Positions 1-64,000 of a DNA stretch of 64,000 nt are shown here, piece by piece (the first letter of the stretch is position 1; each line of letters starts with the position of its first letter). Source of the DNA: Ruegeria sp. EL01 (GTDB lineage: Bacteria; Pseudomonadota; Alphaproteobacteria; Rhodobacterales; Rhodobacteraceae); the NCBI RefSeq assembly GCF_900313035.1, contig NZ_OMPS01000042.1, positions 1 to 64,000 of the forward strand. The letters are read 5' to 3'. The translations under genes were made by a program, and so were the position numbers. The notes under the pieces are model-generated. The model was not told the DNA's origin and did no database searches. It saw nothing but the letters and a program-made list of their open reading frames with translations.

Positions 1-699
1 CCTTTCCTGGTCGGCCAAACTTGTCATCAAACAGGTAATGCGACTGCAACTCGGCAAAGGTTCTGGTCCGTTCCCGCTTTCCGCCGCCGCAAATTTTCGC
101 AACGGCGATTGTGGTGTTGTCATAGAGGATCGACAGGGGCACGCCGCCAAAGAATGCAAACGCGGAATTGTGCCCGTCGCAAAAAGCCTCGGTCGTCTCA
201 GCCGGATACGCTTTGATGAAGAATGCGTCTGAGTGCGGCAGGGCCATCGCAAAATAATGCAGTTTGCATTCAACGCCGCCGATCACGCCAAGTGTCTCGC
301 CAAAGTCCACCTGGGCATGGCCCGGCGCATGTGACAGCGGCACAAACACCTCTCGGGTCCGACGCTTCTTCTCCCGCACATAATCCGTGACAATGGTGAT
401 CCCGCCCGTGAAACCATGTTCATCCCGCAGGCGCTCATGGATACGCTTCGCCGTGTGACGCTGCTTCTTGATCCGGCTCATATCGTCCGCGAGGATCTGG
501 TCGATGATTGCGATGAACGGATCAAGCTTGGGGCGAACTGGCGGCCCTTCACGCCGGTAACCCGGCGGAACCGAGTGCTTCAGAATCTTCGCAACGGTCT
601 TGCGATCAATGCCAAATAGCCGCGCAGCAGCGCTATTACTCATCCCGTCAACATGGCACGCACGCCGCACCCGGTTATAAAGTTCCACTGAATACATCT
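1..699 (-). CDS. istA: IS21-family transposase IstA, 3' end outside window
   Basis: This frame is open from an ATG at 699 to the window edge (233 codons). The N-terminus carries a helix-turn-helix (GMSNSAAARLFGIDRKTVAK). It is followed by a DDE/integrase core: the first acidic residue lies in HAQVDFGE and the second in LYDNTT, as in IstA. IstA performs strand cleavage and transfer and works with the ATPase IstB. A GAGGAG ribosome site directly precedes the ATG. The catalytic Glu region and C-terminus are not in the window, so integrity cannot be judged. Confidence 0.85.
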
Positions 700-807
700 C
701 CTCACCCTCAGCTCGTTCGCCTCAGGTGTCAGACTGCGGAATTTTGCTCCGCGACGGTCAGATCATCCAACCGATTCAGTGGCCATTTTGTCTCCGGGAT
801 TCACACA
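1..807 (-). mobile_element. IS21-family insertion sequence, left part only
   Basis: The element reads leftwards out of the window, so only its 5' end and most of istA are present; an istB partner would be expected beyond position 1. The proposed outer end is near 807, where the minus strand reads TGTGTGAATCCCGG; IS21 elements usually begin with TG. About 100 bases of non-coding left-end sequence separate this from the transposase start. The exact border and target duplication cannot be fixed from one end. Confidence 0.7.
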
Positions 808-825
808 GTTGGTGTGCGTTTGATG

Positions 826-1755
826 TCATGTGGTTCTAATTCGCATAACTGCGGCCAAAATGCATAGTCCTCCCAAGAGTTGCACTACTTCCGGCATTTC
901 TCCGAGAAAAATCAGCGCCAGCGCTACGGCGGCCAAAGGTTCAAGTAATGCGATAATTGAGGCGCGGCTGGCCTCGATGAACTTCATTGAAATTATAAAC
1001 ATGGAATATCCCAAGAGCGTCGGAACAATGGCGATGGCGATAATGCCTGACCAGTTAAGTGGGCTAAGTTGCGCTCCGGATTCAAGCGGAGCACCGTGAA
1101 GTATCGTTAACCCAATAGCGCCAAACCCGAACGCATAAAGAATGATTGGTTGCGGATTATACCGCTCCAATAAGTGCTTACTGATCAATGTGTAGAGCGT
1201 TTTGGTGATGGCGGCACTAGCGCCAAAAAGAAGGCCCGTCTGATTAATACGAAACGCAGATGGATCATAGACCTGGGCGATCAGAAAACACCCCAATGTT
1301 GCCAAGCCTACGCAAAGAACAGTTTGGCGCGTGAGAGGTTCTCGGAGCAAAACCGCTGCGCCTAAAGTCACCATGATGGGGTACGTGTAGACCAAGATGA
1401 TCGCCGTGCTGACTGTCGTTACTTCGAGGGCGCGGAAGAAAAACAGGTAGTTCAGTGAAATACCAACAAAGCCCAACAGCAGGAACCACATCAAATCGCG
1501 GGCGCGCACGCCCAAACTATCGCGGTGTCTGACCGTGGCCCAAATCGCGACCAGAATGGCCGCAAAGATCGCCCGCCAGGTAACTAAGGTAAGTGGATCA
1601 ACGCCCGCACCTATTGTCAGCTTGCCGATAGGGCCCATCGTCGAGAGTGCCAAGGCGGAACCGATTGCAAACAAAACACCCAAGTGTATCTTTCGGGCCT
1701 CCGATGGAGGTTCAGAATGGCCCGAATTCAGAGTATGTTTCAATTGATCCGACAT
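826..1755 (-). CDS. DMT-superfamily (EamA) membrane transporter
   Basis: A 309-residue, very hydrophobic protein with about ten predicted membrane helices arranged as two EamA repeats, the standard size of drug/metabolite transporters. Such proteins usually export amino acids, metabolites or drugs, but the substrate cannot be read from the sequence. It starts 13 bases after the stop of the TRAP large permease and is therefore probably the last gene of that operon. A possible role is export of a product or overflow metabolite of the imported substrate; that is inference from context. Confidence 0.85.
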   Translation of the reverse strand: MSDQLKHTLNSGHSEPPSEARKIHLGVLFAIGSALALSTMGPIGKLTIGAGVDPLTLVTWRAIFAAILVAIWATVRHRDSLGVRARDLMWFLLLGFVGISLNYLFFFRALEVTTVSTAIILVYTYPIMVTLGAAVLLREPLTRQTVLCVGLATLGCFLIAQVYDPSAFRINQTGLLFGASAAITKTLYTLISKHLLERYNPQPIILYAFGFGAIGLTILHGAPLESGAQLSPLNWSGIIAIAIVPTLLGYSMFIISMKFIEASRASIIALLEPLAAVALALIFLGEMPEVVQLLGGLCILAAVMRIRTT

Positions 1756-1768
1756 ATCATGAAACTGC

Positions 1769-3319
1769 TCAGAACAAGAGCTTGGGCAGGATGGTTGCGA
1801 TCTCCGGCAGGAACCAGATGACAGCTACGGCGAGAATTTGAATGAGAATGAACGGGGCCACTCCGGCATAGATTTGTCCCGTCGTCAGCTCTTTTGGAGC
1901 GACACCACGCAGATAGAACAGAGAAAACCCAAAAGGGGGGGTCAGGAATGAAGTTTGCAGATTGATTGCAATGAGGACCGATAGCCACACCGGATCATGC
2001 CCCATCAGAATAAGCGCAGGCAAAACCAGCGGCAGAACGATTACGGCGATCTCGACGAAATCCAGAAAGAAACCCAGGACAAAGATAAACACCATGCAGA
2101 AAATCAATGCGCCTGTCGGCCCGCCCGGAAGATCCGATAGCAGATCTTGTACGCGCTCTTCTCCGCCCAGGCCGATAAAGACCAGAGAGAATATGCCCGC
2201 AGCCAGGATCGTGGCGAAAATCATTGAGGTCATTGTCAGTGTAGAATTGAGCGCAGGTTGCAGCGTTTTTTGCGTGATCAGGGATTTCACCGCGATGAAA
2301 ATGGCAACAGCGGCTATCACTGAAAGCACCACGTATCCACCACCTAAGGCGTAATCCGCTACGCTCAGGTCACTCCGCTGCAAACGCACGGGGTAGAGAC
2401 CAGCCCCGACGGCCAGAAGGATCAGGCAACCCGTTCCCAATAGCAAGAATCTGCGGGAGTGTCCCGATTTGATAGCCGCCATCAGGATCGCCCCAAGGCC
2501 GCCGACAGATGCAGCTTCGGTAGGTGAAGCAACGCCGCTGAGGATTGCGCCAAGAACGGCTAGAATAAGAAGGATAGCAGGCGCTATCGCTGAGATCGTC
2601 GTTGACAATGGCAGGCGAACGCCATCGTCAGCCATGACAGGTACATCCTGAGGGCGCAGAAAACCCCGGGTGAGAACATAGAGGATATAAAGTACAACCA
2701 TCGTCAGGCCTGGCAGCAAAGCCGCCGCGAATATCTGGCCGACAGAAATGGTGTCGATGGCGAATTTCCCCTGTTCGTATTGGGCCTGCTGATAAGCGTT
2801 GGACACAACATCGGAAAGAATGATTAGCAAGGTCGATGGAGGAATGATCTGGCCCAGTGTACCGGACGCGCAAACCACGCCAGCAGCCAGTCGCGGATCA
2901 TATCCCGATCTCAACATCGTTGGCAGCGCGATCATACCCATCGCAACAACGGTGGCTCCTACGATACCCGTAGATGCCGCTAGCAACATACCAACCAGAA
3001 TAACCGAAATACCCAGGCCACCACGCAGCTGCCCGAATGACCGCCCCATTGTATCGAGCATTTCTTCGGCGATCCGGCTTTTCTCCAACACTGCACCCAT
3101 CAGCACAAAGAGCGGTATTGCGATGAGAACACCGTTTGTCAGCAGTCCGAAAATGCGCTGCGACATTGCCCCCAACAATGAGATATTCATAACGCCCAGC
3201 GACCAGCCGAGAAAAGCAAAGAAGATGGCTGTTCCGGCAATGCTGAATGCCACCGGAAAACCGGATAATACGGCCACCATCAGGGCTGCGAACATCAGCA
3301 GGTCGAGGTATTCAGTCAC
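1769..3319 (-). CDS. dctM: TRAP transporter large permease (DctM family)
   Basis: The 516-residue large membrane subunit of a tripartite ATP-independent periplasmic importer. It couples substrate entry to an ion gradient together with DctQ and the binding protein. About 13 membrane helices are visible. It is longer than the classical DctM (about 430 residues) because of an extra hydrophobic segment in the middle (about residues 290-380), as I recall for systems with TakP-like binding proteins. Its ATG overlaps the end of dctQ by 8 bases (translational coupling), and it is followed by the EamA gene. Confidence 0.92.
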   Translation of the reverse strand: MTEYLDLLMFAALMVAVLSGFPVAFSIAGTAIFFAFLGWSLGVMNISLLGAMSQRIFGLLTNGVLIAIPLFVLMGAVLEKSRIAEEMLDTMGRSFGQLRGGLGISVILVGMLLAASTGIVGATVVAMGMIALPTMLRSGYDPRLAAGVVCASGTLGQIIPPSTLLIILSDVVSNAYQQAQYEQGKFAIDTISVGQIFAAALLPGLTMVVLYILYVLTRGFLRPQDVPVMADDGVRLPLSTTISAIAPAILLILAVLGAILSGVASPTEAASVGGLGAILMAAIKSGHSRRFLLLGTGCLILLAVGAGLYPVRLQRSDLSVADYALGGGYVVLSVIAAVAIFIAVKSLITQKTLQPALNSTLTMTSMIFATILAAGIFSLVFIGLGGEERVQDLLSDLPGGPTGALIFCMVFIFVLGFFLDFVEIAVIVLPLVLPALILMGHDPVWLSVLIAINLQTSFLTPPFGFSLFYLRGVAPKELTTGQIYAGVAPFILIQILAVAVIWFLPEIATILPKLLF

Positions 3320-3812
3320 GCGGCTTTCCTCCGATGACGATGCGCAGAATTTCGGATGCAGATTGCAGCAGCAGGAGAATGCAGAAGGCAGGAATGAGGG
3401 TTTTCAGAAAGAACACAGCCTTAATTCCACCCACCGAAATTGGCCCTTCAAGAATGCTCCAGGAATTTACGACGGCAGGCCAGGACCAGTAAATCACCGC
3501 AATCATGGTGGGTATCAGCAAAAACAGGTGACCAAACAGATCGATCCTGCGCTGTCCAGTAGTTCCAAAGCGATTGTAGAAGATGTCTACACGCACATGA
3601 CCGTTGACGAGCAACGTATACCCCGCTCCGAGCATGAAAAGGGTTGAATGCATGTACAGAACCGATTCTTGTGCAGCGACGTCGCTCAACCCAAATACGT
3701 ATCGGGCAACAACGATCACGAACTGGACCAGAACCATGGCCAACGCGATCCAGCGAACGACTGACCCAACCACATGGCTGAAGCCATCCAAAGTTTTGAT
3801 GATTTTCTGCAC
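3312..3812 (-). CDS. dctQ: TRAP transporter small permease (DctQ family)
   Basis: The small membrane subunit of the TRAP importer, with four predicted membrane helices. The frame is open up to 3866, but I place the start at the GTG at 3812 (product begins VQKIIKTLDGFSH). This start is preceded by a GGGG ribosome-binding stretch, while the longer version would have to begin inside a strong stem-loop (3829-3856). The resulting protein of about 166 residues matches the usual family size. It ends 8 bases inside dctM. Confidence 0.88.
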   Translation of the reverse strand: MQKIIKTLDGFSHVVGSVVRWIALAMVLVQFVIVVARYVFGLSDVAAQESVLYMHSTLFMLGAGYTLLVNGHVRVDIFYNRFGTTGQRRIDLFGHLFLLIPTMIAVIYWSWPAVVNSWSILEGPISVGGIKAVFFLKTLIPAFCILLLLQSASEILRIVIGGKPRD

Positions 3813-3828
3813 GCTAGCCCCAAGAAAA

Positions 3829-3856
3829 ACTCCGGCGCGCAAAAGCACGCCGGAGT
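3829..3856 (-). terminator. Stem-loop with T-run between dctP and dctQ
   Basis: ACTCCGGCG and CGCCGGAGT form a perfect 9-bp stem around a 10-base loop. In the direction of transcription it is followed by a short run of five T. It lies between the binding-protein gene and the permease genes. Such structures commonly let the binding protein be made in excess, by partial termination or by protecting the upstream mRNA end. Confidence 0.7.
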
Positions 3857-3869
3857 AAGATATCAAGTA

Positions 3870-4955
3870 TCAGTAGCCCAGAACACCAGCTCGGGCATTC
3901 ATTTGACCATTGTCTGCATAGCTCATGTAGGAACCAACAGAGTCGCGATAAACTAAGAAGTTCTCAGTGATCCGGCGCACAAGCTCATCTTCGTCTTGCG
4001 ACAGTTCTTCCATAATTTCGACCGACGCAGCACCCATGGCCTGAATAACATCATCCGGCAAGGTGCGGACCTGCACCCCTTCTTCGGCAACCAACCGGGC
4101 CAGCGCTTGTGCGTGCTTGGTCGTATATTCGGTCCAAACCGGATTATAGAGGCTTTCGCAGGCAAAGCTGACGGCCTGTTTCAGATCATCCGGCAGAGCA
4201 GCGTAAGCGCTCGCGTTTACGGCACATTCCTCGGCTGACGACGGCTCGCCAACACCTGGCCAGTAGTAATTCTTGGCAACCTGTTGGAAACCAACAGCGC
4301 TGTCGGTCCAGGGGCCAATGAACTCACCCGCATCCAAAGCACCGGTTTGAAGGCCTTGGAACATGTCCCGCGGCCCCATGGCCTGAACTGCCATTCCGAT
4401 TTTTGAACACATCTGCGAGGCAAGACCTGTGGTGCGGAATTTCAGACCTTTCAGATCGTCCAGAGAGTTGATCTCGTTGCGGAACCAACCCTGCCATTGC
4501 GGTCCCGAGTTGCCGCACAGGAAGGGCTTCAGATTGAAACGTGCATACATCTCATCATACAGTTCCTGGCCGCCACCATGATAAAGCCAGCCAAACTGCT
4601 CATCAGCACGCAGACCGAATGGCTGAGAACCGAACATCAGAATGCCCTTGGATTTTGACCCCCAATAGGCGGGAACCGCGTGATAAAGTTCCGCAGTGCC
4701 TTCTGATACCGCGTCGAATACACCGCGACCGGGTACCAATTCTCCGGCGGCATGCAGTTTAATTTCAAGCCGCCCGCCCGACAACGTGGTTATTCGGTCG
4801 GCAAGCATCTGTGCTGCAACCCCGGGCCCAGGAAGATTTTTGGGCCAAGCGGTGACCATATTCCACTGACGGATATCCTGCGCGACCGACGGTGCCGCAA
4901 GCGTTGTGGCCGCCGCCCCAACGACACCAGCCGTCACAAATTCTCTACGTTTCAT
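3870..4955 (-). CDS. dctP: TRAP transporter substrate-binding protein (DctP family, TakP-like)
   Basis: A 361-residue periplasmic binding protein and the first gene of the operon. The first 25 residues form a Tat-type leader (MKRREFVTAG, cut near SVAQD). The body follows the DctP pattern. The stretches PFGLRADEQFGWLYHGGG, GNSGPQWQGWFR and AGEFIGPW resemble the TakP/2-oxoacid subgroup rather than the C4-dicarboxylate one, so the ligand may be an oxo- or hydroxy-monocarboxylate. The ligand is inferred from remembered family members. Confidence 0.9.
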   Translation of the reverse strand: MKRREFVTAGVVGAAATTLAAPSVAQDIRQWNMVTAWPKNLPGPGVAAQMLADRITTLSGGRLEIKLHAAGELVPGRGVFDAVSEGTAELYHAVPAYWGSKSKGILMFGSQPFGLRADEQFGWLYHGGGQELYDEMYARFNLKPFLCGNSGPQWQGWFRNEINSLDDLKGLKFRTTGLASQMCSKIGMAVQAMGPRDMFQGLQTGALDAGEFIGPWTDSAVGFQQVAKNYYWPGVGEPSSAEECAVNASAYAALPDDLKQAVSFACESLYNPVWTEYTTKHAQALARLVAEEGVQVRTLPDDVIQAMGAASVEIMEELSQDEDELVRRITENFLVYRDSVGSYMSYADNGQMNARAGVLGY

Positions 4956-4989
4956 AGCTTCCTCCCATTACAGTTATTTTTAGGTAGTT

Positions 4990-5006
4990 GCTTAAAATTG
5001 TTAAGC
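4990..5006. promoter_or_regulatory. Inverted repeat in dctP/gntR intergenic region
   Basis: GCTTAA-AATTG-TTAAGC is a perfect 6+5+6 inverted repeat, 35 bases before the dctP start and 113 bases before the divergent GntR gene. Its place between the two divergent units makes it the best candidate operator for the GntR protein. No footprint or second copy supports it. Confidence 0.5.
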
Positions 5007-5118
5007 ATGCACATAATAATAGTCAATCGAAAATCAGCTACCAGTTCCGTCTGAATCTGACGTAGATGGCAGAATCTCTTTTGGGAGATGGAACAATCAA
5101 GAAAGACGGAAGACAGAG

Positions 5119-5811
5119 ATGAGCAACAACTGGGGTGAAATCAGAGATGAAATAAAACGCCGTGTACTGGATCGCGAATTGTTGCCCGGTGCAAAACTTC
5201 CAAGTGATCAGGAGCTTGCAGAGGAATTTGGTTGCGCCAGGACAACCGTTCAACGCGCGATGCAGGATTTGGCGCTAAGCGGGACCGTCAACCGGCGACG
5301 CAAGGGTGGAACCAGAATTACACTGCATCCAATCACGCGCACGACCTTCGATATTCCCATTACGCGACTTGAGATCGAAACGGCCGGGAAGGAGTATGGC
5401 TACTACCTGGTGTCCCGTGAAATTCTTGTTACTCCACCGTATGTCGCCTCATCCTTTGGTCTCTCCAAGCCTATGGAAATGCTGCACGTTGTTGCATTAC
5501 ATCTGGCTGACAAGAAGCCCTATATCTTTGAGGACAGATGGATCGCCCATGCGACCACACCAGAAGTATTGGATGTCGATCTCAGCCGTGAGAGCGCGAA
5601 TGAATGGCTCATTCGGAACCGACCCTATAGCGATTGCGAGGTCCGTTTCCTTGCCAAAAATGCGACGCCTCACGAAGCCGAGCTTCTTGCAGCAGACACT
5701 GACGATGCGCTCTTTGTGATGGAGCGCACGACATGGATAAACAGTGCACCAATTACGATGGTCCGCGCAATCGCGGCGCCGGGATATCAGCTTGTAACGA
5801 AGGCCAGTTAA
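5119..5811 (+). CDS. GntR-family regulator (HutC type, UTRA domain)
   Basis: A 230-residue regulator. The N-terminal winged helix (about residues 5-70) contains LLPGAKLPSDQELAEEFG and ARTTVQRAMQDLA. The C-terminal UTRA effector domain (about 90-225) ends with ERTTWINSAPITM. It is transcribed away from the TRAP operon, so it most likely represses or controls that importer in response to its substrate. An AGACAGAG stretch just before the ATG serves as ribosome site. Confidence 0.88.
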   Translation: MSNNWGEIRDEIKRRVLDRELLPGAKLPSDQELAEEFGCARTTVQRAMQDLALSGTVNRRRKGGTRITLHPITRTTFDIPITRLEIETAGKEYGYYLVSREILVTPPYVASSFGLSKPMEMLHVVALHLADKKPYIFEDRWIAHATTPEVLDVDLSRESANEWLIRNRPYSDCEVRFLAKNATPHEAELLAADTDDALFVMERTTWINSAPITMVRAIAAPGYQLVTKAS

Positions 5812-6245
5812 GCCGCATACTTAGCCCAAGCATTTACCACAGACCCTAGAAACGAACGTGGCGCTAGATGGCATTCTTTCAAAAAGCTGCCATTTATGCA
5901 GGTTGCAGCATTCGGCAAAATGGGCTCATCGCCACCATCGGAGCGCACGCAGCATGTTTGCTGGACAGGTTGCCCCGCCCCATCAAGGCCGGCCCATTGT
6001 CGACATTCTTATACCCGGCTAGTCGACAAAGTTCCTTCCCCGAACCGGACCTTCGTGCATGGCGTAGCAACATCTGGTGTGCGGATTAAGCTGCTGATTG
6101 CAGACGCTGCTCGGACCTGCCAAATTGAAGCGCCCTGCAACCGCACTTCGGATTGGATCAACACTACATTATTCTGGAAGCCCTGCCTCGCGAAGACCTT
6201 TCTAGAAGCGCTCCTGTCCGACAGGGTCTGTGATCTGGATGTCGG
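5812..6245. other. Non-coding stretch, no supported gene
   Basis: Between gntR and the CoA-binding gene lie 434 bases. Open frames exist (for example 5896-6366) but they have no ribosome site, overlap a real gene antisense, and have low-complexity composition. Short phrases such as CGGACCTTCGTGC look like the decayed intergenic repeats I associate with Rhodobacterales; this is impression only. No terminator or RNA gene was recognised. Confidence 0.4.
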
Positions 6246-6710
6246 TCATATCTTCAGATCAAGGCGTGGCTTCCAAAATGGACGGAAAAGTTCGATTTTA
6301 GGGCAGCGGTCCATTACCACTTTGAGACCCGCATTTTCGGCGAGTTTCGCCGCTTCTTCATCATAAACGCCGATCTGACCCCAAAGAACTTTGGCCCCGA
6401 TTGCGATCGCCTTCTCGGCAAAGCCAAAGAGTTCTTCCTTGGGGCGGAAGACATCCACCATATCAACGGGTTTGTCGATTTCTTCCAGAGAATGATAGAC
6501 CTTCAAGCCCCTGATTTCCTTGACGTTCGGGTTCGGATTGACCGGCAATATGTCGTAGCCGATTTCGCTAAGCTGCCGCAGTACGCCATAGCTGAATTTG
6601 GTTTTGTCAGCGCTCGCACCGACCATCGCAATGGTTTTGACGGACTTCAGAATGTCGGCAAGATATTTAGGGTCGTAATCATACAGTCGGTCGATATCTG
6701 CTTCGGGCAT
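6246..6710 (-). CDS. CoA-binding protein (YccU-like, Rossmann fold)
   Basis: A 154-residue single-domain CoA-binding protein. MVGASADKTKFSYGVLRQL is the nucleotide-binding loop, followed by DILPVNPN, the DMVDVFR strand and ALVLWGQIGVYD-like segments, as in YccU and the N-terminal domain of succinyl-CoA synthetase alpha. The biochemical role of free-standing members is unknown. It starts 3 bases after the ferredoxin stop and is the third gene of the methanethiol oxidase operon, which hints at handling of a CoA thioester or a sulfur intermediate (inference). Confidence 0.85.
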   Translation of the reverse strand: MPEADIDRLYDYDPKYLADILKSVKTIAMVGASADKTKFSYGVLRQLSEIGYDILPVNPNPNVKEIRGLKVYHSLEEIDKPVDMVDVFRPKEELFGFAEKAIAIGAKVLWGQIGVYDEEAAKLAENAGLKVVMDRCPKIELFRPFWKPRLDLKI

Positions 6711-6713
6711 CGG

Positions 6714-7079
6714 TTAACCTTCCTTTGGCGTCGCAATGTCCGCCTTGAGTTCATTGGGTCTGAGCGGATCAAGAAATGGATTGCGATAGAGCTTGTCGTG
6801 ACTCTCGACCCCGATCTCCAAAGTGATGTTGGACGTCGCGCGTGCCACGCACAGGATCACGTAGCCGTTTGTGATCTGCCGATTGTTGAGTGCAACCTGT
6901 CGGCGCTGATCCACCGTGCCTGCAGTCAGCTTGGCCGCGCATGTGATGCACCCGCCGTATTTGCAGCCATATGGCAAATCAACGCCCTGCTCGCGCAGCG
7001 TGTCCAGAAGTGGACGGCGGGCGTCAACTTCATATGTCGCGCCATCCCTATTGGCGATTGTCACAGTATGCGTCGTCAT
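6714..7079 (-). CDS. 2Fe-2S ferredoxin (plant/CDP-reductase type)
   Basis: A 121-residue electron carrier. Cluster ligands are visible as C39-x4-C44-x2-C47-x29-C77 (GCKYGGCITCAAK and ILCVAR), the spacing of [2Fe-2S] ferredoxin domains. I choose the ATG at 7079 because it forms an ATGA overlap with the stop of the upstream gene; an in-frame start at 7100 would add seven residues. Being co-translated with the SBP56 gene, it may carry electrons for that oxidation or for a partner reductase not encoded here. Confidence 0.88.
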   Translation of the reverse strand: MTTHTVTIANRDGATYEVDARRPLLDTLREQGVDLPYGCKYGGCITCAAKLTAGTVDQRRQVALNNRQITNGYVILCVARATSNITLEIGVESHDKLYRNPFLDPLRPNELKADIATPKEG

Positions 7080-8434
7080 AACCAAATGTCGCTTGTGCAA
7101 TCACCGCCTGGATAACGGCTCTCATGACAGCGAGAGGGGCCATTTGGCTCTTTCCCAAAGTCCACAATGAAGTCTTCGTTGATCTTCATACCGCCGTTTT
7201 CAGGATCGCAATCAATCATAACCATCACCCCGCCCTTTTCGCGGATTTCGGGATAGAATTGATTGTCCCAGGTCGAGAACAACGAGGTGGTGACATAGAG
7301 CCTTCGTCCGTCGAGAGAGAGCTGGAACATCTGCGGCCCACCGGCGACCTCAACCCCATTAACGGTTGGAGCTTTGCCCAAAAGCCCACCCATGAATACC
7401 TGGCCGGTCAGCTTCGGATTATGCGGATCAGTGATGTCGTACTGGCGCATGTCGCCATGTAGCCAATTGTTTAGATAGAGGTATTTGTCGTCCATCGAGA
7501 TTAGGATCGCCGACATTACTCCCGGCAACGGGATCGGCCAATCTGGGTGCATCTCATTATCGACGTCGATGATCTTCTCCCAGTGCCACTTATTGGCGTC
7601 GTCCTTCCACCAGTGGATGACATTGGTCGATAGTGCCGCCCCACAGAATCCATGTGTGCTGTCTGGGTCGTGGTGGAATTTGACCTCCAACGGCAACAGC
7701 CCGTCTTCACCCAAATAAAAACTTTCAACCGGTTCGCGGTTTTCGAAATCCCAGAAATGCAACTCGCGCCCGTATTTCAGGTGGCCCACTTCCTCCAGGT
7801 CGAAGCCCGGCATAAAGGTGTTGGGCGCGGCCCATTCGGAACTCACCATCACGTTGTGGCGGGGTTGATACCAGAAGTCATACCCGAACTTGATGCCGCC
7901 CATCGAGTTTTCCCAGCGACCGACAATGTTGAATTCCTTGTCCAGATGCAGATAGCCGCCCGGAGCTTCGCCTTTGGCGTTTCCAAGGAAGGAAATGATG
8001 ATCTCCGAGCCCAGACAATGCACTGTATGCGGCCCTGACAGGTCAGCCTTTGCCTTGATCTCGGCTCCGTCGACAACCTTGTGCAGCCGCGGCGCGCGCG
8101 GGTCGGTGGCAGTGTCTACAATGTGAAGGTTGTTGGAGCGCACACCCGGCAGGATCAGGTACTTTCGCGACATAGAACCGTCGTCGTGACAGGATGAACA
8201 GGCGTTCCAGCCCATGTGATGAAGCTCATCCCCGATCCCCGGCATTTCCAGCCGGTGGATCACCTGAGAATAGGTCGGGCTTTCCGGGTCCACATCCACG
8301 GTCGCAAGGTAGTCGGGCTTCTGAATACCCGTGCCTGTATATATCGCAATCGTATATAGAAGCTTCTCGCGTGGGGCTTGGATTGCCTCTTGCGGGCTGG
8401 CGTAGCCCGGTCCGCAACATGCTCCATCCATCAT
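7076..8434 (-). CDS. mtoX: Selenium-binding protein 56 family / methanethiol oxidase
   Basis: A 452-residue SBP56-family protein. Members include methanethiol oxidase, which converts methanethiol to formaldehyde, H2S and H2O2. Family landmarks are WNACSSCHDD (about residues 76-85), PHTVHCLG, FHHDPDSTHGFCGAAL, LNNWLHGDMRQYDI and GGPQMFQLSLDG, with many Cys/His that could bind a metal. Unlike some bacterial methanethiol oxidases it has no export signal, so it should be cytoplasmic. It is first in an operon with a ferredoxin and a CoA-binding protein. The symbol is by family; the substrate is not proven. Confidence 0.85.
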   Translation of the reverse strand: MMDGACCGPGYASPQEAIQAPREKLLYTIAIYTGTGIQKPDYLATVDVDPESPTYSQVIHRLEMPGIGDELHHMGWNACSSCHDDGSMSRKYLILPGVRSNNLHIVDTATDPRAPRLHKVVDGAEIKAKADLSGPHTVHCLGSEIIISFLGNAKGEAPGGYLHLDKEFNIVGRWENSMGGIKFGYDFWYQPRHNVMVSSEWAAPNTFMPGFDLEEVGHLKYGRELHFWDFENREPVESFYLGEDGLLPLEVKFHHDPDSTHGFCGAALSTNVIHWWKDDANKWHWEKIIDVDNEMHPDWPIPLPGVMSAILISMDDKYLYLNNWLHGDMRQYDITDPHNPKLTGQVFMGGLLGKAPTVNGVEVAGGPQMFQLSLDGRRLYVTTSLFSTWDNQFYPEIREKGGVMVMIDCDPENGGMKINEDFIVDFGKEPNGPSRCHESRYPGGDCTSDIWL

Positions 8435-8449
8435 AGCACCCTCCCTTGA

Positions 8450-8491
8450 ATACGATCTCTGTATCGTATATCGAAAATACTATTATCGTAT
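8450..8491. promoter_or_regulatory. ATCGTAT repeats, probable IclR operator
   Basis: The short divergent gap holds ATACGAT (8450-8456) and ATCGTAT (8463-8469) as a 7+6+7 inverted repeat, and a second direct TATCGTAT (8484-8491) just before the iclR start. Clustered copies between an IclR gene and its divergent target are the usual arrangement for autoregulated IclR operators. The downstream copy would overlap the iclR ribosome site. Confidence 0.6.
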
Positions 8492-8501
8492 AGTGAGAAA
8501 A

Positions 8502-9263
8502 ATGCATCTTGAACGCTTAACATTAATATTGGAAGTCGTTGGTCAGAAAGGGCGCGCGACCGTTGCAGATATTTGTGCGCAATCCGATCTCCCCAAACCG
8601 ACGGCCTATAGGCTGGTGCAGGATCTTATTGCGTCCGGTCTGCTGGAAACATCTGCGCGAGGAGAATTTTCCATTGGCACAAGATTAAAGCGTATCACGT
8701 TGAGTGATTATTCTGATCCCGCGCTTCTGGAAGTGATCGCGCCGGTCCTCGCCAAGGGTGCCAGAGATTACGGGGCCGCGTTTTTCCTGTCCCGGCTGCG
8801 CGGGAATTGGGTCGAGATTATTCACGTAGCTACGCCTGAGACAGGGGTGTCTTATCTTCACCCGGGTGTGGGCAAGCGTCCATTGCATGCTTGCTCTTGC
8901 GCGAAAGCGATTGTCGCTGCGTCGCCGGAGTTGCTGTCCAGTGACCGACTGAAGGGACAACTCAAACGATACACTAGTAGGACGATTACCAAACCCGAGG
9001 ATCTGGCGGCAGAACTTGAGGCCGTTCGAGCGAAGGGGTACGCCGAATGTGTGGAGGAGCTGGAGCGGGGCATTAGTTCTGTGGCAACCACATTGGCAAA
9101 AACTGGTATCGGCTCAACACTGTCCATTGGTGCGACAGCGTCCGTTCGGGTCTTCACGCCCACCGTGCGAGAAAAAGTTGGGCGAGCCCTGACTGCAATG
9201 TCGCATGAACTTTCAGATAAGCTAGGCTGGGATGTTGAGAGCATGAGCAAGAAATCTGCATAG
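8502..9263 (+). CDS. IclR-family transcriptional regulator
   Basis: A regulator of about 253 residues with an N-terminal winged helix (ATVADICAQSDLPKPTAYRL) and a C-terminal IclR effector domain (about residues 75-245, with the HACSCAKAIVAA segment). I prefer the ATG at 8502 over the in-frame GTG at 8493, because GTGAG before the ATG can act as ribosome site while the GTG has none. It diverges from the methanethiol oxidase operon and probably controls it. Confidence 0.87.
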   Translation: MHLERLTLILEVVGQKGRATVADICAQSDLPKPTAYRLVQDLIASGLLETSARGEFSIGTRLKRITLSDYSDPALLEVIAPVLAKGARDYGAAFFLSRLRGNWVEIIHVATPETGVSYLHPGVGKRPLHACSCAKAIVAASPELLSSDRLKGQLKRYTSRTITKPEDLAAELEAVRAKGYAECVEELERGISSVATTLAKTGIGSTLSIGATASVRVFTPTVREKVGRALTAMSHELSDKLGWDVESMSKKSA

Positions 9264-9361
9264 GGTGTCGATCAAGTTACCGTCGACGATCCAAATCACG
9301 ACACTGAGCCGACGCAGTCGGTGCCCTGAAAATAGTTCGCGGACCAACGGGGGGATAGGAA

Positions 9362-9715
9362 ATGCAAGATGCAATGCTTGGGGGATTTCTAGCTGTCAAT
9401 GTCAAGCCTGAGCATCGGCAGTCTTTTTTGGATGCCAGCATCTTCAAGGCGCAAACCGTTGTCAGCGAGGACGCTGAGATCTTTCAGTTTCAGATCATGA
9501 TGGATGAGGCAAACCCCAACCGTTTCTACTTCTACCAAGTGTTCACAGACGAAACAGCGGTTCAGGACCACTGGGAATCTGAAACATTCAAGAATTGGTT
9601 GAACACTGTCCAAACGATGCTTGAAGGAGAAATCGAAATAATTGCAAGGATGCGCTCGCTTTTTCCAACGGCAAAAGGCTTTAAGGCACAAAAACCGAGC
9701 TTACTACAATGGTGA
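9362..9715 (+). CDS. Antibiotic-biosynthesis-monooxygenase (ABM) domain protein
   Basis: A 117-residue dimeric alpha/beta-barrel protein of the ABM/quinol-monooxygenase group. The typical alternation is FLAVNVKPEHRQSFLDAS, IFQFQIMMDEANPNRFYFYQVFTDETAVQDHW and ETFKNWL. Members oxidise small phenolic or quinone compounds without cofactor, or act as accessory proteins. It stands alone 98 bases after iclR on the same strand, with a GGGGGATAGGAA ribosome site. A second, unrelated copy is at 54748. Confidence 0.8.
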   Translation: MQDAMLGGFLAVNVKPEHRQSFLDASIFKAQTVVSEDAEIFQFQIMMDEANPNRFYFYQVFTDETAVQDHWESETFKNWLNTVQTMLEGEIEIIARMRSLFPTAKGFKAQKPSLLQW

Positions 9716-9944
9716 AATGAATGATTTGTTTGAAGGTGCCGTCGGCCCGAAGAAATGACGAATTGTGAGGCCTGGCCGCTAAGAATTGACCACGCGGACG
9801 GCCCACAGCAGCCGTTGACCTTGCCAGTTGGTGCCGCAGCGCAGCGTCACCAGACCGGCCATTCGCTGCCCTTGCGGAATCTAATTGCAAACGAACCCGA
9901 CATTAAGCGAATTTGGGTGGTCCAAATATAAGTTAGCGTGTCAG

Positions 9945-11174
9945 CTAGGAAAGCATCATCCGCGACAGTCGTCCAGAAAGAGGGAAGAAGCAGGCCTGCA
10001 ATGAGTGGTAAATGTCGGGCTTCCCATCAAAGATGGATGTCACGACATTCCCATTCTCATCTGCCGCTGGAAACCAACCGCCATGCTTATGATCCACGAA
10101 CGTATCACTCGCATAGGTCCAGAGCTTCCTGTACCAAATCTCGTCTTCCGGCATTTTGTCCAAAGCAACCAGAACCGCAACTGCCCCAATTGCTTCGGTG
10201 ACTGGCCAACAAAACCGGGAGTTGTTGGCAACGCGACCATCAAAATCAAGCGTGTAAGCCAAGCCGCCGCCGGGTAGCCAGGCATCACTCAAGGCCTGTT
10301 CGATCAAGCAGCGTGATGTTTCCGGAGCGTCGGACTCCGGCCGTCCCGACAGATCCCAGTGCTGAAGCTGAAGCCGACCTAGCTCAAAGGAATGACCCGG
10401 GGTTGTTCCGGCAGGCCTGAACATCGGGTCGCCGGCATAGTCACGATCAATCTGCCATTCGGATGTGTAATGCTCGGGCAGCCGCCAGTTTTCGCTGGGG
10501 GCAATCTTGGCGATGAAGAAATCCAGAATACGACCGGCGCGGGTGAGATAGATTTCGTCCCCTGTCGCCTGATACGCCGCAAGCAATGCTTCGACACCAT
10601 GCATATTTGCGTTCATTCCACGATAGGTGGAAAAAGGTGTCCAATCCCTATTCCACTCGTCGCAAAATAATCCCGCGTCTTCCTCCCAGAAATGCTGATC
10701 CAAGACCTCGCGAACATCCGCCATCAGGCGGTCTGCATCCGGGTGGCCCGCCAGTTTCGCGCTTGCAGAGGCAAGAAGAACAAAGACATGCCCGTAGGCT
10801 AGCTTTCGATCATCCTTGATCCGATCCCCCTCCAGCGCCCAGAGATACCCGCCATGTTCCCGATCTTTGTGGTGGCTTTCGAGATATGCCATGCCGTGAT
10901 CAATGATCTGTTCAGCGCCCTGAAAACCTGCAAGATGCCCCAATGAATAGGAATGAACCAGACGCGTTGTCGTGTGCAATTCTTGAAGCAGGCCGGGCTG
11001 TGTACTGCCATCGTGACCAAGGGTGAAGAACCCAGGCCCATTTCGGCAACTCGTGCTGAAGAACTCAAGCTGCCGCATGGCCTCATCCATCAACCATGTG
11101 CGGTGATTGGAGGTTTCAAGCCAAAACCCAGGCTCGGAATGCGCACCGGGAGGCAGAGGTTGGTCTTTGATCAT
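9945..11174 (-). CDS. N-acylglucosamine 2-epimerase family sugar isomerase (YihS-like)
   Basis: A 409-residue (alpha/alpha)6-barrel enzyme of the AGE/YihS family, which interconverts aldoses and ketoses or C2 epimers. Conserved stretches are YGHVFVLLASASA, STYRGMNANMHGVEALLAAY, EHYTSEW, TPGHSFELGRLQLQ and DGKPDIYHSLQA. These resemble E. coli YihS, the sulfoquinovose isomerase, more than classical renin-binding-protein epimerases; this comparison is from memory. It is the last gene of an eight-gene sugar operon, 5 bases after the TPP enzyme, and likely isomerises the imported sugar to the ketose that the TPP enzyme cleaves or oxidises. Confidence 0.87.
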   Translation of the reverse strand: MIKDQPLPPGAHSEPGFWLETSNHRTWLMDEAMRQLEFFSTSCRNGPGFFTLGHDGSTQPGLLQELHTTTRLVHSYSLGHLAGFQGAEQIIDHGMAYLESHHKDREHGGYLWALEGDRIKDDRKLAYGHVFVLLASASAKLAGHPDADRLMADVREVLDQHFWEEDAGLFCDEWNRDWTPFSTYRGMNANMHGVEALLAAYQATGDEIYLTRAGRILDFFIAKIAPSENWRLPEHYTSEWQIDRDYAGDPMFRPAGTTPGHSFELGRLQLQHWDLSGRPESDAPETSRCLIEQALSDAWLPGGGLAYTLDFDGRVANNSRFCWPVTEAIGAVAVLVALDKMPEDEIWYRKLWTYASDTFVDHKHGGWFPAADENGNVVTSIFDGKPDIYHSLQACFFPLSGRLSRMMLS

Positions 11175-11179
11175 CTTTA

Positions 11180-13567
11180 TTATCCGGCGAGGGGTGTAAT
11201 GTAGCGTGCGCCGCGGCCCGGCATCAACGCTCGCGCCGCATGCAGAATTGCATTCACGTCAATTCCATGCAGATGATAGGTGTCTTCCACTGTTGCAGCC
11301 TGTCCAAAATGCTCCACACCCAGGGATTTAGTGCGGTGCCCGTGCACGCCACCAAGCCAGCTGAGACCCGCCGGATGGCCATCGGCAACGGTCACCAACC
11401 CAGCGTCACGCGGCACATTGGCGAACAGTTTCTCGACATGTGAAAGCGCCGCGCTGTCACCACGTTGTCGGGCGCGTTCGGCAGCCTGCCATCCTGCGTT
11501 TAGCCGATCCGCCGATGTCACAGCTAGTACAGCAACGTCCCGAACATCATCGGATAGTAGTCCTGCGGCCTGAATGGCCTCGGGTGCGACAACACCTGTG
11601 TAGGCGAGCACGACCGCACTTGTTGCGGTTGGGGGTCTCATCCAATACCCGCCCGCGATTATGTCTTGCGCAAGGTCACCGGTCATGTCGCGCCCGATTT
11701 GTTCGTGCGGTACCGTGGACAAGCGCAGATACACAGATCCGCCCTTTTCGTCGCGTAGCCAGTTTTGTTCAGCCTGCGGTGCTGCGCCATCCCGTTGCAT
11801 ATATTCGAACCCCCAACGCATGATCACGTTAAGTTCGTCCGCATAAGCAGGCTCGAACGTTGCAAGCCCGTCCTGTGCCATACCGATTAGAGGTGTCGAA
11901 ATGGATTGGTGTGCTCCGCCCTCATGGCTAAGCGATACACCAGAGGGGGTTGCAGCCAGCATGAAACGCGCATCCTGATAACAGGAATAGTTCAATGCAT
12001 CGAGCCCGCGGCAAATAAACGGATCATAGACCGTACCGACCGGAAATAACCGCTCGCCAAATAGTGAATGAGACAGACCTAGCGCGCCTAGGAACGTGAA
12101 CAGGTTGTTCTCAGCGATGCCAAGTTCAATATGCCGCCCGTCCCTATGCCTGCGCCACTTTTGTGTCGAAGGGATTTCCTGATCGCGAAACACATCGCTT
12201 TGCTCAGCTTTTGCAAACAGGCCAGTCTTGTTGATCCAAGGACCGAGGTTGGTAGAGACCGAAACATCAGGTGATGTGGTAACAATCCGCTCGGCGAGGG
12301 CCGGAGCTTCACTGGCGATGGCCGACAGTATCTGCCCAAACGCTTCCTGGGTGGAGGCTACGTCCTTGATCCTCGGCCGGGCCACTTCATCAACCCGGAT
12401 CGAGTTAGCGATGTGGCGGCGACGCCCCTTGGCATTAAAAGGGACATTGTTCAGAAACGCCTGAACGTCTTCTTGGTCAACACCGATGCCCGCAAAGCGT
12501 TCCCATTCATGGCCCGCATCTATCCCCAAATCATCGCGCAGACCTTCAATCTGCGCCGTGGTCATGATCCCGGCGTGGTTGTCCTTATGTCCAGCAAGGG
12601 GCAGCCCGTGACCTTTCACCGTGTAGCAGATAAAACATACCGGGCGATCGTGATCGATAGCTTTCATCGTCTTGGACATCAGTGCCGCATCATGCCCCGC
12701 CAGATTGCCCATCAACTGTGCCAGTGTGTCATCATCATGATCCGCGACCAGGGCCAACGCTTCATTGCTGCCCGCGAAATCCTGCTCCAGCTGAGCGCGC
12801 CATGCAGCACCACCTCTGAACGTCAGAGCTGAATAAAGCGCGTTTTCACAGCGATCGATCCAATCGCGCAAATACTCTCCGCCGGGTCGCTTGAAAGCGG
12901 CTTGCATGAGCGAGCCGTATTTCAGTTCGATCACCTCCCACCCGCAGGCGAGGAATATGTCGCGGAACCTTGCGTTCAGACCTTCGGTGACGACGCCATC
13001 AAGCGATTGCCGGTTATAGTCGATGACCCACCAGCAATTGCACAGGTCGTGTTTGGCGCCTTCGAGAAGCGCCTCATAGATATTGCCTTCGTCCAGCTCA
13101 GCATCGCCAACCAACGCAATCATTCGGCCTTTAGGCCGGTTGAGCCATTCGTGACCGGCCAGATAGTCCTGCGTCAGGCTGGCAAACGCCGTCATTGCAA
13201 CACCCATCCCGACCGACCCGGTCGAGAAGTCGACATCATCCTTGTCCTTGGTGCGCGATGGATAGGGTTGTGCGCCTCCAAGGCCACGGAAATCCTGCAT
13301 CTGCTGCAGGCTCTGGTTTCCAAGAAGATACTGGATCGCATGGAAGACCGGGCTCGCGTGCGGTTTGACTGCAACGCGATCCTGGGGGCGCAGCACATCA
13401 AAGTATAGCGCGTTCAGTATCGCATTCATCGAGGCTGATGACGCCTGATGACCACCCACCTTGATCCTACCTTTGGCGCGAATGTTGTTGGCATTGTGGA
13501 TCATCCACGATGACAGCCAGAGCGTCTTTTTCTCAAGCGCTGCCCGAATTTCCAATTCGTTCGTCAT
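11180..13567 (-). CDS. AceE/transketolase-like thiamine-diphosphate enzyme
   Basis: About 795 residues from the ATG at 13567, one base after the ABC ATPase stop; a longer frame reaches 13642 but lies inside the ATPase gene. The fold is that of homodimeric pyruvate dehydrogenase E1/transketolase. The N-terminal TPP half has RIKVGGHQASSASMNAILNA and the metal motif GDAELDEGN-x(20)-DYN. The pyrimidine half has the catalytic-Glu region HIELGIAENNLFTF. A C-terminal transketolase domain ends the protein. No E2 or lipoyl partner is nearby in this operon. Its operon suggests a ketose or sugar-derived 2-oxo acid as substrate rather than pyruvate; the reaction is unknown. Confidence 0.85.
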   Translation of the reverse strand: MTNELEIRAALEKKTLWLSSWMIHNANNIRAKGRIKVGGHQASSASMNAILNALYFDVLRPQDRVAVKPHASPVFHAIQYLLGNQSLQQMQDFRGLGGAQPYPSRTKDKDDVDFSTGSVGMGVAMTAFASLTQDYLAGHEWLNRPKGRMIALVGDAELDEGNIYEALLEGAKHDLCNCWWVIDYNRQSLDGVVTEGLNARFRDIFLACGWEVIELKYGSLMQAAFKRPGGEYLRDWIDRCENALYSALTFRGGAAWRAQLEQDFAGSNEALALVADHDDDTLAQLMGNLAGHDAALMSKTMKAIDHDRPVCFICYTVKGHGLPLAGHKDNHAGIMTTAQIEGLRDDLGIDAGHEWERFAGIGVDQEDVQAFLNNVPFNAKGRRRHIANSIRVDEVARPRIKDVASTQEAFGQILSAIASEAPALAERIVTTSPDVSVSTNLGPWINKTGLFAKAEQSDVFRDQEIPSTQKWRRHRDGRHIELGIAENNLFTFLGALGLSHSLFGERLFPVGTVYDPFICRGLDALNYSCYQDARFMLAATPSGVSLSHEGGAHQSISTPLIGMAQDGLATFEPAYADELNVIMRWGFEYMQRDGAAPQAEQNWLRDEKGGSVYLRLSTVPHEQIGRDMTGDLAQDIIAGGYWMRPPTATSAVVLAYTGVVAPEAIQAAGLLSDDVRDVAVLAVTSADRLNAGWQAAERARQRGDSAALSHVEKLFANVPRDAGLVTVADGHPAGLSWLGGVHGHRTKSLGVEHFGQAATVEDTYHLHGIDVNAILHAARALMPGRGARYITPLAG

Positions 13568-13568
13568 C

Positions 13569-14636
13569 TCAGCCGACCCGCCGCAACGCTGTGCCGTCAT
13601 TGGCAAAAAGATGAGCGTTTTCTGTCTGAATGCGCAGACCAAGCTGTTCGCCAGACTTTACGGGGATATTGCCATGCTTGCGCACCATCATTGACCCGAT
13701 GCCTTCGACGTTCGCATAGATGTTCGTGTCCGAGCCCAGATGTTCAACAACATCAGCCACGGCCGAAAGATCCCCTGTGCCATTGTCCACGACATCAATA
13801 TGCTCTGGTCTTACCCCCAGCTCTTTCGCCTGTGCAGTAAGAGGTTGATCATGAAGTTCGATTTCGGCTCCGTTTCCGGCGGTCACACCTGTATCGGTTC
13901 CAATGACAGGCACGACATTCATGGTCGGTGAGCCGATGAACTGCGCGACAAACTTGTTGGCCGGACGTTCGTAAAGTTCCAACGGGCTGCCGACCTGTTG
14001 GATGTCCCCGCCATTCAGAACAACGATCCTGTCTGCTAGCGTCAAAGCCTCAACCTGATCATGGGTCACGTAGATCATTGTCGCGCTGAGTTTCTGGTGA
14101 AGCCGCGCAATCTCCAGCCGCATTTCAACACGCAGCGCCGCATCGAGATTTGACAAAGGCTCGTCAAACAGGAAGGCCTGCGGATCACGGATGATGGCTC
14201 TGCCCATGGCAACCCGCTGACGTTGACCGCCCGAAAGGGCCTTGGGCAAGCGATCCGTCAGGTTGGATAGGCCCAGGGTTTCCGCCGCCTGGGCGACCTT
14301 TGATTTGCGTTCCGCTGCCGGATCTTTGCGGATTTCCATCGAAAAACCCATATTCCGCGCGACATCCATATGCGGATAAAGAGCGTAGGATTGGAACACC
14401 ATCGCGATGTCCCGATCCCTTGGTCTTACATCGTTCATACGCTTGCCATCGATCAGGAAATCGCCGCTTGATATTGGCTCAAGTCCAGCAACCATACGCA
14501 GCAAAGTGGACTTGCCGCAGCCCGATGGACCCACCAGAACGATGAACTCACCATCCTGTATCTCAAGGTCGATGTTGCGCAGAACCTCAACGGATCCATA
14601 GCGTTTTGCAACGTCACGAAGTTCGATACGTGCCAT
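13569..14636 (-). CDS. Sugar ABC transporter ATP-binding protein (CUT1, MalK/UgpC type)
   Basis: A 355-residue ATPase for the carbohydrate importer. Walker A is GPSGCGKST, the signature LSGGQRQRVAMGRA, Walker B AFLFDEPLSNLD, and the switch His lies in VTHDQVEA. A C-terminal TOBE region with LGVRPEHIDV follows. I start it at the ATG at 14636, eleven bases after the permease stop; the open frame upstream to 14930 runs inside the permease gene and looks non-coding. Confidence 0.92.
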   Translation of the reverse strand: MARIELRDVAKRYGSVEVLRNIDLEIQDGEFIVLVGPSGCGKSTLLRMVAGLEPISSGDFLIDGKRMNDVRPRDRDIAMVFQSYALYPHMDVARNMGFSMEIRKDPAAERKSKVAQAAETLGLSNLTDRLPKALSGGQRQRVAMGRAIIRDPQAFLFDEPLSNLDAALRVEMRLEIARLHQKLSATMIYVTHDQVEALTLADRIVVLNGGDIQQVGSPLELYERPANKFVAQFIGSPTMNVVPVIGTDTGVTAGNGAEIELHDQPLTAQAKELGVRPEHIDVVDNGTGDLSAVADVVEHLGSDTNIYANVEGIGSMMVRKHGNIPVKSGEQLGLRIQTENAHLFANDGTALRRVG

Positions 14637-14647
14637 GATCTGGCCTC

Positions 14648-15490
14648 CTATCCTTTGACCGCGCCGGACGTGAGGCCCTGCACGAGATAGCGTTGAATGA
14701 AGATGAAGAAGAGACAGCTTGGGATCAGCGCCAGCACGCCAGCTGCCATCATTTGCCCCCAATCGACCGAGAACTTGGAAACAAACGTCAACAGGCCAAC
14801 CGGGAAGGTCATCGCGTCGTTCTTCGAAATCAGCATCAGTGCAAACAGCAACTCTGACCATGCTGCAGTAAAGACAAATCCAAGCGTCGCCCCGAGACCG
14901 GGCAATGTCAGTGGAAACACGACTTTGCACAGCGCCTGAAATCGCGAACAGCCATCCATCATTGCCGCGTCTTCCAGATCTTTGGGAATGCCATCAAAGA
15001 AAGACTGCATCAGGAATGTAGCAAAAGGGATGTTGAACGCAGTATAGACAACGATCAGACTTGTCAGCGAATTCAGCAGCCCGAGGTCGGCAATGATCTT
15101 GTAGATCGGTGCAATGATCATCAGTAGCGGGAACATCTGGGTGATCAACATCAATGCTATGATGATCCGTTTGCCCGCAAATTCGAAGCGTGAAAAGGCA
15201 TAGCCCGCCCCGGCTGCAAACAGCGTTGTAAAGAAAGCCGCCCCAAGGGATACAACCAACGAGTTCCGAAAGTAGACCACAAAATCAGTCTGGAAAATGA
15301 CCGTCGTGAAGTTCGAGAACGTGACCTCGCTTGGAAACAGCCTGGTGCCTTCCGAGTAGACCAACTCATCCGGTGTAAGCCCGATCTTGACCAGCCAATA
15401 GAGCGGGAACAGCGCAAAGATCAAATAGAATGCGAGCGCTGCATACTTCCCTAAGACCATTGCAGGGTTGTGTTTTTGGATGACTGACAT
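14648..15490 (-). CDS. Sugar ABC transporter permease (MalG type)
   Basis: A 280-residue inner-membrane subunit with six predicted helices and the EAA loop EDAAMMDGCSRFQALCKVVFPLTLPG, which contacts the ATPase. It pairs with the MalF-type permease encoded 10 bases upstream to form the channel of a CUT1 importer. The substrate, by family, is a mono- or oligosaccharide or a derivative. Confidence 0.92.
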   Translation of the reverse strand: MSVIQKHNPAMVLGKYAALAFYLIFALFPLYWLVKIGLTPDELVYSEGTRLFPSEVTFSNFTTVIFQTDFVVYFRNSLVVSLGAAFFTTLFAAGAGYAFSRFEFAGKRIIIALMLITQMFPLLMIIAPIYKIIADLGLLNSLTSLIVVYTAFNIPFATFLMQSFFDGIPKDLEDAAMMDGCSRFQALCKVVFPLTLPGLGATLGFVFTAAWSELLFALMLISKNDAMTFPVGLLTFVSKFSVDWGQMMAAGVLALIPSCLFFIFIQRYLVQGLTSGAVKG

Positions 15491-15500
15491 GGCTAACTCC

Positions 15501-16451
15501 TCAGATCTTGACCAGCTTCTTACGAAACCAGAGCAGGATGACGGCGTAGATCAGAAGGATTACCAGAAGTGCCACGGCGATGGTCGACGCATAGCCAAAA
15601 TCCAGTTTGCGGAAGGCCGTGGTGAAGATGTAGGTCGACAAAATTTGTGTCGAATTAGCAGGCCCACCGCCGGTCATCACGTAGATCAGATCAGCAAAGT
15701 TGGCGATCCAGATTGTTCGCAGCATCACGGTGATCGCGATCATCGGAGCAAGGAACGGCAAAGTGATCTTGGTGAAAGTCTGCCATGGGCTCGCGCCATC
15801 AACTTCCGCTGCTTCGTAAAGCTCACCGGGTATCGATTGCAACGCCGCCAGCAATGTGATGGCAAAGAACGGCACACCGAACCAAATATTCGCTGTGATC
15901 GGGCCCCACATCGCAAGCTTAGGATCACCAAGGATGTTGTAAGGCTCTGACAGAATGCCAAGTGCTGCCAGCCAATGCGGCAACGGACCGATGACCGGGT
16001 TGAACAGCCACGCCCATGTCAGCGCGGACAGAAAGGTCGGGACGGCCCATGGTAGGAAAACAAGGGCCTGAAACAGCTTCTTGCCAAAGAACTGTGTGTT
16101 CAGAAGCATGGCAAGGCCAAGTCCAAGCAAGAATTGGAATGTGATCGACCAGAAAGTCCAGAACAGCGTGTTCTCCATCGCGATCCAGAACTTGCGATCA
16201 CTCCAGAGATCGACGTAGTTTTCCAACCCGATCCAGCCGGAGTCAAAAGGCTTCAACAGCTCAATGGATTGGAATGAGTAGGAGATTCCGATGATCAGCG
16301 GGATCATAATCACCGCACCGATAAGAAGGATCGCGGGTGAAAGATAGAAGAACGGCTCGACCATGTATTGCAGGTAAAGCGAGCGTCTTGCCCGGGTGTC
16401 CCCGGGCCTGACAGTTTTTTGAGCGCGAGCAATCACTGGTTTGCCTTCCAT
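15501..16451 (-). CDS. Sugar ABC transporter permease (MalF type)
   Basis: A 316-residue inner-membrane subunit with six predicted helices and the EAA loop YEAAEVDGASPWQTFTKITL. The start overlaps the end of the binding-protein gene by 19 bases, suggesting translational coupling. The N-terminal 25 residues are basic and cytoplasmic. Confidence 0.92.
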   Translation of the reverse strand: MEGKPVIARAQKTVRPGDTRARRSLYLQYMVEPFFYLSPAILLIGAVIMIPLIIGISYSFQSIELLKPFDSGWIGLENYVDLWSDRKFWIAMENTLFWTFWSITFQFLLGLGLAMLLNTQFFGKKLFQALVFLPWAVPTFLSALTWAWLFNPVIGPLPHWLAALGILSEPYNILGDPKLAMWGPITANIWFGVPFFAITLLAALQSIPGELYEAAEVDGASPWQTFTKITLPFLAPMIAITVMLRTIWIANFADLIYVMTGGGPANSTQILSTYIFTTAFRKLDFGYASTIAVALLVILLIYAVILLWFRKKLVKI

Positions 16452-17692
16452 TTGGCGTGCTCGTCGCTGAGGAACTCAGCCCACTCATCCGCGACGTCCT
16501 GAGCACTGCGCTGGCCCAGCAAAGCTTCCTGGCTGGTTTCCAGCAGAAGTGTGCTGCCAAAATAACCCCACTGCTCAAGGTTGGTTGGCATTGTGGTCGG
16601 CACATATTGCTCGCCATTCAGTTCCTCGAACCAGCCTTTGAACTGCTCGGTCTGGAAATGCGGATCCTGATCAGCACCTTTGTGGATTGGAATAACACCT
16701 ACCCGTTTGGCCCACGTGGCATTGGCCTCTGGCGAGGACAGAGCCGCGACCAAATCAAAGGCTTCGTCTTCGTGCTCGGTCGCGTTGAAGATCGACCAGC
16801 CTGCAAAACCAATGGTCGGGAACGCTTTGCCCGAAGGTCCGACCGGCATCGGAATAACTGCAAAGTCTTCTGCGGGCATCCGCTCGGCAATGGCGATCAG
16901 AGCGTCGGGGTCTTGATCAAGGAATGCACAGGTGCCGGAATAGAAACCAGCCACGATTTCGTTGAATCCCCAGCTGACGCTGTCCTTGGGTGCATATCCG
17001 TTCTGATACATGTCGATCATGAACTGGATGCCTTCGACCGAGCCGGGCTCATTGATGCGGCTGACGCCATCTTCTGTGAAGAATTCGTTGGTGCCGTTCA
17101 TAGCAGCGGCGAACATGATCCAGCCATTGGTGCCGCCGGGACCACCGCGCAAACAATACCCGTATTTACCATCAAGCTCGGATACCGCCGACGAAGCTGC
17201 CTTGAACTCTTCCATCGTTGCCGGAGGAGCATCGACACCCGCTTCGGCCAGCAATTTCTTGTTGTAGAACATCGCCCGCAGGTAGAAACCATATGGGATC
17301 ATATAGAGATCACCTGCTTGGCTGCCCATCGCGACAGTCTTATCGGTCAGCGTTGCCCCATGGTTCCATCCGGCTACATGGTCTTTAAGGCTGACCAGTT
17401 GGTCAGACCCTGCATAGAGCGCCTGCCATGTGTCGGGCATTTCAACCACATCGGGGATGTCACCGCCCGCGACCATTGTGGCCAATTTTTCGAATGCGCT
17501 GCCCCATGGCAGCGACACGATCTCGACCGTGACGTCAGGGTTGGCGGCCTCAAACTCATCAACGATGCCCTGAAGCACTTCGGTACGCTCTGGGCTTGTG
17601 ATCACCTCAACCAGTTTCAGTGTGGTTTCGGCATACGAGGCCGATCCCATCAGCGCGGCAGCAGCTGTCAGTCCTGCTAGTAGTTTTTTCAT
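16433..17692 (-). CDS. Sugar ABC transporter substrate-binding protein (CUT1)
   Basis: A 419-residue periplasmic binding protein. Residues 1-21 are a Sec signal peptide (MKKLLAGLTAAAALMGSASYA). The rest follows the extracellular solute-binding family 1 pattern (GDIPDVVEMPDTWQALYAG, IGFAGWSIFNATEHEDEAF). The ligand is not readable. It is followed by both permeases and the ATPase, giving a complete importer within the operon. Confidence 0.92.
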   Translation of the reverse strand: MKKLLAGLTAAAALMGSASYAETTLKLVEVITSPERTEVLQGIVDEFEAANPDVTVEIVSLPWGSAFEKLATMVAGGDIPDVVEMPDTWQALYAGSDQLVSLKDHVAGWNHGATLTDKTVAMGSQAGDLYMIPYGFYLRAMFYNKKLLAEAGVDAPPATMEEFKAASSAVSELDGKYGYCLRGGPGGTNGWIMFAAAMNGTNEFFTEDGVSRINEPGSVEGIQFMIDMYQNGYAPKDSVSWGFNEIVAGFYSGTCAFLDQDPDALIAIAERMPAEDFAVIPMPVGPSGKAFPTIGFAGWSIFNATEHEDEAFDLVAALSSPEANATWAKRVGVIPIHKGADQDPHFQTEQFKGWFEELNGEQYVPTTMPTNLEQWGYFGSTLLLETSQEALLGQRSAQDVADEWAEFLSDEHAKWKANQ

Positions 17693-17736
17693 GTTTTCCT
17701 CCTGTTGGTTTTAAGTTCTGCTTGGGGTCGAATTTT

Positions 17737-18888
17737 TTAATCGGTGCTTTTTGCGAGTGCTGATGTGAAATCGGCCCAGAGATCGTCGGCTGACTCGAGC
17801 CCAAGATTCAGGCGCACAAGATTGGGCGAGACGCCAAACTTCTGCATCGAGTTTTGTTCACCGGCTTGAGCAAGTCCGACACGCGCCGGCAGGATCAGGC
17901 TTTCGAAGCCACCCCAGCTCACACCGAGGCGGAATAGACTCAAAGCATCGGAAAATTTTGCGATGTCGACGCTGTCATCGAACTCGATCGACATAAGCCC
18001 AGACCGCCCCGTCAATCCGGGAGTGTCGTTTGCACCGGGTGAATTGACCTGCCGAACCTGTGGAATTGCGGCCAGGCGATCAACGAACATGTTGGCCGCC
18101 GCCTGATGCTGCATCATGCGCGCATGCAAAGTACGCAGGCCTCGCGTCAGCAGGAACGCCTCAAAGGGCGCCAGTTTCGCGCCGAGCAAAGGAAGGGTCA
18201 GATCACGGATGCGAGCGATATGGTCCAGGGAGGCGACCACCACGCCCGCAACCGTGTCCGAGTGCCCCGAGATGTATTTCGAGGCTGAGTGGATGACGAT
18301 GTCGATGCCCAGTGTGAGGGGGCGTTGGAATACCGGGCTGGCCCAGGAATTGTCGATCATCGTCAACACATTGTGACGTTTGGCATGGTCAGCGACACGA
18401 CGCAGATCCATGGCTTCAAAAACGACCGATCCGGGGCTTTCCAGATAGGCCAGCGTCACATCAGCAAGAAGATCCGGGTCGTTCTCAAAGCGTTCCGGCG
18501 CATGATATTCAATGTGCACCCCGATCGGTCGCAGCATGCGTTCCAGAAACCGGAAAGTATCCGGATAGACATGCTCGACACAGGCGATCCGGTCTCCGGG
18601 TTTGACAAATGCCAATAGTGTTGAGGAAATGGCTGCCATCCCGGAAGCAAAACCGACCGCGGCTTCGCCTTGCTCGGCTTCAGCCACGAGCTTTTCAAAC
18701 GCAGCGACAGTTGGGTTTTCCACGCGGGTGTAGATTGCAGAATCCGATCGGCCTGCCATCCTGTCTTCGAAACTTTGATAGCTATCGAACGTAAACAGTG
18801 AGGTTTGGACGATCGGAGGTGTCACTGCCCCATCAGAGTCGGGCAGTACCGCTGCTAACAGGGTCGCGATGTCTCTATGATCAGACAT
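17737..18888 (-). CDS. Cys/Met-metabolism PLP-dependent enzyme (cystathionine synthase/lyase-like)
   Basis: A PLP enzyme of about 383 residues from the ATG at 18888. The cofactor Lys is in HSASKYISGHSD, and AIYTRVENPTVAAFE and VGFASGMAAISS are typical of cystathionine gamma-synthase/beta-lyase/methionine gamma-lyase relatives. Family reactions make or break C-S bonds at beta or gamma carbon of amino acids. Its presence in a sugar-import operon is unusual and suggests that the imported molecule is a sugar-amino acid or thio-sugar conjugate (inference). It overlaps the regulator gene by 8 bases and precedes the binding protein by 44 bases. Confidence 0.87.
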   Translation of the reverse strand: MSDHRDIATLLAAVLPDSDGAVTPPIVQTSLFTFDSYQSFEDRMAGRSDSAIYTRVENPTVAAFEKLVAEAEQGEAAVGFASGMAAISSTLLAFVKPGDRIACVEHVYPDTFRFLERMLRPIGVHIEYHAPERFENDPDLLADVTLAYLESPGSVVFEAMDLRRVADHAKRHNVLTMIDNSWASPVFQRPLTLGIDIVIHSASKYISGHSDTVAGVVVASLDHIARIRDLTLPLLGAKLAPFEAFLLTRGLRTLHARMMQHQAAANMFVDRLAAIPQVRQVNSPGANDTPGLTGRSGLMSIEFDDSVDIAKFSDALSLFRLGVSWGGFESLILPARVGLAQAGEQNSMQKFGVSPNLVRLNLGLESADDLWADFTSALAKSTD

Positions 18889-19630
18889 TCTGGTTCTCCA
18901 TGATCTGGCGAATTTCTGCTTCGACCATGTCCATGATTTCACCGACTATCCGCCCGGCTTCGTCGGCATTACCCGAGACAACCGCCTCGGCAAGTTTTGT
19001 GTGAATTGGGATTGTCGCCTGACCCAGATGCGGCTGACCGAATGGCGCTTCGTAAACTTCATTGAAGCCTTGCTGGATCTGACGGATCAATTGCCCGAAC
19101 AGAGGGTTCCCGCAAGCGTCGTGCAGTGATGAGTGGAACCGATAGTCAGCCTGGCGCCAGTCTTCATCAGCGGCATGAGTGGCTATGAGCTCGGCAACGC
19201 GGGCAGTAATCAACAGTCCTTGCGCCTCAGTGCAATTCAGCGCCGCCATCCTTGCCGCTTCGATTTCCAAGGGCCTACGTACTGCGTGGGTTCGCAATAG
19301 GCTCTCCGCTTCAAGCTTCAGTGTCAGCGGAAGGTGAATTGCATTGGCCGATACTTCAGCCGCCAAACGTGTCCCGGCTTTTTTGTTGCGAACGACGATG
19401 CCCATGTTCTGCCAACTCGTCAGGGCCTCGCGGACTTTTGCCCGACCAATTCCAAGGCGGCGTGCGATTTCAATTTCGGGAGGCAGACGGTCGCCAATTC
19501 TTAGGCCTTCCGCATCAATCATCGCAGAAAGAGCATCCAGAACATCTCGACTGGTGCTGCCGGAGGGCAACGTCTTAAGCGAATTGCCTGCGTCATCTCT
19601 CTGTTCCTGGGATGGAAAATTTTCTGTCAC
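18881..19630 (-). CDS. GntR-family regulator (FadR/FCD type)
   Basis: A regulator of about 249 residues, first in the eight-gene sugar operon. The winged helix is at the N-terminus (LRIGDRLPPEIEIARRLGIGRAKVREAL) and an all-helical FCD ligand domain follows, with HSSLHDACGNPLFG. I place the start at the GTG at 19630, which has a GGAG ribosome site. An ATG at 19669 in the same frame has none and lies next to the probable operator. Being in the operon it controls, it is probably an autorepressor relieved by the sugar or a metabolite. Confidence 0.82.
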   Translation of the reverse strand: MTENFPSQEQRDDAGNSLKTLPSGSTSRDVLDALSAMIDAEGLRIGDRLPPEIEIARRLGIGRAKVREALTSWQNMGIVVRNKKAGTRLAAEVSANAIHLPLTLKLEAESLLRTHAVRRPLEIEAARMAALNCTEAQGLLITARVAELIATHAADEDWRQADYRFHSSLHDACGNPLFGQLIRQIQQGFNEVYEAPFGQPHLGQATIPIHTKLAEAVVSGNADEAGRIVGEIMDMVEAEIRQIMENQNV

Positions 19631-19673
19631 GTGCGGTGGCTCCGAATCAAGTTGCGTCCAACAATACATTTAA

Positions 19674-19708
19674 TGTCTGACAAAATATACTATAATGTCG
19701 GACATTAT
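19674..19708. promoter_or_regulatory. Two TGTCnGACA sites, probable FadR-type operators
   Basis: TGTCTGACA (19674-19682) and a longer perfect 8+1+8 palindrome with AATGTCGGACATT at its core (19692-19708) have centres 22 bases apart, about two helix turns. They sit where the promoter of the sugar operon should be, with TATAGT/TATTTT-like -10 words between them on the minus strand. TNGTNNNACNA-type palindromes are known for FadR-subfamily regulators, so these are good operator candidates. Confidence 0.65.
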
Positions 19709-19748
19709 TTTGATCGTTGTTTTGTCAAGGCAATCGAAAAGGTGTTGC

Positions 19749-20099
19749 GTGGATCAGAACTGGGACAGAATGCCCTTACTGGAAGGCGTTGTAGGTTCTC
19801 AGGCAACGAAGCTAAAAGAGCTTCCCTCAGAATTGGACGAGATGGTGGCAATGATTGGCACAGATCATGGTGGAACGTTAGAAAACCCGTTGGTCATTAA
19901 AAAGACGATTGAGATTTTTCTTCCAGATAGATGGCCCGAAAAATTTAATCGGGAATATCAAAGAGTCACTGGATCATATCTTAACCTGCAAGAGGCTGAA
20001 GCTAAGCGGATTGTCCGCCCATTCGCATGGCTGTACTTTCTGATTTTCTTTTTCGTAACGTTTTTTGTGGTTTCATCCATCGTTGGCGGCATTCAGTGA
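19749..20099 (+). CDS. Small hypothetical protein with C-terminal membrane anchor
   Basis: I do not recognise this protein. From the GTG at 19749 (AAAAGG ribosome site, 6-base spacing) it has about 116 residues. The soluble acidic N-terminal part is followed by one strong membrane helix near the C-terminus (WLYFLIFFFVTFFVVSSIVGG), so a tail-anchored topology is likely. Alternative starts exist at 19695 and 19770. Codon use is plausible, but without homologues the gene remains tentative. Confidence 0.5.
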   Translation: MDQNWDRMPLLEGVVGSQATKLKELPSELDEMVAMIGTDHGGTLENPLVIKKTIEIFLPDRWPEKFNREYQRVTGSYLNLQEAEAKRIVRPFAWLYFLIFFFVTFFVVSSIVGGIQ

Positions 20100-20495
20100 G
20101 AATTTAGCTAATTGGGTCGCTAAGACTGCATTGGTCCACAAGTTAGTATTTTCTTGCTGCCGTGATGAAATCGGCTTCCCGCCCATGACAGCTGGACGCT
20201 TTCAATTGGTCGTGTGTCGTAACCTTAACTGTAAATCCATTCGGTCATCCGCAATTGCTTCAGTGTCCCCGCTCTCCGCTGCACAGCCCTAACAATCTGA
20301 TATCACTTCCTCGAGGAATTGGACGCTTGGAATGCTTCCACTTAAGCCCCTTGAAGTACGCGAAACAGATTCTCGATGTGGATCGACAGCTAAGGTGACG
20401 ACACCATGTTACTCATTGCTCAGCTCATGTGTGTGGCCCGAAAAATTGAAAGGCATACTTTGCAAAGTGGCTAGGTGCTGTGCTTTCAAAGCCCC
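20100..20495. other. Non-coding stretch, no supported gene
   Basis: Between the small membrane protein and the convergent large membrane protein are 396 bases with several stops in each frame on both strands and no convincing ribosome site. The open frame 20332-20775 mainly runs antisense through the neighbouring gene. No clear terminator was found. Confidence 0.4.
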
Positions 20496-21860
20496 TCAAC
20501 GAGAAAAGGCCAGGAAAACTTCAAAGCCTCTGTCGCTTGGATACCTCTTACCCCAAGCTCTTATCGTCGTACCACCGATGATCATCTCGTTTTCAAATAC
20601 TTGGGAATTTGGAATGAGTGAATCAATTGCGATGTCACCGCGCCCGATAGCTTTTTCGCAAAGTAATGCACCGATCACCTTGAACCTCTGGATTGCTTCT
20701 CCGCTGTCGAAACCATCCATGAACTTCCCGGTTAGTTTGAGCGTGGTAACGACGCCTTCTTGTCCCTCGGCGTAGAAGACAGCCTTGTTCGGAAGGATAT
20801 GACTATCAAGCTCGACATATTCTGAACTAGCCCAGTATTCATCGTGGCCCTTGTGGTAGTCGTTTGTTCTCAATCCCTGCTCACTAAGGAAGTCTCTGGC
20901 TTCGAAAGGGCTCCAACCCAGCCTTTTGTCGACGGTCGGTGGGTCTTCCTCGTTTCGTTCGTAGTTCAGAATATCGGCGATGATCCGGTCCACATCTGCA
21001 TTGGTTTTTGCAGGGAATGTATTGAATTGGCGTGTTGCCCGCCGCAGAAGCCAGGGGCGCAGTGGGAGTATCAGAAAGAAGCGTTTACGTGCATATCCTT
21101 TGAGGTCGTCAGACTGAAAGGCATTTTGATCAATCTGGATACGGGCTTGTTCAATGTGCGAATAGCAAAACAGCAGATAAAACACTGGGATGCTTCCGAC
21201 GGTCAGCAGGATCGGTAGAACGAAATTGCGACCCGTATCAGTCGTGAAGAAGATATCTGGCTGTGACCAGATCGATGACACTGAGTTCCAGACTAGGACA
21301 ATGACAAAGGCAGCCAGGATGAACTCCAGAAAGACCTTTGCTTTCGCGTACTCTTGTTTTGTGCTCGCGAAAGCCAGAGTAGCTGCCAAGAAGAAGAGGA
21401 CAGGGGTCAGGACCAACTCGGTCGTCAGGCTGAAGGTGTAGGCAACCACGATAAATTCAAAGATACCTCCGAGCCTCAAACTGCCCCGAAACAGGTTTCG
21501 GAAATACTGATCGTCTTCCTTCGATTGCAATGCACGACCAGCAAAAACGCAGCCGGCCATTACAAACCACAAAACAGTGGGTGGCACCTGGGTCATTGAC
21601 CACAATCTAACTTCTGCCAATAGCCAGCACAGTGCGACTACATTGAGAGCAACAATGCCGAAGAACAGCAACAGCCTCGGGGCAATAAGCGCCTTAGCGA
21701 CGCTCCAGAGACTATTTCGGAGATCTACCTTAGCAATACAAAACAAGAGGCCAAGGATGATCCACAGGCCAATGGCTAATTCACGATTGTTGAAGGCTTG
21801 CTGCAACCAAGTGAGAAACTGTTCGATATTGATGTCCCTTGAAATTGCAAAGTGAGGCAT
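20496..21860 (-). CDS. Hypothetical multi-pass membrane protein with soluble C-terminal domain
   Basis: The family is not recognised. In the 454 residues, about six to seven hydrophobic helices fill residues 30-235. A charged soluble part of about 200 residues follows (with NADVDRIIADILNYERNEEDPP, KRLGWSPFEARDFLSEQGL and YVELDSHILPNKAVFYAEGQ). No catalytic motif was found. It stands alone between two convergent or unrelated units in a region of apparent accessory genes, so a defence or surface-stress role is possible but unsupported. Confidence 0.7.
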   Translation of the reverse strand: MPHFAISRDINIEQFLTWLQQAFNNRELAIGLWIILGLLFCIAKVDLRNSLWSVAKALIAPRLLLFFGIVALNVVALCWLLAEVRLWSMTQVPPTVLWFVMAGCVFAGRALQSKEDDQYFRNLFRGSLRLGGIFEFIVVAYTFSLTTELVLTPVLFFLAATLAFASTKQEYAKAKVFLEFILAAFVIVLVWNSVSSIWSQPDIFFTTDTGRNFVLPILLTVGSIPVFYLLFCYSHIEQARIQIDQNAFQSDDLKGYARKRFFLILPLRPWLLRRATRQFNTFPAKTNADVDRIIADILNYERNEEDPPTVDKRLGWSPFEARDFLSEQGLRTNDYHKGHDEYWASSEYVELDSHILPNKAVFYAEGQEGVVTTLKLTGKFMDGFDSGEAIQRFKVIGALLCEKAIGRGDIAIDSLIPNSQVFENEMIIGGTTIRAWGKRYPSDRGFEVFLAFSR

Positions 21861-22097
21861 TCGACGACGCTGTCACTACAGCCTTCATCCTGGCCAGAAG
21901 AGCTTTCCACCGGAGCAAGTTGCTGACAGGGAAGGAGCCGAATGTCCGATTCCATGACAGTCAACATAAGCTCTTCGCACGCGCAGCTAAAGTCCGGTTT
22001 CCGCCCTTCGTGGCGGTATTTTCAATTGCAACAGGGTTGCGCCTGAGGTGGGCTACAACGTTCATTTTCGACCCTGCCATCATCGGCCCGATCGCAA

Positions 22098-23276
22098 TTA
22101 CGCCTTTGCGGACGCCAGCCGCTCCATAGCACTTATGAGGGGCATTGCCCGTACTCCACCCTGCCCCGGCACTTCCTTTTCGTCTGCATAGACAAGTATG
22201 CGTTCTGAGACGTCCAATTCTTCTGTCGCGATGTGAAACCCGCGCGTCACCTTAGGCGATGTCGTCCGTTTGATCTCAATGGCCCAGAGGGTGCCCCGGG
22301 GAAGCTTCAACATCAAATCCACCTCAGCCCCAGCGGAAGAGCGATAGAAGCTTGCTTCAGTTCCGCGTGGCGCCGCGGCGATCAGGTTCTCGATACTGAA
22401 TCCTTCCCAACTGCCGCCGACAACCGGGTGCCCAAGCAGGTCTTCCTGTGTCTCGATCCCAAGAAGCGCATGGGCCAGCCCGGAATCGCGAATATAGACC
22501 TTGGGAGATTTGACCAAACGCTTTCCGGCATTGGAATGCCAGGGCGGCAAGCGACGCACCAGCATCAGGTCGACCAGCAAATCAAGATAGCGCGCAACGC
22601 TCTGGCCCGATACGCCAAGGCTTCCCGCAAGTTTTGCTGCGTTGAGCAACCCACCCTGTTCGTGGGCAAGCATCGTCCAAAACCGGCGCAGTGTTTCCGC
22701 TGGAATGCGTAACCCAAAAGCCGGAACATCGCGTTCCAGATAGGTGCGGATGAAATCCTCGCGCCATGTCAGGCTGGTCTTGTCGTTTTTCGCAAGGAAG
22801 CTATCTGGAAACCCACCCCGCAACCACAGCGCGGAGATCGAGTCCGCTCCGGTTTCCGACAAGATGAAAGGCGTCAGCTCGTGATAGCTGACCCGGCCGG
22901 CCAGGGATTCTGCGCTTTGGTGCAGAAGCGTGTTCGAGGCCGACCCCAGCAGCAGGAATTGCCCAGTCCGGTACCCTTGTCTTCGTCGTCGGTCAATTTG
23001 ACCGCGTAATGCCTTAAACAGGCCCGGCATAAGCTGAACCTCATCGATCACCACTAGGCGTCCAACCTGTTCGTCGAGATAGAGGTCTGGCTCTTCGAGC
23101 ACCTGGCGATCAGCAGATCTCTCCATATCAAGATAGACAGCGTCACGACTTTCAGCGATGTCCTGCGCGAGTGTTGTCTTCCCGACTTGCCGCGGCCCAA
23201 GCAGGACGACGCCCGCCTGGTTCTCAAGTGAGTCTTCAACTGATTTTCTATCACCGCGCTCGATCATACCTTGCAT
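22098..23276 (-). CDS. AAA_14/DUF4143 ATP-binding protein
   Basis: A 392-residue protein of the common prokaryotic AAA_14 plus DUF4143 architecture. Walker A is GPRQVGKTT (about residues 28-36), Walker B is RLVVIDEVQLMP, and sensor-like LLLGSAS follows. The C-terminal half has the DUF4143 helix-turn-helix region (GLLNAAKLAGSLGVSGQSVARYLDLL) and a nuclease-like end (SSAGAEVDLMLKLPRGTLWAIEIKRT), which resembles a restriction-endonuclease-fold motif D-x(n)-EIK. Function is unknown in the family; such genes are frequent on mobile DNA. Confidence 0.85.
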   Translation of the reverse strand: MQGMIERGDRKSVEDSLENQAGVVLLGPRQVGKTTLAQDIAESRDAVYLDMERSADRQVLEEPDLYLDEQVGRLVVIDEVQLMPGLFKALRGQIDRRRRQGYRTGQFLLLGSASNTLLHQSAESLAGRVSYHELTPFILSETGADSISALWLRGGFPDSFLAKNDKTSLTWREDFIRTYLERDVPAFGLRIPAETLRRFWTMLAHEQGGLLNAAKLAGSLGVSGQSVARYLDLLVDLMLVRRLPPWHSNAGKRLVKSPKVYIRDSGLAHALLGIETQEDLLGHPVVGGSWEGFSIENLIAAAPRGTEASFYRSSAGAEVDLMLKLPRGTLWAIEIKRTTSPKVTRGFHIATEELDVSERILVYADEKEVPGQGGVRAMPLISAMERLASAKA

Positions 23277-23621
23277 TTATTCCATTCAATAGAAGATTTA
23301 CAAGGTTAAACTTCGACAGTGATGCTCTTCTGAACTCAGCGGTAGAAACCCAATGCAGACCAGCCCAGTGTTTCGAAGGAGTGGTATCAACGTTCACCAT
23401 GCAGTTGTGGATTGATAGTCTGTCGAGAGCAGCTTTCCTTTCAGCTTTCGACTCGGTGTAAGCAACCATCCCCTTCCCAATTGGTTTTCCAGCTGCGTGT
23501 AGCCCATCACACACGTCTTTTTGTGACAGACCATGGATCGCTTGGCTTTACCGTCAACATGAAATGCAAGTCTCATGCCACCCGGTTCCAACACACCGAC
23601 AAACGCGAAGCTAACAGCAGT
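23277..23621. other. Non-coding stretch downstream of the replicase gene
   Basis: 345 bases lie between the AAA ATPase start and the replicase stop. Open frames on both strands are short and overlap each other. No ribosome site, repeat array or strong hairpin was recognised. Promoter elements for the ATPase must lie at its left end but are not obvious. Confidence 0.35.
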
Positions 23622-24368
23622 TTATTCGGTCGCATCTATGCGCAAGGTTCTGACCTCTGGATCTACCCGACTGTAGGCAGCCAATAAGCGCGCAGACCAT
23701 TTCTGAGCGATATAGTCTGCCATGAAACGCGAGGGCGCGATCAAGGTAACGCACCCCCCTGCCCTCTCAACTTCGTTCAGATGCTGGAACCAACTGCTCC
23801 AAAGCTCCGGATCACGACCGTGAAGGATCGTTTGAACTTGTGACCAGATCGTTCCATCCGCGTCCTCCGGAGCGGCGGGTTTGGTTTTAAACGGTACAAC
23901 GTTGGTCTCGACCTCAGGCTCTTCGGTCATCCGTGCCTGAAAATCACGGCCGATCAACGGCCAGACCTCGGTCGTATCGATCATGATCTGCTTTAGGTCC
24001 AGTTCATAAACGGCAACGCGCCCGCGAACAGCGGGACGTTTGACAGCGATCCATCCCATCGTTTTCAACTTGGCCATTTCACGTTTAACGGTTCGCTCAT
24101 TAACGGACCAGAGGCGGGCAATTTCCTCACGCCCCATCGACAACTCGTTTCCACGCCAATTGTAGCGAGTCGTAATCAGGGCCATCATGCGCAAAACCAG
24201 ACGCTGACGATGTTTATCCCTTGACAGCGCGTGAACCGAAAGCGCCGAAAGAATATCATACTTTAATACGGGCGCATTTCGCCCGACCGGTTTTGCAACC
24301 TGCATCCTTGATCTCACCGCTCTGTCCGCCTCAGACGGTCTTGCCGTCAGCTTCACGCTTTTTGCCAA
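23622..24368 (-). CDS. DnaA-like plasmid replication initiator
   Basis: A 248-residue replicase of the type that defines DnaA-like plasmids in Rhodobacteraceae. The N-terminal part carries winged-helix motifs (LSMGREEIARLWSVNERTVKREMAKLKTMGWIAV, about residues 75-110). The C-terminal part (about 170-248) resembles domain I of DnaA: IWSQVQTILHGRDPELWSSWFQHL followed by VTLIAPSRFMADYIAQKW. It is divergent from parAB across a 404-base gap, the usual layout for this replicon class. It lacks the AAA+ domain of true DnaA. Confidence 0.85.
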   Translation of the reverse strand: MAKSVKLTARPSEADRAVRSRMQVAKPVGRNAPVLKYDILSALSVHALSRDKHRQRLVLRMMALITTRYNWRGNELSMGREEIARLWSVNERTVKREMAKLKTMGWIAVKRPAVRGRVAVYELDLKQIMIDTTEVWPLIGRDFQARMTEEPEVETNVVPFKTKPAAPEDADGTIWSQVQTILHGRDPELWSSWFQHLNEVERAGGCVTLIAPSRFMADYIAQKWSARLLAAYSRVDPEVRTLRIDATE

Positions 24369-24772
24369 CGCTTTTCACTTTGATGCCCTGATTAGCGTCC
24401 AAACCGACGATTCTGTCAAGCGGAGTCTGAACCGGCCTGCGTTTCGGCCCAAACCAAGCTCAAAAATCTAAAAGAAAATTGGTGAAGTAATGGTGATGGG
24501 GGACATCGTGTTTGTCCCCGTATTGGCCTGTTGTGTCCCCCTATATGAGGCGGAGTCTTAATAGACGGCCCCCTAAATCTGGAGGTGTTGCCCCTAACCC
24601 TACGACTTTCGAATCCCTGCTGCATTCGAATCAGTTCTGGCTGTCGTTGGCCTTGTTTTCTTACCCGTGGGTAAGTTTACACCTACACCATATTTTCTTT
24701 TGCCAAAAACACAAATCAAGCGTAAATAACAAAAATACAATAAATAGCGTCCCAAGAGATGAGACCTGAGGC
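24369..24772. other. Probable replication origin / divergent promoter region
   Basis: This 404-base gap between the replicase and parA contains several repeats. GGGGACA (24499-24505) and TGTCCCC (24513-24519) are inverted, with a further TGTCCCC at 24534-24540. A purine/pyrimidine-rich stretch follows, then a parS-like palindrome at 24660. An A/T-rich segment at about 24690-24755 just before parA could be the melting region. Location and repeat content support an origin, but iterons with the regularity of other plasmid types are not seen. Confidence 0.6.
24660..24675. repeat. parS-like palindrome, copy 1
   Basis: CTTACCCGTGGGTAAG is a 7+2+7 palindrome with a GT centre, in the origin region about 100 bases before parA. 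The same 16-mer, read on the other strand as CTTACCCACGGGTAAG, recurs at 25756 and 27169. Confidence 0.75.
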
Positions 24773-26080
24773 ATGTACACGCACGAAGACCTGAACGCAT
24801 TGCGAAACCAGTCCCTGAAATTGCAGGGATGGATTCGTCAGCAGACCTTTAGCCCCGAGATGGAGAAGACACTCCGCCGCTTTTCCAGCTGGGAAGTGTC
24901 CGAGCTTATATTTCGCGTCAACCAGTCAACCTTTCGGGGCAAGCTTGCGGCTGACCCATCCCTGCCCGGCGGCGAGGTCGAGCCGGATGGCCGGCAGCGT
25001 TGGTTCAGCCTGGAAGAGGTGAATGAACTGCGCCGGCGTCTCAAGGTGAACCGGCAATCCCTGATGCCGCCGCGCCCTGCGGGCAAGCGCGCCATTCGCG
25101 CTGCGGTCGCCAATTTCAAAGGCGGGGCAGGCAAATCCACGGTCGCGTTACATTTGGCCCATGCCGCTGCGTTGGATGGCTACCGGGTTCTGGTAGTGGA
25201 TTTCGATCCGCAGGCGACCCTCAGCCATTCCATGGGTCTGACCGATGTGGCCGAGGACATCACTGTCTGGGGTATTATGGCCCGCGACCTGATCCACGAG
25301 ACCGAGCGGATGAACAGCCGCCCCGCAGCCGCGGAGTCTGGAACCGCCCTGCCCCGCCGCGAATTGCCGTCATCGATTACCGGGATGGGTCTAGGTGATC
25401 TACGCGTCAACGATTTCATCAAGAAGACATCCTGGTCGACCATTGATGCGATCCCCTCTTGCGCCAATGCTGCCTTTGTCGAGTTCGCCTCGGCCCAGTA
25501 CCGGCACATGAACCCCGAGTGGTCGTTCTTTGCCGCGGTGTCCCGCTATCTGGATCAGATCCCGGATGATGCCTATGACCTGATCCTGTTCGACTGTCCG
25601 CCCGCAATTGGGTATCAGTCAATGAACGCAGTGTTTGCGGCCGACATGCTCTATGTTCCCTCGGGCCCGGGATACTGGGAATACGATTCGACGACCTCGT
25701 TTATCGGACAACTTGCCGAAGCGCTTGAGGACTTGGCCTATGGGTTCGACAAGACCTTACCCACGGGTAAGATCGGCCTGCCCAAGACCTTCTGCGAGCT
25801 GCGCTTTCTGCTGACACGGTACGAGCCGGGCAATGCTTTGCACCTGGCCATGTTCGAGGCGTTTCGCAAGGTCTTTGGTGACCATGTTGCTGAACACCCG
25901 GTCGAGATGACGCGCGCCGTTGAACAGTCGGGTCGGTTTCTAAGCTCGGTTTATGAAATGGACTACCGAGAGATGACCCGGGAAACTTGGCGCCGGGCGC
26001 GGTCGACCTTTGACAATGTTTATGAGGAATTCCGGGGCGTGATGTTGTCGGCCTGGGACAAGTTGGAGGATGACGCATGA
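24773..26080 (+). CDS. parA: Plasmid partition ATPase ParA
   Basis: A 435-residue ParA-type ATPase. An N-terminal region of about 100 residues with a helix-turn-helix-like segment (RWFSLEEVNELRRRLKVN) precedes the deviant Walker A box KGGAGKST (residues 116-123), then VLVVDFDPQATLS and the DLILFDCPPAIGY Walker B. The long N-terminus is typical of type Ia partition ATPases that also repress their own operon. The ATG of parB overlaps its stop (ATGA). A parS-like palindrome lies inside the coding region at 25756. Confidence 0.93.
   Translation: MYTHEDLNALRNQSLKLQGWIRQQTFSPEMEKTLRRFSSWEVSELIFRVNQSTFRGKLAADPSLPGGEVEPDGRQRWFSLEEVNELRRRLKVNRQSLMPPRPAGKRAIRAAVANFKGGAGKSTVALHLAHAAALDGYRVLVVDFDPQATLSHSMGLTDVAEDITVWGIMARDLIHETERMNSRPAAAESGTALPRRELPSSITGMGLGDLRVNDFIKKTSWSTIDAIPSCANAAFVEFASAQYRHMNPEWSFFAAVSRYLDQIPDDAYDLILFDCPPAIGYQSMNAVFAADMLYVPSGPGYWEYDSTTSFIGQLAEALEDLAYGFDKTLPTGKIGLPKTFCELRFLLTRYEPGNALHLAMFEAFRKVFGDHVAEHPVEMTRAVEQSGRFLSSVYEMDYREMTRETWRRARSTFDNVYEEFRGVMLSAWDKLEDDA
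25756..25771. repeat. parS-like palindrome, copy 2 (inside parA)
   Basis: CTTACCCACGGGTAAG, identical to copy 1 on the opposite strand, encodes part of the residues LPTGK in parA. Retention of an exact 16-bp palindrome inside a coding region argues for a DNA-level function. Confidence 0.7.
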
Positions 26081-27183
26081 GCCGCAAACGCAGAATGTTT
26101 GACATTGACATGCCTGCCATGGATGACATCCCGGTTGGCAAGGTTCCGGACAAGGTTCTGGAAAAGCGACGTGGTCCCATGGCAGCAGCGATTTCGGAAA
26201 ACGCGGATGCGTTGCGGGATCAGCAATCGACCGAAGATTCCATCCGCGAAGAAAATGACCGCCTTGCGCATGAACTGGTTCGGCTGCGGTCCGAGGGCCT
26301 TGTGACCGAGCATGTTGCGTTGTCGGATGTTGTCACAGACAAACTCGCCCGCGACCGTAAAGCGGGGCCCGACCCCGAATTGGAAGAACTGAAGGACTCC
26401 ATTCGAGATATTGGACTATCCAACCCTATTCGGCTTGAGCGACGCTCTGATGGTCGTTTTGATCTGATTCAGGGCATGCGACGCTTGTCCGCCTATCGTG
26501 CGCTGCGCGAGGATACCGGCGACGCTCGGTATGACCAGATTCCTGCCGGTATCTCTGACGCGACTGACCTGAACAACAGCTATCGGCGCATGGTGGATGA
26601 AAACCTGATCCGCAAGGATATCTCATTTGCCGAGATGGGGGCGCTGGCGCGGGCCTATTCCGAGGATCCGGCAAATGACTGCCCGGATGCGGACAAGGCG
26701 GTGGCGGTGCTTTTCAAGTCGGCCAGTTACACCAAACGAAGCTACATCCGGGCCTTTGCAAGTCTGTTGATGATGTTGGACAAGGTGCTGAAACACCCCA
26801 ACGACATCCCGCGTAATTTGGGCGTGGAGCTCAAGCGCAAGATTGATGCGAACCCTGAATTGGTGCCTCAAATCAGCACCGTTTTCATGAGCGAACCGGA
26901 TCGGGACGGCCTGCGGGAGGTTGCACTGTTGCGCAGTTTCGTAACATCCGAGGCGGCAGCCGCGCCAAAGCCGTCCACAAGCGGCCCAAGCAAGACGCGT
27001 CGTGCGAAAACAACATTTCAGGTGTCCGGGCGGGCAGGGGTCGCAAAATGCTCCGCCTCAAGCGGCCGGATTGAGTTGCGGTACGATTTGGATTTTACCC
27101 GGGTTGACCGGGCAAAGCTTGAGCAGGCCATAGCAACACTAATCGACAAATTGCAGGAAGAGGATGATCTTACCCACGGGTAA
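26077..27183 (+). CDS. parB: Plasmid partition protein ParB
   Basis: A 368-residue ParB-family centromere-binding protein. The ParB/Spo0J nuclease-like N-domain spans about residues 70-165 (LEELKDSIRDIGLSNPIRLERRSDGRFDLIQGMRRLSAYRAL). A KorB-type helix-turn-helix follows (KDISFAEMGALARAYSED). The C-terminal stretch ends in a helical dimerisation region (DFTRVDRAKLEQAIATLIDKLQEED). It is translationally coupled to parA. Its last codons and stop lie in the third copy of the palindrome. Confidence 0.93.
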   Translation: MSRKRRMFDIDMPAMDDIPVGKVPDKVLEKRRGPMAAAISENADALRDQQSTEDSIREENDRLAHELVRLRSEGLVTEHVALSDVVTDKLARDRKAGPDPELEELKDSIRDIGLSNPIRLERRSDGRFDLIQGMRRLSAYRALREDTGDARYDQIPAGISDATDLNNSYRRMVDENLIRKDISFAEMGALARAYSEDPANDCPDADKAVAVLFKSASYTKRSYIRAFASLLMMLDKVLKHPNDIPRNLGVELKRKIDANPELVPQISTVFMSEPDRDGLREVALLRSFVTSEAAAAPKPSTSGPSKTRRAKTTFQVSGRAGVAKCSASSGRIELRYDLDFTRVDRAKLEQAIATLIDKLQEEDDLTHG

Positions 27184-27184
27184 G
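27169..27184. repeat. parS-like palindrome, copy 3 (parB end)
   Basis: CTTACCCACGGGTAAG spans the last codons and the TAA stop of parB. With the copies at 24660 and 25756 it brackets the partition operon: one upstream, one inside, one at the end. Confidence 0.75.
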
Positions 27185-27212
27185 AACTGAGCCCTACTGC
27201 CGACACGCAAGC

Positions 27213-27241
27213 AAAGCGCCGGGTCATAACCCTGGCGCTTT
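27213..27241. terminator. Hairpin between convergent parB and recombinase genes
   Basis: AAAGCGCCGGGT pairs with ACCCTGGCGCTTT (one bulged A) around a four-base loop. It lies 30 bases after the parB stop and 9 bases before the end of the convergent recombinase gene, so it probably ends transcription from both sides. Only short T-runs follow. Confidence 0.65.
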
Positions 27242-27249
27242 CACGTTTC

Positions 27250-28314
27250 TCACCCCAACAGATGGGCTGCGGGGTTATCCGCAATATCGACATCATCATA
27301 ATATTTCTGCGCCTGGGCCATGGAACGGTGCAGCGACAGGCGCATGGCGGCCTGGATCGGGGCACCGTCCAGCGCGGCCTGGGTCAGAAAGCCCGAGCGT
27401 AGCCCATGGGGCGAGGCGAACTCCGCTGGCAATCCAGCGAGCCTCAACCTGTGTTTGACGATCTGGTAGATCGCATCCGGGCTGAGCCGGCGTTTCAGTA
27501 CCCGGTCGGCTTTGGAGATCGGCCGGAACAGCGCTCCATCCGTGATCTGCCCAACCTCGATCCAATGCACCAGCGCCTGTGCCGCGCGGCCTTTGAGCAC
27601 CAGCCGTGGGGTTTCGCCTTTGCTCGTGGTCTTGGTCTCCAGCAACGACAGCCAGATGAGGCCTTTGTCGCCGAATTCTTTCAGCGACAGGTCCTCGCGC
27701 ATCAGCCCGGTGATCTCCGACCGGCGGCGGCCACCGCTGGCCCAGCCCAGCATCAGGATGGCGCGGTCGCGGCAATCCCGGCGGGACCCCCGACAGGTGG
27801 CCAGCAACTGCTCGAGCACATCGCGGGTGATCGGATGGGAAGATTTCGGGGCAGGGGGCCGGGCGGCGGCACGGCGCGCCTTGGACCGGGCTTGTTTGAC
27901 TTGCGGGGCGCCGAAGGGGCTGTTCAGGTTCTTCATCCGGTGAAACGCCAGCCAGGAGGCGATGCGCCGATCCAGCGTCGACGGGGCAGGGCAGGCGAGG
28001 GATCGGCGCAGCCCCTGAGCAATTAGCGCTTCCGCGGTTTCGCGCGCCACATCCGTTTCTGGTGCGTCATTCAGATCGCGGGCGTGATCGAGAATGAAGG
28101 CGAGGGCGGTGGCCTCAGATTCCGGCCAGTCCAGCGTCGCTGCGAACCGCGCGGACTTCCAGGCGGTGACATAAAGCAGATCCCGTTCATATGCCCGCAA
28201 CGTGTTGGCGGGTGTGCCGCGCACATACAGATCGGTGAGCGCGTCCTGGTCCGCGTCTGACAGGGTAGGGGAGGCGGCGGGGAGATAGGGTGCAGGGGCT
28301 GTCATGGGGCGCAT
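27250..28314 (-). CDS. Tyrosine recombinase / phage-type integrase
   Basis: A site-specific recombinase of about 354 residues. An N-terminal SAM-like DNA-binding domain (about 20-130) is followed by the catalytic domain. Arg is in GWASGGRRRSEITGL, the H-x-x-R box is HGLRSGFLTQAAL, and the nucleophile Tyr is in LHRSMAQAQKYYDD. The frame opens at a TTG at 28341, but the ATGs at 28314 and 28305 are more likely starts. Its position beside parAB suggests resolution of plasmid multimers or integration; no obvious core site was recognised. Confidence 0.87.
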   Translation of the reverse strand: MRPMTAPAPYLPAASPTLSDADQDALTDLYVRGTPANTLRAYERDLLYVTAWKSARFAATLDWPESEATALAFILDHARDLNDAPETDVARETAEALIAQGLRRSLACPAPSTLDRRIASWLAFHRMKNLNSPFGAPQVKQARSKARRAAARPPAPKSSHPITRDVLEQLLATCRGSRRDCRDRAILMLGWASGGRRRSEITGLMREDLSLKEFGDKGLIWLSLLETKTTSKGETPRLVLKGRAAQALVHWIEVGQITDGALFRPISKADRVLKRRLSPDAIYQIVKHRLRLAGLPAEFASPHGLRSGFLTQAALDGAPIQAAMRLSLHRSMAQAQKYYDDVDIADNPAAHLLG

Positions 28315-28513
28315 TTTGCACCGCTTCGCGGCAAAAATCAATTATACGTAATAAGCGATACTTATCGGATGTTATGATGATTTCTGAGGAAGGCAAATGT
28401 AACGAGCAAAAGTAGAGAATTATGAGCGTAAAGCGGGCATGGCTCCTAAGATCACTGTAAAACTCGATTCGGCACTAAAGAAAGTCCGAGATTGCCTTCA
28501 GGGTTCTGTCGCA

Positions 28514-29334
28514 GGATCTGTTGCAAACTTTTGACTGTTGACGCTCATAAGTGCTTCGAGTGATTGGATATCGAAATATTGAAGTCGAAAGTTTGTTTTT
28601 ATGATCTCTTTCAAAGGCGCGCAGTATCCGAAAAATGTGATCCTCTTCGCAGTGTTCTTCTATGTCCGATACGGTGTGTCATATCGCGAGCTGGAAGAGA
28701 TCATGCATGAGCGAGGTGTTGCAGTAGATCACACGACGCTGAACTGCTGGGTGACGCGGTATGCTGGCGCAATCGCTGAAGCGGCGCGTCGTCGAAAGGG
28801 GCCGTGCGACCGCTCCTGGAGAATGGACGAAAATTACATCAAGGTGAAAGGCAACTGGGTCTATCTCTATCGAGCTGTCGACAAGCACGGCAAGACGCTT
28901 GATTTCATGCTTTCGCAGCGTCGAAACAAACCCGCGGCCACCAAATTCTTCGCCCGTATGCTGGAGTTCAACGGCCTTCCGAGAAAGATTGTCATCGACA
29001 AAAGTGGAGCTAACACCGCTGGCCTCAAGGCCATCAACAAGATGCTGAAAGGTTTTGGTTGCCCGGTCCCAATTGAAATGGTCAGGCGAAAATACTTGAA
29101 CAACATCGTGGAACAGGACCATCGTTTCATCAAAAGACGAACCCGCCCGATGCTCGGCTTCAAGTCTTTTGCTTCGGCATCAGCGACTCTGGCTGGCATC
29201 GAGGTCGCGCACATGACCCGTAAAGGCCAGTTCACACCAAGACTCTGTCCGTCTCGTCAATTCTCCGAGTTGGCAATCTGAACCTGAAGCGATCGCAGAT
29301 CTATTTGGCTGACCTAAAACTTTGCAACGAAACC
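28514..29334 (+). mobile_element. IS6-family insertion sequence, apparently complete
   Basis: An element of about 820 bp. The left terminal repeat GGATCTGTTGCAAACTTTTG (from 28514) matches the right one, read on the minus strand from 29334 as GGTTTCGTTGCAAAGTTTTAG. The eight flanking bases differ (CTGTCGCA and GGTTCGGG), so there is no target duplication, as expected after IS6-mediated rearrangement. Just outside the left end, GGTTCTGTCGCA (28502-28513) itself looks like another IS6 tip. Confidence 0.8.
28601..29281 (+). CDS. IS6-family transposase
   Basis: A 226-residue DDE transposase. A short N-terminal zinc-finger-less helix-turn-helix region (YREL EEIMHERGVAVDHTTLNCWV) is followed by the catalytic residues: D in SWRMDENYIKV, D in KIVIDKSGAN and E in NNIVEQDHRFIKRR. 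Length and motifs match intact IS6/IS26 relatives. It fills the element; promoter and terminal repeats lie just outside. Confidence 0.92.
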   Translation: MISFKGAQYPKNVILFAVFFYVRYGVSYRELEEIMHERGVAVDHTTLNCWVTRYAGAIAEAARRRKGPCDRSWRMDENYIKVKGNWVYLYRAVDKHGKTLDFMLSQRRNKPAATKFFARMLEFNGLPRKIVIDKSGANTAGLKAINKMLKGFGCPVPIEMVRRKYLNNIVEQDHRFIKRRTRPMLGFKSFASASATLAGIEVAHMTRKGQFTPRLCPSRQFSELAI

Positions 29335-29426
29335 GGTTCGGGGTCGGCAAACCGGGACATGGCGCTTGCACAGTAAAGACGCGGGACAATCCTGCCGCTC
29401 CAAATATGATTTAAAGGTCGGCTTAC

Positions 29427-30797
29427 CTACCCAATCAAGCTGAGCCTTGCTTCTGAAATTGCATCCAGCGTTTGCTTAATGTCTCGGTCGGACGTTGCCC
29501 ACGAGGACACTGAAAACCGGATCGCTTCTCTTCCTTGCCAGTTGGTCGGGCCAAACCATGCCTTGCCGCTCTTTTGAACATGTGCCGCCAGCTTTGCCGA
29601 CCAGCCTGCGCTGTTTGGCAGGGTCGCAACCACTTGGTTCAGGACGACATCATTGAGCACTTCGAACCCTTGATCTCGCAACCCATCCGCCAAAGTTCGC
29701 GCATGGCGACAGCACCGGTCAATCAATTCTTGCAAGCCTTCACGCCCTAACGAATGCAGAGCGGCCCAAACCTCCACAACTCGGGCCGACCGAGAGAATT
29801 CCGGCACCATGTCCTTGGGTGCAGCCTTTCCACCTACCTTGAGATACGGCGCTTGTGTTGCCATTGCCTCATGAACGGCAGTCGGATGCTTACAAATTGC
29901 CAAGCCGCATTCGTAAGGCGTGTTGAGCCATTTATGACCGTCCACGACCCAGCTATCCGCGCCATCATACCCTTCAAGCTGCTCTGACGTTGAGGTGGAT
30001 GCCGCGGCCCATAGGCCAAACGCACCATCAACGTGAACCCATGCGCCATTGGAATTGGCAACGATGTCCGCGATAGGGTCGCTTGCTCCTGAATTGACAT
30101 TGCCCACCTGCGCCAAAATGATCGTGCTGTCGTCAGGCTTGGGCATCTGAGCGACGTCTAATCGACCTTGACTGTCACACGGCACCCATTCAATCGCTTC
30201 CGTACCAATCCCCAGCAAGGTGAGTGCCTTTAGAACTGTGACATGGCTTTGCGCACCCGCGATAATTCTGATGCATGGTGCGCCCCATAGGCCCTGTTTT
30301 TGAACATCCCATCCGTTGCGTTCCAAGATGGTATGTCTCGCGCCTGCCAGACATGTGAAATTCGCCATCGTCGCGCCAGTGACAAAGCCGACGCTACTCT
30401 TGTCGGGCAGGCTAAGTATATCGAGAACCCATTTGGCGACAACCTGTTCCAGCTTGACGCCGATCGGGCTGGTCGCGTTATTAAACACGACCTGATCCCA
30501 TGCGCTCGCCAGCATGCGCGCGCCCAAAGATGCAGGTAACGTGCCCCCCACGACGAGCCCAAAAAACCGCCCACCCGTCGTCGCGGTTGTGGCGGGTGAA
30601 CCGAGCCTATCAAGCAATCGTAGTGTTTCGTTTGGGTCTCCGGCACTCGTCGGCATCGGCCTGTCGAAATCGTCCAAACCAGCAACGGCGATTTCCGTAG
30701 GAGCAACATTTCTATCATAGATGGTCTCAAGATAGGCATTCGCCAGATCGGATGACAAAGACAGCGTTTCGCGCGATTGCTTTAGAGTGTTGGACAC
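29427..30797 (-). CDS. PLP-dependent group II decarboxylase (aromatic/diaminobutyrate type)
   Basis: A 456-residue decarboxylase of the DOPA/tryptophan/diaminobutyrate family. The PLP Lys is in VVDGHKWLNTPYECG, with the cofactor-binding segment GFVTGATMANFTCLAGAR and AWVHVDGAFG. These enzymes turn amino acids into amines, and some relatives act on non-protein amino acids; the substrate is not determinable. It diverges from an ArsR regulator with a palindrome between them, so this is probably a self-contained, effector-regulated unit. Confidence 0.87.
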   Translation of the reverse strand: MSNTLKQSRETLSLSSDLANAYLETIYDRNVAPTEIAVAGLDDFDRPMPTSAGDPNETLRLLDRLGSPATTATTGGRFFGLVVGGTLPASLGARMLASAWDQVVFNNATSPIGVKLEQVVAKWVLDILSLPDKSSVGFVTGATMANFTCLAGARHTILERNGWDVQKQGLWGAPCIRIIAGAQSHVTVLKALTLLGIGTEAIEWVPCDSQGRLDVAQMPKPDDSTIILAQVGNVNSGASDPIADIVANSNGAWVHVDGAFGLWAAASTSTSEQLEGYDGADSWVVDGHKWLNTPYECGLAICKHPTAVHEAMATQAPYLKVGGKAAPKDMVPEFSRSARVVEVWAALHSLGREGLQELIDRCCRHARTLADGLRDQGFEVLNDVVLNQVVATLPNSAGWSAKLAAHVQKSGKAWFGPTNWQGREAIRFSVSSWATSDRDIKQTLDAISEARLSLIG

Positions 30798-30818
30798 AGT
30801 ATATCTCCATAGAAGTTA

Positions 30819-30834
30819 ATCTATATAGTTAGAT
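30819..30834. promoter_or_regulatory. ATCTA/TAGAT palindrome, probable ArsR operator
   Basis: ATCTATATAGTTAGAT (ATCTA-N6-TAGAT) lies in the 43-base gap between the decarboxylase and arsR starts. A further ATATCTAT copy touches the arsR ATG. ArsR proteins usually bind imperfect palindromes over their own promoters. Confidence 0.55.
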
Positions 30835-30840
30835 ATCTAT

Positions 30841-31158
30841 ATGACTGATGCGTCAACACTGGACATTCTCAAAGCACTTGGGAACGAGAACCGGCTGCAA
30901 ATCCTGACATGGATACTTTCGCCGACAGATCACTTTCTCAAGCAAAAGGACGGTGACCTTGTGGAAGACGGCGTTTGTGTAGGTTTCATCACGCAAAAAA
31001 TTGGCTTGAGCCAGCCGACCGTGACGTCCCACATGAAAATTCTGGCTGAGGCTGGGCTGGTCACATCCAAACAAATAAAGAACTGGGTCTTTTACAAACC
31101 TGATCGCACGCGGATCGCGCGCGCTGTTTCTCAGCTAGGGGCAGATCTAAATCTGTAA
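30841..31158 (+). CDS. ArsR-family transcriptional regulator
   Basis: A 105-residue winged-helix regulator (ILKALGNENRLQILTWIL, then FITQKIGLSQPTVTSHMKILAEAGLVTSKQ). No metal-binding CxC or CVCD motif is seen, so it is probably of the non-metal ArsR kind, perhaps sensing an amine or amino acid linked to the divergent decarboxylase. The ATG lacks an upstream purine-rich site; the transcript may be leaderless. Confidence 0.85.
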   Translation: MTDASTLDILKALGNENRLQILTWILSPTDHFLKQKDGDLVEDGVCVGFITQKIGLSQPTVTSHMKILAEAGLVTSKQIKNWVFYKPDRTRIARAVSQLGADLNL

Positions 31159-31246
31159 GTCGGACTTTTGCTGCTATGCGGAAGCTGGCAGCAGGTAGAC
31201 CGACATTGGGATGAGTGAAGGTCGAGCCGCTCATGTTGGCAGGCTG

Positions 31247-32089
31247 CTACTCATACCAGTTCCTGATGGCGTCGCAAATCGCATCGGGCGCATCTTCTTG
31301 AATGAAATGTCCTACGTCGGGAAGCGAGATGTCGCGATGGTTCGGAAAGGCAGCCCGAAAGCGGTTGCGCTCATATTTTTTGAACGCAAAGTCGCTGTCT
31401 CCCCACAAAAGCAGCGCCGGTCTATCCGATATCATCGGAAGTCGTGCCTCAACGCCGCTCAGGAAATCACGCGCCGCGGTAAGTTGTTTAGGGAAAACAT
31501 GTGTTCGGCGCCGCGAGGCCCGACTCTTGAATGGGGCCAGATACATACGCCAAACGGCATTGGACAGGGGTGATACAACCCCAAAAGTAAAGAACCACCT
31601 AAGGACACCATTAAACGCAGTTGCACTCAGACGGCCTGGCAAACCACCCATGATGGCCGAGAAGGCACGGGGTCCAAACCGCGTGAAAGGCCAGGCAAAT
31701 GTGTTTCCAATGATCAGCCGGCTGACGGTCTCTGGCCGATTCTGTGCCAGATATAGACCGATCGGACCGCCCCAATCCTGCATCATAACCCCGGCATCTC
31801 TCAGCCCCAGTTGATCGACAAACTCAGCTTGTTCTTGCGCGGTAAACCCAAACCCCGCCCTTGCCCGCGACAAACCAAACCCCGGAGGATCGGGCGCAAT
31901 GCATCTGAAATGTCCGCGCAGCCCAAGAATGATATTGCGGTAGAGAAAGGACCAAGCTGGATTGCCATGTAAGAGGATGAGGGTAGGGCCGCTACCCTCA
32001 TCAACATAGTGAATATGCGACCCGTCGCTCAGATCCATCGCGTGGGACTGGAACGGATACAGCTCCGGGTCGGGACGGAAATCAGCCAT
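31247..32089 (-). CDS. Alpha/beta hydrolase, haloalkane-dehalogenase-like
   Basis: A hydrolase of about 280 residues from the ATG at 32089. The oxyanion segment HGNPAWSFLYR (residues 41-51), the Asp nucleophile in MMQDWGGPIGL (D105, with the halide-stabilising Trp106), the acid in LLLWGDSDFAF and the His in VGHFIQEDAP fit haloalkane dehalogenases (probably subgroup III). The family cleaves C-halogen bonds hydrolytically. It overlaps the upstream carbonic-anhydrase gene by 8 bases. An epoxide-hydrolase role is less likely because of the Asn/Trp pair. Confidence 0.82.
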   Translation of the reverse strand: MADFRPDPELYPFQSHAMDLSDGSHIHYVDEGSGPTLILLHGNPAWSFLYRNIILGLRGHFRCIAPDPPGFGLSRARAGFGFTAQEQAEFVDQLGLRDAGVMMQDWGGPIGLYLAQNRPETVSRLIIGNTFAWPFTRFGPRAFSAIMGGLPGRLSATAFNGVLRWFFTFGVVSPLSNAVWRMYLAPFKSRASRRRTHVFPKQLTAARDFLSGVEARLPMISDRPALLLWGDSDFAFKKYERNRFRAAFPNHRDISLPDVGHFIQEDAPDAICDAIRNWYE

Positions 32090-32630
32090 CTTCGTCACGC
32101 AGGTCCGCCAATGTCCGGTCCGGTAAAATTTCTCTTACAAGGCCGGTTTCGACATCGTAGAGCATGGCCGCAACCGAAATAGAGCTTGGCAGATAGGGCG
32201 CGTCTCGCAGTCGATTGACATCTTCAATCAGGTTTTCTTCCTGATTGGTGATTGCGTTGCTGGACACATCAACCTTGGTTCTGTCTTGCAGGTGGGCACG
32301 AAACTCTGGATCTGCAAAGGCCTGTGCGCCGCATTTGGTATGTTCCATCAGGACAATTCTGAAACTCGCTTCCGCGGCCCCAGTCATCTTTGCGACCAAA
32401 GCGGCAAGCGAGGTTACTTCGTCGATGAAGGCGGGCGTGAGCCGTCCGCCATTGTTGCGAAAGACCACAGCATCGCCAAGCTCAAGGCCCAGAACATGGG
32501 CCGGGTCAACGCGCGCGTCGATACAGGTCAAGATCAAGGTGCCGAGCTTGGGCGGCGCGGGCATATCGCCTTGGTCGAACGTTTCAGCGAAGGTGCGGTT
32601 GCGGTCCAGAAGCAGCGTGGTTCCGTCCAT
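32082..32630 (-). CDS. Beta-type carbonic anhydrase-like protein
   Basis: A 182-residue beta-carbonic anhydrase fold. Zinc ligands are visible as Cys36 (LTCIDARVDP, with the Asp38-Arg40 dyad), His97 and Cys100 (MEHTKCGAQ). It would catalyse CO2/bicarbonate interconversion in the cytoplasm. The overlap with the dehalogenase-like gene suggests joint expression, possibly for pH or CO2 handling of a decarboxylating or acid-producing pathway (inference). Short relatives without carbonic anhydrase activity exist, so the assignment is structural. Confidence 0.82.
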   Translation of the reverse strand: MDGTTLLLDRNRTFAETFDQGDMPAPPKLGTLILTCIDARVDPAHVLGLELGDAVVFRNNGGRLTPAFIDEVTSLAALVAKMTGAAEASFRIVLMEHTKCGAQAFADPEFRAHLQDRTKVDVSSNAITNQEENLIEDVNRLRDAPYLPSSISVAAMLYDVETGLVREILPDRTLADLRDEDG

Positions 32631-32674
32631 GGGGTATCTCCTTTGCGGTGGGTTGCTGGGGATGAGGGTGTGGG

Positions 32675-33764
32675 TCAGGTGCGTGGTTCATCAGGCCCAG
32701 GTTGAAGTAGAAGGCGGCCATCGGCGGCTGCGGCTTGCCACTGAGCGTTCTGGTGGCCCAGCAAGGGGGCGGCCAAGTGCGCTGGCCCTTCAAATGAAAG
32801 TTCACTTCGAAAGTTCGGAGCAGGGGTGGCAAGCATCTTGATCAGGAAGCCTACGGAACCAAGCAGGGATCTGTCGCGAACATTGGGCGCAAGTCGAGTT
32901 GCATCTGCGGCATAGCGCTCTGCTGTCACAGCGAAGTTTTCAGGCGGTGATCCAGTCAGTGTTTCGACGTGGTTCGTGGGTGCGCCAATAGCAAAGGCTC
33001 CGCTGCGGATTTCTTCGGCATAGTGGCGCAGGTTGTAGGAATCGAAATCAGAGAACCCCATGGCGCGGGCGGCTTTGGAGAACATCCTGAAGCTGATATT
33101 CTGGTATTTGACGCGGCGACCAAAGACGTTACTCAGGATACCCGCCACATCCGACCCGCTCAGCAACTCAGGCCCGGTTGGCCGCCAGGATGTGCCGAAA
33201 TACTGGTTCGGATCATCGAGGAGCACCGCCGCACACCGGGCAATGTCACGCTCCAACACTGGTGCGTTTTTGCCATCGCCGAATGGCAGGGGCAGCACGC
33301 CCAGTTTGCGCGTCACAGGCGTGGTCAGCAGATAGGTGAAAGCAAAGATGCCCGGGTTCAGATGGATAATGCCGACATCGGGCATCCAGCGGGCCACATT
33401 GTTCGCGGGTCAGCATGAACGGGTGTTGCGGGCTTGGGTTCCAACCCGAAAGCAGCACAAGCGCCTCAATTCTTACCTCATGTGCCGCCAGGCAGGTCAG
33501 CATGGTGTTGTGCAGAAGATGCGGGGCAAAGGGTGGGATGTGGAATACCCTAGACACGCCTGTCATCGCCTTCACCACATCAGAATAGTCGAAAAGATTG
33601 CCGACAAAAATCTCCGCACCGAGAGTTTTAAACACTTCTGACCGCGTGTCGTTTCAGTGAACAAAGGCCCGAACCGGGTAGCCAAGTTCCAACAGAAGTT
33701 TGACCGCATCACGGCCGACCCGCCCCGCGGCAGAGGTTACAAGAATTTTTGACTTGGGCGACAT
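32675..33764 (-). pseudogene. Broken NmrA-like NAD(P)-binding reductase
   Basis: Reading from an ATG at 33764 gives MSPKSKILVTSAAGRVGRD, a Rossmann start of an NmrA/SDR-type protein. After PVRAFVH the frame has a TGA (33654-33656), probably from CGA, and then continues in the same frame (NDTRSEVFKTLGAEIFVGNLFDYSDVV). A frameshift near 33400-33415 moves the rest (VARWMPDVGIIHLNPGIFAF onward) to another frame ending at 32675. One nonsense mutation and one frameshift make an active product unlikely. It lies between the carbonic-anhydrase gene and a divergent TetR gene. Confidence 0.85.
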
Positions 33765-33790
33765 AGCGAACCTTTAGATGACAATTGAAA

Positions 33791-33820
33791 TCTAAAAGGT
33801 TAGATGATGTGTAGCATCTA
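33791..33820. promoter_or_regulatory. Inverted repeats before tetR-like gene
   Basis: TCTAA-AAGG-TTAGA (33791-33804) and AGATG-N8-CATCT (33803-33820) overlap in the divergent gap between the NmrA-like pseudogene and the TetR gene. They are plausible operators for this TetR protein, whose original target was probably the now broken reductase operon. Confidence 0.5.
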
Positions 33821-33849
33821 TAAAGTCAACCCCATGGGAGAGATGCAGA

Positions 33850-34404
33850 GTGCCCAGAATGTCAGAAGCCGAGAAACAGAAGTCTCACGAACGGATTCTG
33901 GCTGCCGCTGCGGACCTGATTCGGGAAAAGGGGATCGAAACGACCAGTGTTGCCGAAGTGATGAAGACGGCCGGCATGACGCATGGTGGCTTCTATCGCC
34001 ATTTTGCTGACAAGGATGAACTGGTGCGGGCGGCTTTTCGGAAGGCCGTCGATGATGTTGTTCATGGTATCGCGACGGCGGAAAGCACGCGGGCGCGAGA
34101 GGCAGCCCTGAAAGCCTATGTCGACACTTACTTATCGCTAGATCACGTCAGGAACAGGAAAGCGGGGTGTCCAATGGCCGCCCTTGGATCCGAGCTTGTG
34201 CGAGGCAGCGAAGACACCAGTCACGAAACAGCAAAGGCCGTGCGCCATGTCGCGTCGTTGCTAGGGAACACTGGGGCACCAGATGACGGGTTGGTACGGC
34301 TGTCTTTATTGGTTGGCGCGGTCACTCTGGCGCGTTTGGCGGAGGATGGTCAACAGTCAGAAGCAATTTTGAAAGCAGCGGGAGTGGCCTATGATCGGCT
34401 GTAG
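33850..34404 (+). CDS. TetR/AcrR-family regulator
   Basis: A 184-residue TetR regulator starting at a GTG preceded by GGGAGAG at good spacing. The N-terminal helix-turn-helix is complete (RILAAAADLIREKGIETTSVAEVMKTAGMTHGGFYRHFADKDEL) and the C-terminal ligand domain contains the KAGCPMAALGSEL segment seen in regulators of electrophile or reductase genes. It diverges from a decayed NmrA-like reductase and may now be without a functional target. Confidence 0.85.
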   Translation: MPRMSEAEKQKSHERILAAAADLIREKGIETTSVAEVMKTAGMTHGGFYRHFADKDELVRAAFRKAVDDVVHGIATAESTRAREAALKAYVDTYLSLDHVRNRKAGCPMAALGSELVRGSEDTSHETAKAVRHVASLLGNTGAPDDGLVRLSLLVGAVTLARLAEDGQQSEAILKAAGVAYDRL

Positions 34405-34435
34405 GCAACCACCCCGCAGCAATTTCTATTGCAGG

Positions 34436-34735
34436 TTAAGCAGCCTGGGTGAGAACACAAACGTCATATCGGCAAAAAGCCTTGTCCTTAACCCCTTGCA
34501 ACGCGATGTAGTCTGGGTGTTCAAACACCATCTTTAGGGCCTGATCATCGGGATACTCGACAATGGAAACATAGTGTGGAAGCTCGGAACCAGACAGGCT
34601 CTGTGAAACTTCGTAGCGGCTGATCAACCGCGCGCCTGCGGCCTGCATGAGCGGCGCCACAACCGACAGGTATGTTTCAAGAGCCTCGTTGCCATCGGCT
34701 TTCAGTGATGTCATCGCGAGAACAGCTATTGTCAC
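34436..34735 (-). CDS. DUF1330-type dimeric alpha/beta-barrel protein
   Basis: A protein of about 99 residues of the DUF1330/ABM-like fold (TYLSVVAPLMQAAGARLISRYEV, HYVSIVEYPDDQALKMVFEHPDYIALQ). The frame is open to 34777, but the GTG at 34735 has GGAGAG at 7 bases and begins the barrel strand directly. The function is unknown; members are small cytoplasmic proteins found beside catabolic or stress genes. It converges with the TetR gene. Confidence 0.8.
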   Translation of the reverse strand: MTIAVLAMTSLKADGNEALETYLSVVAPLMQAAGARLISRYEVSQSLSGSELPHYVSIVEYPDDQALKMVFEHPDYIALQGVKDKAFCRYDVCVLTQAA

Positions 34736-34934
34736 CTTCAACTCTCCTTGCCTGTTTTCTTGCGGGATCTCACGCAATCATCTCTGGTCGAACTATGGTC
34801 ACATGAAGCAGCCTGAATCTATGGCCGCGGTCGCGACGATGTAAGAACGACCATGGACGCCTTCTGATCCTAGGTAGGCCTATTTCTAAGATCTGAGTTC
34901 TATGTTCTTGTTTGTGTGTGATAATTTTCTTGGT

Positions 34935-34961
34935 TGTCACAAGTCGAAAGCCTCAAACGTC
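34935..34961 (+). promoter_or_regulatory. ECF41-type promoter upstream of hydrolase-ridA unit
   Basis: TGTCACA (34935-34941), 16 bases, CGTC (34958-34961), 36 bases before the ATG of the hydrolase gene at 34998. The words match the -35/-10 pair I recall for ECF41 sigma factors. The same pair with the same spacing occurs at 37788. Confidence 0.75.
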
Positions 34962-34997
34962 AGTAATCACAGATTTCACCCAGGAAAGGCTTAGCCC

Positions 34998-35888
34998 ATG
35001 AAAACCAACATCACTCGTTGTTTCCTAGCATCGACCACCATATCGTTCCTTTCACCATCAATCGGTCAGGCACAGACATCAACGGACACTTTCGAGATTC
35101 TGGATCGTTGGTATCAAAGCGACGAAATTGCGCTGGAAGCAGAAGAGCTATCAATAACGTCTGAAGAAGGTGCAACAAAAACAGAACTTCGTTTTCGGGG
35201 TCATGACCGCGAGTGGGTGACTGCGCGCCTTGCTGTGCAGGATGGGGTCACAAAGCCGCCGGTCGTCATCGCCTTGCACGGTGCAACCCAATCACGCGAC
35301 CAGTGGTTCCGACTTGAGGGACCGTATTCTTTTCCAGCCCATCATGCCGCAGCTCTCTTAGGTAGGGGTGTGGCTGTTCTTGCCCTTGATGCCAGAAATC
35401 ATGGGGACCGGATCGAGGCGGACAAGGACTTTGAGAACCCGTACAGCTATATTGAGAATTGGTATATCGAAGCTACATCAAAGATGGTGTCTGAGACCGC
35501 TTCTGACGTCGTTCGGGCGCTTGAATTCCTTGACACAAGGTCAGATTTGAATAGGTTTGATTGGCTTCTCTCTCTCGGCGCTATGAGCGGTTGGATTGCA
35601 GCAGCTGTTGACGACCGAATTGATCGAGCCCTGCTTATGGCGATGCCAATCATCCCACAAGATCCGCCGCTCTTCTCTAATCCGCCGCTGTATTATCCTG
35701 GTCTTGTGAATAGGCCGCTCATGTTGCCGGCAGCAAACCAAGACACATTCTACACAATTGAACAGATGACTGAGCTTTTTGAAGGGCTTCCCTCTGATCA
35801 AAAGGAACTCGTCGTGATCGAAGGCACTCATGATTTGCCACATCACACCGCAACATACTCGATCGAGTTCTTGGCGAATGAACTTTGA
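34998..35888 (+). CDS. Exported alpha/beta hydrolase with altered nucleophile elbow
   Basis: A 296-residue protein with a signal peptide (residues 1 to about 26, ending SIGQA). The body is an alpha/beta hydrolase: VIALHGATQSRDQW, AVLALDARNHGDRI and a C-terminal LVVIEGTHDLPHH with the His. The nucleophile region reads RFDWLLSLGAMSGW instead of a G-x-S-x-G motif. The neighbouring frame of the same DNA reads IGLIGFSL, suggesting two compensating frameshifts (35545-35575). Activity is therefore doubtful. It is the first gene after an ECF41-type promoter, with ridA 46 bases downstream. Confidence 0.8.
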   Translation: MKTNITRCFLASTTISFLSPSIGQAQTSTDTFEILDRWYQSDEIALEAEELSITSEEGATKTELRFRGHDREWVTARLAVQDGVTKPPVVIALHGATQSRDQWFRLEGPYSFPAHHAAALLGRGVAVLALDARNHGDRIEADKDFENPYSYIENWYIEATSKMVSETASDVVRALEFLDTRSDLNRFDWLLSLGAMSGWIAAAVDDRIDRALLMAMPIIPQDPPLFSNPPLYYPGLVNRPLMLPAANQDTFYTIEQMTELFEGLPSDQKELVVIEGTHDLPHHTATYSIEFLANEL

Positions 35889-35933
35889 TTGGGAGATAAA
35901 AATCTAGCTAGATTACACTTTAAAGGAGTGATA

Positions 35934-36320
35934 ATGAACCGCGTTCTGATTTCGCAAGGGTCAAAGTTTGAGGAAGAAATTGGCTACTCGCGCGCCGTGG
36001 TTGACGGTGAGATGGTCTATGTCTCGGGAACAACGGGTTATGACTACAAGAATACGGAAATATCCGATGATGTTGTTGAACAGGCGCGCCAATGCCTGAG
36101 CAACATAGAATGGGCCTTGAATGAGGCGGGCAGTCAGTTGGAGGACATTGTTCGCGTGCATTATATTCTGCCCAATGCTGATGACTTTCCAAAATGTTGG
36201 CCGGTGCTGCGCGCGCGTTTTGGGGAGATCCGGCCGGCGGCCACGATGTTTTCAGCGGGACTTTCTGACCCAAAGATGAAGATCGAAATTGAAGTGACCG
36301 CCAGGCGTGCCCTGGCCTGA
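35934..36320 (+). CDS. RidA-family protein (enamine/imine deaminase)
   Basis: A 128-residue RidA/YjgF-family protein (YSRAVVDGEMVYVSGTTGYDY, QCLSNIEWALNEAGSQLEDIVRVHYIL, RPAATMFSAGL). The active-site Arg that binds the carboxylate lies in IRPAAT. Family members hydrolyse reactive enamines or imines from PLP enzymes or act as chaperone-like stress proteins. The ATG at 35934 has an AAAGGAG site. It follows the hydrolase closely and probably shares its ECF41-type promoter. Confidence 0.87.
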   Translation: MNRVLISQGSKFEEEIGYSRAVVDGEMVYVSGTTGYDYKNTEISDDVVEQARQCLSNIEWALNEAGSQLEDIVRVHYILPNADDFPKCWPVLRARFGEIRPAATMFSAGLSDPKMKIEIEVTARRALA

Positions 36321-36368
36321 AGCGGTCGAATAGAAATCTGGCCCAAGCCCTGTTTTCTTCGATCGGAA

Positions 36369-36393
36369 TGTCACAATGCACCAAACGCGCGCG
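36369..36393 (+). promoter_or_regulatory. ECF41-type promoter upstream of ahpD-sigma operon
   Basis: TGTCACA (36369-36375) and CGTC (36390-36393), here with 14 bases between instead of 16, 34 bases before the AhpD-like start. It would make the sigma gene autoregulated. The shorter spacing may give different strength. Confidence 0.65.
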
Positions 36394-36427
36394 TCATCTG
36401 TGTGAAACCAACACAAAGGACGGACCC

Positions 36428-36862
36428 ATGACAGTTTCAACGGCACCAGTCACCCATGAGCAGAACGAGCCAAAGTTGATGGGCCATCTTGGGCAAGTAC
36501 ACCCGATGATGGCTGAGAAAGGGCTTTCCCACGCCTTGTCTGCGCTGATCGAACTCAGAGCGTCCCAAATCAATCAATGCGCATATTGCGTGAACATGCA
36601 TATTGAGCAGGCGCGCAATTCCGGTGTTACGCAAGAGCAGTTGGACAAGCTTGTCGTCTGGCAACATACCGACGTGTTCTCAGCCGCTGAACGGGCTGTC
36701 TTGGCGTGGGTCGAGGCCTTGACCATTCTGAAGCAAGATACCGATTTCGCAGCACTTCGCGCTCAGTTGCGGGCGCATTTCACCGACAATGAAATTACAG
36801 TGATCACAGCAGATGTGGGGATGATCAACCTGTGGAACCGGGTGCAGATGTCTAAATACTGA
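36428..36862 (+). CDS. AhpD-like carboxymuconolactone decarboxylase family protein
   Basis: A 144-residue CMD/AhpD-fold protein with the redox pair and His in INQCAYCVNMHIEQAR (CxxC-x3-H), typical of AhpD peroxidase-like members. It could reduce peroxides or act on lactones. The start at 36428 is chosen because the product then has the usual length. The stop is one base before the ECF sigma ATG. CMD proteins are the hallmark partners of ECF41 sigma factors, supporting the assignment of both. Confidence 0.88.
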   Translation: MTVSTAPVTHEQNEPKLMGHLGQVHPMMAEKGLSHALSALIELRASQINQCAYCVNMHIEQARNSGVTQEQLDKLVVWQHTDVFSAAERAVLAWVEALTILKQDTDFAALRAQLRAHFTDNEITVITADVGMINLWNRVQMSKY

Positions 36863-36863
36863 T

Positions 36864-37781
36864 ATGGACACAACAGCCAAAACTGACATCTTTGAGGATG
36901 CGCGACCCCAGCTTATGGGGCTCGCGTATCGCTTGCTTGGATCGGTTTCTGACGCTCAGGATGCGGTTCAGGATACCTATATCAAGTGGATTTCATATAC
37001 TGGTGCGGAGATTGAGACACCCCCTGCCTGGCTGTCTCGGGTTTGCACCAATTGCTGCCTTGATCGGTTGAAATCGGCGCATTCGAAACGTGTTGATTAC
37101 GTGGGTCAGTGGATTCCGGATCAGATCCAAACTGAATACGAGGCCAGTACAGAAGAGCGTTTGGAAGTGGCCTCTTCCCTGACCACAGCGTTTTTACTGC
37201 TTCTTGAGCGGCTGACACCAAAAGAACGAGCGGCGTATCTGCTGCATGATATCTTTGGAAAGCCCTTTGATGAAATAGCAACTGTCTTGGAGTTGCAGCC
37301 GGCAAACTGCCGAAAACTTGCGGCGCGGGCGCGAGGGTTTGTTGCAAAAAACAATGTCCGCTATGTCCCTGAAGAGGACCGTCAGAACGAACTCCTGTTA
37401 GCCTTTCGTCTTGCGCTTGAGACAGGGGATACGACTGATCTGGGCCAGATGTTGCGCGCGGATAGCGATTTGCGGGCCGATAGCGGCGGCCGAGTTGTGG
37501 CCGTCAGAGATGTCCTTGAAGGAAAGCAAACGGTCTGCACCTTTGTGTCTTCGGTGCTTTCTCGGGCGTGGGCGTCGATGCAGGTCACGTCAGGCACGCT
37601 GAATGGAATGCGCGGCTTGCTGGTGCAAGACGACGATGTGGTGCATGCGGCCATCACCTTCTCCTATGATCAAAGCGGGAATGTCCGACACATATACATC
37701 ATGCGAAATCCGCAAAAGCTTGCGTTGATGGCGCATACTAAGGGCGTTGCAACGCGGTCTGGGGCGTTACGGCTTAACTGA
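36864..37781 (+). CDS. ECF41-type RNA polymerase sigma factor with SnoaL-like domain
   Basis: A 305-residue extracytoplasmic-function sigma factor. Region 2 spans about residues 10-75 (QLMGLAYRLLGSVSDAQDAVQDTYIKW), region 4 about 115-165 (ERLTPKERAAYLLHDIFGKPFDEIATVLE), and a C-terminal SnoaL-like domain of about 110 residues follows. In ECF41 factors this domain replaces an anti-sigma factor and tunes activity. The DGGG motif expected there appears as DSGGR. It is directly downstream of the AhpD-like gene, and ECF41-type promoter motifs stand before three units around it. Confidence 0.88.
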   Translation: MDTTAKTDIFEDARPQLMGLAYRLLGSVSDAQDAVQDTYIKWISYTGAEIETPPAWLSRVCTNCCLDRLKSAHSKRVDYVGQWIPDQIQTEYEASTEERLEVASSLTTAFLLLLERLTPKERAAYLLHDIFGKPFDEIATVLELQPANCRKLAARARGFVAKNNVRYVPEEDRQNELLLAFRLALETGDTTDLGQMLRADSDLRADSGGRVVAVRDVLEGKQTVCTFVSSVLSRAWASMQVTSGTLNGMRGLLVQDDDVVHAAITFSYDQSGNVRHIYIMRNPQKLALMAHTKGVATRSGALRLN

Positions 37782-37787
37782 CGTCGG

Positions 37788-37814
37788 TGTCACATCAAAA
37801 CAGCTCAATTCGTC
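37788..37814 (+). promoter_or_regulatory. ECF41-type promoter upstream of MFS gene
   Basis: TGTCACA (37788-37794), 16 bases, CGTC (37811-37814), 52 bases before the MFS start and directly after the sigma gene stop. Same words and spacing as at 34935. Confidence 0.75.
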
Positions 37815-37866
37815 AGGTCTTTGAAACGCGGCGGCTGATTGCCCCGCCATAAGCAAAGGCCCGAAC

Positions 37867-39300
37867 ATGACCCCCTCTTACACCCCCGTGAAGACTTCTA
37901 GCTGGACCGACCTGTTCCGAAATGGGCTCGCGATCTACTCCATCATCTTTGGTTGTAGTGTGGCCCTGCATGCCTTGAACGTATTCGTTGCGGCAACCAT
38001 CATGCCATCGGTGGTCGAAGACATTGGCGGATTAGAGGTCTACGCGTGGAGCTCCACTGTCTTTGTCGTCATCTCTATTGTCAGCGCCGCCCTCGCGTCC
38101 CGATTGATGGCTTTTGGTGGCGCGAATCTGGCCTATCTGTTTGCCTCGGTTGTCTTTTTGGTCGGAACCTTGCTGTGTGCTTTAGCGCCCGACATCTGGA
38201 CCCTGATTGCCGGACGCGCCGTTCAGGGTTTTGGCGGCGGGCTATATTACGCACTGGCATATGCCGTCATTCGACGGGTTTATCCGGCAGGCCTCTGGAC
38301 GGTTGCCATAGGTCTGATAACGATGATGTGGGGGATTGCCACACTGACGGGCCCAGCACTTGGCGGCATCTTTGCCGAGATAGGATCCTGGCGGATGGCT
38401 TTTTGGGTCCTTGTTCCCTTCGCCTGCGTCATTGGTGTCGCCGGTTTGAAGGTGATGCCGGCAAAATCCAAAAAGGCTGATCCCTACGACGGTGTGCCGG
38501 TGCTCCAGATCATTGTCCTTGTTGCTATTGTGCTGATCCTCTCTGTTGGAAGCATTGATGCGACGCCGGTGAAAGCAATCGCCTCAATTGGGGCTGCAGC
38601 GCTGTTCTGGGTCGCGCTTTACCGGCTGGAAGACAAAAGCAATGTTCGCCTGTTGCCGGTTGGATCCCTAACGATGCGATCTGCTTTGGGGATGTATTAT
38701 GCCATTATCGCGTTGCTGTTGATCGGAATGCAGCCAGAGATTTTTGTTCCATACCTCTTGCAGATATTGCACCAGCAATCTCCGCTTTGGGCTGGGTATA
38801 TTGGTGCGCTGATGGCGCTTGGGTGGACGGCTGGTTCCATGTTGAGCGCCACTTGGACAGGCAAAAGGGCAGCGAACACGATAGTTCTGGCACCTGCCTT
38901 TGGGCTTATCGGGTTGCTCGCTCAGGCTTGGATACTTCCGCCTATGTCTGGTGGCACTTGGCCTGTATTGGTTCCTGTCTGTCTGTCGCTGATCAGCGTG
39001 GGTTTTGGAATTGGCCTGACTTGGCCACATATCGTGACCCGGGTCTACGAGGCTGCATCGGACGCCGAAAAAGATATCGCCGCCGGGGGGGTCACAACAG
39101 TTCAGCTTGTTGCCACCGCCATTGGCGCAGCACTGGGCGGGATGGTTGTGAACCTTGCGGGGATCAGCGATCCGGGCGGTGCCGCGGGGGCCTCGTCTGC
39201 CTCACGAATGCTGTTCTTATGGTTCGCGATTGCGCCAGCTTTGGGCCTTTTCATCGCTTTTCGACTGGCCCGGCCAGAGCAGACCGACAAATCAAGCTGA
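37867..39300 (+). CDS. MFS transporter (DHA2/EmrB-like efflux)
   Basis: A 477-residue major-facilitator protein with about 13-14 predicted helices. The N-terminal motif LNVFVAATIMPSVVEDIGG and GRAVQGFGGGLYYALAYAVIRRVYP resemble drug:H+ antiporters. It has its own ECF41-type promoter and so appears to be part of the sigma factor's regulon, perhaps exporting a toxic compound sensed by that system (inference). Confidence 0.88.
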   Translation: MTPSYTPVKTSSWTDLFRNGLAIYSIIFGCSVALHALNVFVAATIMPSVVEDIGGLEVYAWSSTVFVVISIVSAALASRLMAFGGANLAYLFASVVFLVGTLLCALAPDIWTLIAGRAVQGFGGGLYYALAYAVIRRVYPAGLWTVAIGLITMMWGIATLTGPALGGIFAEIGSWRMAFWVLVPFACVIGVAGLKVMPAKSKKADPYDGVPVLQIIVLVAIVLILSVGSIDATPVKAIASIGAAALFWVALYRLEDKSNVRLLPVGSLTMRSALGMYYAIIALLLIGMQPEIFVPYLLQILHQQSPLWAGYIGALMALGWTAGSMLSATWTGKRAANTIVLAPAFGLIGLLAQAWILPPMSGGTWPVLVPVCLSLISVGFGIGLTWPHIVTRVYEAASDAEKDIAAGGVTTVQLVATAIGAALGGMVVNLAGISDPGGAAGASSASRMLFLWFAIAPALGLFIAFRLARPEQTDKSS

Positions 39301-39411
39301 TCGTCAGGGTGGCATGCCCCGTGCTTTTCCAGTTGCCGGGTCACATGTCTGTGAACAACGCCATTTGAACAACGAGACGAGGCCTTCCAGGAGGCAGCAG
39401 CGCAGCTCGGG

Positions 39412-40347
39412 ATGTCCCAGGCCATCATCGAGAAAGACTTCTGGGTCTGCTGGTCCCTGAAGCAGCTTTTCGCCCTGCCCTCCTTTGGCGATCACATGAT
39501 CTTCAAAGGAGGGACGTCTCTTTCCAAGGCCTATGACGTGATCCATCGCTTCTCGGAAGATGTGGATCTATCCCTAGATCGGGCACAGTTTGGTTTCGAA
39601 GGCGACCGCGATCCCGAAAACCCAGATTTATCCGGAAAGAAACAGAAACAACTATTGCAAGAGCTTCAGGATGCGGCCGAAGCGGAGGTCTCCGGGCCGC
39701 TTTTGGCTGAGATTCAAGCTGCGTTTGATGCCAGCCTGGATCAGGGTTTCTCCCTGACAGTTGACCCAGGCGACGCACAAGCCCTGCTCTTCGCCTATCC
39801 ATCCTTGTCCGACGGTGTCGGTGGTTACGTCAAACCCATTGTGCGGTTTGAGTTTGGGGCACGTGGCGTGCATTTGCCGGCTGAGGTTAGGGAGATATCC
39901 CCATATGTTTATCAGGCCTTTCCTGATCTGCTGGGATCAGGCGAGGTGGATGTAAAAGTGCTGGGCGTCGAGCGGACCTTCTGGGAAAAGGCCACGATCC
40001 TGCACATGCTCTTCCATCAGGATCCCGCCAAACCCCTCGCCGACCGGATGTCGCGCCACTACTACGACATGGCCTGTCTCATCGGCCACGAGGCCAAGGG
40101 GCGTGCTGTCGGCAGCCTTGATTTGCTGGAACATGTCGCGCATCACAAATCGGTTTTCTTCAAAGCCGCCTGGGCCAACTACGAAGCCGCCAAACCAGGA
40201 TCGCTGAGATTGATGCCGAATGCGGAACTTACCGCCGCCTTGCGACGAGATTATTCTGGCATGCGGGAGATGATCATCGGGGACGCGCCGGGCTTCGATG
40301 ACATCCTCGGTGCGATTGAAGCTTTCGAGGCCGAAATCAACAGCTGA
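39412..40347 (+). CDS. AbiEii/AbiGii-type nucleotidyltransferase toxin, orphan and 5'-truncated
   Basis: A 311-residue AbiEii-family protein. The nucleotidyltransferase core is visible as MIFKGGTSLSKAYDVIHRFSEDVDLSLD (GGTSLSK, then DVD) with IIEKDFWVCWSL before it. In phase upstream the DNA still encodes a family-like stretch (QRDEAFQEAAAQLG), but an in-frame TGA precedes it and no start codon lies between, so the true N-terminus seems lost. No AbiEi antitoxin gene is adjacent. Toxicity is probably reduced or neutralised; an internal ATG with a GGG before it is the only usable start. Confidence 0.75.
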   Translation: MSQAIIEKDFWVCWSLKQLFALPSFGDHMIFKGGTSLSKAYDVIHRFSEDVDLSLDRAQFGFEGDRDPENPDLSGKKQKQLLQELQDAAEAEVSGPLLAEIQAAFDASLDQGFSLTVDPGDAQALLFAYPSLSDGVGGYVKPIVRFEFGARGVHLPAEVREISPYVYQAFPDLLGSGEVDVKVLGVERTFWEKATILHMLFHQDPAKPLADRMSRHYYDMACLIGHEAKGRAVGSLDLLEHVAHHKSVFFKAAWANYEAAKPGSLRLMPNAELTAALRRDYSGMREMIIGDAPGFDDILGAIEAFEAEINS

Positions 40348-40396
40348 CCTATCGGTCACAATTTTTGTGTGGCCAATTGGATTGGCGCCTTGACGA

Positions 40397-41147
40397 GGAT
40401 GTGTCGCAAACTTTGGGCCTGGATTGACGAGCATATAGATTTCGACTTTTGGTGTCCGCGCATTGTTCTCCAACAGGTTTCAGCATGATTTTCTTGAAAG
40501 GCTGCCATTTTCCGAAGGATGCGGTTTTGTACGCCGTTTACTTTTACCTGCGGTACACGGTTTCTTATCGCGATTTGGAAGAGATCATGGCTGAGCGCGG
40601 TGTGCGAGTTGACCACGCCACATTGAATAGGTGGGTTGTGAATTTCTCGCCGATCGCCGCAGCTCGTGCGCAATCAAAGAAGCGTCCTACTCAGAGTTCT
40701 TGGTGCATGGACGAAACCTACATTCGTGTGCGCGGGAGTTGGATGTATCTCTATCGAGCGGTCGACAAAGTGGGAAACACCCTTGATTTCATGCTGTCTG
40801 AGCGGCGAAATCGTCCAGCACCTACTAGGTTCTTTGCCAAAGCACCGTCGTCAAACGGAATCCCAAACAAAATCGTCATAGACAAGAGTGGTGCAAACGC
40901 AGCTGGCATTCGAGAAGTGAAACGGATCCTGAAGCGGTTCGGGTGCTCTGCCAAAGTACAGACGATCAGGTCCAAATACCTAAACAACATGATCGAGCAG
41001 GATCACAGGTTCATCAAGCGACGCGTGCGGCACATGTGCGGGTTCAAGTCGTTCAGATCCGCCTCGGCGACGCTGGACGGCATTGAAGTCGCCAACATGA
41101 TCAGCAACAGCAATTCCTTAGCACTACTACGTCGGGCTTTCAGATGA
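40397..41147 (+). mobile_element. IS6-family insertion sequence, left end present, right end not found
   Basis: The left tip GGATGTGTCGCAAACTTTGG (from 40397) matches the tip of the element at 28514. The transposase follows at the same distance (88 bases) as in the first copy. After the transposase stop no matching inverted terminus was seen before the lpd gene, so the right end is diverged or deleted. Confidence 0.7.
40485..41147 (+). CDS. IS6-family transposase, second copy
   Basis: A transposase of about 220 residues from the ATG at 40485; an earlier in-frame GTG-type start at 40449 lies in the terminal region. Catalytic residues are D in SWCMDETYIRV, D in KIVIDKSGAN and E in NNMIEQDHRFIKRR. 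It is clearly diverged from the copy at 28601 (different C-terminus and many substitutions), so the two arrived independently. It appears full length. Confidence 0.9.
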   Translation: MIFLKGCHFPKDAVLYAVYFYLRYTVSYRDLEEIMAERGVRVDHATLNRWVVNFSPIAAARAQSKKRPTQSSWCMDETYIRVRGSWMYLYRAVDKVGNTLDFMLSERRNRPAPTRFFAKAPSSNGIPNKIVIDKSGANAAGIREVKRILKRFGCSAKVQTIRSKYLNNMIEQDHRFIKRRVRHMCGFKSFRSASATLDGIEVANMISNSNSLALLRRAFR

Positions 41148-41221
41148 GCCATAAACCTTCCGTTATGCAAATCCTTCAATCAGGCCCACAGGTGCTGATG
41201 TCAGACACTTCAACCTAAGTT

Positions 41222-42601
41222 CTACAAATCGGTCAAAACTCCAAGTGCACGTTCCGCGGCAAAGGCGACAGTCTCTGAAACAGTTGGATGTGCGTGGATT
41301 GTCAGTGCGACATCCTCAAGCGTCGCTCCCATTTCCATAGCCAGGACAACTTCCGCCAGTAACTCACCAGCATGAGCGCCAACAATCGAAGCGCCAAGGA
41401 TTCTCTGAGTGCGTGGGCAGTAAACAAGTTTGGTTAGCCCCTCACTGCCACCCGACGCAAGATTTCGCCCGCTGGCTCCCCAGGGGAAGCTGGTCACTTT
41501 GTGCGCAATACCCTGATCTACAGCCTGGGCCTGAGAGATCCCAACCCATGCAAGCTCAGGCTTTGTATAGGCAACCGAGGGGATAAGCACGGTGTCCAAT
41601 CCGGATTCTTCTCCGCACGCTGTTTCGGCGGCCAAGTGGCCTTGGTGGGTTGCTCGGTGGGCGAGCATTGGCCCACCGGTAACATCACCTATGGCGAAAA
41701 TGTGAGGACGGTTGGTCCTACAAGATGCGTCCACGGGTATTACGCCGCGATTGGTAACCCCGATGCCAGCCGCATCTGCGTTGATGTGCACACCATTGGC
41801 TTGACGTCCGACAGACTGGATAATGGCATCAGCCTTGATGTCGCCCTCAAAAGCCCCCTCACAAGTCAAAGTCAAACAGGTTTTGTCTGCTTTCACTGCA
41901 GAAACCTTGGTGGCAATGTGAATGTCGATCCCATCTTTGACTAGGGCGGACTGAAGAATGCCGACTGCCTCGTTATCCGCACCTGGAGCGACCTGATTGA
42001 GAAGTTCGATCACAGTTACCTTAGAGCCCAGAGCCGAATAGATGGTCGCCATTTCTAACCCGATGATACCGCCCCCGACGATCGTCAGGCGTTTGGGTAT
42101 TTCACGAAGCTCCAGTGCGGCAGCTGAATCCCAAATGCGGTCATCTTCTGGCCAACCAGGCAGTCTGGTAGGAACAGAGCCAACGGCAATCACCGCCTGG
42201 TCGAAGGTCCATGTTTCGCCGTCAATTTCTAGTTCGTTCACGCCCGTAAATCGAGCATTGCCGCGAATGAGATCTACTTTGCGCCGCTTAGCAATGCCGC
42301 TTAGCCCTCCTGTAAGTCTTCCGACAATGTTATTCTTTTTTTCGCGTAAAGCCTCGAGATCTATTTTCGGATTATCATAGCCGATTCCCCACCCGCCGAT
42401 AGCATGAGTGCTTCGGATCACCTCAGCCGCATGTAGCAACGTCTTGGAAGGGATGCAGCCTTCGTTCAGACAGACCCCGCCGAGCGTGGAACGTGAGTCG
42501 ACCAGCACAACCCGGCGACCGAGATCGGCGGCCCGAAACGCGCACGCGTATCCCCCAGGACCAGCGCCCAATACGATGAAATCAGCGTGTTTGCCCACCA
42601 T
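41222..42601 (-). CDS. lpd: Dihydrolipoyl dehydrogenase (E3)
   Basis: A 459-residue flavoprotein disulfide reductase. The FAD motif is VLGAGPGGYACAFRAADLG, the redox pair GGVCLNEGCIPSK, the NAD motif TIVGGGIIGLEMATIYSALG, and the C-terminal catalytic His lies in TIHAHPTVSETV. It reoxidises lipoyl groups of the 2-oxoacid dehydrogenase complex encoded upstream and is the last gene of that operon, ending next to an IS6 element. Having its own lpd makes the complex independent of the chromosomal one. Confidence 0.93.
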   Translation of the reverse strand: MVGKHADFIVLGAGPGGYACAFRAADLGRRVVLVDSRSTLGGVCLNEGCIPSKTLLHAAEVIRSTHAIGGWGIGYDNPKIDLEALREKKNNIVGRLTGGLSGIAKRRKVDLIRGNARFTGVNELEIDGETWTFDQAVIAVGSVPTRLPGWPEDDRIWDSAAALELREIPKRLTIVGGGIIGLEMATIYSALGSKVTVIELLNQVAPGADNEAVGILQSALVKDGIDIHIATKVSAVKADKTCLTLTCEGAFEGDIKADAIIQSVGRQANGVHINADAAGIGVTNRGVIPVDASCRTNRPHIFAIGDVTGGPMLAHRATHQGHLAAETACGEESGLDTVLIPSVAYTKPELAWVGISQAQAVDQGIAHKVTSFPWGASGRNLASGGSEGLTKLVYCPRTQRILGASIVGAHAGELLAEVVLAMEMGATLEDVALTIHAHPTVSETVAFAAERALGVLTDL

Positions 42602-42609
42602 CTTACCCC

Positions 42610-43500
42610 TCAGATGATGATCCGGCGCGGATCCGCCAGAAGGTTGGAAAAGTGAACCATAAAGCGTGCTGCTTCTGCGCCGTTGATGACACGGTGATCG
42701 TAGCTCAGGTCCAGCGGCACCAACGGCGTAGGCACGAATGCTTGGCCATCCCAGACCGGTGCCATCTCTGTCTTTGAGATCCCTAGAATGGCGACCTCCG
42801 GTGGATTGACAATCGGAGTGAAAGCGGTGCCTCCGATACCCCCAAGATTGGTGATCGACATTGAGGCACCCCCCATTTCTTCGGGCCGTATCTTTCGATT
42901 TTTTGCACGTGTGGCGATATCCGCGATCTCTGACGCTAACGCCCAGAGCCCCTTTTTGTCAGCATCACGGATAGCGGGAACCAGAAGCCCGTGCGGTGTA
43001 TCCACTGCGATGCCAATGTGGACGTAGTCTTTGAGCAGTAACGTCTCTCCATCCTTCGACAGTGACGCATTGAAGCGAGGGAACGCCCGCAATGTCTTTG
43101 CCAGCGCCTTGACATGAAATGCCAGCCCCGTGAGTTTCACACCTCGCGCCGCTGCTTCATCTTTGAGAGAGGGTCTGAAACGCTCGACCATTGTCATGTC
43201 AGCGCGGTCATGATGGGTAACGGCCGGAATGAGTGTCTGGGCGGCAGCCAGATTGGCGGCGGCAACCTGCGCAATGCGAGAAATGGGTTCTTCGGTGATT
43301 ATGCCATAGGCCGAGTGATCAACATTCCAGTACTCCGCACCTGCCGGAGCGGAAGAGGGCAGGGGCGTCCCACTGGCCTTTCTTATAATGTCTTCCTTAG
43401 CGATAGTCTCGCGACCAAGTTCACTGGCTAACTCATTGATGTCGACTCCCTCACGTCCGGCAAGGGCTCGGGTGGAAGGGCTGGCGATGACGGAATTCAT
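42610..43500 (-). CDS. 2-oxoacid dehydrogenase E2 acyltransferase, catalytic part without lipoyl domain
   Basis: About 296 residues from the ATG at 43500 (GGAGAGG site). An E3/E1-binding domain is at the N-terminus (SPSTRALAGREGVDINELASEL), followed by the catalytic acyltransferase domain ending with SYDHRVINGAEAARFMVHF. The motif H-x-x-x-N-G occurs in AceF-type enzymes. The expected N-terminal lipoyl domain is missing; it is carried by the separate protein at 44956. The E2 function thus appears split over two genes. It lies between the aldehyde dehydrogenase and lpd genes. Confidence 0.88.
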   Translation of the reverse strand: MNSVIASPSTRALAGREGVDINELASELGRETIAKEDIIRKASGTPLPSSAPAGAEYWNVDHSAYGIITEEPISRIAQVAAANLAAAQTLIPAVTHHDRADMTMVERFRPSLKDEAAARGVKLTGLAFHVKALAKTLRAFPRFNASLSKDGETLLLKDYVHIGIAVDTPHGLLVPAIRDADKKGLWALASEIADIATRAKNRKIRPEEMGGASMSITNLGGIGGTAFTPIVNPPEVAILGISKTEMAPVWDGQAFVPTPLVPLDLSYDHRVINGAEAARFMVHFSNLLADPRRIII

Positions 43501-43510
43501 ATGCCTCTCC

Positions 43511-44941
43511 TCACCAATTTGCGGAAATGTATTGCGTTTCCATGAATTCCAGCATGCCTTCATGGCCACCCTCGCGGCCAAGTCCCGACTGCTTAACGCC
43601 GCCGAAAGGGGCGGCCGGATCAGACACCAAGCCGCGGTTTAATCCGACCATGCCGTAGTCGAGCTGTTCGCAAACCCTCATGCCACGCTTCATGTTTTCT
43701 GTGAATACGTAGGCGACCAGCCCGTACTCAGTGTCATTGGCGCGGCGGATGACGTCCGCTTCGTCGGCAAAAGTTTGGATCGCAGCGACTGGCCCGAAAA
43801 TTTCGTCGTGTACGCAGTCCGCATTCTCGGGCACGCCGTATAGGACTGTCGGTGGATAGAAGAACCCTTTACCGTTCGGTATCGTGCCACCGAGACGCAA
43901 TTCCGCACCCTTGGCGACAGCATCGTCCACAAAGGCTGCAACCCTATCGCGGGTGTCGGCATTGACCAGAGGCCCAACATCGATGCCATCCTCGATTCCG
44001 TTGCCTACCTTCAGTGCCGCCATACGCGCAGTAAATTGTTCTGTGAAAGCCTCGGCAATCCGTTCATGGACATAGAAGCGGTTGGCGGCAGTACAGGCTT
44101 CGCCCAGATTGCGCATTTTTGCCAGCATTGCGCCATCGACCGCGGCGTCGATGTCGGCGTCCTCAAAAACAAGCAGCGGAGCATTGCCGCCCAGTTCCAT
44201 CGCTGGTTTGACCACGTTATCAGCGGCGGCGTGCAGCAATTTCCGGCCTACACCCGTGGAGCCAGTAAATGAGACAACACGGACGCGCGGATCATGCAAC
44301 ATGTGATCTACCAGTTCACCGGTCTTCTTCGACGGCAACACATTGACCATCCCATTCGGTACGCCCGCCTCTTTCAGAAGAGGCATTAGTTCCAACATGG
44401 TCAGCGGAGTTTCCGACGCAGGCTTGATAATGACAGGACACCCAGCGGCAAGGGCAGGCGCAATCTTTCGGGTACCCATGGCTGCCGGGTAATTCCAGGG
44501 CGTGACCAGCACGGCGATTCCAGCCGGTTTTTGCTGGACGATGATGCGGGCACCTGAAGCTGGTGCCTGGGTAATCAACCCATCGGCCCGAACGGCTTCC
44601 TCGGAAAACCAGCGGAAAAACTCTGCGGCATAGGCTGCTTCTCCCATCGCGTCGCCGCGCGCCTTGCCATTCTCAAGCGTAATGAGGTGGGCAAAATCCT
44701 CAAGTCGCGTCGTCATCAGTTCGAATGCATTGCGCAATACTTCCGCGCGCTCACGTGGTTTGCGTCCAGCCCAGTATGAAGATGCGGCTTGCGCTGCGTC
44801 CAGCGCGGCGTTCGCATCGGCAATCTCGGCCGATGCCACGCTCGCCAGAACTTTTTCGGTTGCCGGATTGAGAACATCAAACCGTTCGTTCCCTGAGCCG
44901 TTACGCCACTGGCCGTCGATATAGAGGTTGGTGTAGTTCAT
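43511..44941 (-). CDS. NAD(P)-dependent aldehyde dehydrogenase (succinate-semialdehyde dehydrogenase type)
   Basis: An aldehyde dehydrogenase of about 476 residues of the GabD group. The base Glu is in MELGGNAPLL, the nucleophile Cys in NLGEACTAANRF, with TPWNYPAAMGTRKIAPALAAG and the FTGSTGVGRKLL cofactor loop. GabD-like enzymes oxidise C4-C5 semialdehydes. Inserted between the two E2-like genes, it probably supplies or consumes an acid that is coupled to the oxoacid complex. The ATG at 44941 is used; the frame extends to a GTG at 44959 overlapping the upstream gene. Confidence 0.9.
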   Translation of the reverse strand: MNYTNLYIDGQWRNGSGNERFDVLNPATEKVLASVASAEIADANAALDAAQAASSYWAGRKPRERAEVLRNAFELMTTRLEDFAHLITLENGKARGDAMGEAAYAAEFFRWFSEEAVRADGLITQAPASGARIIVQQKPAGIAVLVTPWNYPAAMGTRKIAPALAAGCPVIIKPASETPLTMLELMPLLKEAGVPNGMVNVLPSKKTGELVDHMLHDPRVRVVSFTGSTGVGRKLLHAAADNVVKPAMELGGNAPLLVFEDADIDAAVDGAMLAKMRNLGEACTAANRFYVHERIAEAFTEQFTARMAALKVGNGIEDGIDVGPLVNADTRDRVAAFVDDAVAKGAELRLGGTIPNGKGFFYPPTVLYGVPENADCVHDEIFGPVAAIQTFADEADVIRRANDTEYGLVAYVFTENMKRGMRVCEQLDYGMVGLNRGLVSDPAAPFGGVKQSGLGREGGHEGMLEFMETQYISANW

Positions 44942-44955
44942 CACTTGTATTCCTG

Positions 44956-46002
44956 TCACAATAGTTGGCGTAGGGGCTCTTGCAGCCGCGCCGACAGCTC
45001 GTGAACAATTTTAATTGCTACGTCCTGCTCCAGGCCGCGGGCAGAGGCCTCAAGTACAATCCTGTAGGCGTCGTCTTGGTCCGAAATTGTAACGGTCGGC
45101 ACAGGCGAGGTTCCAAAGCGCACTGAAGTCACAGCGAGGCCGGTCAGATCGCGCAGAATAAGCGCTGGCGCTGTGTTGATATCTGGTTCCACCGCTTTGG
45201 CTAAACCCGTGAAATCTGGATCGGCAAAACGACGAGTTCGGCCGGCAAGCGGCTTTTGGACTTCGACAACAAGAGGTACTGTTTCTAATGCACCGCCGGC
45301 GCGCATGCTGGCCGCTGCAAAAGCAGCTAGAACAGCCAGATCATCAACTCGTTCTTCGCTGATACTAACAAGCCATTTGCGAAATCCATCAAAGCCTGCC
45401 TTGGTAACACTCGCCTCGATACGGTCGGGTATCTCCGAGTAGTCAGCGGTAGATTGTTTCCCGAGTGCCGCCAGCAGGTCCAGATCTGTAACATGATAGG
45501 GCTGCTTCCGGTCATCCGCGACCAACATCCCCAGATCAAGGCCTCGTTCGGCCGCGAGTCGCCTTGCCTTTGGCGAAGCAAAAATACGATCTTTTGCGAC
45601 GGGAAGGTCTTTTGATGCGCACCTGGTTTGCCGTTCGGGACCCACCGCCAAGCCTCTGGAATCCGCTTTGGGAACTGTGCCAGTTTCAGATTGCTCATCC
45701 ACTGCAAGATTAGACGGCAGCTCTTTGGAAGAACTTGATCTACGCTGGATCGGCGCGTCAGGCTTATCAGCAGTGATCACGGCAATGACGTCGCCGACGG
45801 GGATTTCTTCACCCGCTTCGGCGCGCAATTCTGCGATATAGCCGTCATGCCCGGCTTCGACTTCCATTACAGACTTGTCGGTCTCTACCTCCAGCAGCAC
45901 GTCGTCTGCGGCCACAAACTCACCCGCCGCCTTGCGCCAGGTGACGATCAGGCCGGTGTCCTGAGCCATGCCGAGCGCCGGCATGATGATCTCATGCGAC
46001 AT
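44956..46002 (-). CDS. Lipoyl-domain protein with degenerate E2 core
   Basis: A 348-residue protein. The N-terminal lipoyl domain is complete with the modified Lys43 in VETDKSVMEVEAG. After a linker comes an E3-binding domain (FASPKARRLAAERGLDLGML, about 140-175). The C-terminal part resembles an E2 catalytic domain but lacks the HxxxDG motif. It should carry the acyl group by lipoyl transfer to the catalytic E2 encoded at 42610. Its start overlaps the E1-beta gene end by 11 bases. Confidence 0.87.
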   Translation of the reverse strand: MSHEIIMPALGMAQDTGLIVTWRKAAGEFVAADDVLLEVETDKSVMEVEAGHDGYIAELRAEAGEEIPVGDVIAVITADKPDAPIQRRSSSSKELPSNLAVDEQSETGTVPKADSRGLAVGPERQTRCASKDLPVAKDRIFASPKARRLAAERGLDLGMLVADDRKQPYHVTDLDLLAALGKQSTADYSEIPDRIEASVTKAGFDGFRKWLVSISEERVDDLAVLAAFAAASMRAGGALETVPLVVEVQKPLAGRTRRFADPDFTGLAKAVEPDINTAPALILRDLTGLAVTSVRFGTSPVPTVTISDQDDAYRIVLEASARGLEQDVAIKIVHELSARLQEPLRQLL

Positions 46003-46990
46003 TGAAGAGCTCCCCGCGCACGCTCAAACGGGCGTTTTCTGCGACCGCTTCGGGCGTCGGCACGGTCAGATCCTCCAGAGCCGGCGAGAAAGGCACCGGA
46101 ACATCCATCGCTCCCATCCGGACGACTGGCGCGTCGAGATAGTAGAAAGCTTTCTCAGTGATACGGCTCGCGATTTCAGCTGTAACTCCGAAGTTGCGGT
46201 GTCCTTCATCAATGACGATGGCCCGACTGGTCTTGCGCACTGAATTGAGGATTTTCTCCTCATCTAAGGGGACAATGGTACGCGGATCGATCACTTCGAC
46301 CGAGATGCCGTCGCGTTCAAGTAGCTCGGCTGCCTGCAACGCGACCTGAACCATTGATGAGAGTGCAACCAATGTGATATCACACCCTTCACGCAGGACT
46401 GTGGCCTCGCCGAAGGGTATTAGATACTCCTCTTCTGGCACTGGCGCTTTGTCGTTGTACATCAGTTTGTCTTCGAAAATAACGACTGGATTATCGTCCC
46501 TGATTGCCGTCTTCATCAGGCCTTTGGCTTCGTAGGCGGACGAGGGCAGCGCGACCTTCAATCCCGGTATATGGGCCACAAGGGCATGCAATGATTGCGA
46601 GTGCTGTGCCGCTGAACGGCGCGTTGCACCGAGATTGGTCCGAAGCACCAACGGCACACTAAGCTTGCCGCCCGACATGTAGTGGGTTTTGGCAGCCTGG
46701 TTGCACAGTTGATCCATGACCAGAAACAGGAAGTCACCGAACATCAGGTCGACGATTGGACGCGAGCCTGTCATCGCCGCGCCGACGGCCATACCCATAA
46801 ATCCCGGCTCAGAGATCGGCGTGTCGACGATGCGCTCCGTCCCGAATTCCTCAACCAGACCCGAGAGCACCTTAAAGGGCGTTCCTGCTTCGGCGACGTC
46901 TTCACCGATCAGGAAGATGGACGGATCCCGGCGCATCTCCTCGGCAATCGCCTCGTTTACGGCCGTAGATAGGGTGATTTCTCGGGTCAT
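45992..46990 (-). CDS. 2-oxoacid dehydrogenase E1 component, beta subunit
   Basis: A protein of about 332 residues of the PdhB/AcoB type (REITLSTAVNEAIAEEMRRDPSIFLIGEDVAEAGTPFKV). The N-terminal half provides part of the TPP-binding cleft, with the catalytic Glu region around FLIGEDV, and the transketolase C-domain completes it. It pairs with the alpha subunit encoded 10 bases upstream to decarboxylate a 2-oxo acid. The acetoin or pyruvate type is suggested by overall similarity; the actual acid is unknown. Confidence 0.92.
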   Translation of the reverse strand: MTREITLSTAVNEAIAEEMRRDPSIFLIGEDVAEAGTPFKVLSGLVEEFGTERIVDTPISEPGFMGMAVGAAMTGSRPIVDLMFGDFLFLVMDQLCNQAAKTHYMSGGKLSVPLVLRTNLGATRRSAAQHSQSLHALVAHIPGLKVALPSSAYEAKGLMKTAIRDDNPVVIFEDKLMYNDKAPVPEEEYLIPFGEATVLREGCDITLVALSSMVQVALQAAELLERDGISVEVIDPRTIVPLDEEKILNSVRKTSRAIVIDEGHRNFGVTAEIASRITEKAFYYLDAPVVRMGAMDVPVPFSPALEDLTVPTPEAVAENARLSVRGELFNVA

Positions 46991-47000
46991 AGAAAGTTCC

Positions 47001-48008
47001 TCAAATATAGGCCAGCGCGTTTTCAACACCGGAGAATACGTGCATGTCGACCTCGTTCGAGGGCGGGTATTGAGCGCTCAATGCATACTGCACCGCGGCC
47101 TCGGCATCTGCTTTGACTTCGCCATCGATCCCGACAAGCTCGTCCGATGAAAGGATCCCTTCAGTGACCAGCCATTTTCCGAAATTCGTGATTGGATCGC
47201 GATTTGTTTTCCACTCCGCTTCTTCGTCCTTCGGGCGATAGTACTCTCGATTGATATCCCCGACATGGTGGCCATGGTAACGATATGTCTTCAGCTCAAC
47301 GAAGAACGGTCCTTCACCCTTTCTCGCGCGAGTTACGAGTTTTTGGGCGAGTTCGTTGACCGAGAGCACATCCTGCCCATCGACCGAATGCGCCTCGATG
47401 CCAAAGGCTTCTGCACGCGCAGTCAACGATCCGGCGGCGATCTCATCGGTTTTAGTGTACTCCGAATAGCCGTTGTTTTCGCAGGCATAGATGACCGGCA
47501 GCTTCCACAGCGCGGCCATGTTCATCACTTCGTACCAAAGACCCTGCGCGGTAGCACCGTCACCGAAAAAACAGACAGCGATGTCTTTGGTCCCCAACCG
47601 TTTGGCAGAGAAGGCAGCGCCGGTCGCTATACCCATTGAGCCACCGACAATTGCGTTAGCGCCAAGATTCCCGTGGTGCTGATCTGCAATATGCATCGAG
47701 CCGCCTTTGCCGCGGCAATAGCCCTCCTGCTTGCCCAGCAACTCGCAGAACATCTCCCGGAATTCTGCCCCTTTTGCGACGCAATGCCCATGTCCTCGAT
47801 GCGTGGACGTGATCTTATCGCTGTTCTCCAACGCTTCGCAGATGCCGACGGCAACCGCCTCTTGCCCAGAATACATGTGCGTCAAGCCCGGCATCTTGGC
47901 AGACAGGTAAAGCTGGTTGGCACTGTCTTCAAAGGCCCGGATGCGAACCATCTGCCGGTATATGCGCAAATAGGCCTCGGTATTGTTTTGCTTGGTTTGG
48001 CGAACCAT
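47001..48008 (-). CDS. 2-oxoacid dehydrogenase E1 component, alpha subunit
   Basis: A 335-residue E1-alpha of the PdhA/AcoA type. The thiamine-diphosphate motif is FFGDGATAQG-x(19)-CENN, with the HRGHGHCVAKGAEFREMF and GGSMHIAD loops. With the beta subunit it forms an (alpha-beta)2 decarboxylase. It lies 61 bases downstream of the M24-family gene, in one operon with E1-beta, lipoyl protein, aldehyde dehydrogenase, E2 and E3, which is a complete oxoacid dehydrogenase complex. Confidence 0.92.
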   Translation of the reverse strand: MVRQTKQNNTEAYLRIYRQMVRIRAFEDSANQLYLSAKMPGLTHMYSGQEAVAVGICEALENSDKITSTHRGHGHCVAKGAEFREMFCELLGKQEGYCRGKGGSMHIADQHHGNLGANAIVGGSMGIATGAAFSAKRLGTKDIAVCFFGDGATAQGLWYEVMNMAALWKLPVIYACENNGYSEYTKTDEIAAGSLTARAEAFGIEAHSVDGQDVLSVNELAQKLVTRARKGEGPFFVELKTYRYHGHHVGDINREYYRPKDEEAEWKTNRDPITNFGKWLVTEGILSSDELVGIDGEVKADAEAAVQYALSAQYPPSNEVDMHVFSGVENALAYI

Positions 48009-48069
48009 TTAATTGCCTCATATAGTAAAGGCCCGCCTCCAAAAAAGGAGCCGGGCAGTCCTGGGAGGA

Positions 48070-49371
48070 CTAGTAGCGATTTGAAATAGGTAACTCTTCT
48101 GCAGGAAAGAGGCTTATGACCTTGCAACCAGTATCGGTTACGACCACTTCTTCTTCGATTCTGGCGGCCGAATACCCGTCTGTGGCGGGGCAATAGGTCT
48201 CCAGTGCAAACACCATGCCGGTCTGAATTTCCATCGGATTATCCAGCGATACTGCGCGCGAGATAATCGGACGCTCATGCAGTGCCAGCCCCAGGCCATG
48301 CCCGAATTGTAGTCCGAACGCTGAGAGTTCGTCGGGGAATCCAAATTCTTCTGCTTTGGGCCAAACCTTAGCAACCGTGTCAGTAGTGACGCCAGGCTTT
48401 ACAAGAGCAATTGCGGCATCTAGCCATTCGCGACACTTTACGTATGCATCATTCTGGGCCGAAGTTGCCCGTCCGATATTGAACGTGCGGTAGTAACAAG
48501 TGCGGTATCCCTGATAGGATTGCAAAATATCAAAAAAAGCCTGATCGCCGGGCCTGAAATATCGATCGGTGAAATTGTGCGGGTGTGGACTACAGCGCTC
48601 GCCGGAAATCGCATTGATCGCTTCGACATCATCCGAGCCCATCTCGTAAAGCATCTTGTTGGCCATCGCGACAATATCGTTCTCGCGCACGCCCGGCTTC
48701 AGCTCTTGCCAGATCATGTGATAAACCCCGTCCACCATTGAGGCGGCCTGGTTCAGGAGATGTATCTCGTCGACGTTCTTGATCTCACGCGCGCCGAGCA
48801 TGATCTGTTGCCCATCGACGACAATTACGCCAGCTTCCTGCAGTGCGAAAAACATCGCCGTTTCGGCGTAGTCAACGCCGACTGGCATGTCTGCTACACC
48901 CGCCTTCTTGAGCAAGCCGTAGACTTCCTCAGCATATCGTTTCATCAGACCGAAAGAAGGTGGGATAGTACCGCGCATGCCGACAACACCGGCACGCATG
49001 CGCTCAGGATCCAGCCAGTTGCAGTATTCTCGGTGATGAACGGCAGCCGAGCCGAAATCCCAGACGTACGGCTCCTCATCACCTGCCAGCAGAGCGAAGC
49101 GGCACATTTTGTCACGCTCCCACTCTCCGATCTTGGTACCGGAGACGTAGCGAATGTTGTTCACATCAAACAGCAGTAGCGCACCACAGCCAGACTTCTT
49201 CAACGCATCCTTTGCGCGACTGAGGCGATAGCGCCGGAGGCGATCGTGATCAACACGGCGCTCGAAGTCGACTGCCGTATGCCCAAGCGCCGGTATGTGC
49301 CGATCCCATCGCCAATTCGGATCGATGTCTCCGGGTTGTAGAATGCGTGGATTGAGTGCGTCTACGTTCAC
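48070..49371 (-). CDS. M24 metallopeptidase-fold protein (creatinase/DddP-like) with altered metal site
   Basis: About 433 residues from a GTG at 49371 (GGAGG at 5 bases). Creatinase-type N-domain with LLLFDVNNIRYVSGTKIGEWER, then the pita-bread domain. Metal ligands of the family are partly kept: Asp in AFFDILQSYQGY, His in FGHGLGLALHE, Glu in FALETYC and Glu in RIEEEVVV. The second Asp is Cys (YRTCYYRTF instead of DxTRTF). Overall pattern resembles DMSP lyase DddP and creatinase-like amidinohydrolases. It is first in the oxoacid dehydrogenase operon, so it probably opens the substrate of this pathway. Confidence 0.85.
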   Translation of the reverse strand: MNVDALNPRILQPGDIDPNWRWDRHIPALGHTAVDFERRVDHDRLRRYRLSRAKDALKKSGCGALLLFDVNNIRYVSGTKIGEWERDKMCRFALLAGDEEPYVWDFGSAAVHHREYCNWLDPERMRAGVVGMRGTIPPSFGLMKRYAEEVYGLLKKAGVADMPVGVDYAETAMFFALQEAGVIVVDGQQIMLGAREIKNVDEIHLLNQAASMVDGVYHMIWQELKPGVRENDIVAMANKMLYEMGSDDVEAINAISGERCSPHPHNFTDRYFRPGDQAFFDILQSYQGYRTCYYRTFNIGRATSAQNDAYVKCREWLDAAIALVKPGVTTDTVAKVWPKAEEFGFPDELSAFGLQFGHGLGLALHERPIISRAVSLDNPMEIQTGMVFALETYCPATDGYSAARIEEEVVVTDTGCKVISLFPAEELPISNRY

Positions 49372-49963
49372 GATTTCCTCCGTGATTTGTTCACAGCAAC
49401 TCGAACAGGCAAGCGCCTTCATAATTGCTTGTGGACCCCTCATTGAGGAGCTCGTTGAATTCAATAGTGCTGCTGCATCTATGGGGCAGGTAGCCGATAC
49501 AGTCGGAACATGGCGACATAAGTTGTGTGAGACGCCAGCACGAATGACGCAAAACAGCGTCATCGAGCCTTAACATTCTCACCAACAGTGCCGTCGCTGC
49601 CCATTTATGTAGCGAACACTAAAATAATAGGTATCCAGATAATTTTTCAACGTCAAGGTATTATTTAGTAATAACTACAATATTCTAAAAAAATGAATGA
49701 GGTGGAGTAGATAGCCTTGATCCACGACCAGGCGCTTTCCCGCACAGAATGCGCGATAGCCTCTCTGCCCCAAAGCTCCTGCAGAATTCCTGAACCATTG
49801 AAGCTTTTTTAAGATCTGATCGTTGCTTGACCACCCATGGGGACGAGGCTCGGTCGTAAAAACGCAACCGAACAATATATGTCTTTGATAGTTAAGTTAT
49901 GCGTATAAATCCGAAATAGGCGGAAAGACGCACCCGTGTCGAGCCATACCGTAGGGAAGTAAT
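49372..49963. other. Long non-coding region with TetR-type operator and AT-rich segment
   Basis: The gap between the M24 gene and tetR (592 bases) holds the operator copy at 49602-49631 and a second half-site-like stretch (TTATTTAGTAATAA, 49661-49674). It also has a strongly A/T-rich block. No supported gene was found: open frames at 49675-49875 and 49391-49585 are short and without ribosome sites. The promoter of the M24 operon should lie near the operator, giving a leader of roughly 200 bases. Confidence 0.5.
49602..49631. promoter_or_regulatory. TetR-type operator D (upstream of M24/oxoacid dehydrogenase operon)
   Basis: CATTTATGTAGCGAA followed directly by CACTAAAATAATAG. It shares the core of the copies at 50593, 50651 and 59559: TTWATGTAG, then five to six bases, then CACTAAATAATA. 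This copy is the most diverged on its right half. Confidence 0.6.
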
Positions 49964-50581
49964 TTAGTTGATAGAGGATATCATTGCACTTGAAGGCCAG
50001 GCAAGCATTGCGCAGTCCGCTACATCAATCAAGGCCTCAAGATTGGCACCGTTGCGAGCGCGAATGGCCATACCCTGTTGAACCGTAACAAAATAAGTTG
50101 CCAATTTTTGCCAATCCTGCTCCTTGCTCAGAACCTTGTTAGCAACATCGCACTCAAGCTTTCTAAGTAGTCGATGGATGTTTGCGTCACGCAGATTCGC
50201 GAGCAAGTCTCTAATCGCCTCATTCGAGCTGTGCTCGTGCAAGCCCTCCAGCGCTATCATACAGCCCCAAGGCTTGTCTTTACGGCAAAAAACTCTGGCG
50301 CTCACATAAAGTAGTGCTTGCGCCGCCTCAAACCCCGTAGGGGCCTCTTCAATTGCCTTCGCAATAATTGCGCCGTCCGTTTCCAGATAGCGCTCGACCG
50401 CCTCGCAAAACAGCTTCTCCTTTGACCCAAAGGCCGCATAGATACTGGGCGCTTTGAGGGAAAGCGTCTCTTCCAGGTTGATCAACGACGTCCCATCATA
50501 GCCTCGCTGCCAAAACAGGTTCATTGCCAGATTCAATGCCTCGCTGCGGTCAAATTTTCTGGGTCGGCCACGTCCCGCCAT
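49964..50581 (-). CDS. TetR/AcrR-family regulator of the catabolic island
   Basis: About 205 residues from the ATG at 50581. The N-terminal helix-turn-helix is GRPRKFDRSEALNLAMNLFWQRGYDGTSL and LSLKAPSIYAAFGSKEKLF. The C-terminal ligand domain is helical, with GCMIALEGLHEHSS. The gene is divergent from the ABC importer operon and has one palindromic operator copy 12 bases upstream of its start. It is the natural candidate to bind all four copies of that motif. TetR proteins usually repress until a small molecule releases them. Confidence 0.87.
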   Translation of the reverse strand: MAGRGRPRKFDRSEALNLAMNLFWQRGYDGTSLINLEETLSLKAPSIYAAFGSKEKLFCEAVERYLETDGAIIAKAIEEAPTGFEAAQALLYVSARVFCRKDKPWGCMIALEGLHEHSSNEAIRDLLANLRDANIHRLLRKLECDVANKVLSKEQDWQKLATYFVTVQQGMAIRARNGANLEALIDVADCAMLAWPSSAMISSIN

Positions 50582-50592
50582 CTTCACTCTCT

Positions 50593-50622
50593 CTATTAAT
50601 GTAGGTTTCACTAAATAAATAA
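50593..50622. promoter_or_regulatory. TetR-type operator B (upstream of tetR)
   Basis: TATTAATGTA, five bases, CACTAAATAAATAA, starting 12 bases before the tetR ATG. Apart from the five central bases it is identical, in sequence and spacing, to the copy at 59559 over 24 positions. Confidence 0.7.
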
Positions 50623-50650
50623 CTTGACGCATAAGTTCAAGACTTCTATC

Positions 50651-50678
50651 TATTATATAGCGATCACTAAATAATAAG
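50651..50678. promoter_or_regulatory. TetR-type operator C (upstream of ABC importer operon)
   Basis: CTATTATATAGCGAT followed by CACTAAATAATAAGG, located 15 bases before the ATG of the binding-protein gene. The right half-site overlaps the ribosome site (AAGGGGAGG), so binding would block transcription close to translation start. Confidence 0.7.
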
Positions 50679-50692
50679 GGGAGGTAACAAAT

Positions 50693-51775
50693 ATGAAAAT
50701 TGTAAATTCAACCTTAAAGACTGCAATGGCAGGGGTTCTTTCTTGTTTTTTCGCTATTTGCGGGATGTCCGGAGTAGCACTCGCCGACATCGTTGAGGTC
50801 GATGTTGGCCTAGACACTCCAGTGCAGATTGATCGATCCAAGCCCTTGAAAATTGCGCTCTTTATGCGGGGGCAAAGTGTTTCTGGGCTGACGGCTGTCG
50901 TTGATGGCGTCCTTGAGCAGGCCAGTGAACTGGGCGTTGACGTCGATGTATTCAACGCCAATTTTGACAGTGCGACCATGGTTAATCAGATGGAGAATGC
51001 ACTATTGCGGGACTACAACGCTTGGATAGTTTTCCCCACCGACGGAACAAGCGCTGTTTGCAATATGATCACAAATGAAGCGCCTAAGAACAATATTCTT
51101 GTCTCGGTAAATGTCGTGCATGTGTGTGTCGATCCGATGTCCAACGGTATCGATACCTGGGCCCCTGGGACCATCGGATTTGTTGGCGGCAATGAAACAC
51201 TGTCGGCCATGCGCGCATTGGTGGCGCGCGTTTCAGAAGATATCTCAACCCCAACCAAAGTTGGCGTCATGCATGGTCTTGTTGTCAGCCCAGTGGCTAA
51301 AGGCTTAATCCAGGCCGTTGAGGAGGAAGCGGAGCGCAACGCGAATTTTGAGGTTGCGGTCATGGTCGAGTCCAACTGGGACACAACAGACGCGCTTGCA
51401 AAAGCCACGCCCATGCTGCTTGCCAACCGCGAGCTTGATATCGTCATCACGCAACATGCCTTGATGTCACGCGGTATCCTGACGGCCATCGAGGTCAATG
51501 GATATGCCAATCCTGTCGACGTGTACGAGTTCAGCGGCACGAATTGGTCGGCCGACATGGTCAAAGAGGGCAAGCTGAAAGTCACGCTACCATTCTTCTT
51601 GAAAACCAACGGAAAGAGCGGCGTGCGCAACCTTTACGACGTCTACTACAAAGGCGCTGATATTCCAAAGTTCACGGCCAATGATGGACATCCTCCCATC
51701 GAGGGATCCGCGGAAGGCGAATATACGATCATCGACGCCAACAACGTCTCTTCCTTTACCCCAGAATACAACTGA
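50693..51775 (+). CDS. Sugar-type ABC transporter substrate-binding protein (RbsB-like)
   Basis: A 360-residue periplasmic binding protein of the CUT2/ribose group. Residues 1 to about 32 are a Sec signal peptide (ending GVALAD). The body has the periplasmic-binding-protein 4 pattern (KIALFMRGQSVSGLTAVVDGVLEQASELGVDVDVFNA, VFPTDGTSAVCNMI). The ligand is unknown; CUT2 importers also carry autoinducers, polyols and nucleosides. It is first in the importer operon under operator C. Confidence 0.9.
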   Translation: MKIVNSTLKTAMAGVLSCFFAICGMSGVALADIVEVDVGLDTPVQIDRSKPLKIALFMRGQSVSGLTAVVDGVLEQASELGVDVDVFNANFDSATMVNQMENALLRDYNAWIVFPTDGTSAVCNMITNEAPKNNILVSVNVVHVCVDPMSNGIDTWAPGTIGFVGGNETLSAMRALVARVSEDISTPTKVGVMHGLVVSPVAKGLIQAVEEEAERNANFEVAVMVESNWDTTDALAKATPMLLANRELDIVITQHALMSRGILTAIEVNGYANPVDVYEFSGTNWSADMVKEGKLKVTLPFFLKTNGKSGVRNLYDVYYKGADIPKFTANDGHPPIEGSAEGEYTIIDANNVSSFTPEYN

Positions 51776-51782
51776 TCAGCTT

Positions 51783-51812
51783 CCAGCCCCGCGGCCAAGG
51801 CTCCGGGGCTGG
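51783..51812 (+). terminator. Intercistronic stem-loop after the binding-protein gene
   Basis: CCAGCCCCG pairs with CGGGGCTGG around a 12-base loop, 8 bases after the stop of the binding-protein gene and 34 bases before the ATPase gene. There is no T-run, so it probably protects the upstream mRNA or partially terminates, a common feature after binding-protein genes. Confidence 0.6.
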
Positions 51813-51845
51813 GCAACAGTGTACTTTGAAATGTGAGCAAGAGAC

Positions 51846-53363
51846 ATGGGAAAACGGGTCGCAGTACGCAGCAAGGGTTTGTCCAAGAATTTTGGACAGC
51901 TCGAAGCGATATCTTCTGTAGATCTCGAAATAACGGAAGGATCCATTCACGCGCTGGTCGGCGAAAATGGTGCGGGTAAATCGACTTTTCTGTCCATGAT
52001 TTCCGGGCGGCTTCATCCGACCGCTGGTGACCTTCTTATTTTTGGCAATCAAGTGCATCTCGCCTCGCCCCGCGAAGGCCGGTCGGCAGGCATAGTCGGA
52101 ATTTATCAGGAACTTTCAATCGTGCCGGAGATGACGGCGCTAGACAATGTGTTTCTAGGAGAAATACCATCGTTCATGGGCGCGGTAATGTCTTCGGAAA
52201 TGGCCGCCAAATATGGCGAATTGGCTGAGCGCTTGAACGTCAATATAGACCCGCGCAGCAAAGCTGGACGGCTATCTGTCGCTGATCAACAGATCCTCGA
52301 AATCATGAGGGCCGTTCAATTCGATGCCAAAATCATCCTTCTAGACGAGCCCACTGCCGCCCTGGCTCCGGCCGAGAGAAAAGCACTTTTTGCATTAATG
52401 CGGGACCTGCGGGCCAGCGGGCACACGCTGGTTCTGGTTTCGCACAATCTTGATGAAGTCCTCGACATCGCGGACGCGGTAACGGTTTTTCGCAACGGTC
52501 GCTTGATTTCAACCCAACCGAAAAAAAGCTGGACCAAGAGGTCGCTCGTAAAAGCCATGCTGGGCCAGAATGTCGACGACTTGTACAAGCGCCGCGCAGC
52601 GCCAATGTCCTTATCCTCCGAGCCGGAAGTCTTACGGGTTTCAAACTTAACCGTACCCGGCGCTGTCCAGGATATCGAATTGGTCCTTCGCCGCGGAGAA
52701 ATCTTGGGCTTGGGCGGCTTGGTGGGATCAGGGCGAACGACCGTTTTGCGCGCAATAGCCGGAGCAGAGCGAACAGCACAAGGTGACATGGTTCTGATGG
52801 GGAACAAGCGGCAATGGCCTCGCACGGTTCGAGAAGCGCGCCGCGCCGGGATCGGCATTGTTCCCGAAGATCGAAAACTGCAGGGCCTCTTTCTGCATAT
52901 GAAGTCCGGTCAGAACATCGTGATCAGCGATCTTTCCACCTGCACAACTTCCGGAGTTTTGTCGGTCCGCAAACTTAAGGCTGCTGCCTCAAAGGCCGGT
53001 CAGAAGTTTCGACTCGATCCGAAAAGGCTGGATCATTTGGTCGGCACGTTATCCGGTGGAAACCAGCAAAAAGCACTTCTGTCTCGTTGGTGGCACCACC
53101 GCCCGAACATTTTGCTGATCGATGAACCGACACGTGGAATCGACATCGGTGCAAAAGCGGAGATATTGGCCTCTCTGCGCGAAATGGCCAGTGATGGTGT
53201 CGCAATCATAATGGTCTCTTCCGAACTGGAAGAACTGGTCTCCATAGCCGATCGCGTCTCAGTTGTTTCCCAAGGTCAGTCAGTCGGTGAAATCGATGGT
53301 GACGACCTGTCCGTGAACGCAATCCTGAACCGCGCTTTTCAAGTTGAGGAACTTCATGTCTGA
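51846..53363 (+). CDS. ABC transporter ATP-binding protein, tandem ATPase (RbsA type)
   Basis: A 505-residue double ATPase. Domain 1 has Walker A GENGAGKST and Walker B IILLDEPTAALA. Its signature is RLSVADQQ, which is typical of RbsA domain 1. Domain 2 has the modified Walker A GLVGSGRTT, signature LSGGNQQK and Walker B ILLIDEPTRGIDIG. It powers the CUT2 importer with the binding protein upstream and the permease downstream, whose start overlaps its stop by 8 bases. Confidence 0.92.
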   Translation: MGKRVAVRSKGLSKNFGQLEAISSVDLEITEGSIHALVGENGAGKSTFLSMISGRLHPTAGDLLIFGNQVHLASPREGRSAGIVGIYQELSIVPEMTALDNVFLGEIPSFMGAVMSSEMAAKYGELAERLNVNIDPRSKAGRLSVADQQILEIMRAVQFDAKIILLDEPTAALAPAERKALFALMRDLRASGHTLVLVSHNLDEVLDIADAVTVFRNGRLISTQPKKSWTKRSLVKAMLGQNVDDLYKRRAAPMSLSSEPEVLRVSNLTVPGAVQDIELVLRRGEILGLGGLVGSGRTTVLRAIAGAERTAQGDMVLMGNKRQWPRTVREARRAGIGIVPEDRKLQGLFLHMKSGQNIVISDLSTCTTSGVLSVRKLKAAASKAGQKFRLDPKRLDHLVGTLSGGNQQKALLSRWWHHRPNILLIDEPTRGIDIGAKAEILASLREMASDGVAIIMVSSELEELVSIADRVSVVSQGQSVGEIDGDDLSVNAILNRAFQVEELHV

Positions 53364-54342
53364 CACACTTCACAAATCAACCGTTACCATCGCCCCAAAG
53401 AAGCTCCATCAACTGGGTCTTCCGATATTGAAGAGATACACGCTGGCCATCACGCTGGTTCTTTTGGTTTGTGTTTCGCAGTATTTGTATTCAGGCTTCT
53501 TAACCCCAAGCAACATCGTCAACATTTTTGCGCAAAACGCTCCCCTCGGGATTATTGCTGTTGGCATGACTTTGGTCATGATCACCGGCGGTTTTGATCT
53601 CTCGGTGGGTTCCGTGTTTGCAATTGGCGCCACGCTATATACGAGCCTGGTTGTCGGAGGGATGGGATTACTGGAAGCCTTCCTGCTAACCACTCTTGTT
53701 GGTGTTGCCGCTGGATCATTGAATGGGGCTTTAGTAACGCGACTTGATGTGAATCCATTCGTTGCAACTCTTGGCACAATGTCCGTGTTCACCGGTGCAG
53801 CACTTATCTATTCCAATTCACAACCTTATATGACGTCGTCCGCATCCTTCACCCTGCTGGGACGGGGATCCCTTGCGGGTTTGCCCTACTCCATCTGGAT
53901 ACTAGCTGCCTTCATGCTGGCCGGACAGCTGATTTTATCCCTGTCTGTTTATGGACGCCAAATTTATGCCGTTGGAGGAAACACTGAAGCGGCCAGGTTG
54001 GCTGGCCTCAGAGTGGCCGTCGTTCGCGGTTCGACCTACGCGATTTGTAGCGGCTGTGCCGCGGTCGCAGGCATGATCATGGCGTCGCGGCTGGATTTGG
54101 GCCAGGCAGACATGGGTCGAAACATGGCTCTGGATTCCATCGCGGTCGTTGTGATCGGAGGAACCTCCCTTTCGGGTGGGCGCGGCGCCGTTTGGCAAAC
54201 CGCGATCGGCCTTATGCTTGTCGCCGTCCTCACCAATCTGCTCGATAGCCTGGCTGTCAGCGCGAATTATCAATTGCTCATCAAAGGTACAATCGTTGTC
54301 GCGGCGGTCGCATTGGACGCGATTAGCAGGCGTCACACTTAG
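53356..54342 (+). CDS. ABC transporter permease (RbsC type)
   Basis: About 328 residues from the ATG at 53356, preceded by GAGGA; an earlier TTG at 53344 lies in the ATPase gene. Eight to ten membrane helices and the family motif NIFAQNAPLGIIAVGMTLVMITGGFDLSVGS are visible. It forms the homodimeric channel of the CUT2 importer. Confidence 0.92.
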   Translation: MSDTLHKSTVTIAPKKLHQLGLPILKRYTLAITLVLLVCVSQYLYSGFLTPSNIVNIFAQNAPLGIIAVGMTLVMITGGFDLSVGSVFAIGATLYTSLVVGGMGLLEAFLLTTLVGVAAGSLNGALVTRLDVNPFVATLGTMSVFTGAALIYSNSQPYMTSSASFTLLGRGSLAGLPYSIWILAAFMLAGQLILSLSVYGRQIYAVGGNTEAARLAGLRVAVVRGSTYAICSGCAAVAGMIMASRLDLGQADMGRNMALDSIAVVVIGGTSLSGGRGAVWQTAIGLMLVAVLTNLLDSLAVSANYQLLIKGTIVVAAVALDAISRRHT

Positions 54343-54376
54343 AACCAATCCCATGCAACAGACGACGGAGAAACCC

Positions 54377-54718
54377 ATGCCCCACCCCGGAGACAATTTA
54401 TTCGCCTGCATCAGCCAAATTCGAAAACCAGACAGAATTCAAGATCACATGCCTGCACATGTTGATTGGTTGAAGGAGAGGGACCTGGAAGGTCGAGTCG
54501 TGGCGACAGGTGCGCAACTTCCTCTTGGTTCAGGTGGCGTACAGATATTTGCGGCTGCAAACCTTGAAGAAATGGAAGCGATGCTCGCAACGGACCCTCT
54601 CGTCGCGGGGGGCGTGACCGAGAATTGGGTCTTTGAGTTTCAGTTGAATGACGAGCCTAACCGAGGCCGATTGATGAATTATTTTTTCGACGCCTCGTTC
54701 TCAGAGAATAGCAAGTAA
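54377..54718 (+). CDS. YciI-like dimeric alpha/beta-barrel protein
   Basis: A protein of about 113 residues of the YCII fold (HMPAHVDWLKERDLEGRVVATGAQL, LEEMEAMLATDPLVAGGVTENWVFEFQL). The start at 54377 has GGAG at 7 bases. YciI proteins and muconolactone-isomerase-like relatives act on small ring compounds or dienelactones; the conserved Asp/His pair appears as H..DW. It follows the permease by 34 bases, within the TetR-regulated importer operon, so it is probably a catabolic enzyme for the imported compound. Confidence 0.8.
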   Translation: MPHPGDNLFACISQIRKPDRIQDHMPAHVDWLKERDLEGRVVATGAQLPLGSGGVQIFAAANLEEMEAMLATDPLVAGGVTENWVFEFQLNDEPNRGRLMNYFFDASFSENSK

Positions 54719-54747
54719 ATCAAAATTTTAGACGGAAAGAAAAAACG

Positions 54748-55095
54748 ATGAATGCGGATCCGTTTGTTGTCATTGTAACCATGAACCTTAAGCCGGGTGT
54801 CAGCGATGAATTTCATGCTTCGCTTGAACCTGTCTTAAACACAATGCGCTCCGAGGAGACATTTGTGAACACGATTGTCCATACATCAAAGGACAATCCC
54901 AACCATATCATGCTGTACGAAACCTGGCTGGATTACGATGACTTCATCGCCAACCAAATAACGCGACCATATCGCGACGACTACTGGAAGAAACTCGAAG
55001 TTCTTCTGGAGTCACCTCCGGACCGTGAGTTCTTTTTTCCGTTGCGAGGTGATTTCGTATTTCAAAACGGACGGACTCAGAGCCTACCGAAATAG
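54748..55095 (+). CDS. Antibiotic-biosynthesis-monooxygenase (ABM) domain protein
   Basis: A 115-residue ABM/quinol-monooxygenase-like protein (PFVVIVTMNLKPGVSDEFHASLEPVLNTMRSEE, NTIVHTSKDNPNHIMLYETWLDYDDF). Cofactor-free oxygenases and isomerases of this fold often follow ring opening or hydroxylation. It sits 29 bases after the YciI-like gene in the same operon. Sequence identity to the copy at 9362 is low. Confidence 0.82.
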   Translation: MNADPFVVIVTMNLKPGVSDEFHASLEPVLNTMRSEETFVNTIVHTSKDNPNHIMLYETWLDYDDFIANQITRPYRDDYWKKLEVLLESPPDREFFFPLRGDFVFQNGRTQSLPK

Positions 55096-55250
55096 GAAAT
55101 CGACGCGATCCCGACAACTGTCGAATCCAAAGTGATCGTCAGCGCCGAAAGCAAATTCGTGATTGCGCAACAGACGTATCGATCCGGAAGAACTCTCCCG
55201 TTTCTTCTACAGAATTTCCCTGCCAACAAACTCCAACGAAAGGATAAAAA

Positions 55251-55988
55251 ATGGAACTGGAAGGCAAACGAGCTCTCGTCACAGGTGGCGGCAAGGGCAT
55301 GGGCGCTGCGATAGCCAAACGCCTTGCGCAAGAAGGTGCAGACGTTGTCGTGACATACAGCGTGTCTAAAGGGCCGGCCGAGGAGGTAGCCGAAAGCATT
55401 CGAGCTCTGGGTCGAAAGGCGCAGGCTATATCAGCCGACAGTCGTGATGCAGATCAGATAAGATCCGCAGTTCAAGCTGCTGGCGACCTCATGGGCGGTA
55501 TTGATATCGTTGTGAACAATGCGGGGATCTTCAGATGGGGTATGATTGAAGATCTGTCGATCGAGGATTTTGACGACAGTATTTCAGTCAACTTCCGGTC
55601 GGCCTATGTGACCACCAAGGAAGCAATGCAATATATCCCTGATGGCGGAAGAATCATTTTCATAGGATCCAACTTGGCGTCCAGGGCGCACTTTCCTGGA
55701 TTGGCGGCTTACACATCAACCAAGCTTGCCCTTTCTGGCCTGGCCCACGCGCTAGGACGTGAACTGGGTCCACGCGGCATTACGGCAAATGCAATCCACC
55801 CTGGTTCAACCAACACCGACATGAACCCAGCGGATGCAGATGACGCAGACATGAAAGTCGCCGCTGCAGCACGTCAAGCCTTCATGGACACGAGCGAGAT
55901 CGCGGATCTGGTTGTATTTCTTGCTTCCCAAAAGGGTCGTTCAATCACCGGTGCTGATCTAGTCATTGATAACGGCGCCAACGCCTGA
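55251..55988 (+). CDS. Short-chain dehydrogenase/reductase (SDR)
   Basis: A 245-residue classical SDR. Cofactor motif is VTGGGKGMGAAIAKRLA (TGxxxGxG), then NNAG (VVNNAGIFRWG), catalytic Ser in IIFIGSNLASRA, and YTSTKLALSGLAHAL with the Tyr-x3-Lys pair (Y-T-S-T-K). The NADP-type Arg after the first strand is not obvious, so NAD use is possible. It is the last gene of the importer operon, 155 bases after the ABM gene, and is followed by a strong terminator. Confidence 0.9.
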   Translation: MELEGKRALVTGGGKGMGAAIAKRLAQEGADVVVTYSVSKGPAEEVAESIRALGRKAQAISADSRDADQIRSAVQAAGDLMGGIDIVVNNAGIFRWGMIEDLSIEDFDDSISVNFRSAYVTTKEAMQYIPDGGRIIFIGSNLASRAHFPGLAAYTSTKLALSGLAHALGRELGPRGITANAIHPGSTNTDMNPADADDADMKVAAAARQAFMDTSEIADLVVFLASQKGRSITGADLVIDNGANA

Positions 55989-56019
55989 ATCAATCCAATC
56001 ATTGATTTTTGAACCAATG

Positions 56020-56060
56020 ACGCCAGCTGACCTAATTAGTCAGCTGGCGTTTCGCTTTCT
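56020..56060 (+). terminator. Rho-independent terminator of the importer operon
   Basis: ACGCCAGCTGAC and GTCAGCTGGCGT form a perfect 12-bp stem with a 7-base loop (56020-56050), followed by TTCGCTTTCTT. It lies 32 bases after the SDR stop. Confidence 0.85.
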
Positions 56061-56061
56061 T

Positions 56062-56090
56062 AAAAAACGCCGCAGTCAAAGACTGCGGCG
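56062..56090 (-). terminator. Rho-independent terminator of the RidA/amidohydrolase/nitrilase operon
   Basis: On the minus strand CGCCGCAGTC-TTT-GACTGCGGCG is a perfect 10-bp stem followed by six T (56067-56062). It lies 24 bases after the nitrilase stop and faces the terminator of the plus-strand operon, giving a clean convergent boundary. Confidence 0.88.
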
Positions 56091-56113
56091 AGTTGGGGAA
56101 GAAGACCATGTGT

Positions 56114-57088
56114 TCAAGTGGACTGTTGTGACCGATACCAATTCAAATCGGGCAAGTCGTGTGCTTCTTTCAGCATCGGCTCCCTCGTAAGTTCAGGTCG
56201 CCGTAATCCCAATACCCCTGGAACTGAACCGAAGGGGGCCGGTATCTCCAAACCATCTGGGAACTCGGGTGTCTTGCGCATTGCGCGCAATCGTTTCATA
56301 TCCAAATCCGCATATAGTATGCCTTCGTTGGGCATCACGCCCAGTACACCCTCTGGACCCGCGACAATACCTAATCCGCGGTTCAGGCCCTTGCTGTCTC
56401 CCGCAGGAATCTTGCGGCCGCTGTAGTGTTCCATCAGTTCGCGATCAAACAAATTTTGACAAGACGCAGTGTACATGATGTTTTCGATAGCTCGTGCCCG
56501 AACGAGTGTTTGCCAAACGTCTTTCCAACCAAAATCATCCAAAAACCATCCGACGGGCATCAAGAGGATCTCAGCGCCTTTTAGCGCCATAATCCGAGCT
56601 ACCTCGGGTACAAACATTTCACTGCATATCGAAACACCGACCTTTCCCCACCCAAGATCAAACACAGGGAAATCGTCACCTGCGACGTACTCAAAATCAA
56701 CCAGTCCGCCTGACGTATACATGGCCTTGTAGACAGCGCTTTCGGGATGAGTCCTGTGATAGAAACCCAGCACTTCTCCGTGCGCGTTAATCACGACTTG
56801 GCTCACGTAATACGCACCAGGCTTTCCTTCGACAGGCACACTTGTACCCGCGGCAACGGCTATCCCAGCTCGGCGGGCCGCCTCACACAGCGGCTCGACA
56901 ACCTCAAATCGATCCTTGTGAACTGATGGCCCCGGATACATCTCGGGGAAGAGAAGTAAGTCAGCACCTGCATTGCCAGCCTGCTCGATGTAACTTAGAG
57001 CATCGTCCAGCATCTCAGGTGACGAGTCACCCGACTTTGCTTGAACTTGTGCAACGGCTATCTTGATTTGGTCTTTTTGTACGCTCAT
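56114..57088 (-). CDS. Nitrilase-superfamily carbon-nitrogen hydrolase, Lys replaced by Arg
   Basis: About 324 residues from the ATG at 57088. The Glu of the triad is in LLLFPEMYPGP and the nucleophile Cys in VGVSICSEMFVPE. Where the catalytic Lys is expected (G-x-Y-x-K-x-H) the sequence reads GFYHRTHPES, so Lys appears to be Arg. Family members cleave amides, nitriles or carbamoyl groups. It is third in an operon after triple-RidA and an amidohydrolase. The frame opens further to 57166, but that extension overlaps the amidohydrolase gene. Confidence 0.87.
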   Translation of the reverse strand: MSVQKDQIKIAVAQVQAKSGDSSPEMLDDALSYIEQAGNAGADLLLFPEMYPGPSVHKDRFEVVEPLCEAARRAGIAVAAGTSVPVEGKPGAYYVSQVVINAHGEVLGFYHRTHPESAVYKAMYTSGGLVDFEYVAGDDFPVFDLGWGKVGVSICSEMFVPEVARIMALKGAEILLMPVGWFLDDFGWKDVWQTLVRARAIENIMYTASCQNLFDRELMEHYSGRKIPAGDSKGLNRGLGIVAGPEGVLGVMPNEGILYADLDMKRLRAMRKTPEFPDGLEIPAPFGSVPGVLGLRRPELTREPMLKEAHDLPDLNWYRSQQST

Positions 57089-57126
57089 TTTGTTGTCCAC
57101 TTTGTAATTTGACCCCGTTGGATTAC

Positions 57127-58104
57127 TCAGTCTTGTCTGTCGGATGGAAACCCGAACATCGCGCACGGATTGAGTGTCTGAACCTGTTCAGCCAAAGTTT
57201 TCCCGAGCGCTGTATGAAGGCGCGTTATGGGTTTGTCTGGGGCCATGTCGAATGGCAAATCGGTTCCAACGAACACATTTTCTTGCCCAACACGCTGGAC
57301 CAGATAAGCGGTTGCCTGCTCGTCGTGAGTGAGCGAGTCAAACAGAATTCGACCGCAGTAAGACCAGGGATCAGGATTGACATCTACAAGCTCTGGTCTG
57401 ACCGCAATGGCATGACGTAAGCGGCCCAGCTGATAGGGTAGGTTTCCACCGCCATGAACTAAGAGGACACGTAAGTTAGTGTAGCGGTCCAGTAGCCCCG
57501 AACAAATAACCCGCTCGCCCGCAACCATCGTCTCTTGCGGATTCCCAGCAGCATTTTGCAGGTACCAGTCCTCTAAGCCGCGGAATGGGGGATTGTAATA
57601 AGGATGCAGCATAACCAGCATCCCCAGTTCATCAGCAGTCTTCCAGAACCGATCAAACTGCGGTTCATCGGGACGAGAACCCAGAATGAGGGTTGCTATC
57701 TCAACGCCAATGGCACCCTTCGAGTGAGCTTCCCTCAACATGTCACACGCAAGACTCACATCTTGCATCGGAACATGGGCAAACCATCGAAACAGATCAG
57801 GTGCGTAGTTTGAGAATCTGACAAATCCCTCGTTTATCGCCTTGGCATATCGCGCACCCAATTCTGCGGGTAAATCGTAAAAGAAAGTGGGAGGGGCAAC
57901 AGACAAAACCGCGGCGTCAAGCTCATTCGCCTTGAGTTCTTCCAACTTGGGTTCGGGATCCAAGAAAGAGTCCGCAAGGGGAAACGCGAACCCGTCATGC
58001 AGTTTAAGCCAGCCATCATCAAGGCTCGCACCGAAAGCCGGATCAGAGACCAGGATCTCGAGCGCTTCGCGAGGAATGGCATGGTTATGGATGTCGATCT
58101 TCAT
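57127..58104 (-). CDS. Amidohydrolase-2 family decarboxylase/hydrolase (ACMSD-like)
   Basis: A 325-residue TIM-barrel metal enzyme. Zinc ligands are visible as H6 and H8 (KIDIHNHAIP), His in MLHPYYNPPF, and Asp in FVGTDLPFDMAPD. These match 2-amino-3-carboxymuconate-semialdehyde decarboxylase and related aromatic-acid decarboxylases. The start forms an ATGA overlap with the triple-RidA gene. Together with RidA-like deamination and a C-N hydrolase this resembles aminomuconate-type ring-cleavage pathways (inference). Confidence 0.87.
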   Translation of the reverse strand: MKIDIHNHAIPREALEILVSDPAFGASLDDGWLKLHDGFAFPLADSFLDPEPKLEELKANELDAAVLSVAPPTFFYDLPAELGARYAKAINEGFVRFSNYAPDLFRWFAHVPMQDVSLACDMLREAHSKGAIGVEIATLILGSRPDEPQFDRFWKTADELGMLVMLHPYYNPPFRGLEDWYLQNAAGNPQETMVAGERVICSGLLDRYTNLRVLLVHGGGNLPYQLGRLRHAIAVRPELVDVNPDPWSYCGRILFDSLTHDEQATAYLVQRVGQENVFVGTDLPFDMAPDKPITRLHTALGKTLAEQVQTLNPCAMFGFPSDRQD

Positions 58105-59372
58105 GACTTCACCACACAGGTCGGATCAATTTCGACTAGCGGCCCGTCAAACATCATTGTCGTAGAGGGAACGTATGACACCGCCGGTGCTTTGGAAGGA
58201 TCCGGAAAATACTCTCGCCAAACTCTGATGAATCCTCGGTAGTCTCGTTCCGGCTCAATCAGAAACACTCTCACATGGACACAATGTTCCCAATCAGTCC
58301 CGTTCGACTCCATCTGTTTTTTCAGCAATTCGAGGGTAATGCGCGTGTGGGATTCAATCAGAGCCGAGTGATAGGGCAGCCCCTTGGGCGCTTGAGGAAC
58401 ACTTGAAAAATCGTCGCAGGGCACCTGTCCTGCGAAGAACAACCAAGGCCCTGCCTTAATCGTTGGAGAAAAATTCACTTTTCGCTCGTCCGGATGCCAA
58501 TTGATCCCTTCTCTAGGATCCTGCTTTTCGTGTTCATCGTCTGGGACGACGGCAATGAAATTTGGGACAAAAACAGCGCCCGGGACCGTTAAGCCTTTTA
58601 TTCCCATCGAACTGCGTGCGGGCGGGATTGTCATGCGATCACCCCAAACGAGATCAACGTCGTTGAATGTCATCAAATCTGGTTCGTAGAGGTGCGACTC
58701 AACAATGCTCTCTACCGAGCTGCCCGCTTTTTTTAGAACCCTGTCTAAACGATCAAAAACCTTTACGGCTTGCATCGTCGGTTCACTGCCGTAATGAGGG
58801 AAGCCTTCAGGCTTTCCGACGGCCAGACCTGTCTGGAAATCGATCGCTGGAAAACCGGAGCAGAACACCAAGTTTCCAGCGCGCACAGCATCAGGGGCCC
58901 ATTCGAGTTCCATCGGGTCGGGATCGTCGCAGAACGCTTGTTTCTTGAGTCCACTTTCTTTCAACAGTGCGACGGCATCGATATTGAGCAATGCATCCGG
59001 AAACGGAAATGTTTGACCAACCTCTATCACCGTTCGTGCCGGAGGATCATCTGGAAAGAACTTTCGCCAAACAAGCAAGAACTCGTAATAACCTTCGACG
59101 TTTGCGAGATGAACATCGACTTTCACAATCAATTCAGGCGAAGAGCCCATCTCTTCAAGAAGCTTGAATAAGCGTTCAAAGCAAGTCGAAGCCTGTACCG
59201 ACATAGGAGAGGCAACTGTGGTTCCTTGTACCGGATCTGCGCCAACAATGCGTCCCTTGTCATCTTGTGGATATATTGACGAAGTGAAGAGGTAACCGTT
59301 GGCCCTCACTGCATTAGCGAATGGCAAGTTATCTCCCGGCTTGGACCTGGCAAGAACCGCATCTTTTTTCAT
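58101..59372 (-). CDS. Triple-domain RidA-family protein
   Basis: About 423 residues from the ATG at 59372, built of three RidA/YjgF-like domains. Domain 1 is about residues 10-135 (YLFTSSIYPQ, PARTVIEVGQTFPFPDALLNIDAVAL). Domain 2 is about 150-290 (LVFCSGFPAIDFQTG, PARSSMGIKGLTVPGAVFVPNFIAV). Domain 3 is about 305-423 (LFFAGQVPCDD, APAVSYVPSTTMM). Single RidA units form trimers, so this chain could be a covalent trimer with three different clefts; domains 1 and 2 keep the Arg in PAR, domain 3 reads PAV. First gene of its operon, downstream of operator A. Confidence 0.85.
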   Translation of the reverse strand: MKKDAVLARSKPGDNLPFANAVRANGYLFTSSIYPQDDKGRIVGADPVQGTTVASPMSVQASTCFERLFKLLEEMGSSPELIVKVDVHLANVEGYYEFLLVWRKFFPDDPPARTVIEVGQTFPFPDALLNIDAVALLKESGLKKQAFCDDPDPMELEWAPDAVRAGNLVFCSGFPAIDFQTGLAVGKPEGFPHYGSEPTMQAVKVFDRLDRVLKKAGSSVESIVESHLYEPDLMTFNDVDLVWGDRMTIPPARSSMGIKGLTVPGAVFVPNFIAVVPDDEHEKQDPREGINWHPDERKVNFSPTIKAGPWLFFAGQVPCDDFSSVPQAPKGLPYHSALIESHTRITLELLKKQMESNGTDWEHCVHVRVFLIEPERDYRGFIRVWREYFPDPSKAPAVSYVPSTTMMFDGPLVEIDPTCVVKS

Positions 59373-59558
59373 AGTCGTCTGTTTCCCATATTTCTCTGCC
59401 CCACAGTCTGAGGCCTGCCTTCGTCCCTCACCGAAAGCATCCATGCGGAGGCGCTAAGCCTGACCAATCAGCGGGGCCTCTCGAGATCCTTTGGTCACTT
59501 CAAACGCTGAATTCTCTCTACATGGCTTGCGGCCGACAATTGATTTGAAGATCAGCAG

Positions 59559-59590
59559 CTTATTAATGTAGTGGACACTAAATAAATAAG
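59559..59590. promoter_or_regulatory. TetR-type operator A (upstream of triple-RidA operon)
   Basis: CTTATTAATGTAGTG-GA-CACTAAATAAATAAG is the most symmetric copy: the two 15-base halves are inverted repeats with 13 of 15 matches. The motif recurs before tetR, before the ABC importer and before the M24 operon. Confidence 0.75.
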
Positions 59591-59690
59591 CTATCGAGGA
59601 CGGCAGTGTCAACCCCTCTAGTTTTGCAGCCGGGGCAAGCTCTCCACCAATGCCACGAAAAAGCTTTCGGGCAAACTAATCTGATAAGAT

Positions 59691-59713
59691 AGCCACTGCT
59701 TCGCGCGGTGGCT
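59691..59713 (-). terminator. Hairpin downstream of the beta-lactamase-fold gene
   Basis: AGCCAC and GTGGCT pair, extended by GC pairs inside, around a loop of about 7 bases, 26 bases after the gene stop. T-richness behind it is weak (ATCTTATC), so it may be a partial terminator. Confidence 0.5.
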
Positions 59714-59739
59714 GTCTTTGCGAGATCGTAAGTGGGATT

Positions 59740-60705
59740 TTACCGATGGTAGGGCCATTCAGCGGGCATATAGTAGAAACCCTCTGCTCCAGCAGAAATA
59801 TGGCCCATGGCGGGGAATGGCATATGCATTCCGGCAACTAGCAAACGGTCAGAAGCCGCCATGTCCAACGCGCGTAGCCGTGTTCTTGCGGATTGCGCAG
59901 GATCGACGTCGAAAACGGGCCCCCATTCCGGGTGTGTTAGTTGGAACGTCACGTTATGGATGATGTCTGCCCAAATGAAAAGCGAGTCATCGCCAGATGT
60001 TACGATGTACCCCGTGTGACCGGGTGTATGTCCCGGAAGCGGTACTGACAGCAGACCCGGAAGCACTTCTGCTTCACGGCTGATTAGAGTCGTCCGTGTT
60101 GCGTAGGCTTTGGCGGCAAGGCGTGCAGTAGCGAAAAATGGCTTGAAAGCATCCGGCGCCGCCGCCACCGCAGCGTCATCGTGCCAATAACGAAATTCGG
60201 TTTCAGGCACGATCAGTTCAGCATTCGGAAATACAGCGCTGCCGGTATCGTCGATTGCACCGGCGATATGATCTGGGTGGAGGTGTGTTACGAGGACTGC
60301 ATCGATCTGGTCGGCACTCACGCCGTGGGCTTCAAGTGCTTCGGGCAGCTTACCCAATGTTGGACCGAAAGAGTTCGCGGCACCTGTATCGATTAATACC
60401 AAGTGCTCACCTAAATTCAGCAGAAAAGCGTTCACGGGGCTAAGGTTGGGTTGGTCCTCCTTGAATGCACGAACCAATAGCTCCTCAGCCTCGGAACTGG
60501 GAATCGAAAATAGATCTGCCGGCATCTCCATGTAGCCATCGAGAAGAGCAGTTACTTGAGACGAGCCAATCCATTGACGCACGACGCCTGGAAGCGGATT
60601 GGAATCCAACGTGGTTTCAGAAGCTGCCATGCGCGGGTGAGACAGCACAGTGGCGGCGGCCGAGGCAGAAGCACCAGCGAGAAGTTGTCTGCGGGAAAGA
60701 TTCAT
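59740..60705 (-). CDS. Exported metallo-beta-lactamase-fold hydrolase
   Basis: A 321-residue MBL-fold enzyme. The N-terminus is a Tat signal (MNLSRRQLLAGASASAAATVL, twin Arg at 5-6), so it folds before export. Metal motif VLVTHLHPDHIAG (HxHxDH), then His in PLPGHTPGHTGY, Asp in FIWADIIHN and His in LVAGMHMPFPAMGH. Close relatives include lactonases and general hydrolases; the substrate is unknown. It follows a DUF1330 gene by 33 bases and is divergent from a LysR gene. Confidence 0.88.
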   Translation of the reverse strand: MNLSRRQLLAGASASAAATVLSHPRMAASETTLDSNPLPGVVRQWIGSSQVTALLDGYMEMPADLFSIPSSEAEELLVRAFKEDQPNLSPVNAFLLNLGEHLVLIDTGAANSFGPTLGKLPEALEAHGVSADQIDAVLVTHLHPDHIAGAIDDTGSAVFPNAELIVPETEFRYWHDDAAVAAAPDAFKPFFATARLAAKAYATRTTLISREAEVLPGLLSVPLPGHTPGHTGYIVTSGDDSLFIWADIIHNVTFQLTHPEWGPVFDVDPAQSARTRLRALDMAASDRLLVAGMHMPFPAMGHISAGAEGFYYMPAEWPYHR

Positions 60706-60738
60706 ATTGTCCTCGTTCGTCTGGGGTTAAGCGATGCG

Positions 60739-61020
60739 TTAGGCGCCGATCAGGCGGAACGTACACTCCATTCCTGCACTTCGGTCGGTCAGGGTGGACT
60801 GATAGGCGTCTGATTGGTACCAACTCAGTGCGCTAACCCGATTGGGAAACCGGATGATGGCGCCATGGGAAAGTCCAGTTTCACCTGCCAGAGCCTCCCA
60901 AGCCCCACTCACAAGAAACTCACCGCCGAATTTCTTGATGATGGGCCCGGCTGCTGCGGAGTACCGCTCCTTGGCTGCGGAATCCTTGACCTTCAGCTCA
61001 ACAACGACAAATGCACTCAT
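60739..61020 (-). CDS. DUF1330-family small protein
   Basis: A 93-residue alpha/beta-barrel protein (AFVVVELKVKDSAAKERYSAAAGPIIKKFGGEFLVSGA, GAIIRFPNRVSALSWYQSDAYQ), a typical complete DUF1330. Function is unknown. It is first in a two-gene operon with the MBL-fold enzyme, divergent from the LysR gene across 278 bases. Confidence 0.85.
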   Translation of the reverse strand: MSAFVVVELKVKDSAAKERYSAAAGPIIKKFGGEFLVSGAWEALAGETGLSHGAIIRFPNRVSALSWYQSDAYQSTLTDRSAGMECTFRLIGA

Positions 61021-61298
61021 TTCTCATTCCTTGTCATGTTCCAAAAATGGTGTTTCGAAATCAGGCTGACTACGCCTGACGGTCGTGTTCAAAAGCAACG
61101 CAAGACACTGGTGCATGGACGTTGAACCTCGCGAGCGAAAGGCAGCGCGTTGCCTGCTAGATTCACTTTGTTCGCCTCCTAAACTCAATCAATGCTGTAG
61201 GCGGCAATATAGCGGAATATCTAGGAACCGATTGCGAAAAATCATCCTAACATTGTATCCTACTGGTATCCAATAGCTGAACTTGATGTGGAGCCAAC

Positions 61299-62264
61299 AT
61301 GTTCACTGAGATTCTGAAGGAGTTGCCTACTTTCCTCGTTGTGGTTGAGTCAGGAAGTTTCTCCGCAGCTGCTAAGCGCGTCAACTTGACGAGATCCGCT
61401 GTCGCCAAATCCGTCGCTCGGCTGGAAGCCCATCTTGGAATCCAGCTGTTCAGCCGCACTACGCGCCGGTTGATTCTAACTGATGAGGGCGCTCGATATT
61501 ATGAAGATTGTAATCACTTGGTCCGCGACCTACGCGATGTTGGAGCGCAGCTTAACAAGGGCCGAACGGAACCGATCGGTCGAGTGCGTATCAGCACGCC
61601 AGTTCTAATCGGACGGCACTGCGTTGCGCCAATACTTCGCGATCTCTTGCGGTCGCATCCGCAGCTAGAAATCGACGCGGAGTTTTCCGATTCTGTCGTG
61701 GATGTGTTGAATGACGGCTACGATCTAGTGGTGCGGATTGGCTCTGTTGGCAACGCTACTGATTTAACCACGCGCAAAATCGGCGCTCAGGACATGGCGA
61801 TCTTCGCGTCGCCTGAATATCTCAGTCAGCGAGGTATCCCTACCACTATTGACGACCTCTGTTCCCACTTTGGGATAGTGTACGGAAAGTCTTCAAAGGG
61901 GTTGACTTGGCGTGTCCAGGATACAGATGGAGCAATCCATGACGTCCTGATGAGCAGCAAACAGAGGTACGACGACTTAGAGGTAGTATTGGATGCTACC
62001 ATTGAAGGCGGCGGTCTAGCATGGCTTCCGCGTTGGCTCGGAAGACCGCATTTGGCTTCAGGGGCCCTTCAGCTTGTTCTGGATAGTGATCAAGTGCAAC
62101 CCATTGATATTCGCGCTGTTTGGCCAAAGAGCAAGTTCCTTCCACTAAGAACACGAGCAGTGATTGACGCACTTATCAAGAGAGTTCCGCACTTCCTAGG
62201 CTCAACACCCGAACCGAGAGATGAAAGTAACATGGCGAAATGTGGTTCCGTCCTGTCACTTTAG
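61299..62264 (+). CDS. LysR-family transcriptional regulator
   Basis: A 321-residue LysR regulator. The N-terminal winged helix contains ELPTFLVVVESGSFSAAAKRVNLTRSAVAKSVARLEAHLG. The effector domain (about 90-300) includes RVRISTPVLIGRHCVAPILRDLL. It belongs to the large group with short linkers related to DmlR/YafC by pattern. Its divergent position suggests control of the DUF1330-MBL operon. A direct repeat GTATCC-N5-GTATCC lies just before the gene (61256-61272), but a clear T-N11-A box was not found. Confidence 0.87.
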   Translation: MFTEILKELPTFLVVVESGSFSAAAKRVNLTRSAVAKSVARLEAHLGIQLFSRTTRRLILTDEGARYYEDCNHLVRDLRDVGAQLNKGRTEPIGRVRISTPVLIGRHCVAPILRDLLRSHPQLEIDAEFSDSVVDVLNDGYDLVVRIGSVGNATDLTTRKIGAQDMAIFASPEYLSQRGIPTTIDDLCSHFGIVYGKSSKGLTWRVQDTDGAIHDVLMSSKQRYDDLEVVLDATIEGGGLAWLPRWLGRPHLASGALQLVLDSDQVQPIDIRAVWPKSKFLPLRTRAVIDALIKRVPHFLGSTPEPRDESNMAKCGSVLSL

Positions 62265-62286
62265 CGTCCTTCCTTCAGCTTAGAAT

Positions 62287-62400
62287 GGATCTGTTACAAA
62301 CTTTCGTCTGTTGACGCAGTCAGATGCTGTGGGTGAATGACTTTCGGTAAAATCGGTCGAAAGTCAGTTCATGAATTCCTTCAAAGGCGCGTACCTGAGG
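62287..62400 (+). mobile_element. IS6-family remnant (left end only)
   Basis: The left tip GGATCTGTTACAAACTTTCG, the leader and the first codons of a transposase (ATG at 62371, MNSFKGAY) match the element at 28514 in order and spacing, then similarity stops near 62395. Only about 110 bases survive. The following bases to 62640 contain no supported gene; a short frame beginning MKFKIRLETDDQ at 62442 ends after 15 codons. Confidence 0.75.
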
Positions 62401-62640
62401 TTTCTGATCTAATGTCTCGTTGTTTTGCAGGAGGCATAGCGATGAAATTCAAGATCAGGTTAGAGACTGATGATCAGGTTGCGAATTAGGCTCTCCAATC
62501 GAAGAAGCGATTAGGAATGGGGGGCTTTCTCCGTGTTCCTAGAAATAGCGAAGGACCACTTCAGTGGGGATGACCACAACCGCTTGTATTCATGGGAGCA
62601 CGGTCCGAATAGATCCGAAAAATAGCCGGATTATCTACGG

Positions 62641-63153
62641 TTACGACAGCGGCGGTCTCGGTAAATGGTACATATCTCTAAACTCGCCATCAGGGAACCT
62701 AGCTCTTCGTGTTCTAGTGCCGCCCAAACGCTCCACCAAGCGTTTGGCACTCTTGTTGTCATCGTTCATGTAAGTTTCAACTTTGTGCCAAAGATAGTTG
62801 TCGTAAGCATGCGAAATTGCAGCGATGGAGGCCTCATAAGCGTATCCACGACCCCTCGCGGTTGGCAGAAGCCACCAAGTTAATTCCCTTGGCCAATCCA
62901 AACCTTGCCAAAATCCGCATGTCCCAACTATTGATCGCGAGTCTTTTACGCGGATCATCCAGACCCCGAACCCTGAAAGGTGCCACGAGCCTAAGTCCGA
63001 TTTAAGCCGTGACCAAATCTGGCTGTTCGAGATTGGGCCCCCATAGGACAAGGAGGCATTGGGGTCTGAATAAAACTTCTGGTAAGCATCAAGCCCGCAA
63101 ATACTCGGCGCTAGAAGTTCGAGTCTCTTGGTTCGAAGTCGAGGAATATCCAT
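62641..63153 (-). CDS. GNAT-family N-acetyltransferase (RimJ/RimL type)
   Basis: A 170-residue acetyltransferase. The start RTKRLELLAPS, the acetyl-CoA loop ELTWWLLPTARGRGYAYEASIAAISHA (R/Q-x-x-G-x-G/A form: RGRGYA) and the C-terminal KVETYMNDDNKSAKRLVERLGG identify the ribosomal-protein/aminoglycoside-like GNAT subgroup. The target is unknown. It stands alone beside an IS6 remnant. Confidence 0.85.
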   Translation of the reverse strand: MDIPRLRTKRLELLAPSICGLDAYQKFYSDPNASLSYGGPISNSQIWSRLKSDLGSWHLSGFGVWMIRVKDSRSIVGTCGFWQGLDWPRELTWWLLPTARGRGYAYEASIAAISHAYDNYLWHKVETYMNDDNKSAKRLVERLGGTRTRRARFPDGEFRDMYHLPRPPLS

Positions 63154-63265
63154 ATTGCCAAAAGCTAGATTTTAGTTTGCCGACGAGCCCACGTTTATCA
63201 CTTCGTCATTTTCTAAGAATGCTGTCCTAGGTTTGACTACAGAAAGCACCCAAAAACGTTTCCCG

Positions 63266-63982
63266 CTACATATGTGGTACTATAGATTTGTACTTTCTGT
63301 ACAAAGCCTCATTGTTGGTTAGGTTTTCGGTGTTTTGACTTTGGAACAATGGTGGCGTTAGCTCTTCGTTATTGCACAACCGAACTGTTTCGCTAATAAC
63401 CGTTTGAACAATGGCGATACCGGAAAATGACGAAAAGCCACCAGTTGATCTTCCTCCATCTTGAATCAAACAATCGCCATATGGAGCACCATTATCAATG
63501 ACGAAGTCAGAGATTTCGAACAACTTTTTCCCACTGCTGTGAGTTGCAACGGTGTGTTTTGAGTGCTCTAGTGAAGTGATGGCGACGGTTCTAATTCCTT
63601 CGATTTTTGCACGAAGAGCCATTTCCACTACCACCGAGTTACGTCCTGAGTTGGACACTAAAAACAACAGAGCCGCTCGCGAGATGTCGTACTGCTCCCA
63701 TATGATGTCTGCAAGACCAGACAACCTTTCCATCGAGCCCGACCTCATGGCCCCGAACCCGTTAAGTATTGAAGGATCAAGAACAGCGACGACGTTTGCC
63801 AGTCCCCCGGCGCGACCAAACATCTCCATTGGAATCATGTGGGAGTGCCCGGTTCCAAAAGCGTAGATCAGCTTATCTTGGCGCACGATATTCGCAAGTT
63901 CGCCCGCGACGGATCGGATAATATCTTCTTGCGAGTAAATCAGATTCTCGACACGTTTGACGGCTAGTTTCGGGAAGTACAA
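63266..63982 (-). CDS. SIS-domain protein (sugar-phosphate isomerase-like)
   Basis: A 238-residue protein with one SIS (sugar isomerase) domain: LIYAFGTGHSHMIPMEMFGRAGG, LLFLVSNSGRNSVVVEMALRAKIEGIRTVAITS and an extended C-terminal helix region. It resembles the sugar-isomerase-domain proteins found beside phosphotransferase or ABC sugar operons; SIS domains bind phospho-sugars. I accept a TTG start at 63982, which has AAAGGA at about 8 bases. Its operon continues beyond the window edge upstream, so context is missing. Confidence 0.8.
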   Translation of the reverse strand: MYFPKLAVKRVENLIYSQEDIIRSVAGELANIVRQDKLIYAFGTGHSHMIPMEMFGRAGGLANVVAVLDPSILNGFGAMRSGSMERLSGLADIIWEQYDISRAALLFLVSNSGRNSVVVEMALRAKIEGIRTVAITSLEHSKHTVATHSSGKKLFEISDFVIDNGAPYGDCLIQDGGRSTGGFSSFSGIAIVQTVISETVRLCNNEELTPPLFQSQNTENLTNNEALYRKYKSIVPHM

Positions 63983-64000
63983 ATTTGAATTCCTTTCAGT

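What the first reader, a model, noticed from the sequence alone, without database searches (positions are those of the whole stretch)
49602..59590. One palindromic operator links three operons of a 41-59 kb catabolic island
A motif of about 30 bp, best seen as CTTATTAATGTAGTG-GA-CACTAAATAAATAAG at 59559, recurs upstream of tetR (50593), of the ABC importer (50651) and of the M24/oxoacid dehydrogenase operon (49602). Copies A and B are identical over 24 aligned positions with equal spacing. A TetR gene sits among them. This unites about 18 genes into one probable regulon: import, M24-type opening, aldehyde and 2-oxoacid oxidation, RidA-type deamination, ACMSD-like decarboxylation and amide hydrolysis. 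I know of no described pathway with this set.
Basis: partly seen in the sequence, partly recalled or inferred. Interest (0 to 1): 0.85.

Follow-up and report, generated by a model that had tools for sequence, protein, structure and literature searches.

The report
One repressor, five operators, three operons
A bacterial repressor gene and three neighbouring groups of catabolic genes carry the same DNA switch, with no other good copy found in that genome, so about 17 genes are probably turned on together, although what they break down is still unknown.

Summary
The palindromic motif is real. A strict pattern made from the five finds no sixth in the 5.32 Mb genome, and each held-out site scores 20.6-24.8 against at most 11.4 elsewhere in the window. 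Four copies overlap or adjoin the -10 of a plausible promoter. The TetR is the likely binder. Its nearest solved relative is CifR, and upstream regions of 17 of 19 TetR homologues examined carry the motif, 7 of 7 in a later test set. The ancestral unit appears to be TetR, two operators about 56 bp apart, and a divergent SDR gene. In the window that SDR lies behind an importer, and operators also stand before two further operons, giving 17 genes. The catabolic reading is weaker. The M24 protein is not a canonical M24 hydrolase (one metal-ligand Asp is Cys in 130 of 130 relatives), the E2 of the 2-oxoacid complex is split, and no substrate can be named. Regulation is well supported by sequence but untested at the bench.

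The parts
49604..49627 (+). operator O1, adjoining the predicted -10 of the M24 operon promoter
50596..50619 (+). operator O3, overlapping the predicted tetR -10 and just upstream of the importer -35
50652..50675 (+). operator O4, at the predicted -10/+1 of the importer promoter, 56 bp from O3
59563..59586 (+). operator O5, overlapping the predicted -10 of the RidA operon promoter
49628..49656 (-). predicted M24 operon promoter, TTGACG, 17 nt, TACCTA (7 of 12; other hexamer pairs in the region score higher)
   Evidence: chosen for its likeness to the importer promoter
50624..50652 (+). predicted importer promoter, TTGACG, 17 nt, TATCTA (8 of 12)
   Evidence: hexamer and spacing match only
50612..50640 (-). 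predicted tetR promoter, TTGAAC, 17 nt, TATTTA (7 of 12)
   Evidence: hexamer and spacing match only
59583..59612 (-). predicted RidA operon promoter, TTGACA, 18 nt, TATTTA (9 of 12)
   Evidence: hexamer and spacing match only
49964..50581 (-). tetR, CifR-like TetR family repressor (205 aa)
   Evidence: PF00440 37.4 bits; CifR chain 6nsn E 6.7e-39
41222..42601 (-). dihydrolipoyl dehydrogenase (E3), last gene of operon 1
   Evidence: TIGR01350 476.5 bits, cutoff 408.8
42610..43500 (-). E2 acyltransferase without a lipoyl domain (296 aa)
   Evidence: PF00198 E 9.9e-77; alignment A3; start
43511..44959 (-). aldehyde dehydrogenase, succinate-semialdehyde type
   Evidence: PF00171; TIGR01780 533 bits, below cutoff 646
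44956..46002 (-). lipoyl-bearing protein with E3-binding motif and an unassigned C-terminal domain
   Evidence: PF00364 E 4.2e-18, PF02817 22 bits just below its cutoff 23.7; A2; hhalign
45992..47029 (-). E1 beta
   Evidence: NF006667 401 bits, cutoff 321
47001..48008 (-). E1 alpha
   Evidence: PF00676 E 4.3e-77
48070..49371 (-). M24-family protein with D-C-H-E-E in place of the usual ligand set; first gene of operon 1
   Evidence: PF00557 E 9.6e-37
50693..51775 (+). periplasmic binding protein, ribose type; first gene of operon 2
   Evidence: PF13407 E 4.4e-22
51846..53363 (+). importer ATPase
   Evidence: PF00005
53344..54342 (+). importer permease
   Evidence: PF02653 E 2.7e-36
54377..54718 (+). 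YciI-like protein (start inferred)
   Evidence: PF03795; start
54748..55095 (+). ABM-fold protein
   Evidence: PF03992
55251..55988 (+). SDR oxidoreductase, 43-53% identical to the SDR beside nine TetR homologues elsewhere
56019..56051 (+). 13-bp hairpin with T-rich tail, probable terminator of operon 2
   Evidence: 12 terminator-like sites in the region, shuffles 7.5; this is the longest stem
56068..56090 (-). 10-bp hairpin and T run, probable terminator of operon 3
   Evidence: second longest stem
56114..57088 (-). carbon-nitrogen hydrolase (start inferred)
   Evidence: PF00795 E 8.6e-37; start
57127..58104 (-). Amidohydro_2 protein, ACMSD-like
   Evidence: PF04909; nearest chains ACMSD E 2.5e-29
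58101..59372 (-). three fused RidA domains (423 aa); first gene of operon 3
   Evidence: PF01042, 3 stretches

Best explanation
The CifR-like TetR at 49964-50581 is a local repressor that binds five copies of a 24-bp palindrome (consensus TTTATTTAGTGATCACTAAATAAA). It represses its own gene and three operons (17 genes with tetR itself) by covering the -10/+1 region of their promoters, and a small molecule releases it. Two operators 56 bp apart flank the divergent tetR/importer promoters, and a second pair with the same spacing flanks the M24 promoter. The ancestral unit, seen in other Alphaproteobacteria, is TetR, two operators, and a divergent SDR gene. Here an importer has come between promoter and SDR, and operators also stand before a 2-oxoacid-dehydrogenase operon and a RidA operon. 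Shown by computation: the sites, the lack of other good copies in the genome, their place relative to predicted promoters, the match to TetR homologues. Inferred: binding, repression, the inducer (perhaps a reactive carbonyl or electrophilic intermediate, by analogy with CifR), and joint use of the 17 genes to import and degrade one unidentified, probably nitrogen-containing, compound.
For: Exactly five exact matches in 5.32 Mb to the pattern of their shared positions. Leave-one-out scores 20.6-24.8 against at most 11.4 for any non-site in the window. A matrix from the window sites alone hits the upstream regions of 10 of 12 TetR homologues of the first set at 14.5 or more, two being weak (5.6 and 4.8), and 7 of 7 of a second set fetched afterwards (12.4-23.9, none of 1000 shuffles as high; best score elsewhere in those loci 5.2). 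A matrix from palindromes chosen in the first 12 loci without reference to the window ranks the five sites 1, 2, 3, 8 and 9 of 63,977 positions with two palindromes a locus, and 1, 4, 8, 18 and 29 with one. Paired spacing of 56 bp in both window pairs, 49-57 in the 9 of 12 first-set loci where both sites score at least 5, and 51-65 in 6 of 7 second-set loci by the same rule. Operators at or next to the predicted -10 in four promoters. Hairpins bounding operons 2 and 3. An SDR relative divergent from TetR in 9 of the 10 homologue loci with TetR identity of 38% or more. Only one TetR of this subfamily in the genome at E 1e-25, 10 of 20 first-look candidates having been scored.
Against: No binding, expression or growth data. 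Two of 19 homologue loci have only a weak motif (L022 5.6, L025 4.8; shuffle p 0.038 each), and none of the nine same-family TetR loci (32-37% identity, from 7 genomes) has the SDR partner within 1.5 kb. The 19 loci are not all independent (three are from one genome), and the plasmid ones were picked by hand from 944 records with a match. The genome holds 23 TetR-type proteins, and another could share the operator. The long leaders before M24 (about 230 nt) and RidA (about 190 nt) are unexplained; Rfam finds no known RNA. The promoter hexamers are partial matches (7-9 of 12), the M24 one is not the best pair in its region, and the generic scan found no promoter excess (3 against 2.0 and 1 against 4.9 in shuffles). 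The matrix test with one palindrome a locus is weaker (worst rank 29). RidA and M24 relatives share a contig length in only one case in the top-120 lists (47405, lengths above 15,000 compared), so the two operons are seldom linked elsewhere.
Confidence: 0.82

Rival explanations
1. The operator links only tetR and the importer-SDR operon functionally; the copies before the M24 and RidA operons are weaker or relic sites and those operons answer mainly to other regulators.
For: The M24 and RidA operators are about 190-230 nt from the genes. The paralogous M24 operon on contig 28 has no such operator (best score 7.6), so the module can work without it. A homologue-derived matrix scores O2 low (15.6 against 26.5 for O4), though tetR's own O3 scores lower still (14.7).
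Against: O5 is the most complete palindrome (12 of 15 pairs) and, like O1, sits at a predicted -10. With the five-site matrix O1, O2 and O5 score 27.0, 24.9 and 28.2, against 10.1 for the best non-site in the window.
Confidence: 0.12
2. A different regulator binds this palindrome, and the TetR among the sites is a bystander.
For: The genome has 23 TetR-type proteins and a LysR lies at 61299-62264.
Against: The motif tracks this TetR subfamily in other genomes: 17 of 19 loci examined, with differing neighbours in the same-family set.
Confidence: 0.04
3. The repeats are a repetitive element or a chance AT-rich similarity, not operators.
For: The sites are AT-rich in a region of 51-53% GC, and the two pairs share some flanking sequence.
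Against: No exact match outside the five promoter places in 5.32 Mb; similar position relative to predicted promoters; conservation beside TetR homologues.
Confidence: 0.02

Closest known systems
CifR of Pseudomonas aeruginosa (TetR family, epoxide-responsive repressor of the cif operon)
   Same: Aligned over 196 residues, E 6.7e-39; the Cys of the P-x-G-C motif is conserved. PMC8244358 (passages read) states that CifR represses the divergently transcribed cif operon and that certain epoxides make it release the DNA; the title of Ballok et al. 2012, seen in its reference list only, speaks of two binding sites.
   Different: No Cif-like gene lies next to it; the only alpha/beta hydrolase I identified is at 31250-32098, 18 kb away and without an operator. 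The window regulator has five sites over three operons. CifR operator letters were not available (paper not held).
TetR-SDR divergons of Sinorhizobium meliloti, Shinella, Azospirillum and six unnamed Alphaproteobacteria
   Same: TetR 38-46% and SDR 43-53% identical, same palindrome class, operators 56-57 bp apart in 7 of these 9 loci, 51 and 65 in the other two.
   Different: There one short intergenic region with one divergent SDR; here an importer precedes the SDR and two more operons carry the operator.
AcuR of Rhodobacter sphaeroides (acuR-acuI-dddL)
   Same: TetR family repressor whose operator overlaps the promoter (PMC3017554, passages read).
   Different: Its operator is TAATAGAC-n6-GTCTATTA, a different palindrome; the window TetR scores 25.8 bits against the AcuR model cutoff of 247.
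M24 / 2-oxoacid dehydrogenase module on four Rhodobacterales plasmids (Phaeobacter, Marinovum, Pacificitalea, strain SC52)
   Same: M24, E1 alpha, E1 beta, lipoyl protein, ALDH, lipoyl-less E2 in the same order; E3 follows in Phaeobacter.
   Different: There the module stands beside a different sugar-type importer, two SDR genes and a solute-binding-like protein; matrix scores in those loci reach at most 10.4, so the operator is not there.

Membership tests
TetR/AcrR family repressor | N-terminal TetR_N helix-turn-helix | tested here: met
   PF00440 37.4 bits, cutoff 24
TetR/AcrR family repressor | palindromic operator overlapping own and target promoters | tested here: met
   sequence level only, predicted promoters
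CifR-like subgroup | closest sequence relationship to CifR along the whole chain | tested here: met
   among solved structures: E 6.7e-39, query 1-196 to chain 3-198
CifR-like subgroup | release by epoxides | not testable with these tools
   needs a binding assay
AcuR | NCBIfam AcuR model cutoff | tested here: not met
   25.8 bits against 247
DMSP lyase DddP (M24 family) | NCBIfam DddP model cutoff | tested here: not met
   99.7 bits against 600
M24 metallopeptidase | five metal ligands D-D-H-E-E (recalled from general knowledge) | tested here: not met
   second Asp is Cys in 130 of 130 relatives (the 120 listed of 8000 scored, plus 10 from loci), in the window protein and in 3 of 3 actinobacterial plasmid copies; the other four positions kept in 130 of 130
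2-oxoacid dehydrogenase complex | E1, E2 catalytic and E3 components | tested here: met
2-oxoacid dehydrogenase complex | E2 with its own lipoyl domain | tested here: not met
   lipoyl domain lies on a separate protein
RidA | conserved active-site Arg (recalled) | tested here: inconclusive
   present in domains 1 and 2 in 22 of 22 sequences aligned, absent in domain 3 in 22 of 22
ACMSD | active-site residues for substrate binding | not tested
   nearest solved chains are ACMSD (E 2.5e-29); the alignment call returned nothing at the threshold I set

The most novel reading that the evidence does not exclude
A two-gene TetR-SDR switch has grown into a multi-operon catabolic regulon by copying of its paired-operator promoter cassette in front of unrelated operons on a plasmid-like replicon, and the regulon serves an undescribed degradation route that uses an M24-fold enzyme with a Cys in the metal site and a split E2 acyltransferase.
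Probability: 0.35. Interest if true: 0.65.

Novelty: new variant of a known kind. Interest (0 to 1): 0.48.

Why it matters
It gives a well-bounded predicted regulon in which the regulator, its five sites, the promoters and the ends of two operons can be tested directly. It also points to an uncharacterised M24 / split-E2 module; its M24 protein is in 14 of 385 class-level genomes searched (E 1e-150), with relatives on actinobacterial plasmids too. If the copying reading holds, it is a clear case of a local repressor being widened into a multi-operon regulon by the spread of its paired operators, with simpler units (TetR plus SDR) still visible in other genomes.

Tried and rejected
Riboswitch or other known RNA in the long leaders: Rfam gave 0 matches in the window at gathering thresholds. 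A tetR relic beyond O2, which whole-region duplication would predict: none (best tblastn E 0.11). Direct homology of the M24 promoter region to the tetR-importer intergenic region: local score 34 against a maximum of 29 in 1000 shuffles, but the aligned stretch is the operator and the -35 box, so copying and convergence are not separated. DddP, AcuR and canonical M24 peptidase were rejected. Genomes with the whole island: the RidA protein at E 1e-80 is in 1 of 390 order-level genomes, the own genome only; the binding protein at E 1e-50 is in 1 of 385 class-level genomes, own only. The first genome-contig scan found no relative of the RidA protein. The second, with an alignment, found nine loci (best-segment identity 38-56%); in the seven of them that I scanned for window homologues the island is absent, though L046 has an amidohydrolase relative near the RidA gene. 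The homologue-like pattern TTNTGTATCGATCGATACANAA has 0 matches in the genome at up to 3 mismatches, so the window operators are a diverged version. Of the paper-search listings, none showed the module, a split E2 of this kind or a TetR-SDR operator; a homarine search led nowhere. No terminator was found after operon 1.

Full report
Observation. The reported motif is at 59559-59590, with further copies near 50593, 50651 and 49602. Written as 24-mers on one axis the sites are O1 49604-49627, O3 50596-50619, O4 50652-50675 and O5 59563-59586. A pattern made from these four and run over the whole genome turned up a fifth, O2, at 49660-49683 on the minus strand. O5 is the most complete palindrome (12 of 15 pairs). 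The strict pattern of positions that do not vary among the five occurs exactly five times in 5,320,417 bases, only at these places. It was derived from the sites themselves, so the informative part is the absence of any other match. At up to 1 mismatch it gives 11 rows, 4 of them (3 places) elsewhere; the backward control gives 40. In leave-one-out tests each held-out site scores 20.6-24.8, while no other place in the window exceeds 11.4.

Promoters. O4 touches TTGACG-17-TATCTA before the importer, O1 adjoins TTGACG-17-TACCTA before M24, O5 overlaps TTGACA-18-TATTTA before the RidA gene, and O3 overlaps TTGAAC-17-TATTTA of tetR. From the -35 start to the operator axis the distances are about 40, 41, 38 and 33 bases, so the axes fall close to the expected +1. 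These are partial matches (8, 7, 9 and 7 of 12), and in the M24 region two other pairs reach 9 of 12; one of these, TTGAAA-18-TATTTT, also has its -10 inside O1. A generic promoter scan found no excess over shuffles (3 against 2.0, and 1 against 4.9). The assignments therefore rest on geometry and not on hexamer quality. O3 and O4 are 56 bp apart, and so are O2 and O1.

Operons. Operon 1 runs from M24 (start 49371) through E1 alpha, E1 beta, lipoyl protein, ALDH and E2 to E3, with gaps of 61 bases or less; no terminator was found after it. Operon 2 runs from the binding protein through ATPase, permease, YciI and ABM to the SDR (the gap before the SDR is 155 bases), and is followed by a 13-bp hairpin at 56019-56051. 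Operon 3 runs from RidA through the amidohydrolase to the CN hydrolase, and is followed by a 10-bp hairpin at 56090-56068. These are the two longest stems of 12 terminator-like sites found in that region, shuffles giving 7.5 on average. With tetR this makes 17 genes.

Which protein binds. The TetR (PF00440) has CifR of Pseudomonas aeruginosa as its nearest solved relative (E 6.7e-39, whole chain). A matrix made only from the window sites was run on the upstream regions of TetR homologues found by protein or DNA similarity. The first set has nine loci of seven same-family genomes, two plasmid loci picked from 944 records with a match and Azospirillum. In it 10 of 12 have a site of 14.5 or more and two are weak, L022 5.6 and L025 4.8 (shuffle p 0.038 each); for the other ten at most 0.2% of shuffles reach the score. 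In a second set fetched after the matrix was fixed, 7 of 7 have a site (12.4-23.9; none of 1000 shuffles reached it; best score elsewhere in those loci 5.2). In the reverse direction, palindromes chosen in the first 12 loci without the window matrix give a matrix that ranks the five window sites 1, 2, 3, 8 and 9 of 63,977 positions if two palindromes a locus are used, and 1, 4, 8, 18 and 29 if one is used. The homologue consensus is TTTATGTATCGATCGATACAGAAA and the window consensus TTTATTTAGTGATCACTAAATAAA.

Origin. Of the ten homologue loci with TetR identity of 38% or more (L061, L062, L081, L084-L090), nine, all but L090, have an SDR gene divergent from TetR, 43-53% identical to the SDR at the end of operon 2; in seven of the nine the two best sites are 56-57 bp apart, in the other two 51 and 65. 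The nine same-family loci (32-37%) lack that SDR within 1.5 kb. The simplest reading is that TetR, paired operators and SDR form the old unit; in the window an importer has come between, and operators have appeared before two more operons. The importer's ATPase and permease are 52% and 60% identical to those of a Pararhizobium plasmid cluster that also has an ABM protein and SDR genes. The M24 operon has a paralogue in the same genome on contig 28 (M24 83% identical), beside an SDR and without the operator (best matrix score 7.6). The same module lies on four Rhodobacterales plasmids, again without it (at most 10.4). Whether the M24 promoter region was copied from the tetR-importer region is not settled, and no tetR relic is present. 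The contig carries ParA, ParB, an integrase and two IS240-type transposases, so it is plasmid-like.

Mechanism. Most likely TetR dimers cover the -10/+1 regions and block RNA polymerase until a ligand binds. CifR is released by certain epoxides (PMC8244358, passages read), and the Cys of its P-x-G-C motif is conserved here, so a reactive intermediate is a candidate inducer; this is inference. The pathway itself cannot be named. The importer is of ribose type; the RidA, CN-hydrolase and amidohydrolase genes suggest a nitrogen-containing compound; the E1/E2/E3 and ALDH genes suggest oxidation of a 2-oxoacid or cleavage of an acyloin followed by aldehyde oxidation. In three 1.4-Mb genomes the M24, E1 and ALDH genes stand beside inositol-type genes (Pfam run on one of them, L074), which points to cyclitol-like substrates for the module in that setting.

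Unusual proteins. In the M24 family the position aligned with the second metal-binding Asp of PepE, Xaa-Pro aminopeptidase and DddP structures (that these Asp bind metal is recalled) is Cys in 130 of 130 relatives aligned, with D, H, E and E kept, and Cys also in the window protein and in three actinobacterial copies. The lipoyl domain lies on a separate protein and the E2 has none. The lipoyl protein's C-terminal domain aligns nearly end to end with the E2 catalytic domain at a pairwise P of 0.0011, against 0.76 for the reversed control, but with a probability of only 20%. It may be a degenerate acyltransferase domain; the acyltransferase domain is not among the 25 of 31 Pfam families shown for 44 relatives. 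The RidA protein is three fused domains, the third without the conserved Arg.

Verdict. The metabolic claim is a list of resemblances; one of them, the M24-type opening, is doubtful. Novelty is a new variant of a known kind, a TetR divergon widened into a multi-operon regulon.

Noticed in passing
window 48070-49371; relatives: M24-family protein in which a metal-ligand Asp is replaced by Cys in 130 of 130 relatives aligned; found in 14 of 385 class-level genomes, with relatives on actinobacterial plasmids.
   Followed up: partly
window 42610-43500 and 44956-46002: Split E2: the catalytic E2 lacks a lipoyl domain, which lies on a separate protein; the arrangement is kept on four Rhodobacterales plasmids. 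The window copy has one lipoyl domain where 40 of 44 aligned rows have two.
   Followed up: partly
G000 contig 28, L063:8133-13920: Second M24 / E1 / lipoyl / ALDH operon in the same genome (M24 83% identical) without the operator.
   Followed up: partly
window 58101-59372: Three fused RidA domains; domains 1 and 2 keep the conserved Arg and domain 3 does not, in 22 of 22 sequences aligned.
   Followed up: partly
L070, L071, L074: In 1.4-Mb genomes the M24-E1-ALDH genes stand beside inositol-type genes (KduI/IolB, PfkB kinase, class II aldolase, Gfo/Idh by Pfam in L074).
   Followed up: partly
L063:14830-16650, L057:9419-11110, L074:1807-3492: A 560-610 aa protein next to the M24 module, annotated as solute-binding in L057; in L057 and L074 Pfam finds a solute-binding domain after about 170-200 residues outside Pfam (L063 not scanned). 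It could be a sensor or regulator.
   Followed up: no
L058 (Paenarthrobacter plasmid): M24 and RidA genes lie near the flavin reductase gene sulR, predicted as a sulfonamide resistance gene.
   Followed up: no
window 24773-28341, 28601-29281, 40449-41147: ParA, ParB and an integrase, and two IS240-type transposases, suggest that the 65.9-kb contig is a plasmid.
   Followed up: partly
window 59740-61020 and 61299-62264: Metallo-beta-lactamase-fold protein (AidB lactonase model 223 bits, cutoff 360), a DUF1330 gene and a LysR gene stand beside the RidA operon; not counted in the regulon.
   Followed up: no
window 31250-32098: Alpha/beta hydrolase (Abhydrolase_1) 18 kb from the CifR-like TetR; no operator there.
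   Followed up: no
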